DNA of 64,000 nt, from positions 930,001-994,000 of the forward strand of contig CAJNOJ010000006.1 in the NCBI GenBank assembly GCA_905250025.1. Reading direction: 5' to 3'. Below are positions 1 through 64,000 of the stretch, piece after piece. The position numbers were made by a program, and so were the translations under genes. Below the pieces are notes generated by a model. It was given only the letters and a program-made list of their open reading frames with translations, had not been told where the DNA came from and did not search any database. This DNA is from Adineta ricciae (Eukaryota > Rotifera > Eurotatoria > Adinetida > Adinetidae). Each line of letters starts with the position of its first letter. The stretch's first letter is position 1.

Positions 1-1789
1 TGAACATAACGGCAATGTTTATATTCCTGACGAGAATCTTGCTAATTGCGCAGCATGATTAGTTCATATGTGAATATCGATGACGAAAAGAACAATTTCG
101 TTTTTATTGCATTTGAGAAATATGTGATTGTAAAAGACAAACATTCTGTTTCGTAAATCAAGTGCGAAAAGTTTTATTGATTGATACCTATGGTATGATG
201 AATTAGTTATGTTGATAATGATTCATTTATTGTAAAAACAGTATGGTTATCTTCCTTAACAGAAGTCAATTCATTCATTGATTCGTATTGTTAAGCAGCA
301 TGATTAATCGACTTAATTTTAACTTATTCTCTCACTTGTGCTTGACTTTTCTTTGAAAGAGAGATATATGGTTTTGACACATCTGTTTCACCCTCTCTCA
401 TGGTTTTGTATTGGATTCATCCTTTATCTTATTTTGCTCTATTCATATAGACAATAGACGTGTCAAGTCTAATGAACTGTTGGATTTATTCTCATCGTTG
501 TTGTCGATAGTTCATGTTCATTGAGGCGCATCAATTCTGTTGTGTTTAGGTGTCGCGAGAAGAAGATCAAACAAGAACAAAAAAAAGAGATAAATGCGAT
601 TTTGTCACTCGATCATTCGCGTGTGTACACTATTATGACTGATGCTAGTCCTAATGGTGTCGTGTTCAATTGCCTTCCGGTCAAAGTCAATTCTACAGAT
701 GGTGTCGTGTTGTGTAGAAATTTATCTTCGAAACTAAAAAAGAAAGTTTGACGAGAGATGAAAGAGAGAATAGATAGTGATGAAAAACACACGTCGATGT
801 CCTGTCGAGAGAAACAAGCGAGCCTTAGTGTTCAAAGTGAAATTGAAACGTGGACATGTTTGATCTCATCAAACGAAGAATAGAAAGAGGATCTTGAAAG
901 AATAGCTGAGTGTATAACTGTTCTCGAACCTGGCAGTGTATCCTTGATGATCAGCATAGTAGATACGAATGAGAAAAAAATCTAGAAAGAATGGTATGCT
1001 ATCAAACGGCAGCATCGATTAACGGTCTCTTCTTCTTCTTCTTAATGATGATATTGTTGATATATTGAGATTACAAATCTGAGAAGATCGATGAAACACT
1101 GTCGAAGGAAGCAAAGCAGTTCTCAGATATATATTTGGGCAACTATTCGACACATGCGAAAATTTTGCTTTAAATTTATTTAAATAGACACGAAGTTTTT
1201 CTTCATACATGTTCATATTTCGATTAGTTTGCCCGCCCTTGTCATGTCTTTTACATTTTGATACACTGTCACTAATGAACTCAACCATAACGGTGTCCAT
1301 ATGGTGATGTTTACTTAGGTGATTCAATGAAGAAAAAAAAAGTAATGTCGTTATAAGGAGGAGAAGACGAAGAAGATGGTATGTCCTCGGGCAACAAGAA
1401 ATAGATAGATCGATCGATAGATATTTGTGTTACTAGTGATGATCGTTTAGCGGGTATACATATGTAGAGAGCATGAGGCATGAAGTGTCCAACAGCTTGC
1501 ATATTTAACGATCGATATCATTCTTCATGTTCTTATGCTGTCTCTGGAATTAAAATAATAGAGAGCTAGAGGCAAGATCTGTCGGTATTGTATTAAACGA
1601 AATGAGATCAAAAATCGAACGAAAGAAAGAATGAGAAACAAGATTTTGATATAAGTGAACAAACACAATATACAACATGCGCAGAAGAAAAAATTTTCTA
1701 TAGAATAAGAAAAGTCAAAGAAAAAAAAATAAAAAAATAAGACAGAATTTTTTTTTCTTAAGGAATACTCGTCAAAACTAATCCCGATT
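1..1789. other. Gene-poor left flank
   Basis: I see no convincing host gene here. The only coding-like signal is the short RNase H-like stret​ch listed separately. The rest is AT-rich with short unsupported reading frames. The part just below 1790 should hold the 3' UTR of the minus-strand GATA gene. Confidence 0.4.
521..751 (+). pseudogene. Possible decayed retroelement RNase H fragment
   Basis: A 76-codon open stretch without a good start contains TDASPNGV, then roughly 15 residues later a DG pair and LSSKLKK. This resembles the start of the RNase H domain of Ty3/gypsy-type polymerases, where a TDAS-G block is followed by DG and an S-x-x-L region. No reverse transcriptase core, integrase or long terminal repeat is recognisable nearby, and stops follow directly. 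If the resemblance is real it is a short, dead relic. A chance match is quite possible. Confidence 0.25.
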
Positions 1790-3829
1790 TCAAAAGTACG
1801 GAGGATAAACACCAACATGATGCTGTTGACTTGATATATACGATGATTTGATTGGAGATGAAGAATTTGATGATGAGGATGACGATGACATACCTGTTGC
1901 TGTTCCTGTGGTGGTTGTGGCTGTCCCGATCGATGAGAGCATGGACGAGGAAAACAACGGATGAAGTGCGGCAGCAGCTGCATATGCTGCTTGTTGAGAT
2001 TGATGATAAGCTGATGATGATGGTGAAGATGATGTGGATGCACCGTTAACTGCCATAGCTGCAGCGGCTGCTTGAGCATGATAACCATTTAATGCTGGTT
2101 CATTCTTCATTAAAAGTCCATAAGAGAATGGATCTTTATCTTTCATACTGCATGATGAACTACTGGCAAGTAAACTTCCATTACCACTGCGTTTCGTGTT
2201 TGGTTTGCGATTCCGTGTTTGAATGTTCTCTTTTTTCAGTGTTATTGGGCGATTAACCTATCAAATGAAAAGATCTCTTTAGAAACGAAGAGTGAAGAAT
2301 AACAAACATTTTGTTTATCTATTAACGTCTAATTTTGTTATTACGTCAGATTAGAAAAACAGATACTTTTTGCAACACATACTCTCTCTCTCTCGTCCTC
2401 TCCCTTTACTAACGGTTCATCATTTTCAATTGAATATGATAATGAAGCTGATAATAATGATGATGATGATGTATGTGGACAATGTCTCGAATTGTATTCT
2501 TTGTCTCTAATCGAATTTGTCACGTATTTAATACAATGAATGAATTCAAACGCGTTTGTGCGATTGATCATGATAATTATGTATACGTTCATGGACATAG
2601 CACAACTCTATCCTTAAATCAGTTCATCATGTACTTTTGACACATTTTTAACTTTAAGAATTTCACCCGTAAAATCGACTTGCTCTTCTCGTCACTTACC
2701 TTATGCAATTTATAGTATAAGCCACATGCATTACAAACACTTTCTCCATGACCATTTCGTCGCCATAATGTCGTAGTACATGTATTGCAATTTGAACAAT
2801 GAACACCTGTTTTCTTAACTGTTGACTAAAAAATAGAAGAAAAAAAGACAATGAATGACAGGGAAAATCTAGTTTCTTACTAAACGCCGTTTGGGTTTAA
2901 TCAATGGCCGATTGTGTCCATTCATTTTATGATAAAGACCACAAGCATTGCATAGATAATTACCATTACCATCGCGTCTCCAAAGAGGTGTAGCTTTAGC
3001 TCCACAGTTCACACATTCGCGACCTTCAGCTAAAATGTAGAAGATAGTGATGATAATCAACTGTTCTGGATGACATATATAGAGTTAACAAACCTTGACT
3101 AGGTTTCTTTTTCGAATTTGAATTAGAAAGCTTTCCTGTTGAATCTGTTGGTGATTTCATAGTTGACCAAAACATTGACGGGTCTTTCAGAACGTGACCC
3201 CAGTTATGATGATGATGGTAGGCTGCTGCCGCAGCAGCTGCACTTGATGTTGGTGATGTTGTATTCTGGAAAAGATTCTGATGTGGATGATGCTGTGAAT
3301 GGTAGATTTTATTATTGAGTAATTCTTGTTGTTGTTGTTGCTGCTGCTGCTGTTGCTGTTGCTGTTGTTGTTGTTTACTGGATGCATCGAGTAATGTATC
3401 ATGTGGAAGATCTTTCGGTGGTGTTGGAGGGTAGTATGTCTGACCGAATGTTGCCACAGCCGCCGACGACGATGTTGCATTTGTTGATGATATGAAATTC
3501 GTATGAGCATGTGGCGGTTGGGGATGGGTAGACGAATAAGGAAACGTCGATGATGTTTGAGTTGGCCAATTACCGACTGTATATTTACTTGATTCCATCC
3601 AGGGAAGTGACGTAAACGCTGAAAAACGTAAAAAAATTCTTCTTTAGATTTTTATACAATTTCTAAACTTACGCGCTCCTCCATACGATCGATAGTAGTC
3701 TACACCTGTTGAATAACATTCAGAAGGATAATTATTCCAAGCATTACGGTGTGCATTATTGTTATTGTTATTCGTATTGTTGTTATTAGATGATGAAGAT
3801 GACGATGTTGGCGATTCAAATGTATCCAT
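1790..3829 (-). CDS. GATA1/2/3-type zinc-finger transcription factor
   Basis: Sequence-specific nuclear regulator expected to bind WGATAR sites. Five exons: 3829-3673, 3618-3094, 3029-2881, 2825-2700, 2257-1790; phases agree and give 474 residues. The two GATA fingers sit on separate exons. Finger 1 starts at Cys233 (CVNC, 17 residues, CNAC) and is followed by [10 protein letters not shown]. Finger 2 starts at Cys287 (CSNC, 17 residues, CNAC) and is followed by [18 protein letters not shown]. Both basic tails look like vertebrate GATA1/2/3 rather than GATA4/5/6. The N-terminal half is low complexity, with Ser, Asn and a long Gln run encoded at about 3329-3380; the C-terminal tail is Ser-rich. 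The last intron is long for this locus (442 bp). The family is certain; one-to-one orthology is inferred. Confidence 0.93.
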
Positions 3830-6320
3830 GATATCTGCAAATTTCTATAAACAAATACACATAAGCATTTAGTTTAATTGTCTAATCGAGTAAAGAATGT
3901 AGGAGTAAAGATGAAACGGATTTAGCGCAATTTTTCATATAACCGCATATATCTATCTTATTTCTATTCTCGTCACTCGTATATCTTGTCTTCGATAGGA
4001 TCTTTTGTTGAAACTACAAGTTACACGCGTCGACCGTTAGCACAGATAACAACAGCAGTTTTTCTTCGATGTATAAGTAAAACGAGAAACGAAGAGAAAT
4101 ATGGCGAAAGAGCAAGATTCTTTTGACAAGATATGCGTCTATCTAGATTTTTTTCTATTACCTATTCCTCTCTCTTTTCTAGCTTGACGTACAAGGCAAT
4201 TTGTGTTTCGTTGTATATATGTATGAGTAGGTTTCCTTCTTTTTCTCTCTCTTACTTTCTACTGTAATGTAATGGCTAATCAGATAAATGCATTCATGCG
4301 AGAGACACATAGAGAGAGAGAGAGAAAGAGGGAGAGAAAAGAAGATGTTCGCGCTAGTCAAACGGACGCTATTGACTTTTCTCTTTTTTTTTCTCTTCTT
4401 CTTGTGTCCTATGTGCGTGTGAAGTGCTATATGATATTAGATTGGTTGACTGAGTGCAGATACATTTTTGTCCAATCGTAGAGAAGAGAGATGTTATCTG
4501 ATTGGAAAAAAGAAAAGAAAAAAAACAACGATAATTATTCCGAGTGCTATTATTTCTTCACTGTATTCAATCAAGTGGATATTTGCAAAAAATGAATATT
4601 AATTAATATTCAATATTTCTAACAAGATCATTTTAATGTAGATAAGAATACGAAAAAAACGTATCTTTATTGATTCATCAAAGTCAACTATTCACAAAGC
4701 GGCATTTTCATGTCGCAAACTCATATTTATTCAAAAGCATTCAGTTCGATGAATGACGCGACAGTTCATAGTTATAAGACATTTCCTTTCTTGCACATAT
4801 CTATCTGGAAGGCCACCAGCCGAGAGCATTTTTGCGAATGAATAGATCGATATTGAACAACAGAGAACATTTGCCAAACTAAAAATTCTTTTCGAAATGA
4901 ATTTGCAGATCTAACGAAATTGGAAATTATTTCGTTGATATTCGATGTATTTTCTTTTTTGCTTGATGGCGACGTTAATGTTTATTTATCTACATATACG
5001 ATCAATCATTCAATTAATCGAGAACGTAAAAAGGGAAGGAGAGACGAGTGTGACATACCATACAGGTAAACTATGAATATATCTACGTATATGTATAAAT
5101 GAAATCATTTTTCGAGACGACGAATGAAAGTGCGAGTCCATTAGATGACAGTTAATCGACAGGCGAACGCAACTGTCACCCATGAACGAGTCCATAAATC
5201 CTACGCAATGATGATTCATTTGTCGTCAGAATGAAAAAAATCGCTTGTAGGAAAATTTCTCACTTCACATACAGAGATTTTCTCTTTCGTTTTCAACTTA
5301 TTATTCACCATGAATTTTTCTTCTCATTCAATAAAATGATAATTAGATCATTTGCAAAAGAAAGAAAATCGCTTCTCACAGTACAAATGAAGCATAGAGG
5401 TATGCCCGAGGGTGGACGTTACCGACTCTAACACATTTTTCTTGTCTGTGTTGGACGCGTATTGATGGCGTACTAAAGAAATGAACTAAGGAATCGAAAG
5501 GCAGATAGATTGATACTTGTAGGTGTTGCATCCTTGCAGATAGATAGACACTTGGCGGAACAACAACAGCGACAACAAACCGTTCGCTCTTGCCAATTAT
5601 ATCTTCTTGTTATTCTACTTTGACGCAAACTGAACAGATAATAAACTGACACGATGCAAATGAAACATCTGTATTGATGAATAAAACAAATGTTTTTCTC
5701 TAGAAAAGACAACACAATTGTCCTTGAATCTCCTTTCCAGTTCATCTATTCCACGCTTTCATCGGTGAGATCGAACCAGAGACAAGTAAGCCATTTATAC
5801 ACTCTCCGATCATCTCTCATATGAATTAATCATCAAAACTGTTCATTTCTCTGACAAGATCCTCCCATCGATTTCTTAACTCCAAATGCATATTTGACAT
5901 AAAGAGAGATCGATGAGTGTCTCTATCGCATTCGCTTGTAATTATGGTTAAACGAACGTGAAAGCATCGTTTTTTTTTTGTTGCCGACAAACATATCTCC
6001 TCCTCACCCTCCAACCAACAGCTGACTAACATTTATCAATCGACATTTCGATTCCTATCTCGATAGACTGACTGTCATGGAAACAGACTCGAGATACACA
6101 TATACCGAAAAGAAGGAAACCCGCGGCGAGTACATTTCATAATAATAGAGTCTCGCTTTCATCAGATTCGTTTCAATGAATTTATCATCGACTCCGCCTA
6201 TTGAAAATATAACCATTCGATGATAGTGATTAGACATGTGTATATACTCGAATGAATGATAATGTAGAGAGAAAGAAGAGATAATTATTTATTTAAAGTT
6301 CGACACAAATCATCAGACAA
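3830..6320. other. Intergenic region upstream of the GATA gene
   Basis: About 2.5 kb with no supported gene. It must contain the GATA 5' UTR and promoter. A GA-rich simple repeat lies near 4300-4345, and CT/GA-rich patches and TCGATCGAT-like words recur. Open reading frames are short and lack protein-like composition. Confidence 0.5.
4302..4342. repeat. GA-rich microsatellite
   Basis: Mainly an impure run of GA dinucleotides with a few interruptions, in the intergenic space upstream of the GATA gene. Confidence 0.7.
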
Positions 6321-8115
6321 TTATTTCTTCTTCTTTTTACTCTCTTTTCCACCCGATTTTTCCTTTTTACTATCTTTCTTGTGATGATCACCACCGCTAG
6401 AAGAAGACGACATACAATAAATAACTGACGTCGCAAGACAAATTTGATCGCCCTACGTACTCTTTTTCTTCTTTCTTATCTTTTTTTCTAGAAAATCAAA
6501 CATCAAACACATTCTTTCGTAGATCGAATGATACACTTACGATTCATGTGTTTTCTCCTTTTTCTTCTTCTCTTCACTCTCCTTCGATTCAATATCTTTG
6601 GATGCTTTCGCTGCATGCGGCGGGTTCAATGTAGCCATAGGTTTAGCTGAATCGTCGAGAGATTTCCTCTCTTCAGTTGTTAAGTGATGATCGATTATTT
6701 GTGGTCTAATTGAACGAAAAAGCATAAAACAAAGGGAATTTCAGCAGAAAAGTACTTACGGTACTTTGATTTGTGGCGATGGAACTAAAACAGATCCTGA
6801 TATAGAAGAGACAGCTCACCCGATACACGGAAAACATACCATATTCTGAATTTTGAAAAGGCTCCAGGTGACCGTTGGGAGCTGGTGACGATTTGTGAGA
6901 CACAGTTATTGCTGTTGTTGATGATGGCTGTAAAGGATATCATTATATGGTTTGATTGATAAGTTTTCGACTTACTTGCGGTTCATTTTGCGTTGGTGGG
7001 TGCGATTTGCCTGTTTGATATTGATTACCTTTCTGCAATAACATGACAAGTTGTCCTTCAGTTAGACCTTGCGGTAATTGCGATGGTGAATAAATATGAC
7101 GACGAACGTTAATTGCATTAGAACGATCAATAGGTATACTGCTTGGAAAGAATTGTCCTGATTGTGGAGCATCTCGAATGATTAGAACGAATTAACAAAA
7201 GAAAAATTCAGATCTTGCTCATTCTATTTACATGGCTGTCGATCTCTTTCGTTTCCGTAATAGTTAGGAAACGCTTGAGATAAATTATTAGTTGGATAGT
7301 TTTGTAATTGCCCGTCGTATGGATTTTGATACTGAGGACTATAATCATTGTATTGATTTAAAGGTCGATAATTATTATAGTGTGAAGGAATATTCTATAA
7401 TTAAATGACACTTGTAGAGTGAAAAAAAAAACAACGACGACGGAAATCATACTCGTGGTGAATGTCCATAAGGCGTTAGACCATTTTTTATATCACGCAT
7501 CATTGATATATCTTCATAATCAATTAAAACCATGTTATTATCTACTTGTTTGTCTGATATGCGATTTAGTGTGTTGGTCGGTACATAAACCTAAAACGAT
7601 GTCATCGATTTGATCTGCCGTCAATATTATTGACATACTTCATAGACTGATAGTTCATCATCGCTGTGCTGCATGATATGGTAATCGTTTTGATATCTCA
7701 CAGGTCGGGGATATTGATAATTATCAATAGTATCATCTCGATAGTATCTCGAACGATCTGTTCTTGATGAAGAAGCTCTTTCTTGCTGATAGCCTCTCCG
7801 GCGGTACATGCTTTCATATTCTCTCTCTTGTCTCGAATTGAGATATTCGTCATTTTTGAGATCGTAGTTTTGCTCATCATCTCGATCGTCCAAGTAACTT
7901 CTCGATTGTTGTTGAGATTTACTTTGAGTTTTATTGCATAATTCTCGCATGAGATTGTTTTCCAATCGACGAATTTCTGGTATTTCAACATCATCATGAT
8001 CGCGATTGATACATAATAGAAAACAATTGTCCAGGTAACGATCACGATGATTCGGTGATCGAACAAGATCATTGGATGGTTGAGGCGAGAGACCTTGACG
8101 ATCTCGAAAGACCAT
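6321..8115 (-). CDS. Unrecognised, largely disordered protein with lysine-rich tail
   Basis: I do not recognise this protein. Eight exons chain in phase: 8115-7639, 7590-7453, 7394-7232, 7172-6976, 6927-6840, 6784-6760, 6705-6541, 6396-6321, giving 442 residues. The start is the first ATG of the long exon; an upstream non-coding exon or trans-splice acceptor is possible. Composition moves from a charged Arg/Asp/Tyr-rich first third, to an Asn/Tyr/Gln/Pro-rich middle, to a Lys/Glu-rich end closing with five Lys. There is no signal peptide, membrane segment or Cys motif. Exon 6 is a 25-nt microexon. The final acceptor is taken inside a TCTTCTTCTAG tract, because the nearer AG gives the wrong frame. 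Consistent splicing over eight exons argues for a real gene, but function is unknown. Confidence 0.72.
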
Positions 8116-8957
8116 GGCAAAATGTCGGTTACAGAAGGCCAAAAAATAAAATTTGTATTACTACTATTCGATCGAATATTAAGCAAAACAAAGATAGGTA
8201 AAAGTTCGCGCGCGCGACTTCTGTGCAGATTTCAGTATAGTTTCTGGTTTTTGTCAAAACGGGCATTGGACATATTTGAGTACAGATCTGATGAGATTTC
8301 TATCCAGTCGAAAAAGATGTTGTACATATCGTCTACGACATTGTTATGACACGTGATAGAGCAGAAGTAATGCTGCGACGCTTGGATGTGTTCTGTTAAT
8401 AACAGACACAAGAGTTGGAAAATTGGATAATTACTATCGGAGATTTTCATAGACAATTAAATCTTTCTCAACGGCTATTTTTAACAGAGCTTTTACAGTT
8501 GTAATTTGTCGGCGTATGTAATTATACGATTCGATTATCTAAAAACAACTCTTCAATAAAGTGAGACTGACAGTTTTTTTGTACCCGTAAGTGACTTTTC
8601 TCCTTCAAAACTGAGTTACTAGAACTATCTGTTTAGCATATGCGTGCTGTAACGTCTTGTTTAGTTTGTCATTTTTGACAAAGCCTTTATTGTCTGGAAC
8701 ACACATGCCTTTTCTGTTACAGTTTTCATTCCTATAGCATGTATCTGTGTGTGGGTAGTTTTCTGGTAGTAAAATGAGTGGGCGAGAATGCCAGAAAGAT
8801 TAGAACAACGAACTGCTGACTAATCATTTAGTATTAATTGGATCCGCTCGTCGAGAAAGAACGAGAAAGTAAAAAGATCTTATTTATATAAATAGATCTA
8901 TTCTTTCTCTACTATCTAGTTGTATTCACATAGCGAGCTTAATACAAAGTAGGAAAC

Positions 8958-9408
8958 ATGGCACAAAATTATCGATTGCTTGCTGTTAGCTGTATTGCTC
9001 TTTTTCTGATTTTGATTATTTCGAAATGTCATGCATCATATCCACTGTTTGGTGAACTACCAGGTAGATTTCGATTTGATCGAGCGTTTCATGCCAATCG
9101 GAGATCGTTTTAGTTCCTCAACGTCCTGCAAAGTTTGCGACGAAGAATGATGTAGATCGTTATGTTAATCGAGTAAGTCGACAGACATTTCTTGTGCTGA
9201 ATTCATCATCATTGATTCGAATTTAGATGAAACAATATTATGAAACAATGAAGCATTTAAGATATTGGCGTCGATCTATCGATCAATCGGATGAAGAATA
9301 TGACGACTCACTAGAAGGTATTTATTTGGAATATAAATAAAAGTGATATGCATTGTTCCGATTCTAGATCTCATTCAACAATACAAAAGTCTAAATAATA
9401 AACGCTAA
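8958..9408 (+). CDS. Neuropeptide Y/F-like secreted peptide precursor
   Basis: Four tiny exons (8958-9063, 9114-9172, 9227-9317, 9368-9408) join in phase to give 98 residues. Residues 1-26 are a textbook signal peptide ending CHA. The next stretch, about 27-69, has the NPY/NPF layout: an N-terminal Pro-rich part with QRPAKF, an acidic DVDRY turn, an amphipathic helix with YY at 59-60, and an Arg-Tyr ending (LRY, 66-68). Then come Trp69, the dibasic Arg70-Arg71, and an acidic C-flanking peptide ending NNKR. Family precursors normally have Gly-Lys-Arg after the terminal Arg-Phe/Tyr so the peptide can be amidated; here Trp replaces Gly. It would be secreted and processed by prohormone convertases. 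Assignment is by pattern only. Confidence 0.6.
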
Positions 9409-10524
9409 TTATCGTGTCAAATCACGACTTATCACAAGAAAACTTCTCTTTTTCATAAAAGTCTCCGTTGTGTGTATCTTACCATCCGTGGAAATCTATG
9501 TTTTCTTTTGTTTAATACATATTCCTAGTCATGATGATATTCTACACTCGCTACTGGTTATGCTGATACATGCATCGTCAGGCAAACAGTGTGACAAGTC
9601 ATTTTCATTATTCCGTCTGCTAATTCTATTCAAAATATGCAGTTTACGAGAGTCATTCCATGCAAAACGAGAATATATGCAGGATAATGCTCTAGGACTG
9701 ACTAACGTCAAGCTGTAGGTAATGCACTATTCAAATTCATTGAGTATTCATGAATGTTACCATATGGTGGCTGTTGCCGCTTGACAAAATTTTCCGTCAG
9801 GTTTACTCGTTACTATTTTGCACGCTTTGTTTAACATTCAAATCAACTTGTCATCGGTTGTGTAAAAAGTACGATGTCACTCTAAACTGATACACTCGTG
9901 TGCTGACAAAGACTTCATTGCTGTTTATTTAAAATAGGACTGGAAACCAAACTTCTATTTCCATTATTGGTGTTTCTCTTCGTTATATACGTTTGTTAAA
10001 CTGATAAGATTTTGTTTACTTTGATCTCGAATGATTTCCCTTGCTCTGACATGTTGTCAATCCATTCCCAATACTCCAAATAGATCTATCAATCAATGTC
10101 AGAAGTACGTTCGGTGAAGATTTATGCACTCATGTCAACAGAATCAGCCGCTTATTTTCTCTCATTTGATTGAAAGATGAAATTTATCAATGTTGTCGTT
10201 TGAAAATAATCCTTTATATTTTGAAGAAACAAAGCAGTCCTGTACAAAGGAACGAACAAACAGAAAAAGAAAAACCACACGAAAGATGTATATTAAATCT
10301 ATACTTAGAATACTAGATACATTATCTGATAATGGGCAACTCACAATCGAACACAGCATACATATACACACATGCACAAGACGTTGAAAATAAAATAGAG
10401 GCATCTTTTGTGGCTAATGAATAAAACAATCATATACTGTTGTCAACGAAGAAGAGAAAAAAAAAGGCAATGAAGAGATATCACATGAAAATAAACTAAT
10501 CGTCGATTCGTCATCGGATGTAAA
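9409..10524. other. Intergenic region between peptide gene and TRPC 3' end
   Basis: About 1.1 kb without a supported gene. Short reading frames on both strands lack good starts, splice partners or recognisable motifs. It probably holds the 3' UTRs of the two convergent genes on either side. Confidence 0.5.
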
Positions 10525-13500
10525 TCACAGGATTTCTAAATCAGGCGTACATGAACTCTCTTCCGAAGTCATCGAAAGAGGATCAGGTGATGCCATTGGT
10601 GCACGACCTTCGCGTGATAATCGATGATATCCTGAAAGACAAAGAATGTCATTAATTAGAAAGTATAGAATTCAATTCGAATTGCTCTCTTCTATCATGC
10701 ATTTCTTTCCTCGTATTTTGGTAAAAACTTACATCTTGTCGAGAATTACGAAGAACACAATATCGATGAACGACGGTAAAATACTGAAGGTATATGGAAG
10801 AATGTGCATATATGTGTGAACATGTGTAAACATTTAATGATATATAGTGCAACATGTATGATATGTGTATGTGTAAACAAGATAGGGTTACAATATAGTT
10901 TCCAATATAGCCACTTCACCTGTACCCGTCGTTGACGTCGACGTTGGGGTTAGATTTATTGCTGCTGATGCTGTTGTTGCTAGTGCTGGTGCCGATGTTA
11001 GTGGCGGTGGTGTTGCTGCTGCTGGTATCGTAGTAGTATTAGTGGCGGTAGCAGCAGCTGGTGATGGAGCATGTTGATGCATAGTCTGCAATATAGATGA
11101 ATGTATTTGTTGTAAACTTTGTCTGACCATTCGTGCTGTGGGACTATTCGAATGATTATTTGTTCGTGTTCCTGGTGATTCGATAGCTATAATCGTTGCA
11201 GGTGCTGACGTTCTATTATCAGTATCCGTGTTTGAGAAGATTTGGTTTGAATTCGAACATATTGGTTGAGATTTGATGTGACTCGATGATGGTGATTTCG
11301 GTGTCAATGTTAATGTAGGTGATGATGACATCGGACGAGGTGAATCAACTCTTCCATGTGGTAGACAGGTTTCTTCGATTAAACTTGTCAAAATAGTCGA
11401 ATCAATCAGCTTTTCGATGGTTGATGTGTGTGACAATGAATTCGGCGGATCATTGGATGAATCGCTTCGTGGTTTGATCGCTGTAATAGCACGTTTGAAC
11501 TGTGTTGCTAGTTTATGCTTCGGATTCGAAAGTATCGATGAACTCGATTCATGTTGTTCATGATGGTCAGATCTCATTCGATCTTTCGGTACCAGAGGGT
11601 TCGCATCTCGAATAGCTGTTGACACGTTGAACATATTTTTGTTGATAGTCTTTTCTAGATTCATTTTGCCCCGTTTTCGACCCACTCGAGCTGCTATGGA
11701 AGAAAAAAATAAATAAATAAATTCGAAAGGTCTCTTGAAAATATCTGAATAAAAAGAGAGGATGCATTTCAAACGCATGCAATCACAGCAAAATATGCAA
11801 AACAAAACCGCTTTATTATTTCTCACATCTTGTTAATGCCTCAACTGGTTCAAATTTGCCTGTGTCTAAGTTTACCAATGATGTTTCAATAGTCGAATGA
11901 AAACAATCGAATAATCAGTTCAACAAACCTGGATTTTTCTTCAATGATTGCACTTTGAACCCATTGATGCTCAAGATTTCCAGTAGTTCAAATCTAAAAT
12001 AAAGATTCATTGGTCAGAATGAAGAAAACACGCGGGATTCTTACCGGAATGCGGAAACATCTTGTTTGATTTCATTTAGATCGTCTTCTGTCACACCTTC
12101 CGTTTGATCTTTCTGTTGACGTTTCATTATGTACCGTTTAACTAATTCACGTATGACTGTTTGATATTTAACTTCTCGTTCGTTGATTTTCAGAAGAATT
12201 TTCTAGAAGAATATCATCGTTATTTTGCTTTACAAACTTCACGAGAACTCTTATACTTTAATGCTTTGCCATCGGTTCCTTAGATGCGTTTTTGAACAAC
12301 CGCATACCCGACGATACAAGTATCGACAAGCATAACAAATGGATTTTGGACTTGGAACAATATTGAACGGCGGCGGCAAGGTTCCACCGTCTTCAAAATA
12401 ACTTGTCCAAAGTTTTGCCCTATAATCAAAGAAGAAGTCAAGGTCTATTTAAAAAAACTATTCGGATTCTTACCTCGCAAATTTCCATTCGGTTTCTGTT
12501 GAGTTCTAAATAGACATTAAAAAAAAACATTTTGAGATGGTCGTATTACAAGTATTTGCTTACAGCTATGTACTGATACGAGTTGCTCATCATAGCAATA
12601 AGCATGTTAAGAAGAACGATAATCATAATTGATGAGTAAACACCGTACATCAGTAAGCCAATAAACATCGTAAATGTGTGTTTTTTATATATTTGAAACG
12701 CTTGCAGATCGATCAAACCAAACGTACCCCAGAAAAGTGTTTGCAAGGACTCGAAGAGACTGTGGAAGGAAAAGACAAATGTTGACTAGAAACAAAAATC
12801 ACGTAACGTTCGTACTTAGAAAAATGTTTGTGTATATCTTTAGCACAAATATCATCAGAACCTGCGTCATCTTTTTCGCATTCGCTCTTTTTCATCCGTG
12901 CGTAATACCAGAATAATTGATTGAGACCGCAGGCAAAAGCAAATGCTACCAACATGATTAAGACACTGAACTTCAATATGTCGTGTACCATTCGGCCTAG
13001 GGAGATTTGCAATGGTCCTAAATGCGGATTGATCGTGAAGATGTAGACAAGTTTAAGTGAACTGAAGATATTTGCTGCGGCAAAGATTCCTTCAGATATT
13101 AGGGTGGGATCCCATGCGTTCCAATCAACTCGCCGAACATTGTGACCAGTTGAGATTCCAATAGACTCGGATGTGAGATTATGACGGACATGAGAGGAAT
13201 GAGCACCTGCCGTTGTATTCGTTCCGAGAGGTACTGTTAGTTTTCGTTGTAATTCATTCTCTTCTCGATTTATCTAAATAAAGCGAAAAGAAAATTCTTT
13301 CCATCAGATGATACTTCATCTTAATTTGATTAGATTATCATTTCTTATCAAAAGATTCTCTTTCTTCTTTGCTCCTTGCGGCATTCCTATTTCGTTCGAG
13401 CTTACTTTAATAAATGCCATGACACGAAGAGCGATCGTTGCAACATAAAGACAATTTGTGATCCAATCAAGTAAATTCCACGTATCCGCCTAAAATAAAT

Positions 13501-16500
13501 CTTCGATCAAATTATTCACTATTCATTTCGTCGTTTTCTACCATATATTGATGTAAACCTTCTTGATATAACTGTTTTATTTCCGCCCAGATGAATCCAG
13601 CTACGTAGAGCATAATCTACAACGACGAAAACAGTGTATTGTACAGGAGAAACAAAATAAACATCCTTGTAATTGACTTACTGCTAATTCCACAGGATTG
13701 GGTGGTGGACCACGTCTTTCATTAATTTCAACTTCAGTACCTGATAGTAACTTTCCGAACTCAATTCGAAGAGAAACAACAAACAGTAAAACTAGATATA
13801 AAGAGGAAAAGTTGTGTTGTTTAGCAGAAAACGAATGTTCATACTTAGGAAGAAAATATAGGAAACCGAATGACAGATGAACTTTATGAATGGCTGTCGC
13901 ATGATTCGACCGATACTACTTCGTGGCATTATTAGATAAGCGATAGACAAGATAGGAAAAAGTAAACCAACAAAAGCTGTGATGAGAATTTTAATCACCG
14001 AATGACGACGTCGAAAGCCTGGCAGACCTTCGTACCACAGAGAGGCAAGCAATTGTTGACAATGTGAATGTGAAACAAACTTGAAAAGAAAAACAAACGT
14101 TAGTTATCTGAGAGTTGGCCTATATGTATCTGACGTACCTTCTTCTGTTTATAACGTATAGCTAATTTTAGTCTGGCTAACGTCATTTTCTCGGTTGTTT
14201 CAGATAGCACCGGTGGATTTTCTGCATCGTAATTTAAGATAATCTCCAGTTCCTTCGATGAACGTGTTTCAGCTAGTAGTGCTGCACTATAATCTTGACA
14301 TTGCTGAGCTAATTGTTCGTACTCTTGTTTGAATTCGTTTTCAATTCGTGATAATCGTTTCAGTTCGCGATTTAAATCAAAAGCTGTCATGATTGGATCG
14401 CGACTTGATAGGGAGATGTAGCACGGTGATGACAAGGCTTTGTATGCGTTGATACGTGATCGGGAATGTCTTAAACTGTCTTCTTTATTGTAGACAAGGC
14501 ACTTTTCGCAATCACAACGAACATCGTGAGGTTCAGTTACTTTTTCACCTAGAAAAACGAAATAGATAGTCAAATGAAAGCGTCGCTCTGTATCAGTAAG
14601 ATTGAGATTGCAAGAAAAATCATTTCTCTACCTCTTTCCAGCAAAATCTTGATAATTTCATAATTGTCTCGATGTGCAGCCAAGATAATCGGTGTAATAT
14701 CAGGTGTATATGAGCGAGATGTACTCAAATTAAGTTGATCATTCACCTAAAAATAGTCATCGAAAGGTCAATAGAAATCCGGATAGGATCATCTTTACAG
14801 AAATTTGCCTATCTATTTTTCAAGTCTTCACGCACACACAAAATATAAACAATCAATCTTTATTCACAGAGTTTACTGAAGAATTATCTACGTATACATA
14901 GTGAGTGCTAACTAGAAGCTTCTTTTCTTTCTCAGATTGATTTATCAACAAGAATATAATCATGTTGGTTTCGCTCGCGTGAAATGAACATTTCCAAGAT
15001 CAACTGGTTATCCGCTACTGATTTGTTGATGTTCATCGTGGAAAATCTCTCGTTGGAATCTTATGTGAATGACAGCCAAAAAGAACAACAAATATTAGAA
15101 GAACATCGGTGATTCGTGGAAATATAAAAGTGTATGTTTGTGCGAAAAAAAAGATGAGCAAGTGCAGAATGTGTGTGCATGTGTTTTTATGTGCAATAGC
15201 AGTCACAACGGGAATTATCCAATAAGTCAATCCAGTCATGCACGCCAAGAGCGAAGAAGAGAAAAAAAATCGAAGGAAATTGAAGAAGTAAAGAAGACGA
15301 AAATGAAAATCGGTCGTTTTCTTATGCGATCGTAACGCCTACCGATTGCTGATCCTTTCTCCGTACTGCTTGTAGGAGAAAGGCCCATTTAGATTTGGAA
15401 TTCTAAATACAAAAATAACAAGTCGACGAAGAAGAAGAGAGAGAAAAGAGGTCACACAGAGATACGTATAAGGCAGGACATGTAAGCACCGATGGATAAA
15501 TAGATATATGATAAAATAATAATCATAATAATAGATAGAAAAAACAGACTGTCATGCTTTAAATATAGATATAGATATATGTATATATTTTGTGCATGAA
15601 CTGTTCTCTAAACTAGAATATACAGTTGTCGATAACAGTAAGCAAATGTCTATCTTTTCATGTTTTGTTTTCTCGAAGAAGTAAATAGCCTAGAAAGAAT
15701 TTGCTTAAACAGGGATAAGAAAGAGGCAGGTAATCATGATGTAGGTTCACATAATTTTTCCGGATGATACTCATCAGTGTGAACAAACCTCCTGGTCAGA
15801 TGTATCAGCAACATTAACAGTCGCGGTTATAATCTTTTCATTTCCACTAACTGTATGTTTTGCCGATAGGTTTGGTTTCGATGTATGGAAGAAAGACCAT
15901 GCCGATTTCGACTAGTTTAGCGATACGAAGTACTTTATTTACGATATGTACGCAAAGATATTGATGTGATAAAGATCAATGTTCGAATGGAATTCGCCGC
16001 TCGCGCTTACCTTTTGCGAAACATCTGGTGTTCCTTGTGGTGTTTGCTCTTCATTCTTTTTGTCCCTTTCCAGAGCGACTTGGGCAAACGAGAATAATTG
16101 ATTTGATTTATCATTTATGGCAATATTATTTGGACACTATATCAAGACAAAGAATAAATAAACAAAACCGACATATACATAGGCAGAAATCAGAAATCGG
16201 ATTCTTTTATGTTATCTTCTTGTGATTTAATAGGTAGAGATGTAGTCTCAAAGGATATCCTTGACTTTTTCCTCTCCGGCCTTGACAGGCGGAAGAACAA
16301 GAAGAGGGATACCTGCGTAGATGATTTTAATAATCTAACAATAATAAAAAGTCTCTTTTTCTTATGTAATTAAGAATTCTAATTCAATGACAGACTACTT
16401 TCAAGATTGATATGCTTCTGTCGTCTTGCATTCCAAACGCTTTTGTCCTCTCTTTCTCTCTCCTAATGAACTCATCTATTGTGAAATAACTTGTTGATAA

Positions 16501-18202
16501 TGTCTTTCAATGTTCGCTACATATTAGAAGTAAATTAAATTGTGATAAGTCTATTTTGCATTTTGTTATCGGAGTTGTTTTCTTTTTATCAGTGGAAAAC
16601 ATCTGACAGATTGGATAGACAAGCGCAACTGACACATATTCTGTCAACAGGATGACGAGACTTACTTTACTTTTCTCTTCAGCAGTATTATTCGTCATTG
16701 GTTTCGGTTGTTGCTGCCGAAGATCTTCATGATGGAGAAGAAGTTCTACGGCTATTGAAACACAAGCAAGTAAATAGAGAAGTTCGCCTTCGATGCAGTT
16801 CTTCTTTACCTTCAACAAATTCTTCATCGATAGCATGAAGTAATGCTTCACCTGTATCAACATTATAATTCAACAGTAGTTCAATCATTTCAATGTTCTC
16901 ATATTCGATAGCTAATCAAGTAAAACAAAGAAAGAAAGATTAGAAACGTGTTTTTGTTATTTTCTACGATAATAACCTATTAAAAGTGCACTTCGACCTA
17001 ATGGATCTAGACAATTGATATTGATCGGCGTTATTGGTGTGTCAGCACTGACTGATGTTGATGGTGTCGAAGAACTCATGTCGAGATACCTTCGAGTTGT
17101 GGCCATATCTCCTCCTAGAACAACAGATGCATACGCATAATTAATAGCTCTTGTTTATTCGTAGTATTTGAGGCAAATTCTTTCATCAGCTGTTAATAAA
17201 AACGTCGTCAGCTGTAATTCATCGTCTTTTGCGCTAGTTTTTTCATCATTTCTTTTTTTTTTGTTTTAAACAAAATAATTATCTAGTAGCTTGCTGTCTC
17301 ATCGACATGGCTTTTCCGGATGGATCTTTTTTATCTCTGAAACTGTCGTTCTAATAGGATTTCCATGAATAATATTTCCTTCCCTCAAGGCATTTCCGAA
17401 CTTCGATAGTATAAATAAAGACCAAAAATAAGTATTAGATTTGAGAAGAGCTTAAAAACGACAATCTAATCCAATTCGATTACACTTCTAACTAGATTTT
17501 CTCGTTTTTATTCATAAAAAGAAATTCTCTTCAATTTCATTTCCGATCACATATATATATATAGAGAGAGGGAGATAGATAGATGGATTCTTCATTGGCT
17601 TTCTTTAGAAAAAAATTCTCATTATTGTCCGGTTGAAAAAAAAACAAAAACATTCAGTGAATATTATCACATTCTTCCTGTCTTAGTTAATCTTGATTTG
17701 ATGTGTGTCAAAAAGAGAATACTTTAGAACTTTTCCTCATCCCATTCACGCATCTGTCTGTATAGGATAAAAATAGATAAAAGCAAGAAAAGAGAGAGAG
17801 AGAAATAAAAGAATATAGACTTGTCTTTCCTTGTTACTGATTAATAATGAATCGTTGCTTGGCTTTTTTTTCTTGAAAAGAAGAGCTCCTCCGAAGAAAA
17901 ATTTTGCTTGTTTTCCCTTTATACTAAACAAATATCTAATTATGAATAGATGGCTAAGCTGCTAGTCAGCGCTTTCAAATGAAATCAACTTTCTTTTGCT
18001 TACGTTCAACGGCGACAAGATACTTTTTTTCATCCTGTGTCAATTCGGGATCTCGCCTTAATTGCGCCATTTGTTGTGCATATGTTTGCGATGTTAACGA
18101 AGCAGAATTCGCAAAATCAGTAATTGACTCATTAGATGAACGTCCCACTAACTTTTCTGCTTTATGGTAATCTTTCATAAGCCGTTGGATCGCTCGCGAC
18201 AT
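10525..18202 (-). CDS. TRPC-family cation channel
   Basis: Plasma-membrane Ca2+-permeable channel, probably gated downstream of phospholipase C (family knowledge). Twenty-two exons close in frame to 1282 residues: 18202-18004, 17114-16977, 16911-16810, 16751-16666, 16136-16011, 15911-15789, 15402-15343, 14746-14632, 14548-14139, 14079-13845, 13791-13682, 13616-13542, 13489-13406, 13273-12816, 12759-12564, 12505-12474, 12419-12257, 12202-12045, 11993-11929, 11859-11827, 11693-10920, 10631-10525. The N-terminus has the TRPC start block ([13 protein letters not shown]) and ankyrin repeats. A DPIMTAF block precedes six membrane segments, the pore motif LFWGTFGL, and the TRP box EWKFAR (845-850, on a 32-nt exon). 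The following PPPFN...PSPKS segment matches TRPC. The tail of about 430 residues is Ser/Thr/Ala-rich. Exons 6 and 7 look like related cassettes (see findings). Confidence 0.95.
17542..17584. repeat. AT/GA microsatellite in TRPC first intron
   Basis: A short TA run followed by GA-rich and GATA-like repeats, inside the first intron of the TRPC gene. That intron, about 890 bp, is one of the longest in the gene. Confidence 0.6.
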
Positions 18203-21200
18203 TTTGAATAATATTCAATAATAATAATACGAAGAAGAAGAATAACAAGGAGTTTTTAAAAAAATAGATAATAGCCACACAGACACGACATATAAACTAG
18301 ACGAATATATGTATACACATGGATGCTAAAATGATTGAAAAAATGTCGACATAGTTATTGTTATATTCACTTTATTATATTTTACTATGAATAGAATAGG
18401 AACAATGGAAGAAGGAGAGGGAAAAAAATGGAGGAAACATGCCAAGAAAACTTATTTATATGAAGCTGAATAAAAGTTGTGAAAGAAGAGTGGTATTAGT
18501 CAAGATTCTCTCCTCCTCACATCAGACAGCGTGTCTTATTTGCAAGCGCGTCTCAGACGAACGAGCGAAACTCAACGATAGGAACGTATTAAATAATAGC
18601 TACATTTGATTTGCTTTCAGTCCTCGTCGTCCTATTATCATCAACGCGTGTAGTCGAAAGATGCTAACAACTCAGCGACTTTCCTCATGCTTACTCTCAA
18701 GCCTTCGCATATACACAATGCATATCTTGCGTTTCATCGTTCTCCTGAAATTCTTCATGTGGCTACGTTCGGCTTCTCTGTTTCTCGCTCTTTCCCTGCT
18801 GTTCCCACAGGCGTTGACACTAACTAGAAAGCAAGTGCTATCGATATCGCTTGGATGCTTAGATTTTATGTTCCTCTCCATCTTCTTTGATCGATCTCAT
18901 CCTATCATTCGATGATGATGATGATGAGAAGCGTAAATCGTTCGCAAGATTTTTTTTTTCTTCATCTTATTATATCGTGTGAGTCTTCTCGGCTTTAGTG
19001 TAATGATTAGGTGTCGGCATCCAACGAAAGATCTAGTAAAGGACGTCGCACCAGACACATATACAAAAAAAAGGCAATCGTAGTCATTATTCTGATCCTT
19101 CGTTGTGTTCGTCTTGCTCTTCTCGTGTAACCTTTATACTTTTCAGCGTGATGTCAACTATTCGTCAGTATACAGGTAGTTATTTCGAGGGAAAAGGAGA
19201 AGATAAAGAACTACAGAAAAAAAGGTAAGAAAGAAGAAAAAAGCGGAAATTGTCATCATTCTCACGGTTGCACACAGGGGAATATTCTTAATGGTGATGA
19301 GAGATTTTATGTGACAACGACGAACTAAACAAGAGAGAATAAAAAAGAATAAATAAAATAGAGTACATAATCAAGAAATATATGTAAATACGAAGATCAA
19401 GGGACGAACAATAGACTTGTTAATGATAGCGTGTAATTTTCTTCTTCATTGACTATAATATCCTAAACAAAGTGATTGCGTCGTTCTTTATCGTTCTGTA
19501 TGTCTAACTATTTTCTTGCTAAGGCCAATTGGCAATGGTGGTTGAGGAAAAATGTATGTCGAGTAAATATCAACAGTTGTCGCATAGCTGAAATGAGAAC
19601 AACATGATTAAAATATCGAATCAAACTAGCTGGTTAGATCTGATTTCATCGAGATCCGATGAAGATGAAATCATCCAAGTCGTAGACAATTGATTACTTA
19701 ACTAATCATATCTTTATCGGTGAGAGTCGATGTTTATTTCAGATGTCTCGGTCAAAGAACTTCTGCTCGTTTTCTGTGCTATTTTTTCTTGCTGAATAAT
19801 ATGACTTGTTTGCATTCGCGTAACAGACAGATATATAGTAAGCTACTCGCGCATCCAACGAGATCGAATCTGCATCTCGTTATTAATTAGAGAGATAGAG
19901 GGGAAAAAGAAAAAAAACATCAGCAACGAACGATTGCTTGATCAATATGCTACACAATCTTTATACTTCTCATTTAGTTTTGCTTCGTTCTTGTCTAGAT
20001 TTCAATCAAGCATATAATATTATCGAACGTTGCATGGAAAAGATCGATCAATTCTATTTTTCTCAATCCGTCATTGAGATAGAGAAAAAGATTGTTATTT
20101 AACGCAAAAAATAATATTCAATCATTAGAATTCAGATGGATCGATGGATGAATGAGTGATCGACTGAAGAAAAAGAGCGAGATAGAGAAAGAGAGAGTCA
20201 ACCAGACACACGCATTTACAAAAATCACACGCAGAGATTGAACTCTCACGTTGCAAAGTGATATAATATCCTAAAAAGCTCATCTCTAATGAATAAATAA
20301 GAATGGATAAAAAACCAGTATTATTTCTTCAATAGTCGTCGTCGTTGTTGTTGTCATCGTTGTCGTTCGCTTTACTAATGTGATGCTTGCACAACGAACA
20401 AATCGTAGAATGAGAACGATGAAAAGAAGAAGAAGAAGAAGAAGAAGAAGAAAACAGACACGAGAAAATACTATGAAGGAGTGTGTAGTTCTTTTTACTA
20501 TATGCATTATGAGAGCATAACTTCTTGAGACAACTCGTTTGTGAGAATCGGCTCCATTGTGAAATTTCTAATCATTGAACTATACATGAAAATTTGCTAC
20601 TGACGATATTTTAATCGGTACCGTTCAATAAAAAGGAATAGAAAAGAAAGAAAACAAATACAGCTGATGGCGCCGGACGACCATACCGTTTTCTACCCGG
20701 AGTCACCTTGACGAACTATCGAGTAAAAATGTGTGCGCGTGTGTATACGAAATCAAACACACACCACTGTTAACTGATTAACATAGACGCGGAAAATGTA
20801 TGTATATATAGATAGATGTGTGTGTGTGACACAGATGGAAAAAAATGAAATAAAAGAAATGAAAAGAATTTTCTTATGTTTTAAGTAGAAAACTATCGAT
20901 TTGTTTCTTGGTGATCGTCATCTGTCATCGTTTGATGGTGGACGTGGGGCGCCCGGAGGCTATATATTTCAAATACAAAAAAAGAAAAAGGAGAAAGCTT
21001 GACATTTTGTTATATTTCCTTCCGGTATTCTGTGCAGTGACGATGAGACTCCGATGTCAAACTATTCGCTATGGGGTTTGCAAAAAAAGAGCGAAGACTG
21101 TTCAGCAAAACAAAGGTCCTATTGCTTATCAATGTTATTAATCATAGCTGTCGTTTACACTGATAACAACTGTAGCAGTAGTAGTCGAACTAAGAACATC

Positions 21201-23215
21201 AACGAGTCATTATTCTGTTAGATGTTGATGGCATTGTGAAGAGAAGAGGAAAAAAGATTTCAGAGGGAGAAGATGAAACAGAAGAAAGAGAAAAAGCATC
21301 CGACCGAAGCAAATGTCAATCGCAAAATATTATCAAGCCGGCACAGAGCTGTTATATATACGCAGACACACGTGTCATCGTTTGCAAATAGGCAGAGACC
21401 ATTGTTCGCTTGAGATCGATCTCTGGCCAACGAGGAAAAGAGAAGAAGAGAGAGAGAGAGAAAGCAAAAAATAACTCGAATAAACAAATCGATGGCACCC
21501 GTTGCACACACACACATACACACATTATTTTTCTTAATACAACTGATAGCGGAAATGAGGCGGCTAGCAACCCGTTCGTCTTGCTACTTTCCGATATCTT
21601 TGCTTTCCGTATCAATGACTAGTCAGATTAAACTGCTAGTTGCTCGTCTTCTCGAACTTTCTTTCGTATCGAAGAATTGTTTTAATCATTAGTTCCGGGC
21701 CTCTTCTCGATTTAAATATAAATCCACATTTGTATATTTGTGTATGCATGTAAATATAGATATACATGCTGATGGACTTCATCTGTAACACACTAAACAG
21801 ATGGAAACACTATCAGAAAGAAAAGAATTCAGTTATGTTTGATGTTTGATGAGTTATAGAGGAAAATGCGTTTAGCGATGGACGTGATAATGATTGTTCA
21901 TGCGTTTCGATTAGCATCTATTTAACATCTTATCGATTGTATAAAACAATCGACATATACAGATGGTGGATTTATCAATCGTCGATAAAGACCAGTCTTA
22001 TGATGCTTTTCATATCTAAATAATCCTGTGTGTCGATCAGGCAAGACTAATATCAAAGGAATACATGCATAAATGCCAGTGAAATGTAAGAATTACCATA
22101 TATAAATACAAAGAAATACAGAATGCAAATCTTCAACTTGTGATATTTCTCGTTTCGTTGATAATAAGACAGTTAATTAGATTTTCTCTTACTTAACTAT
22201 TATAATGTTAGCTTTGTCTATTGAATGGCATGAAGAGGAAAAAGGACGTGTGAAGTCAGGATTTGCGAAGAGTATACGATATAATAAGGTTATCGAACCA
22301 TGACCTAGATCATTCGATGATTGGTCGACAGAATTAAAACGAGTTGTTTGTTAAATTGTTATCAGTAATATCGTCGAATACGTCAAATAGAAAATATGCT
22401 AATTGTATCGTGAAATTTGCCGAGTAGAGTCGTTTAACAGCTGGAAGAATATATGACATTAAAGAGGAAAAAAAAACTATCATCAAATTAACTACTGATA
22501 ACATTTGTCGTCGCATAATACTAGTCTAGAGTCCAAAAACCTAATGAAAGAAAATGAGAAGAGAAGTTTTTTGTCAGGAGAAAAAAAGGCGTTCCTTTGT
22601 TTCTATTACTAATTATTTCTTTTTTTTATCTTCATGAACAACTTGAATTTTACAGTTTGAATCATTAGAGTGGATGGAAGTAATAAAGCTATTGATAAAG
22701 TCCTTAAGATACCAATCAGAAACGATATTCTGAGTATAGTCTGATAATTACTTCGAGCAAAACAAACAACACGTAAACGATAATGACAAGCAAGGTTTTC
22801 TCTCCTGGAAATATCGATGATCAGCATGTATTTCCGTTTGGATTTTGTATAGAGACTAATGATAGCAATGCAGTCGGATCGAAGATTCAAAGGTCTTTCT
22901 TTTTGATATAATGACTATCGATGTCAGAAAACGATCGATTGTGTTTCAGCTGAAATCGAAAGAGAAGAGAGGAAAACTATGTGTACGCGATTTTACTTTC
23001 ATTCTATTGTTTCGCTTTCTTTGATATATCTACCTACTTTCATGTATTCATATTCGAGGTATCCGATAGAGAACGACAGTCGAATCTTTCTTTTTCTTTC
23101 TTGGATTTTATTTATATCGTCACCCAGACGTGTTCATTTCAGTTGCACTCGCTGGTTTCGTTCGACTGGTGACTATCTAGCATAAGCGTATCTTTGAAAG
23201 TCTAAGTTTGTGATC
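18203..23215. other. Five-kilobase gene-poor region between divergent genes
   Basis: No exon chain, RNA gene or transposon could be supported on either strand. It separates the start of the TRPC gene (minus) from that of the type II membrane protein gene (plus), so it must contain both promoters and 5' UTRs. It carries simple repeats (GAT runs near 18913, AAG runs near 20427) and AT-rich unstructured sequence. An undetected small multi-exon gene cannot be excluded. Confidence 0.5.
20427..20452. repeat. AAG trinucleotide repeat
   Basis: About eight nearly perfect AAG units in the gene-poor region upstream of TRPC. The open frames over it are repeat artefacts. Confidence 0.75.
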
Positions 23216-24518
23216 ATGAATCCAAACGGTTCGATCTCGATGGGCGATGAAAAATTTCAAATGAATGTCGATCAAGATATTGACGATCATAATCGACTAA
23301 TAAAATCACGTTTCTTGAATCAACGTCGGCCATTGCGTTTAGCATCATTGATTTATCCGATTTTATTGGCTATACTTCTTATAATCGGTACTGTACTTTT
23401 AATTCTTACAATCACTCGACGACAAGCATGTCGACAACAACAATTGGAACAAGCCGAAGTTCTTCTAGGATACAAACCTGATCTTCATGTAAGCATTTCG
23501 ACCAACATTTCCTTTCTGTCTGTTCTAATCAGACTTGTTTAGATGAAGACATGGGTACCATGTGTGAAAACAGCTACAAACGCATGCGCATGCCCAGCCA
23601 CATTTATTCATTCTTCAGCGAATCCATCGCATTGTATTCCAAATCATTCGCGTTGTCTCGAATCATGTAAAATGAATGAACATTGTAAATGCCACAATCT
23701 AGTTGATCCACTTCGTTGCCGCATCGCCACACGTGGCTGGTTCGATAATGAAATAAAGGTTGGTCCTGTCGAACGTTTTCGCAATCCAGTTACAAATCCA
23801 TTATTACAATACACATGGATGGACAAATTCAATCGTCAATTAGAACGTTTATTAGTCGATTTACGCGGAGGCGAACGTTTGTTTTTAAGTGCTGATAGAC
23901 AGACAGGTATTGCTGTTCATGAACACGATGACGATTATTTATTGAATGAACGTTGGACTAAAGTCGAAATCAACAGTACACGACAACATATTGTCTATAC
24001 ACAACTAAATCCCCAAACACACTCCGTATGTGAATAATACAATCCATCTTCTTCGAATAATACTTCAACTTCTCCTATCTATTTAGTGTCGTATGTCATC
24101 ATTGCAAGATGATGGTTCAACCACTCATGGCCCAGTTCATTCATGTCCGGGTACACCAATGGGTGCTCCATACTTTTTTGGTGTTGCTTGCAAAGATGTT
24201 CTTGTTCTGTGGCACGGTTCTCGTCAAATTAAACTTCGACGACAAGAAGGTTGGACCATGGCTCGCCATCATTTTGAATCAATTATCCCACATCTACCTG
24301 TTCTACTCGATCCATTTCATCGTTATTACTCTTTATATGACGATTCTATGATCGAAATCAAGGATTTGAATGGTGACGTTCTTGGTCAACGTTTTACTGA
24401 TATTATCAAACCGACACGATTCGAATTTATCGATCATCATGGTACAATTTGGGTTGCTAACCAAACACATATGCAATTATTTCATTCCAAGAATGATCAA
24501 GCATGGCTTGATTTTTAA
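23216..24518 (+). CDS. Unrecognised type II membrane protein with Cys-rich extracellular part
   Basis: Not assigned to a family. Three exons (23216-23488, 23543-24025, 24087-24518), all phase 0, give 395 residues. The ATG used is six bases inside the open frame. Residues 1-41 are hydrophilic and end in RRPLR. Residues 43-66 form one strong membrane helix followed by TRRQ. With no signal peptide, it is predicted to point its C-terminus outwards or into the lumen. After the membrane comes a Cys-rich stretch (residues about 95-145, at least ten Cys), then a domain of about 250 residues with regularly spaced Trp, Asp and His that could be beta-rich. An AATAAA lies at 24575. Splicing and composition argue strongly that it is real. 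Confidence 0.8.
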
Positions 24519-25106
24519 AACAGCTCTTTTATTATTCCGTTTATAGACTACGTTTTAACTTTTATTCAATATGAATAAACAACCATACACCGTTTTCCAA
24601 AGCATGACTAGTTTCTAATCAGAAAGTGCATCAAGCCTATTTTTCTTCACTTGATTGACAGGTGTGTGCAAAACATAGGACCTGTACAGTTGATCGCCCA
24701 TCTTAGATTATATTAAAGAATAAGCACATGCTTCATTATTCAGTCAAGTGTTTGTTTACGTTATCATCTACATCGAGCACATTTGGCGTTTACTTTTTTT
24801 CAGCCCATCTTCACCCTCATAGCCTTTATTTACGTGTCCTAACCTGGTCATGCTCGTATATTGAAGAAAATAAGTAAACTTGAAAAGCTTTCTCGGTCAC
24901 TGTCTACTAGATAGAATGCTAAAATTGTGTGCACATGCAATTGAATATTATTCTGATTGTTGAACAGAACTATCTACTATGATTTCAGAAAAAGTACAAG
25001 TTCATATTATGTCGAAGATTCTTTATTTATTATTTTCGTCTACGAACTGTGTTACACAAACAAAACATGTACAATCACTCTCATCAAACGTAGTTTTGAA
25101 AGCTAT
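24519..25106. other. Convergent intergenic spacer
   Basis: Spacer between the 3' ends of the type II membrane protein gene and the ABCG gene. A polyadenylation signal for the plus-strand gene is at 24575-24580. Nothing else is recognised. Confidence 0.5.
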
Positions 25107-27296
25107 CTATGTTCGACCGCTACTTGTATTGACGAACCGTAACGCCAAGTATGCACAGAAACGAAAACAGACAAACATGCCGAAAAGCACAAGAAAATTC
25201 AAACCAATATTAATCCCATAATCAAAATATTGGAGTGCTTCATTGCTAATGAATGTTCCGTTGGGATTATTTCGACATGAAATCACGTAGGAGCCATCGA
25301 CGCATTGATACACTTGTCCACCTTTGAATTGTAATTGTAAGCATGCGTTATAAGCATACTTGAAAAACGAGAACCATTTGCCCCAAACACCCAGCCAATG
25401 TGGAAGATTTCGAACGAAGAAGCCCCCGACTAACATCAGTGTGATCAGAAGAACTGTTGCAGCTGTGATAGCATGGTGTAAGTTTTTTAACGCTGCGCCC
25501 AAAAGTAGACCGAGTGATTCGGCTACCAGGATGGATAGAAGTTGAAAGACAAGAATGGCAAGGAAGATGCCAAAGTTATTGTTAATTCTCGCCATCCAGT
25601 AGGAAATGATTAGAAAGATTGTTGGTAAAACCAACTTCAAGGGAGCTTCAGCTAATGACTTGGCAACAAAATAAGCTGATAAACGAAATGCACCACTTGC
25701 ACGTTCCTTTTCGATAACACCACGTTCAAATGGAAAAGATAACAGACCCATCATCAACGTATGTAAAGGCCAAAATGTCATGAGAAAGAAAATAAACGAC
25801 GATCGATCAGGTATCGTGTCTTCTCTGAATTCCATCCGCAACCAACACAAACCACTTATTACAGCTAAAGCTATTGATTGTATTAAGTTAAGAGCAGTAA
25901 ACTGGGCTTTTCCTGTTAATCGGAAACTTCGTGAATATAAGATTAACATTTGTGGCAAAAATCCAATTGGCCATTTGCCTTCACGACCATCTGGAATCAA
26001 ATTCACGTTGTCCGGATTGGTCAGATCACTTTCTTTTCCCGATGGCTCAGCCATCAAATATCGACTAGATTCTGACAATTGACTTGGTATTTGACCACTA
26101 ATGATTCGATGTTGGAGATATGCTTCCTTCAATTCTTCACGAATTTTCATATCTTGATTAACGAGATCCATAACATAATCTGCCGGATTGTACTGACTTG
26201 GACAATTGTAGTTCATTGTTGAAAAGTATGCGAGAGCATTCGATGGTCGACCCTGTGAATAACAAATTAGTGAGCATGAATACAACACATTATCAGTTTA
26301 TACATACCATGAAGATGCCTTTGCCATCTGCGAGCAGAATGAGTTGATCAAATGATTGAAAGATTTGTGATGATGGTTGATGAATGGATGTGATGATTGT
26401 TTTTCCTTGCATAGCCAATTCGCGGAGTACATCCATGAGTGAGACAGCGGATGTACTGTCCAAACCGGATGTGGGTTCTATACAAGCGTGTACATACGTA
26501 CATATAGATGAATACAATGAAGAACATTTACTAACCATCAAGAAAGATAACACTAGGATTAGTCAGAAGTTCAGTTCCAATATTAACACGTTTTTTTTCT
26601 CCGCCAGATATTAACATAATAGGAGTATTGGCACACTTTCGAATACGAAGTTGATCGATAATGATTTCAACTTGTGCAAGTTTATCTTTTCGAGATAGAT
26701 GATTAGGCAATCGAAGAAGTGCAGTATAGGTAAGTTGCTGTTTGACAGTTAAATTTTCAAAGAACAGATCCTGTTGAAGAACATAAGCAAGTTTTCGCTT
26801 CATAGCGCGATCATATAGCTGATTATTGTACCAGACATTACCGGTGACACCGCTCAATGCTCGACCAGCAAGTGTATTCAGAAGTGTTGTTTTACCACAT
26901 CCTATGAAAGAACTAGATGTATATACATCATAGTATGCATGTATGACACTCACCTGATGGTCCCATAAGTGCGACGATTTGTCGGGGAAGAATTTGGCCA
27001 GAGAGTTTGTCGAGAAGAGTTCGTTGAATGAACCGTTCTTTCGATGATGGATCGATCATTTTAGCCGGAACATTGATCACTTTAGAAACGTTATGAAACG
27101 TAACTGTGATGCGCGGAGATTGTGCTGCCATGATTTGCTCACCTTCAATCGACATTTGAGTTTGTAATGTGTCACCATCACGCATTTCAATAGTATATAC
27201 TTTATGTTGACCATTAGGAGTATATGCCGGCGGTCTTTCATACGTTGGATCAATATACGATGGATTGATATACGCACTTTGATCTTCAGAGTCCAT
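25107..27296 (-). CDS. ABCG-type half ABC transporter (White/ABCG1/ABCG2 family)
   Basis: ATP-driven membrane exporter; family members work as dimers and usually move sterols, lipids, pigments or drugs. Four exons (27296-26954, 26901-26536, 26477-26308, 26252-25107) give 674 residues, a normal half-transporter length. The nucleotide-binding domain comes first, as in ABCG proteins. Walker A (GPSG|CGKTT) is split by an intron around residue 115. The signature is [12 protein letters not shown], and Walker B runs VIFLD|EPTSGLD across another intron, followed by the [10 protein letters not shown] switch region. The single large last exon holds about six membrane helices and a Cys-containing loop before the final helix, typical of ABCG. 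The N-terminus has PPAY (near residues 23-26), a possible WW-domain ligand. Substrate cannot be told from sequence. Confidence 0.93.
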
Positions 27297-28094
27297 ATTA
27301 CTATTAACTTTTGATAGATGAAAGAAAATGAATGACGCTATGATTCGCGTTTTGTGTTTATATACATATGGAGGACAGTAAGATGCACTCAAAATACGAT
27401 AATTGTCGTGATCATTATTATTGACGTGTATCGACTGCAATATGCAACCTCGTCCTTTAATGCCGTTCTCGATACGTTAGTGTCGCGTATACCTCTAGCG
27501 GTTGTCATAAAGCAGAAAGTATATGCAATATGTACTTTATTAAGGTAGAAAAAATGCTTCGTAAGAATGATGCTGGAGCTTTTTTATTTCTTGTTTACAA
27601 AAGGTGCTATTGTTAGATGCGTATCATCCGATATGCTAAATTGCTATGGTTCATAAACGATCGCAATAAATTATCGTTGCACTTCATGAATCCTCTTCTG
27701 TTATACCTTACATCTTGAGATAAGAGTGAGTCGAAAAAGAGAATAAGATGTCCTTTTTAAGAAAAAATTTTATCTTTTATCTATTCTAGCTTGTTATTAA
27801 CAAAAAATAACCGCGTGTTGTGTTAGATATTTGCATTTTGTTATTTTTTATTTGATTTATGATTAATCATTCGAGTAATTTTCGGGTTAACCTTCTCTAA
27901 TGAATATTTATTTATGCAAGATTTATTTTCACTAAAAAATGAAGTATATTCAAGATTGTGAGATCACACTGTAAACAAAAATAGACAGAAACAGAAAAGT
28001 CAGGAAAAGAATATCTAATTAAATGACGAACGAAACTCGAAAAGTCATTACATAAAGCACCGTCGTAGAAAAGCGAAACACAAACCAGCTGACA
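27297..28094. other. Intergenic region
   Basis: AT-rich sequence between the start of the ABCG gene and the end of the ORP gene, both on the minus strand. It should hold the ABCG promoter. No gene is seen. Confidence 0.5.
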
Positions 28095-31000
28095 TCAGAA
28101 GATATCTGGACAGACATTCCAATTTCGTTGCCAGTATTTCTCATTGGAAACCCAAACATCTTGTCCGGTTATTTCATGTTTCATCAGACGAAACCATCTA
28201 AACAACGAAGGAATGAGAGAGAAGTCAAGCAGCTGAATGATTCGTACCTTGGTTGCCAATCTTCTCGACGCTTTTCCAATGCTCGTCGCGAGACCCGTTG
28301 CTTTTCTTCGAGACGGTCTTTTTCTTGTCCAGCTAAGTCAATATTACCTTCTTCCATTTGACGAATATCCGGACGAAATCGTGAATCTGTTGGTGGTAAC
28401 GGTGGTCGAGTTTTCTTATCTTGTTCTGTCCATTCATTTAATGCCATTGTAAATAACGAAAAGTTGTAGTACTAAAACGGCTTATTCTTGACTTATCAAA
28501 GGTTACTTTCGTAATTACTTGTGCTGCATAGTCTAGTTTTGGAATGATTCTCCACAGTGTGATCGAATTTGGTGGAAGATTGAGTTGTTCGTGTGTCGGA
28601 TCAACATCTGGCAATTCTTCATCTGGATCGTTACTATCAGCGCCATTTGCTGCTGCTGCCGCTACTGCAGTTGTTGCCTGTTGGGGAGGATTTTTCGAAG
28701 CATTCTTTAGATCCTTCTTTTGTTGCTTCAGAAATGCTTCGAAATGATTGATATCAATTGAATACAAAGCATCTGTCCAATAGCCGTATAATCCACGTAT
28801 TTTATTTTTGCTAGACATTCAATCGTGCATCACTATGTAGACGATTTTTATAGGTTGTAACTTACTTGCCATCGTAAATGTAGCCTTCAACTTTATGTAA
28901 TTCTTTTGATGACCATGAATAGGGTTTAAAATTAATAATTGCTTTGATCTTATTAGAATGATTGACAATTTCCATAGTACCATGCTAAATTAAAATCGTC
29001 AAAGCATAATTAAATATCACATACGATGAGCACAATCTCTTACATATTCGAACCAGAGCTTACCAACAACGATATTATGAATTGTACATGTCACACTTTC
29101 CCATGTGTAGACTTCCTTATGTCTAGTGATGAGAGAAAACGAAAGCAATGTCACCTTTTTTTTACGTTTCTTATTGGCCTACCGTTTAAGTTCTAATGTT
29201 AATAAACCTTTGGGATTGACTTCCATATTTTTAACAGAAAACTTCGCTTTCGGCAAAATACTTCCGTAAAATCTCCATCGATCGCCATTGTTTTTCGATT
29301 CACATGTAAATGCACTTACTGGTGGGTGATGACTAACTTGTTCGCTCATATAACGAAATGGTACATCATCTCTTTATCAAATTTCGAGATAAAATATCAT
29401 CGAACGATAATAACATCTATCTTACCGAACGAATTCGTACGTTTCACCAAGCAACGGATTGAATGGTTTCGACAAACGATCGCAATTGTTCGATATCGAT
29501 GACACAGCGAAAGCGGCAACGTACTATTCGAAAAATAGTTAATAAATCTCCAACAGAAATAGGAATATACATACCTGCATTCTCATGTGTGGATCCGTAC
29601 ATTCGTCTGCCCGATCGAGTAGATACGAATAGAGCGCATTCTCAGTGAACCGCTGAAGAAATGAGATTGGCTCATTCCAGACAATTGGCATTGTTATTTT
29701 CGATAGTTCCTAGAAAAATAACTTGCATTTCCTTGATGATGCACTCAAAACTTTTCTTCCTGCTCATATTACAATTTTTATTTACGCTAGTTCCTAACAT
29801 CCCAAGGCAAAACATTCTCGTCTGCCTATGGTTCTAACCAGATGTTACCTACAACGTCGACAGGTGACATCGAGCATTTCTATTTCTATGAACAACAAGT
29901 GCGAATAGTTGATGTGAATAATGAGAAAAACAAACGAGACGTTTGTGTTCATTACTCTGTATACAAGTGGAACGTTTCTTATTTTCTGGGTAATGCAATA
30001 GATGATTTTGATGTAAATTAAAACTGATTCTAATCTCATTTGTAATCTGAATTAGAGTGACTCTTCTAATACAATTGGACTTTATTTCATGCTATGTCCT
30101 GTTTCGATGAAAAATTGCACATAATTCAAGTGCTTTGAGAACTCATTCTGACATGTTGAAGCAGAGAATATCTTACTTTTCCAATACATTGTTTCAGGAT
30201 ACTCCAAATGCTGATTTGCGAACGATCAAACATTGGTACAGGAAGTTTTGTTCTAAACAGAAATCACAAGACAATACTTCATCAAGGAAACGGACGGTTC
30301 GAATCGTTACCTCTGTGCATTTTTCTGTAATGCAACATATAGGTTATCCATATGTGTATTGAAAAAATCAAGAGAAAGAACTTTTTCTAGAAACCGATTG
30401 GATTATAAATGACTTTAGGATTTGATGAGAAAATTCAATGTGCGTTTATGACTTTAAAATGTTAAGGCCACTGAATGAGAAAGAAAAGAAAGAAGTGTTT
30501 ACTAGTTCTTCATTCTTTTCTTCTCCGTTTTTTTTTATTCCGAGCAAGTGTAAGAATGATATAGAGAATTTTATTTGCTGTTCATCCATCCGAGAGATAA
30601 TTTCTTTCTCTCGCCTCTTTTAGAGAGGAAAAGAAAAGAAAAGAAAAGAAAGAAAAGACCTGCCAGTGTAAAAAGGATTCTAGCTGGTTTATCTAGTCAC
30701 TATGTTTTCGATCACGCCACCTTTTCTTTCTCTGATATTATATTAAAATGAATGTCTAGAGTCTGAATGCGTTAGAGAAAAAGAGAAAGATAATAAAATT
30801 AGAGAAAAGCAACAGAGAAATGAGAGAAAAAGTCCGAGCCTCAAGTACTCGACATGATGAGACACAAAACAAAAATTTAACTTTTACTTACCGACCAAAT
30901 TGCTGCCGGCAAAGACTGTTCCAAACACGCATTAAATCTCGCTGAATGCCATCGATGTAATGATCAAAATCTATTTAAAGAACGAAAGAAATCCGCTTTC

Positions 31001-31874
31001 TGGTATGTTATTTTGAGGAAGTGCCTAACACTGATCTTAGCTTTTCAATTCGACCATAAATGCCCCATGTTTCTCATTTGAAATCGTTTTCTCTTTCCTT
31101 CTCAAGAGTTACTCATTTCGTATGACTAATCAAACTTGTTCTATAACAACTACTTGATTATTAACGTGTCGATGAAAACAATAATAATCCAGGAGAAAAC
31201 CAAGACTCATTTGAGATAGATAACAAACTAGACTTTTCATTCTGAGGAGATCATCGATCATCAAATCGAATAAATAATTAAGCCATCTCAAAAACACACC
31301 CTTGTTAACTCGAGATTTGTCTCTCTCACGTCTTACACTTCAACTCCATACTTCCTGAAAAGAACACAGCCTAGACAAAGTTCAGTTTTCCATCGACATG
31401 AGCATAGCGCCTTTAAGACGTTTTTTTTTCAATAATGTTACTTGCCATCTGAACGCAAACCAAATAAATCTCTTGAGAATATTCTCTTATCGATTGTCCT
31501 TGGTAAATCTAATTAAATTTTTTTGTTCCCATCTCATAAATATCAAGAAAATTGTATGTCGAAGAGTAATATTTCCTGATTTATGAAGTACAAAGGATAA
31601 TAGGAGACGAATTATCCAAAAGATATTGTCATCGAGTACATATTGTTCACGTTCACAAGTATTTCCGTTTGCAAAAAAAACGGATCAACTTCAGTACAGG
31701 AAAGAATACTTTCTAGTAATAAATATGTATCATTTCGATCTTTGTCTATCCTGTTGACTCAATGTTAATATTTACTAATTCTTGCGCAGAACATCTATTC
31801 GAAAGTGCAAGGAAATAAAAAAAGCAGTTACCATCAGCGTCAAAAAATTCATCATCCGTTTTAGATTGTGCCAT
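28095..31874 (-). CDS. Oxysterol-binding protein-related protein, ORP2-like (short form)
   Basis: Lipid-transfer protein that would carry sterol or phosphoinositide between membranes. Exons found: 31874-31832, 30970-30892, 29709-29575, 29523-29426, 29371-29183, 29122-29044, 28984-28866, 28810-28519, 28471-28248, 28197-28095 (about 450 residues). The start (DDEFFDAD) recalls the FFDA block of ORP1/ORP2. There is no PH domain or ankyrin region, so it is the short ORD-only type. Key motifs in order are [28 protein letters not shown] (the family fingerprint), [19 protein letters not shown], and a C-terminal DSRFRPDIR followed by EEKQR. One junction fails: exon 2 ends in phase 2 but exon 3 needs phase 0. 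A tiny missed exon, a non-standard splice site or a 1-base error is likely. The family call is not affected. Confidence 0.9.
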
Positions 31875-32898
31875 TTGTTTGAATCAATCTAAATACATAC
31901 GAATAAAACAAAGAATTTCAATTCAAAATTCAACTTACAGTCTGCGAATAGATTAAATCTCATGATAACGATGAACATGAAAAATCTTTAAATAAAAAAA
32001 AAAGAAAAGAAAAGAAAAAGCACTTGCTTAATAGCCACTGCTGTAATCCTTTCTTTTTTTCGGATTTTTAGTTAAAGAAAACGGAGAAGTTTTCTTTTCA
32101 ATGCATTACGATTGTCAGCGTGGCTTGAATTTGTATACAGAGAAGGGTTCTCTTACGTCCGTGTTTTTTTTTCTTCTTTTTCTTGTCGTCGTACTTTTTT
32201 TTATTGTATGCTGACAGTATTCTATATGATTTTTCTTTTTTTCGTCATCGGGTGGCACACATTATATTTTGGTAATGCCAATGTACGTCTGTGGACAATA
32301 GATAAAGGTAGTATGTAAATAGAAGAAAAAGAAAAACAGTGAAACTCGTTATGTAACGAAAGAAAGCAAAAAAAAGCATAGAAGCCGACGTTTGTCGATC
32401 TAGGCATGTTGTTGTTGACAGGTCTCTTTTCGTTCATTCACTTCTATTCATATATATACACAAAGAAGAAAAGGATCAACTTTCGGATCGATTCAATCTA
32501 CTGATAGGTTACACGATATCAAATTTATTATGCACGAAAATACAGCGTTAGTTTCTAGCGGACATAATCTAAGTTCAATCGAATCAGAAGCCAGGCACAG
32601 CGAAGAAATCTGTCAACGGATCGATGTCTGACTTACAAAAACTTTTGATTAAATCGAAATTGTGAACATGAGAATGGTGGCGAAAGATGCCAGTCAGCTC
32701 TGATATGAATTGGTCAAGAATTTTGATTGGATGTCGAGTTAGGCAATGGATCAATCGATGACGAGTAATATGACTCATGAAAACGAAGCAATTGAAAAAA
32801 TTTGTTGTAAAGAAAGAAAGAACGAGAAATTCTTTTGTTTTTATTTCCAAGATTTTTTTTCTGACAAATGGCCTGAGAATAAATTTTGAAACAAAACT
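31875..32898. other. Divergent intergenic region
   Basis: About 1 kb between the starts of the ORP gene (minus) and the USP32-like gene (plus), so probably a bidirectional promoter region. The short frames here have no supporting features. Confidence 0.5.
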
Positions 32899-38679
<5,781 letters not shown>

Positions 38680-39598
38680 TTCAATAAACGAACAAAAATT
38701 TCTTCAGAGATGTCATTATTTTTGTTTCTTTTTTTGTAAACAATATATACATATTTCTCTCCGGTGCTTTTATGTTGTATAATCAAAGTCGACACATATG
38801 CATACATACATACAATCCAGAATCAAAACGAAAGAAAATTCTTTGTGCTTATTCGACTGTTTGAATCTAACTGAACCTGTTTTTGTGTTTTTTCCTTTTC
38901 TTGTACAGCGAATATCAACAAACTTGTGCAACTTATGTTGGTTTTGTTTTTTTTCTTTTTCGTGTATTTGTATGAAGATGTGCACACAGTTTTCAAACAA
39001 AATAATATGAGACATATAAATTGATATTTTTCCTATACGATTAGCTGGTTAGTCATCGGTTGCCAATTTGATAACCGTTTTCGTCTTCGTTCCGTTGTGA
39101 CGAAAAACATACGGTGTTTTGTCAAAAAAACAAGGTTGCATATCAGCAATTCGTAGAAACAAAAAGATTGAAGTGAGCGCAGATAAGAAATTAGATCACT
39201 TGTTTGACAAAAGTACGTCAATGTGTGAGATTTGAAGGAACATGCATTTTCTATGAGGAAGAGTGTGGCTATAAAATCAAAATCATTGACCGTCGAGCAG
39301 CGCCCTCTGGATTACTCAACAAGAGTACTCATTGCTCAGTATTCGGTTGATTACCTAAACCAAGAAGGAAAGAGAAAAACGAGAAAAAATAAATGTTTAT
39401 TATACATCAAAATGGCGATGAAATGATCGATTCATTCACCTGAAACGATAAAAAAATAAGAAATCAATGAATAACTCAATTATTCGTATGAGGTTATATT
39501 TACATTCGGTTTTTTTCTAGATGTAAATACATCTTTTGACAACGTTTTCTTTTCCAACAACAACAACAACAACAAATCAACAAAAATACGATTTCGAA
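38680..39598. other. Intergenic region between USP32-like and TAO kinase genes
   Basis: It contains the USP32-like polyadenylation signal at 38683-38688 and the TAO kinase 5' UTR, with a CAA-rich run just before its ATG. No further gene is supported. Confidence 0.5.
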
Positions 39599-43582
<3,984 letters not shown>

Positions 43583-44087
43583 TCTCTTGATATTAACAAT
43601 CTATGTGAATACAGTGATCCTTCTTATCCTATTCGCTGTTTCTCGCTCGTTCGAGTTCAATTCAGGTAAATCTGTCTCTTCCAATTTTTTTGTATAAAAT
43701 CGAACACTCTTGGTTTTTTGTGTTTTTTCTCACTCTCACTCTCTCTCTCTCTATTGCAATCAGATTATAATTGTTCATTTTGTTCTCTCTTTCTCACGCT
43801 ATCTCTGTCCTATGACTTATATATCTTTTGGTTTTTATCATATACGTAACAAACAGTTTCTTTTTTTTTCTTTTGTTGCTTTGCTTTATATATACATATG
43901 TATACACTATTTTTCTAACTGGTCTCTTCTGATATTTGACCAAAAAACCATCCTACGAGACAAAAATTGGAACATTTACGGTTGCTTATATATAAATATA
44001 AATATAAATATATTCGATTACGATAATTCATAATTTAATTTTAGATTCTTTTCTTCAGTTTTCTACTTTTTTTTGTCAGTAACAAAG
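43583..44087. other. Short intergenic spacer with AT-rich repeat
   Basis: Spacer between the tandem TAO kinase and NDFIP-like genes. It has CT runs near 43730-43755 and an AAATAT-type repeat near 43987-44014. No gene is seen. Confidence 0.5.
43987..44014. repeat. AAATAT-type simple repeat
   Basis: A few copies of a TATAAA/AAATAT unit just upstream of the NDFIP-like gene. Confidence 0.6.
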
Positions 44088-45041
44088 ATGAGTGATAATG
44101 CAAATCACGTAACAGTGACTGTCGAACAATCGACAGCAACTCCTGCTCCTGCACAGACCCATGAGAATGTTGAAGCATCTGCGACAGTGCAAGCAACACC
44201 ATTAGGTACGATATTGACGACAAATTGCATTCATATAACCTACCCCCTTTGTATTTATTTTACATTAGATGGACCACCACCTGCATATGAAGCTGCTCCA
44301 TCATCAAACGCTAGTGCTAATAATCCTGGTAATGTAGATGAGGCTGTAGGTGTGATTGAAGCTCCACCGCCATACTGTCTCGTCGACCCAAGTAAAATCC
44401 CCAATATGGACCATATCCCACATTATTCGCAAATAACACCTGTTGAAATTATTGATCTAAATATGAACAGTAGTGCTGGCAACGAGCAGGTAACAGTAAG
44501 ATACTCTGTTGATTTTCCATATAATTGTGTGTCTTTTTTTAGTCAAATCGTTATCATAATCAAGCAGCGATTGCAGCTTGGCTTTCATCGGGTTCGAACA
44601 TGGACATCGGTACAGATTGTACATTCCTTATGGCATTGTAAGTACCCTGTCCCTTCGATGTCCAGACTCGTTCAATTCTTCTTTGTAATACTTAGTATAA
44701 TTGCTTTCTTTTTCAACTGGATCGGTTTTCTTGCCGTTATTTGTCTTATTCCGACCATCGCTGCTCGTTTCGGCGCGATGTCAGGCTTTGGCTTGAGTGT
44801 CGCCAAATGGATAACCGTTGTTCGTTACCATGAATTGAATAATTCATCCTATCTTACACCAAATAACATGTCCACACCTTATCATCGAACCATCGTTCAT
44901 GATCCTGCACACAACTTCGTCTTTGCTATTGTTCTATTTGCTGGATTCTTCTTGTTCGTTCGGGGTTTAATATCTTACATTGCCGTTAAGAATCGTGCAA
45001 ATCAACATGGACAAACAGCAGATGTTTTCAATTGGTACTAG
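44088..45041 (+). CDS. NDFIP1/2-like Nedd4 adaptor membrane protein
   Basis: Golgi/endosomal membrane adaptor that recruits and activates Nedd4-family E3 ligases. Exons 44088-44205, 44269-44489, 44543-44637, 44696-45041 give 259 residues. The N-terminal half is cytosolic, Ala/Thr-rich, with two PY motifs: PPAY (43-46) and PPPY (72-75), the WW-domain ligands. The C-terminal half has three hydrophobic segments with FFNWIGF, ARFGAMSGFGLS and a final FFLFVRGLISY helix, closely matching the conserved NDFIP core. It ends FNWY. The unspliced transcript is also open from start to stop, because the three introns (63, 53 and 58 nt) sum to a multiple of three; that makes a misleading 300-plus-residue frame. 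An AATAAA lies near 45118. It sits beside the USP32-like gene, another ubiquitin factor, perhaps by chance. Confidence 0.93.
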   Translation: MSDNANHVTVTVEQSTATPAPAQTHENVEASATVQATPLGTILTTNCIHITYPLCIYFTLDGPPPAYEAAPSSNASANNPGNVDEAVGVIEAPPPYCLVDPSKIPNMDHIPHYSQITPVEIIDLNMNSSAGNEQVTVRYSVDFPYNCVSFFSQIVIIIKQRLQLGFHRVRTWTSVQIVHSLWHCKYPVPSMSRLVQFFFVILSIIAFFFNWIGFLAVICLIPTIAARFGAMSGFGLSVAKWITVVRYHELNNSSYLTPNNMSTPYHRTIVHDPAHNFVFAIVLFAGFFLFVRGLISYIAVKNRANQHGQTADVFNWY

Positions 45042-45807
45042 ACTTTCAAGAAAACTACTTCAAGAGACCTTCTTATATTCTCTTCGTTTGTCGATCTGTT
45101 ACTAATATTGTTCTGAACAAATAAAAACTTGAGGGACAATATATTTATATCAGCTAATCTACATATACGTATATGTTTTTTTCTTGTTCTCGAATATATG
45201 GATGTCTTTTGTCCTTTTTTTTGCTTATTTCATCGATCAAATCCTTTTTTTTCGAAATATATATCGTATGTTGTATTTAACATCATTTACGAATGTTTCT
45301 CGTATCCAACCGAAAAGAAATCGCAAATCGGGTTTACATGGTTTTATTGTCTTTTAGTGTATAAATAAACGTAATCATCAGATGTGATTAGATCTTCGTA
45401 TGATGATGAGTTTAGAAGAGACAGAGCAGAAACAGAAAAGGTTATGTACAATAAACACGCGTTCTAGAAAAGAAAGAGAGGTGCGAGAAGAAAATCTATA
45501 ACAACGAGAACGGGAAACAACAACAACAACAACAACGCCTTTCTCATTCTTATATACAGGTGATAGAGAAGAAAAACGAAAATATTGTTCTGAACTACCG
45601 GCTAGTACGGCAACCAACACAGTTCGGTAAAAGAGAAGGAAAACGAATCAGCAAGAGAGATGAGAAGATATGCATGTGAAAAATGAGGATGGTTGACTGT
45701 TGCATATAAACCATATTTAACACACCGGCGAATTGACCTGAACTGTTCGATTTTACTTTTCCAAGGGTAAATTGGGGAGGATTACGAATTGAGAATAGTT
45801 CGAATGT
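45042..45807. other. Convergent intergenic spacer
   Basis: It holds the 3' UTRs of the NDFIP-like (plus) and ankyrin (minus) genes. A short CAA repeat lies near 45520-45537. No coding feature is seen. Confidence 0.5.
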
Positions 45808-46638
45808 TCAGTCATCCAATGACATCGACGCTTGTCGAAGGTGCTCCCGTGCATGACGGTGTGATTCTGAGCATGAACAGCCAATCATCATTTCTCGGTT
45901 TAGCAACGTATCAGCTGTTGCTTGGTCTCCTGTTGCAACTAGAATAGCAAGTCGGATTAAATTTTTCGATAAAAACGAATGAAATTTGACACGTACTGGC
46001 GGTGTGAACAGCTGATTGTCCGAGCCAACCATTTTGGTGAATATCGGAGCCAGCTTTCAATAGATAATCAATGATTTCAGCATGTGTACCACGGACAGCT
46101 AGAAAAAAACATCAATCGAATTCCAATGGGGTAAATTTAAAATCGATAAATCTTACCAAGAATGAGTGGAATATCTCCATCATCATTTTTACAATTAACA
46201 CTAGCTCCGTATTTAACAAGCGTTTGAACTACATCGAGATGGCCATTTTGAGCGGCAGCGTGAAGAGCTGTATAGCCGAATTGACCTTTCTTTTGGATAT
46301 CAGCTCCTGCATCGATTAATGCTTTAACGATATCACGTCGACCAAGCATAGCAGCGTTCATCAGTGGTGTATAACCATAAGCATCAGGAGCATTAATATC
46401 TGCACCTAGAGAGGACAAAATAGTCAGAGTAAAATCGAATTTCATTCGAGTTCAGAATATTTCTTTACATACCTTCACGAAGCCAGCATTTAATTCCTTC
46501 CAAAGAACCGCATTCGGCTTCTTCTGGTAGAGAACGTTTAGTTTTCTGTGGATTGTTGAATAGATTCAAAACAAGATCAGTAGTTGTTTTGATCCATGAA
46601 ACTGGGTAGTAAATGTCGCTTATATCAATTGAAGGCAT
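45808..46638 (-). CDS. Small ankyrin-repeat protein
   Basis: Four exons (46638-46473, 46405-46157, 46098-45997, 45938-45808) join in frame to 215 residues. After an N-terminal stretch of about 45 residues come at least four ankyrin repeats. The clearest have GADINAPDAYGYTPLMNAA, GQFGYTALHAAAQNGHLDVV and GDIPLILAVRGTHAEII. The C-terminus is a short His/Arg/Ser-rich tail with a CSC pair. There is no membrane segment, SOCS box, death domain or catalytic motif, so it should be a cytosolic or nuclear binding protein. The partner is unknown, and the repeats are too generic to choose an orthologue. Confidence 0.85.
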
Positions 46639-49341
46639 GATAAAAATAATGTTAGACTGGATAATCTAAATCGAAGTTGAATATCGATAAAAGAGGTTTT
46701 GCACTCGTTAGTATCCTCTAAAGACTGTCCTTGTATTTATTTACGTTGTAAATCTCTGCTTTTCTCGCTCTCTCTCTCTCGACGTCTATAGTTCTTTTTC
46801 GTACGTTTTTACTCCCTATTTGCATACATAGAAGATAGTATTCGAGAAAGAATAGAAGTAACTATCACGCGCTCTACACGCAGTAAAATGTCCTCTCCAA
46901 TCTCGTTCGTTTTACCATCGTTACATACAGCGATGAGAACGAGAAGAAAGACGATTGGTGGTAAGAACTCAAGGATAGCATGTGATCGATGCTCGCGACT
47001 GCTAATGGCATGCGTTGGATGTGTGGACTATGGAATGGAGAACGTTATCCTAGATTTTAGCATGTCACAATGGAAAATCGGAACGAGAACTTTGTACAGT
47101 ACGATCGGTACTGAACTCAAATGATAATTCTTTCTGTCATCGACCAAAGTGCATTAGTTTAGAAAATCTATTCTGAACTGTGAACCTTATCCACTTCTAC
47201 ATGAGGATGTACAATGAAACAAAACGAGAGAAATGCAGAGATTACAAGGATGGAAGTACTAATTTGAACAAAGTTGCAATTTCACCTACCTGATTTTACT
47301 TATGAGAATATATGACAAAGATCGGTTTGATTGGGGTGTGGCTATATGCACAATAGTAAGACTGTAATATGATTGAGAAATCGAATTTGCGCTGGCTATT
47401 TATTGCCGAGAGAAAGAGAGAGAAATTTTGGAAGAATAAGGAGCAGGTCGTATGACTCTATCACGCGCACTCTGCATGGGTTTTCTTTGCGTCTGTTCTG
47501 TTTTGCATTGTGGTCGTGTTAACCAAGCCTCCAAATATCACGAGCTTTGTGCGTGATCAACACTTTTTTTGTTGTTGAAATAAAGCACGAGGATAACTGG
47601 CTCAATATATTCTGCGTTTTTTAAATGAATATAATAAAAGAAATGTAAAACAGAGACTGAAATATATATGACAGCATTAAGTGCAAAACGAGATACTAAA
47701 AAGTAGGTGTGTGACATCAATACGTATAAATCTGTTTTAAATGTAAAACATTCTTTTCAATAAGACGACTCAGTTCGTTATGACTATTGACAACAATTCA
47801 TTTTACTGAAGTTCTCGATGTTATTCGCAGTCATCGCGATGAAAGATTTGTCACGCTTCTTAGGATGTGATCAAAGGGCATCGATCATAATGTAAACAGA
47901 ATGACAAAAAAGTCGATCTTTGGAATTGACATGCAACATGCTCTCTCTCTCTCATGTACACCTGTTTTGATGCATTTTACTAATAGTACTAAACAAATTC
48001 AATGGCAAAGAAAAGTGTGTGTTTCTATTAGCAACAACGTAGGAGGTAATCATCTAAAAAAAGGTATACACTCGACGATAAACAAATCTCGCATTGAAAT
48101 AGTCAGATTGTGGGTGTTCAAATTGTTGTTATTATTACGTTTGGGTATTTTCGTGTTACTCGTGTTAAATATGAGGGCATCAACTGTCAACACGTACTTT
48201 TCAATGATCACGACGCAAAACATGCGTTTTTAATCAGAGAAGGAGAACATGGAAAACATATGCGGCAATGTATTATATTCAAATAGGAAAAAGTCCGTAA
48301 CTTTTGTTTGGTACTTTTAGGGTCAAATTTTTTATTACGTAGCCGTTATTCGTTCTAAACGGACGATTATACAGCGGGCCTTGGAGATCTAATCATTGTT
48401 TAAATATTCACGCATAACTAACGAATTTACATCGACGCATATTCGAGAGAGGAGAATATACGTTTCTTTTTCTAATCATGTTTTGAATAGAAAATATTTT
48501 TTGTGTATTAGACAACGATGTCAAGGTTGTATGTACTGCTACGAAGGATAATAGTAACTGATTTTCGTTATTGACGTCAATCGATACAGGTCTTTGTTTA
48601 TAGACACAATCATAAGGTAAAGTTCATTTTATACGATGACATGACCAAAGAAGTTGGACAGCGATGAAGAAATATGTAGAAATTTGCATCGCTGTTTGGT
48701 ATTATTACAATTTAGTCATAAACAACGAAAAGAATGACAGATAACATAACTTCAATCGGATAGCACATGATGTGTGATTCAGTAAAAGTATTCAGTACTT
48801 CCCAGTAGTATCTGATATTTAAGTGAGATTGCTGTGAAATCCAATTTTCTATTCGGAAAGTTAATAAGAGGCGTGTCATCTTGCTTGGCAAGAATATGGC
48901 CCTTTTTTTTCAACTAAAGACTCTCAAACAATAAATGATATCCTATCAGGTCATATGCAGCATATGGTACGTTTCACACGCGCGTCTTTGTCTACAGAGC
49001 AAAGTCAATCGATCAATCATCTGGTATTAGAACGAACTTGATAGTCTATTAAAGAACTAAAAGCGCGAGCACATGACTTATCAAACAGATGACGCTAGAT
49101 TACATTATTGGATAGTGTGAATGAGAAATTTCGATAGTCGGAATAATTTTCGGGCATGTTCTCGAATGGTTTCTCCCTAATAAACTTTGAAAATAATCAT
49201 TCCTGTCTTTTAATTCAAGGATGAATTTAAACCAATAAATCTCTCATCTGTATGAGTCATTGTATCTGTTCTGATAAGAATTTTGTTCTCACGAACGAAT
49301 TTTGAGAAAACTCTCTGATTCTGATCGAGATCGAGATCGAG
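46639..49341. other. Gene-poor region upstream of VPS35L
   Basis: About 2.7 kb between the starts of the ankyrin gene (minus) and VPS35L (plus). Reading frames at 46888-47124 and 47901-48233 begin with ATG or a near start but show no conserved motif, splicing logic or protein-like composition. CT/GA runs and AT-rich stretches occur. An unidentified short gene is possible but not supported. Confidence 0.45.
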
Positions 49342-52300
49342 ATGTCTTCTATTTCAAGTAAATGGACACCGAAACAACGTGATTATGTTTCCGAACATAA
49401 ACAATTCAATAAACCAACAGCCGTAACAATAAATCATCCACTCGGTATAATTGTTGTACGTTCTCGAAATTTTAGCATAGGAATGAACTTTCATCAACGA
49501 CTTCCATTATAGGCCAGCAAACCACAAACAGTTACATCGACATCGTCACCTGTTATTGATCCACTTTCAGCGAAAATCAGTCAAGTAGATATCGACCCAT
49601 TGTCACGCGCATTATCTGCCGCGATTAGTACAAATAAGAAAGAATTATCTGATGAAATAGCAGCGACAGCACCTGATACGTTCGAGCCATGGTCGAGTAA
49701 GAAAAGTTTGATATTAAATCAATACTCTACAACCAAGAAAATCAGTATGACAACTGCAATGAATAATAGTAATGATGAATCGACTATTGATAATTCTAAA
49801 GGTAGGAAGGCGTTCATTGTGTTGGAAATATTATCCGTTTATTTATTTAGCTTCGGATATGACCACAACATCGGAAAGAATAAAAAATCGCTTAGAGCAA
49901 TTAGATGCATTTGAAGTAAGAATGTACCTGAATTGTCGAAATCTATGTATCTCATGTTCCTATGTTGTTTCAGGGTGGACAACAAACTCAAAGTTTAACT
50001 CAACAGGAGTACATCAATCGAATCAATGAAATGAGCCGAGATATGAGTCAAGCATGGAAAAGTGATCAACGTGTTAAAACATTAAAAATCGCCATTCAAG
50101 TAAGAACAGTCGTTCGTCTAATTCGGATTCTGCTAACTGTTACTTTGCTTGCAGTGTTGTAAATTATTAGCTGATATGAATGTCATGGAATTCTATCCGA
50201 GTAAATTCTGTTTGATTACAGATGTATTGGACACATTTGGTAGGAAGATAGAAAGAAGATATCCAATGATTTCTATTCCCTTGTCTAGGTAAAATGGTCT
50301 ACACACGTTTGTTAGAAAAATGTGCATCACCGAATGGCAAAATTCGTAAGATAAGATTAAATATTCAATAGAAAATAATAGTGCTTACTTTTCTTAGCGG
50401 ATCGTATTGTGATTGATCTTGTTCCAGAAACAACACGCGAAACTGCTCGAAATTGGTTTTATAAAATCGCTATTATTCGTGAATTACTACCACGTATTCT
50501 TGTTGAAGCAGCGATTCTTAAATGTTACAACTTCTTATCTGCAACGTAATGGTCATTTTCATTTCTCCGACAGTACTAGATTTGCTTTGATTCTTCTAGA
50601 CATTATCAATCTACATTGGTACAATTAGTCAAAATGTGCCGAGGTATTGGTGATCCATTAGTTGCTGCCTATGCTCGCTGCTATATTTGTCGAGTAACTA
50701 TGATTTGAACGCATTGAATCGATTAGAATTTTCTGTTAATATATCATAGGTTTCTATTGATATCGATTTCACACATCGTGAACCGATCGAAGTCGCTTTT
50801 ACAGATTTATGTCAGTCATTTCATCAAATAACTACGCCAACTGTTAAAAATCTATATGCATCGCAAAAATTAACAACTAGCATATATTTATCCCTATATT
50901 CACCAGCATTAGATTGGATAGTTCAATGTTTATTACATAAACTAGATGACAAGAAAACCGAACAAATGATAAATAAAACGAAAGCAGGCTTAGACATGCC
51001 AAGGTAAGCAGGAGAGTTTCACTTTACAAAGATGTCGCATTCATATGTTCTTGTTTGATTGCTTTAGCGGCGGTGTCGTATTGAATGCACTTTTGAACAC
51101 ACTTCCGCCAAGTCATGTTCGTGCGAAAGTACAAACATATATTGGAATGATCAATGACTGTGACGAACAATATTTTCCCAAAGTAAACTAATGCAATTTT
51201 TACCAAGAGAGTACCAATGAAGATTATTTTAGAGTATATTATATCGTTCATTGGGTTTATCTCTTCTCCTATCACCGCCAGAATCAACACCCTCAGATTT
51301 ACAGATACTGAGCAGTGTTTGGAAAGTGGTGACGAAGTTCAAAGATCCATCGGTGAGAAGAACTTTCTCTAACTCAAGCGTAGAAAAACTCGTCTCATTC
51401 CTTTTAGAGTTACATGGCATGCGCTGAAGTATGGACGGAATTAACTTCCAAAGAATATTCTGTAAAATCTTCGATTGAACTCATTCGTCCATTCTCGTCA
51501 TTTTTTCATTTGAATAGATTCGAGAAGTGAACACTATGATAGGTGATATTATCAAGCATTTAACACCCGATCGTGCTTTCGAAGAATATTATGGGAGATT
51601 GCACGCAATTATGATCAAACTGTTAACAAATGTCGAAGATTTTGCAGCTCTATTCTCAATGGTACTGAATGAAAAAGAACTCGTTTGATTATACTGTTCT
51701 TGTTACTACTAGGATAAAATCTTGCCATTTCTCGATTTGTTTCAACGAGAAAACGTTCGAGTAGACATCTTCAAATCGATCTTACATGCATTTGTCAGCA
51801 GGTTTGAATGTTAAATGATGTTCTACTTCAACCATATCACTTATCTATTTGTCTAGAAGCTCACAGGAAAAAACTAATGATCCAGTGTTAATAGCTGCGT
51901 TGATTCATTGTGCTAAATGTGTGCACGACACACTTGGGTAAGTCTGGTTTGTTTACGTATACAGGAATGTAATCGTTCATTATACAGAGCTTTGACAAAT
52001 GATGATGAGCTACGAGAAGTTAGTGGACTCTTATCTGCTATCATACGAAAGGTTGATTACGGCAAAGATGTTGAGCAAGAGTTGAAGTTTTGTGTGGAAG
52101 CTCGTGGATTATTTGGTTATATCGATTCAGTTACAATTACACTCATTCAAGTAAGAAAAACAGAAAAAGGAAAGACACTTTCGTTCTTAACAATTATCTC
52201 ACGTTGATAGAAAGTCAATAAACTGGCTATATCCACACACCGTAATGTCAATGGCGTTCATTCACCTGCTACATCATCATTCATCCGGGCTTGTATGGCT

Positions 52301-53403
52301 TTTTGTTATATTACAATTCCATCGTTAGAACATCCGTTACATAAACTTCAATTATACACACTTTGTGCACAAACAGCATATTTGAATCAAAGCCCTTCAC
52401 AGGGTAGGATGAGGGCAAATCGAAATCGTTTGTAACTTCTTCTCATAATGTATTTCAGGAGATGGCTTTCTCAAAACCGCAATTACTTTGCTATCTGAAT
52501 TTCCAAAACAAATTGAAATCGAAGGAAAGCCAATATCAAGTGATCGATATCTCTATGAATCGATTACTAATATCATGGGCACACTTGTTGTTGTACCAGT
52601 ATGCGACTTTATATGTATAACTTGCAGAGAAAATTTTATTCTTTCTTTCAAAAGGATAATCCCGATGGCGGTGTTCTATATCTTGCTAATGGATTAAGTA
52701 ATGTCATTAGTCAAATGAAATGTTTCGATGAAGCAAGTGAAACACGTGCGCTGCTTCTGATGAATATGCTCTGTTTTCTTACTACACAAGTTCAATCAAC
52801 ATTACCGTATCATATTCCAAAAGGTATGTTCTCATGTTGACCGAAGAATGTCTTCAGTCTTTGTTGAAATTAGTCGAATCGAATGATACTTTGTATGGCA
52901 ATGATGAAAATTTTATTAATGAAATGCATCAACGGTTGAGTCACATTTGCGAACAGATCATTCAGATTCTGAAAGATGTGGGCAATACGGTAAATATGAA
53001 AGAATGCATGTTATAGACGCGAACTCTTCTCTGAATCTTTAGAATCCAAAGCGTCAGTCTTCATTGGCTCTCGAGTTTTTCAATCGTTTCATTGCGCATA
53101 CCGACTTGAGCCAGCCGAAATGCTTAAAATTTGCCGTAAATCTTTGGAATTTAATTCAGAAAAATGCCAGTCCTGACACACAAAAGACTGCCGTATGTCT
53201 CACTAAAGTGCTCTTTTGAAAATATCCTGTTTTTTTCGTTGTAGAAACGAATGTTGATTGCCATTGAGATTAGTTCGAATTCTGATCAGTCCTTTAAACG
53301 TTTACTCGAACTTCTATCCGGCACGATGAATGAAAGTAGTCGAGTATCATCTCGCTCGTCGTCAACATCCAATTCGATACAATCATTCAATACTGGTGAT
53401 TGA
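49342..53403 (+). CDS. VPS35L: VPS35L, Retriever complex subunit (C16orf62 homologue)
   Basis: Core subunit of Retriever (VPS35L-VPS26C-VPS29), which works with the CCC complex to recycle integrins and other cargo from endosomes. Twenty-two exons give 974 residues, close to the human length: 49342-49455, 49513-49801, 49851-49915, 49974-50099, 50155-50239, 50289-50345, 50398-50545, 50600-50693, 50750-51003, 51068-51182, 51233-51352, 51408-51461, 51518-51661, 51713-51801, 51857-51937, 51988-52150, 52211-52403, 52459-52598, 52655-52823, 52874-52989, 53043-53192, 53245-53403. Diagnostic stretches are DFEPW-type [81 protein letters not shown] and [11 protein letters not shown], in the human order. 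The protein is an all-helical solenoid without a signal or membrane segment. AATAAA is at 53517. Confidence 0.96.
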
Positions 53404-53836
53404 AATCTTTTCCAAAATTAGCAATAATGATTCTCTCCATACCTGTGATTAGTCGATTTCGTCCTTTTTATTTCTGTGGAAACCAATTATGATTGATTTA
53501 TGTATTTTCTTATAAAATAAAGATTTTTTTTTAGATCATTTTTAATACCATACGAAGAGTTGTTTGTGTTTTTCTTGAAAGTCCAGTTAAGTCAAACTGT
53601 TTACTTTGTTTTTATTGTGAAAGAAAAGTCCTTAAACGACACTTATTCTAAATATGAATCACTCGAGAGAGAAAACCATTCTATGCTGACATAAAACTAT
53701 TCCTTATATTTCTTGATGACGCGAAAATGAATGAGGCCAGAAAATGAGAGGGAAAGAATAGATAATTTTGACGTTATTATTGTCTGTCTACATTTATCAT
53801 AGCACCAACAAACACCTTATTTATTTGAAACTTGCT
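53404..53836. other. Convergent spacer VPS35L / spondin
   Basis: Only about 430 bp separate two convergent stop codons, so 3' UTRs may nearly touch or overlap. AATAAA for VPS35L is at 53517-53522. TTTATT (AATAAA on minus) lies at about 53819, very close to the spondin stop. Confidence 0.6.
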
Positions 53837-56800
53837 TTAACATGGGGTGGTTGTTTGACAATAGCGCGACTCTTTCAATGGTCCACACCGTTTGCCCCCA
53901 TTACGTGATCGACGTACAGGTACACGTGTACGCGTTTGCATAGCATCTTGACCACAACCGGTGCATGACGACCAAACGCTCCATTGACTAACAACACAAT
54001 CGACCGGTGCTAAAATGAATTACCATCGAACAAATATATCTGTTAAGGGGAAGAATACATACGACAACGAATAGTATGACATGGTTGTGTCTCTTCCAGT
54101 TGTATCGATCGGCAACGATGATCGTCAACGTGATGTTGGATTAATAGTGTTCGGCTGCGACGTCGAATACCATTCGGCCCACATGTTACTGAACACTCAC
54201 TCCATTCACTCCAAGGACTTGTCGGACATGATCGATCAGTACCTGTAGAAGAAAAGTATTGAAATGTTATTTGGTTTTCGATAATCTATACCTTCGGCAA
54301 GGAAACTTTTACAGGCTGTCTCGCATTCCATTTTATCAGCGAAATTGTTCTTGTTATTACCACGGGCAGGACATGAGGTGAACGGTACGCATAACATACT
54401 CGTCTTATTGTAATGATAACGTTGTAAACCACGGCATCGATTATCTTCAGCTGGTTCGGACATACATCGATCTAGACAGTCGATTGTAGAAATTTAATAG
54501 AATATTTTCTTGCACTTATCCAGGTTTACCTTTATTCTCATTTTTGTTACAATGCATTGAATCTGCACCTTGACATTGACGTTTTTCGACCAAATGAATG
54601 TCTTGGCATTGAGGATCATGATGTGAGTTATCATTGATAAACCATCGTCGTCGTTCTGTAACTCCTTGGCCACATGATACAGAGCATGGCGAGAATGATG
54701 ACCAGTCAGTCACAGCACATCTAAAACAAGACCTTTTAGATTGAAAAGTAAAGCGAAAGCAATTCATTTACTGCGCAACTTGTTGATTATCATCATCACA
54801 ATCATCACCTGATCTTTCGTAACACATTTCACTTTCACTTAGCCGTTCATTACATCCGTTATGATCCCGATTTTTGTACATTCTAAAAATATAAAATCCA
54901 TTCGGAAATGTTGTACAAGACAAATGTAGAAAGCCAACCTTGTTCGTGTTCGTAGACCATTTCCACATTTGACATTACAAGCACTCCATTCTGACCAAGG
55001 CGATGTCATACAACGAGGATCAGCCGATTCTTCTTCTGCAAACATTGAGAGTATTTCATAGAACAGAGCAGTGAATGGAAAAAAAAATGATACGCACCAA
55101 GTAATTCAACGTTCGATTTAGCGACTTCTTTTTCGCTCTCGACTTCGCTTGTACGACTCAAATCGACAAAATCTGGACCAAAGTCAATAACTGACGGTGT
55201 TTCCGTATGCTGTGGACGACCACTTGGACATGATACACCTTGTGTCATCACCCGTTTAATACTCAATTTAGCAAATGGTGGTGGCTGTTGACCTAAGAAT
55301 TCAAATATAATAAAGAAAAATCAGTATAAACCTATTGTTTTGTTTAACGATCGTACCAAAGAATGGAGATCGATTATCGGTAATATTGCTTGAAAGAATA
55401 GGCATAATTGGCTTACGATGATGTTCTGGGCGTTTTGGTCCCTAACGAAATATGAAATGTATATTCGGTTGCAAAAAATCAAAAGTTTCATTTACATTGT
55501 AGCGAACGCCCATGTCAGTTCCTGCGTCAAATGGATGAAGTAATTCTTCGTAGTTATCTAACCAGGTGCAATTTGGAAGACATAAGTCTAAGCCGGATAC
55601 ACCTAGTTAAAATAATGAAAATGCCGAGTAGATTTTTTATTTTGTGCACAAGAAAAACGACTCAATTTACCAGCAACCCAATCGGGTGACGGCCCAAGCA
55701 TTGTTACAAACGATAAGAAATGATGATTTCTCGATGATGTAACGGCACCTGTAGTAGCTTTTGTAACATTAACTGTCCATAGGCCAGGTACGATCATTAT
55801 ATTTCGAATGACACCGAACTTGGTCTGAGAAAAAAAAACCAGGAACAGTTTTGGTTTCGCTCTCGACTAATCAGTTTAGTAGAATAGAAAATCTTACGTG
55901 ATTTTTTATTTCTTTCTGCATTGTTCCAATGGCACCCCATTCGGCAACTTGTTTCAAACCATCGCTAGCGATCTCACCATAGTTCCACACTAGATTACAA
56001 AAGAAATGTAGAAACTACGACATTTTTTATTGGAATTAATTACGTGAATATTCTTGACTATGAACAGCTCCAATCAAATCAGACCAATGGAGAAGATGTT
56101 CTACAAAACGGTAGATATGTATTACTTTCGATAGAGATAGTATTTACCAGGTGGCCAATCTTTTGGATGCGTTTGTTTTGACCACAAGCCTTGAAATGTT
56201 ATTTGAAATTTCGCTTCGTCACATGCACAGCAAGGATGACGAGGTCGAAAAGTAGCCTTTGGCATGTCTATAGAAATTAACTAGATGTTCATAGAGAAAT
56301 TTGCATGTTGTCTTTACCTGTCATCATTTGTTTGTGTTTATGTTTCATAGAATTATCATTGCAGTCAATTGTACATGATTGACGTTCTTCCAAAACTTCC
56401 GTGCAATGACCATGCATAGCAGCACGCTTGTCTGCATACATTCTTGTTCGAGTTTGCACACCCGGTCGATGACATGTAGCGTTTGAACATGCTGACCATT
56501 CACTCCACATTGAAACCAGACATCGTGGATCGTGAACCACTGTGAAACAAGAAAGATTCTATAGCAGTTCTTCTACGGTATCAATTAGACATACTTGATT
56601 TATGATCTTGAATGAGTTCATCACACATTGCTTCGCATTCTTCGTGTGTCATGAAATTATTGTCATTGCCTATGCAAAACAAGACTTCCAGTAGTTAAAT
56701 TAAAATACATTGTATCTCTACCTCGACATCCACCATATGAAAATTTAGTACATTTACGCGTTGTAACATCAAAATAGAATCGATCGATAAATTTAGTACA

Positions 56801-59800
56801 TGGGCCAGGTTCAAGTGGATGCATGCATTTCTCTAAAATAACACAAATATTCTGATCATTCGTAGAATACATTCTTTTTAATAACGTACGTTTCCTTTCA
56901 GCAGATTCCATACTTTTAATCATTGTTCGTCGTGTGTCTGACAGGCGATACATTTGTGCTGGATCGCAAGGTGTATGACAATCACGAAATTCTTCTAATG
57001 GTTCCGAACAAAAGCCCATTGCTAAAAATTTGACTTTGTATGCACGAAATCGAACTTGCGTGCCAGGTCCACAAACAGACGAGCAAGCGCTCCATTCGGA
57101 CCAAGGTAAAGTCATACAGCGTGTGTCTTTGCCATCCTCTAAAGACATAAATATATTATTCGATATATTTGTGTTAATTAGAATCCGAATTCAAACCTGT
57201 GCGTCCGCGTAATAGAATGTCGCATGTATCCTCACATACATCTCGTGTAAGGAAATTATTGTCATTAGCACCACAACCGCTGTAGTCAAATTCTAGACAT
57301 TTACTCATGTCCAAATTGAAATAGAAACGACGTTCATATTGTGCACATGAGCCGATTTCGAGTGATTGCATGCAAATACGTTTTTTCTCGATCATATCTG
57401 TTAAACGACCCTGCTCACAGAGAGGCTTCATTCCAATACAGGACTCTTTTTCCATCAGTTGATATTCCGATCGGCATTGAGGCTTGTCGCCACCTTTGAG
57501 CATGGTACGTGATCGAGTGCGCATACCTTCGCCACAAGTAACCGAACAATGAGACCATGCTGACCAGTCACTTACCATACACCTAAAGTCAAGAGTAATT
57601 TACTTGTAAAGCATGTTTTAACAGAAGATTCCAAAGCTTTACATCGAACTATCCAATGAATGCGGATGGTTATTTGTCATTATTGATGAGCATGATGTCG
57701 AATGACATGAAGCCATATCGTAAGTTCGTTCATTGCAGTGATGACGGAAAGCTTTGTCCGGCATAAGATACGAACGTCGTCGTGTTTTGATGCCATGACC
57801 ACAAGTCACCGAACAGGATGACCAAGGCGACCACTCGGTTAAACGACATTCAGGCGTTGAGGCTTCTTCTACATCGAAGAGTAAGAAAAATTGTAGTTTG
57901 CCAGAAATCTAGTTACCGTAAGCGTAAACTAATTTTCCTGAATGATCGTATTTTTGTTTGACTCGTTCATTTCGATGATGCGCCTGTGAGAGATCAACAT
58001 CAGGCGATGATTCTTCGCGGTGATGGTGATTTGTTCGTTGAAAATGTTGTCTACCATTCTGATTATTTGGACACTGAGTTCCACGAACAAGCGTACGTTG
58101 AAGTGTAACGCGGGCAACAGGCATTATTGGTTTACCTACTCGCACAGAAGTCAGTGTAATTAAAAAGCACAGTGATCTCAGAACTAACTCATTGGATCAT
58201 GGAAAGATGATGTTGGAGAGATGGTACCAGTGATTGCGTGAATTTTCTCCAATGGTACTGTTGGCAATCGACTAGACTGAAATCAAAGTTCATACATAGG
58301 TATTTGCATGAACGCAGATCGAATCTATTGAGTTTACTGTATATGTTGTTCCACTATCAATTCCAGCATCCAATGGATAAAGATCCTCCGAATATTGTTC
58401 AACCCATGTACAGTTCGACAAACATAAATCCACTGCATTGACTCCTACAAACAAACAATAGAAAATATTTTCAATCTAATTCATTCATGATTACACGAGA
58501 CTAAAAGAGAGCATTACGAAATAATGAAGAAAGCATATATACCTGTGAACCAGTCAGGACTGGGCGAGATTTTGCTTACAAAACTCAATTTAGGATGGCG
58601 AGGAGAAACAGTAAATACATTCATTGCTGATGACATTTCATTAGATGACATTTTCAAAGGTCGAGCAAGTATTAAACTACGAATAACACCATTAAATGAC
58701 TATAACAAACAAAAAGCACTAGATCACATATGTATACAACATCAATGAGAAATACAAGAAGACAACAGGAATACAATAGGAATTATGTTTTACATTGTGA
58801 GAACAATCTACCTATGAAAGAATCAGAGGATTTTATGTTTTCATCTATGTATCTGCTGACAAGAGATAAACGATGAAAATCTCGATTCGCTCGAATCGCT
58901 TGGTACCACCATGAGCCAGACATGAGAAAACGCAAACCAACTGAATCTCTTTCACGTTGCTATTTAAATTTTTGTAAAGAAAATCAATGATTGATAAAAG
59001 GTATCTTCGTCATACTAACTTCATTTGCTAAATCTTGTTCAAGTGTGTGAGTATCACCAGTGAGAACGAGCTGACTTAAACCACGATTGGCATATGCACC
59101 AATTTCAAATAATGAATAATTGGAATTATGAACAGCACCGACAGTTGTTGAAAAGTGAGCTTTTATACAATAGAATTCCACGTTTCATAAGATCAAGCGA
59201 AGTTTTCTCTTACCTGCTGTTGCTGGCCAGTCTTTTTTGTGCGTCTGTGGTGACCAAAGTCCTTTAAATGTTAATTGATATTTGGCTTCACCGCAAGCAC
59301 AACATTGTTGCATCATTTTTTTCATATGCATTTCTAAAGAAGAAAACAAAGCAAGTCTTGTTATACTAACATACAACATTGCTTATTCCTTGGCATACTA
59401 ACGATCTTCACACATGGTATAGGTTAACGCATTATCATCTTTGAACCAAACCGTATCCGATCGTACTACAGTTGCTCTAAACACAGTAGGTTTGTACTGT
59501 TTCACCTACTCTAGTCCTTAGAAAAACAATATCTACTTGAATGAAATACATCCCTGCGGATGACGTGGTGCAATCCAATCGACAGAAATCGAATTTTTCG
59601 ATTTATCTGGATTGGCATCTGTAACACCGCCAGGACAATTACGTTGACTGATGATCGCTTCTTGCGTTGACTCGTCATTTGTATGCGTCGATGGTAGTAA
59701 CTCAAACTGTCCGACTGGACGATAAGCTTGATCATCAGACCATGTTGATGGTACAGCAATGAGCATAAATTCTTTGAACGATGATTGATACGTTTGACTT

Positions 59801-60044
59801 TTGAAACCACTCAATGAAACTAGAAAAATAATCGTTTGATATCGTATATCTTTAGAAATACTCTTTTACCTTTGTATGTTCGACCCGGAACATATGTTTT
59901 GAAACTACCTTCGACTGTTATACGAAAGCCATTGTCCCCTGCCGTCTGAGGTACTAGATATCGTGATGAACGATAGCAAGTCGGCGGTTGTGCAAGAACA
60001 ACATTGTAGAAAAGTAGTAAGTGAAGAACATACACAACTAACAT
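53837..60044 (-). CDS. F-spondin-like secreted matrix protein with duplicated spondin_N/TSR/Kunitz block
   Basis: Secreted adhesion protein; F-spondins guide axons and cell attachment. Twenty-eight exons close in frame to 1457 residues: 60044-59870, 59819-59537, 59476-59403, 59333-59214, 59159-59020, 58699-58543, 58444-58338, 58276-58189, 58135-57917, 57868-57643, 57582-57197, 57138-56890, 56832-56722, 56669-56595, 56539-56318, 56267-56148, 56100-56044, 55989-55898, 55824-55671, 55602-55496, 55441-55357, 55292-55098, 55035-54939, 54882-54772, 54720-54530, 54471-54292, 54242-54063, 54009-53837. Order: signal peptide (1-18), reeler (to about 177), spondin_N 1 (178-454), TSR1, TSR2+Kunitz, TSR3+Kunitz, TSR4 (to 877), spondin_N 2 (878-1147), TSR5, TSR6+Kunitz-like, TSR7, TSR8. 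TSRs show WSxWSxC and CG; Kunitz domains have six Cys. Ordinary F-spondins have one spondin_N domain. Confidence 0.9.
58812..58959 (-). other. Exon-like segment inside spondin intron 5 (possible poison exon)
   Basis: A 148-nt open segment bounded by a good acceptor (TTAAATAG) and donor (GTAGAT). It lies in a 320-nt intron, unusually long for this gene. Its phase does not fit the next exon: inclusion would hit a TAA at once. Skipping it joins exon 5 to 58699-58543 in the correct frame and matches the second spondin_N copy. So it is either plain intron or an alternative exon that truncates the protein within the first spondin_N domain. Confidence 0.3.
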
Positions 60045-61478
60045 TGTCTTGTTAATGTAATGTATGTTGAGAAAATGTACCTGTGCTTGTTCGAACTACA
60101 AGAGAGAGAGAGAGAGACAAAAAAAGAAAGGAAATATGAATATTTCAGGACATAACCAACAATTGTGATAGAATACAAGGAAAATAATAACAACAACAAC
60201 TAAGACGAAGAATTGTATGTTTGTATATGGAAAGCACCAGAAAGAAAGAAGAAAGAGACAGAGAAAGAGAGAAGTAAGTAATAAATCAATAATAAGCGAA
60301 AGACAGTATATTCTATTGAAGAAATACGACGATGATGATGATGATGATGAAAGGCTAATTTCTCTTTTTTCTCCTCGCACTTTTGTTTTCTCTGATATGC
60401 CAACTGACAATCAAACGAAATCAAATAAAATCTTCAGACAGTTTCAATAATGTCCAATTACAGATATAATACAAAAATACTATTCAGATTTAATAATCCA
60501 AAGCAGTTTTACAATACTCAAGAGAATAGAAAACGCACGTTCATAATCGAAAACAATGTTGAAATTCAGAATTCTATAAGATGTTCTCTTTTCTTCTGCT
60601 TCTTCTTTCTTGCTAAGTCAGTTCATAAATAATTTAGGTTTTCATCGATTGAGAAGTGATTTTTTCTCATCAACAAACTTGCTGTGATCTCGTCCTTGAA
60701 AGTAAGTAGTTTCACTGTTCTACAGAGACGACTATAATCGAAAAATGTCTATCTTGATAATAAGAGAACTCTATAATTATAAATAGTACTTCGAGGGCAC
60801 ATAGATAATACTAAACATGCTGTCTTTTCGTAACAAACAGATGGCATTGCCTAAATGACATTCTTTTGATATGCACAATTTATTAAGAAATCCTAAAGAG
60901 GCCAACTCGATATCGACGATTCCGCATCGTTATCAGGCGAAAAAAACATTCAGCTTACAATCAAGCGATTATGTTTCCTGTGAGTCTCTTTTATTGGCAG
61001 CTAAAAAAAAGAAAATCTCTTTTCCGTCTGTTCTCTTATTCAATGGGCTCTTATTTACTTTTGAACTTGCGATTGAATGCAAAATGTCCTTACTCAAAAA
61101 GCAATCATACTAACGGCAGCGAGTCTATCAAAACAGCTGCCATGATTCAAAAAATAAATGGAAAGTCACCGCAACATCGACATTATTCCATGAAGAATTT
61201 ACTTGCAAACCAATAGATAATATACCTAACAGATAGTATATTGTTTTTCAACGTATTGAATACTTGACTCAATAAACATGTACACACGCAAGTTCTACTA
61301 ATGAACGTCATAAACAAACACAAGAAAAAATTGAAAAATGATTAAACAGTACCAAAATTGTTTAGTGTCTAGAACGACAATACACACGCGCATGCACACA
61401 TATACACACACAAATGAGATAATAAAAAAACAGTGATAGATCTATTATTGACTATGATATATGAATTCATGTCGTGTA
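60045..61478. other. Intergenic region
   Basis: It holds the 5' UTR and promoter of the spondin gene and the 3' UTR of the AT-hook gene. Simple repeats include GA near 60099 and GAT near 60330-60350. A 60871-61113 plus-strand frame has no supporting feature. Confidence 0.5.
60329..60351. repeat. GAT trinucleotide repeat
   Basis: About seven GAT units in the spondin upstream region. The Asp-rich or His-rich frames across it are repeat artefacts. Confidence 0.7.
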
Positions 61479-62280
61479 TTAAGCGTTCGTAGTCGTATTT
61501 GCAGCTACTGGTGTTGATTCTGCGGATAATTTTTTTGGTCGGCCTCGCTTCTTAGTTATGCTATCGGATTTAGCTGGTGGTTTTGCTTTTAGTGCTGATT
61601 TTTTGGCAGAAGCTGATCCAGATGGGCGACCGCGGCCCCTGCCCGATGAAGTTTCTGTTGATACTGGAGATTTCGCCGGTTTTACAACCTTTTTAGGCGA
61701 GAATCCCGATGGTCGTCCACGTTTTTTCTTTTCTAGTGCAGATGCACTATCTGTTTCTTTTAGAACTTCTACCGGATTTGCTCGAACCTAAAAGACGCCT
61801 TTATCAGATCGATAGTTTCTGAAAACGGTAAGTTTTACTTGTGGTTTTCCGATGCTATTGACTTCTTCAGTTGGCGCGACCACGCCCTTCGATGGTCGAC
61901 CGCGTTTCTTTTTATTTGCGTCACCATTTACTGACGGTTGTTCTTTTTTTTCTGATGTTGTCGGTACAGCTTTTTTGGCTGATGACGTGTCTCCTGTTGT
62001 TTTGCTTGGCCGACCACGGCCACGTTTAACTCCACTGGCAGTCTTTTCCACCTTCATTGTACCTGCCGACTTCGGTGGACGACCTCGGCCTCTCTTTGCA
62101 TTGACATTACCTGATGATCGATTGTTTTTACCTTGATCTAGATGGCAAGTATTCCTCTATGAGTGGCAAATAAGCAAACAAAACTCGTTTACCATGAACA
62201 CTGTTGGCTGCTGCGTCTGTATCCATAGGCAAAACTCCGGCACTGTCATTCAAAGTTGAAGCATTGTTTTGTTGTTCCAT
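61479..62280 (-). CDS. HMGA-like protein with six AT-hooks
   Basis: Probable chromatin architectural protein binding the minor groove of AT-rich DNA. Three exons (62280-62193, 62137-61839, 61787-61479) give 231 residues. Six AT-hook cores are visible in order: RGRGRPPK, RGRGRPSK, KRGRPSKG, KRGRPSGF, RGRGRPSG and KRGRPKK. They are spaced by Lys/Ser/Ala/Thr/Pro-rich linkers. The first 30 residues are acidic-polar without a hook. There is no HMG box, SET, PHD or other domain, and no long acidic tail. Vertebrate HMGA proteins have three hooks in about 100 residues, so this is roughly a doubled version. AT-hooks are also found in many remodellers, so HMGA orthology is not established, but the DNA-binding role is well supported. 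Confidence 0.85.
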
Positions 62281-63462
62281 TTAAAGTTCGATTTTGTGTA
62301 AATAAATCAAAAGCGAATCAATAGCGAAAAGAAAAAATAAGAACGTCTCAATGAGATGAGCTCGATTGACCGATGTTCGTCTAATGATAGAGAAAGAACA
62401 AATGAACAATGATCGATTGATCATCTTTCTCTATTTCTCATTGGCCAACGAGATAAGATCCTGTATAAAAACCTGTCTTTCGTTTTCTTTTGAGTACTAC
62501 TGAGATATTCAATGGAAGAGTACGTTCGGCTGATGACTTCGCTCGACAGGTTATTAGCACTTCGATTTCATGAAACATGACACTCAAGATAATAGTATGA
62601 TACGCATATCTTTCGTCTGTGCCAAGTGACATCTGTTATCTCTTTCGAGTAGATTATGATTGGTTTGATCACAAAAAGAGTAATCTTTAATTATAAAGGA
62701 AGTCACTTCCTTTTCTTATATGCTTTTTTTCCTAATAAACAAAAAAGAAAACGCACGCACACGGGAAAAAGATACTGTACACAAAAAGAAACCAATGCTC
62801 GGAAAAGAAACAAACAGATCGGGTATAAAAGACCGAAAAAACGAACCCGTTCTAGATACTTGTTGCTAGATATATATGTATATATATACAAGCAGAAAAT
62901 GGTCACATCGAAGTTTTTTTTTACATATATACACTGACAAGTTAATGTTGTTCGTTTTTCATCTTTATCATCAAATGTACATAAAGAGAAAAAACGAATT
63001 CATATGTAAGAAACAGAGTGCAAGAGAGAGCGAGAGCGAGAGAGAGATAGACAAAAAGAATCACAGATGAAACAATGACGTGTACTGTAATAAAGAGGAA
63101 GAAGATATACAAATATATGTATGTACATGGGGAAAAGACATGAAACTGTTCTTCAATGTTATGCACAAAAAGAAAGAGGAAAAAAACTCGAAAGAATAAA
63201 CCAAACAAACAAACGAACAAACAACAGATCAGTTGATTGTGAAGCAATGAAACGAAACGAAAGAGACAAATGTAACAGGAAACGAACTAATGGTATGCTA
63301 AACCGGGAAAATCAACTCTCTCACACTCACTTAATTTACAACACACAGAAATAAAAGTAATAGAGATACCTGAAATGGTCTGGTTGTTACAAACACGCAC
63401 GCACACACATATATTATATATATATATATATATAGAGAAAATTTTTATATACAAATTTCTTT
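62281..63462. other. Intergenic region with low-complexity sequence
   Basis: Between the start of the AT-hook gene and the 3' end of the last ankyrin gene. Strongly A-rich and GA/CA-rich, ending in a TA dinucleotide run. No supported gene. Confidence 0.5.
63409..63434. repeat. TA dinucleotide microsatellite
   Basis: A nearly perfect TA run of about 12 units following a CA-rich stretch, just beyond the stop codon of the last ankyrin gene. Confidence 0.75.
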
Positions 63463-63804
63463 TTACATCATACCAATCTGATTGAACACAGATTCATCAT
63501 CGCCATATAAGTCAATAAGAACTCCTAATACTTGAGGATGTTCATGAGCAATTGCCCATTCAACAAGTGATTTGTCACCTGTTTTGCGACGTTCTTCGTA
63601 CCGACGCCAATCGGCACCGTGCTTCAGTAACGTAACAACAACAGAACCTTGATTGCATTCAATAGCTCGTTCTAATGGAGTCTTATCTTCGAAGCCAGGA
63701 TAATCAACGGGAAAACCACGTGCTAATAAATATTCAATGATATCAAGACGACCATAGCCTATGGCAACATTTAATGCTGATTCACGAGCCACCGAGATGC
63801 AGTA
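63463..63804 (-). CDS. Ankyrin-repeat protein, C-terminal exon (partial)
   Basis: A 113-residue terminal exon with an acceptor at 63805-63807, read in phase 0. It has at least two ankyrin repeats (ALNVAIGYGRLDIIEYLLARG; TPLERAIECNQGSVVVTLLKHGAD), a more divergent third, and ends in GMM. It has no ATG of its own, so coding exons lie upstream. A candidate 5' exon (about 63981-63876, starting MCRNSS and containing LNFGLIMAKVFAAS) has a good donor but ends in phase 1, which does not fit. Either that exon is wrong or an exon is missing. The real 5' end may lie beyond the window. Confidence 0.65.
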   Translation of the reverse strand, partial: YCISVARESALNVAIGYGRLDIIEYLLARGFPVDYPGFEDKTPLERAIECNQGSVVVTLLKHGADWRRYEERRKTGDKSLVEWAIAHEHPQVLGVLIDLYGDDESVFNQIGMM

Positions 63805-64000
63805 CTAGAATAAAAATATTCGATTTTATTTGTTATTTGATCATCGCCAATATTCTTATTAACAAGAAATCTTACGGTCAACGAAAAGACGTTGACTCGC
63901 AGCGAAAACCTTGGCCATGATTAATCCAAAATTGAGCTTTTCAAGCATATAGAAGGATGAAAGCGAACTATTCCTACACATCAAGGTTAAACCAAAATAG

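Follow-up and report, generated by a model that had tools for sequence, protein, structure and literature searches.

A predicted F-spondin gene of the bdelloid rotifer Adineta ricciae with two successive FS–TSR–Kunitz blocks in one reading frame

The 64,000-nucleotide window (the whole stretch of DNA analysed here, whose base 1 is position 930,001 of contig C6 of the Adineta ricciae assembly) contains an F-spondin gene on its minus strand, with a coding span that runs from 60044 to a stop codon at 53837–53839. The coding sequence (53837–60044) comprises 28 exons in a single frame and encodes 1,457 residues including the leader, and the same structure is present on another contig, C65. This second copy, apparently the other allele, is 94.5% identical in DNA over an alignment of 8,510 columns that includes the flanks (about 8.5 kb), has its GT-AG borders at corresponding positions, and encodes 1,474 residues in the 27-exon version of the model given below. 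The splice search was trained on 25 long ORFs of the window; the start codon at 60044 was supplied and the exon list was withheld. It returned 28 exons and terminated at the stop at 53837, a total that matches the earlier, sequence-only reading partly by coincidence, because the search used a 99-nt cassette and left a 57-nt intron unused. Several borders of its exons 7, 8, 13, 20, and 26 were reset using domain homology and the second allele. The resulting curated model has 27 exons and 1,476 residues (predicted mass 167.5 kDa), which become 28 exons and 1,457 residues (about 165 kDa, the 19 optional residues being absent) once an optional GT-AG stretch of 57 nt is spliced out. The claim of the sequence-only reading that 28 exons join in frame was borne out by this search together with the curated borders in two alleles.

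The optional stretch (56889–56833, minus strand) is in phase 1, has GT-AG ends in both alleles, contains no stop, and is a multiple of three in length; the frame is intact whether it is spliced or not. If it were coding, 4 of its 7 changed codons would give amino acid changes between the alleles. It is probably an intron, because 8 of its 57 sites differ between the alleles, to be compared with 136 of 1,766 in all remaining introns pooled. With this intron removed, the exon lengths first quoted for the two blocks are those that we obtain: 120/120 nt for exons 4 and 16 (both starting in phase 1), 157/154 for exons 6 and 19, 107/107 for exons 7 and 20, and 88/85 for exons 8 and 21, with exon 5 (140 nt) opposite exons 17 and 18 (57+92 nt). 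A candidate cassette exon of 99 nt (58861–58959) lies in frame within intron 5, an unusually long intron (320 nt) that is more conserved than most, with 11 of 320 sites differing between alleles. The cassette itself differs at 3 of 99 sites (2 synonymous, 1 nonsynonymous), and its alignment with FS sequences gave z scores of 3.1 for the block-2 exon, 2.0 for Spondin-2, 0.1 for the block-1 exon, and -0.6 for Spondin-1. It could add 33 residues to FS domain 1, or it could be nothing. A motif scan placed a possible polyadenylation signal (AATAAA, 53820–53825, minus strand) just 3' of the stop and further AATAAA motifs at 56031, 55910, 55641, 54536, and 53616. About 50 nt 5' of the ATG, both alleles have a CT-rich tract on the minus strand (60096–60130) ending in TTGTAG, which is a possible acceptor for a 5' UTR intron or a spliced leader.

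The encoded protein has the domain content that had been read from the sequence, a reeler and two spondin_N blocks with eight TSRs and three Kunitz modules: Pfam recovers one Reeler, two Spond_N (FS), 4+4 TSP_1, and 2+1 Kunitz domains, a series that is not due to chance. It opens with a hydrophobic, signal-peptide-like leader, MLVVYVLHLLLFYNVVLA, read by eye (59991–60044), and a Reeler domain in exons 1–3 (59443–59945; PF02014, E 4e-18) that matches Spondin-1 reeler structures at E 5e-16 to 7e-16 (human Spondin-1 2zou, E 5e-16). Block 1 follows, with FS domain 1 in exons 4–9 (58071–59310; PF06468, E 1e-56; Spondin-1 structure 3q13, E 6e-53), TSR 1 (57690–57851), TSR 2 (57417–57581), Kunitz 1 (57219–57380), TSR 3 (56963–57121), Kunitz 2 (56620–56830), and TSR 4 (56361–56525). 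Block 2 consists of FS domain 2 in exons 16–22 (55228–56238; PF06468, E 5e-60; 3q13, E 7e-52), TSR 5 (54798–55015), TSR 6 (54549–54773), a diverged Kunitz 3 (54308–54530; Pfam 39 bits, E 8.5e-10), TSR 7 (54064–54231), and a C-terminal TSR 8 (53840–54001), all these features being on the minus strand. The Spondin-like TSP1 model PF19028 also marks four stretches in each block. The best solved relatives of Kunitz 3 are Boophilin and Kunitz-type protease inhibitor 1; we considered it as an active trypsin-type inhibitor, with an Arg after the second Cys, and dropped this on finding its loop shorter by one residue in alignments with the solved relatives.

Both FS domains are closer to Spondin-1 than to Spondin-2, at 183 against 131 bits for FS 1 and 180 against 112 bits for FS 2 (structures 3q13 and 3d34); FS 2 also matches NF038123, an NCBI model for prokaryote spondin domains (E 1e-24), as the wider domain would lead one to expect. 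In human F-spondin, the FS domain has the calcium ligands D325, D354, and D358 and six disulphide cysteines, according to the accessible text of its structural description (PMC3117680). Counterparts of all nine residues are present in both rotifer domains: the cysteines at 188, 189, 191, 324, 328, and 403 in FS 1 and at 909, 910, 912, 1045, 1049, and 1123 in FS 2 (numbering of the 27-exon protein), and the calcium motifs as PSPDW in both blocks, with DAGID in block 1, which retains both Asp, and DAGTD in block 2. The same text calls the N-glycan site N214, at the end of beta-1, highly conserved in F-spondins (PMC3117680). In our alignment, its sequon is absent from both domains, which have GLWS where human Spondin-1 has GNWS and Spondin-2 GKWS; a motif scan finds other sequons elsewhere in the rotifer protein. 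The N-terminal reeler, the six-Cys FS domains, the calcium ligands, and the C-terminal TSR array (eight TSP_1) are those of an F-spondin, and the departures are two FS domains instead of one per protein and the missing N214 glycan site, which we did not take as a defining trait. On account of its second FS domain, we treat the protein as a variant within the family and not as an orthodox member. Two other spondins were rejected as identities. Mindin (SPON2) has only cysteines C1 and C4, unlike the six in each rotifer domain, and scores below Spondin-1, and its integrin-binding LEV triplet is absent at that place from the alignment of either block. SCO-spondin was excluded because a Pfam search with a cutoff of E 1, run on three segments that make up the whole 27-exon protein, gave neither VWD nor LDL-receptor class A domains. 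The same absence rejects identity with the rotifer SCO-spondin R-SSPO/1 (Rotimer), which is extracellular and spondin-named and is described, in the accessible text, as carrying both domain types (PMC12154537).

Described F-spondins have one FS head, as far as their accessible descriptions go. Vertebrate SPON1 shares with the rotifer protein the reeler, an FS domain with CCxC and C...C cysteines, the PSPDW/DAGxD calcium ligands, and a TSR tail; it differs in having one FS domain and six TSRs, in its N214 glycan, and in that Kunitz domains are not mentioned in the available text (PMC3117680), against two FS domains, eight TSRs, three Kunitz domains, and no N214 sequon here. Insect F-spondins of Bombyx, Plutella, and Pteromalus are described with one Reeler, one Spond_N, four TSRs, and one Kunitz domain (PMC3278429, PMC5309989, PMC5691223), a second Pteromalus protein having one extra TSR (PMC5691223). 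In these sources, the layout of BmSPI55, PxSPI35/41, and PpSPI53 is that of the rotifer reeler plus one block, with the block present once and a single Kunitz domain. The rotifer gene reads as this described insect layout with everything beyond the reeler present twice and an extra Kunitz domain in block 1, and the insect layout gives a plausible starting layout for the duplication. Caenorhabditis elegans SPON-1 is reported, in the text available, as an F-spondin with TSP1 and Kunitz domains that acts in cell migration (PMC3651406). The sponge skeletal protein c37591 of Vaceletia is described with two spondin domains, like the rotifer gene, and differs from it by its description in lacking TSRs (PMC4633127).

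The sequence-only reading had held that ordinary F-spondins have a single spondin_N domain, and the accessible descriptions of the Bombyx, Plutella, Pteromalus, and human proteins, each with one, agree with this. We found no report of a double-FS/TSR/Kunitz layout in the accessible open-access literature, and on that literature the architecture may be unreported. It is quite possible, if a little short of probable, that rotifers or other spiralians commonly have this layout and that the papers searched simply do not describe it. The divergence of the two blocks would imply an old duplication, which relatives would then probably share; the single FS domain in the available descriptions of the three insect proteins and the human one argues against a common layout. 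A pattern scan for relatives gave 77 matches in genome contigs and 36 in viral contigs, none of them confirmed, both being poor sources for animal genes. A layout shared among relatives would be compatible with the explanation that we favour, in which the body of an F-spondin gene was duplicated in the genome.

The two FS domains are identical at 88 of 228 aligned positions (39%), and their identity to human Spondin-1 is of the same order (91 of 223 residues for block 1 and 93 of 222 for block 2, or 41–42%). Because neither is closer to the other than to human F-spondin, the duplication would not be recent. Their exon structures retain more: for 5 of the 12 block-1 introns, block 2 has a counterpart of identical phase no more than one aligned column away (27-exon model). 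When introns were placed at random 20,000 times, such matches averaged 0.15 and never exceeded 4 if the phases were random too; if the observed phases were kept, they averaged 0.21 and never exceeded 3. Three additional same-phase pairs lie 2–6 columns apart, in gapped places, and the introns that open both blocks are in phase 1. These shared positions and phases support the descent of the blocks, at the genomic level, from one ancestor; they do not give its date.

The phylogenetic signal is much weaker. We compared constrained trees of four FS sequences (202 columns) under LG+G4, WAG+G4, and JTT+G4. All three topologies fall within the 95% set (AU p from 0.109 to 0.599 across the three models), the one that pairs the blocks being best by only 0.14–0.28 log units; the tree printed by IQ-TREE under LG+G4 pairs block 2 with human Spondin-1. 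The parsimony-informative sites number five, of which one pairs the blocks, one joins block 1 to Spondin-1, and three join block 2 to Spondin-1. The TSR tree is poorly supported and colinear only in part (T2–T6 with 52% and T3–T4 with 81% ultrafast bootstrap). Of the three Kunitz modules, Kunitz 2 is the nearest to both of the others, and Kunitz 3 resembles its positional partner, Kunitz 1, less closely. Hence, the earlier proposal of a tandem duplication fused in frame stands for the genomic copying of exons, given the five shared introns and the phase-1 bounds; the four-sequence tree and the informative sites do not establish the copies as mutual closest relatives.

These results leave some room for an origin by fusion, in which two spondin-family genes of long-separate ancestry were joined, as opposed to a copy that arose inside the gene during rotifer evolution. 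The 39% identity of the FS domains, no closer than to human Spondin-1, would fit such an origin, as would the trees that join either block with human Spondin-1, which are not rejected (AU p 0.11–0.51), and the one, one, and three informative sites, the three favouring block 2 with Spondin-1. We nevertheless consider a fusion unlikely: the intron positions and phases common to both blocks speak against it, as do the lack of the N214 sequon and the GLWS in both, although these likenesses could also be ancestral or convergent. Under an internal duplication, a block would have been copied between two phase-1 introns, with local changes following within block 1. The copied body would stay in frame because both bounding introns are in phase 1.

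The two blocks are joined by intron 15 (56268–56317, minus strand), a phase-1 intron of 50 nt with GT-AG ends in both alleles and 5 of its 50 sites differing between them. Only these 50 nt separate the blocks, which therefore leaves no room for a promoter or a leader. Exon 15 has a 6-nt difference between alleles that keeps the frame and no stop at its end in either allele, and no leader precedes FS domain 2. Across the 112 codons of the join exons, the alleles differ by 12 synonymous and 4 nonsynonymous changes (dN/dS 0.075). The earlier reading of one gene with two spondin blocks is thus upheld by a frame that is open across the join in two alleles, with purifying selection on both sides; a promoter and signal peptide before 56267 had been named as the mark of two adjacent genes, and that place holds a drifting intron and no second leader. 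Overall, a single gene encoding both blocks is well supported at the sequence level. Retention of intron 15 brings an in-frame stop after nine codons and would yield an ordinary single-block F-spondin; because of this stop, a short isoform is conceivable.

In a rival arrangement, the blocks would belong to two neighbouring genes, or to an operon whose transcript is resolved by spliced-leader trans-splicing; an ordinary F-spondin would end after TSR 4, and a second transcript would start at exon 16. This arrangement can draw on the stop and single-block protein given by intron 15 retention, on an in-frame ATG at the start of exon 16, and on the presence of spliced-leader genes in the genome, which means that the acceptor could be used in trans. 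We scanned the genome with a bdelloid spliced-leader pattern and found 41 places, each with one mismatch at the first base, whereas a reversed control gave 0; at the one locus read, the leader lies directly 5' of a GTAAAT donor. This arrangement is nonetheless very improbable and was rejected. The blocks are just 50 nt apart across an intron that drifts between alleles, the frame is open in both, exon 15 lacks a terminal stop in both with a frame-preserving 6-nt difference, and a product starting at exon 16 would have no leader, even though such FS domains contain three disulphide bonds, according to the accessible text of PMC3117680. Many of the spliced-leader matches form divergent pairs about 150 bp apart, and there are local clusters; the loci are on C6 (235175–251415), C8, C43, C77, C79, C99, C146, and C2. 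Together with the homoeologous segment on C1 given below, these matches point to a bdelloid rotifer as the likely source of the genome.

An assembly artefact, with a stretch collapsed or duplicated, has practically no probability, with nothing found in its favour, and was rejected, since the gene is also on a second contig with identical structure at 94.5% identity and 140 of the 228 aligned FS residues differ between the blocks.

Over 1,474 codons of the 27-exon model, the alleles differ by 150 synonymous and 42 nonsynonymous changes, a dN/dS of 0.069. By region, this ratio is 0.036 in the reeler, 0.064 in block 1, and 0.083 in block 2 (same model). Purifying selection acts on both blocks and on the join exons. 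Neither FS head looks like a relic, because both keep the calcium site and are under similar constraint, and their divergence would allow different partners.

We searched the whole assembly (130.5 Mb, 1,033 contigs) for further members. Of 14 candidates scored for Spond_N, 11 matched, and every match falls within these two gene copies (6 on C6, 5 on C65); no third copy was found genome-wide among the best candidates, which were scored exon by exon. For Reeler, 8 of 15 candidates matched, two in F-spondin and six outside it. A homoeologous segment (C1:994000–1003400) corresponds to window positions 45811–63804, with a NEDD4/Bsd2 gene and two ankyrin genes in the same order. Two neighbour proteins match C1 at 55–62% identity, and a third, which adjoins the F-spondin gene, matches only C6 and C65. 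The ankyrin genes stand about 5.1 kb apart on C1 and about 16.8 kb apart in the window, so that the C1 segment is about 11.7 kb shorter there, and a search of 28 kb of C1 for F-spondin gave no match (best E 0.58). On this search, the older homoeologous copy of F-spondin is absent from contig C1, whether lost or never present.

Taken together, the locus is likely to be a bdelloid F-spondin gene whose FS–TSR–Kunitz body was duplicated in the genome and in frame, giving one secreted matrix protein with two FS heads. Module duplication is common in matrix proteins, and the phase-1 symmetry of the bounding introns suggests how such a protein can double its body without a break of frame. Judging by the leader and domain content, the product would be a protein of about 165 kDa that is secreted to the extracellular matrix, in which a single reeler precedes two FS heads and a TSR/Kunitz arm follows each head. 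F-spondin is an ancient protein of adhesion and guidance, and its secreted family helps cells and nerve fibres to adhere and steer. It binds cell surfaces and matrix, APP through the reeler and FS domains, and ApoER2 through the TSRs, in the accessible parts of PMC3117680 and PMC3387172. The two heads may therefore make binding bivalent: tethered on one chain, they would bind membrane or matrix at two points, and a function that elsewhere needs two F-spondin molecules would be built into one chain. The Kunitz modules may perhaps limit proteolytic release.

More tentatively, and with some doubt on our part, bdelloids might have fully replaced the single-headed F-spondin with the double-headed form, whose 39%-identical heads, under similar purifying selection, could serve two different targets on one matrix strand and whose intron 15, spliced or retained, could switch between double- and single-headed isoforms. 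This stronger reading draws on the facts that this is the only Spond_N gene found, that both alleles carry it, and that the homoeologous segment has no copy. A double-FS gene as the sole copy found in an animal would offer a natural test of the role of the FS domain, with one or two sites and the same or a different ligand. The double F-spondin looks like a genuine variation on a well-known animal protein, not a new type of system, and leaves the wider picture unchanged.

The six Reeler matches outside this gene lie on C20, C69, C152, C61, and C183, two of them 14 kb apart on C183, and are perhaps other reeler proteins. Elsewhere in the window are exons of a TRP-type ion channel (12713–14627), an ABC transporter with an ABC2 membrane domain (25107–27055), and a gene of the NEDD4/Bsd2 family (44034–45038).
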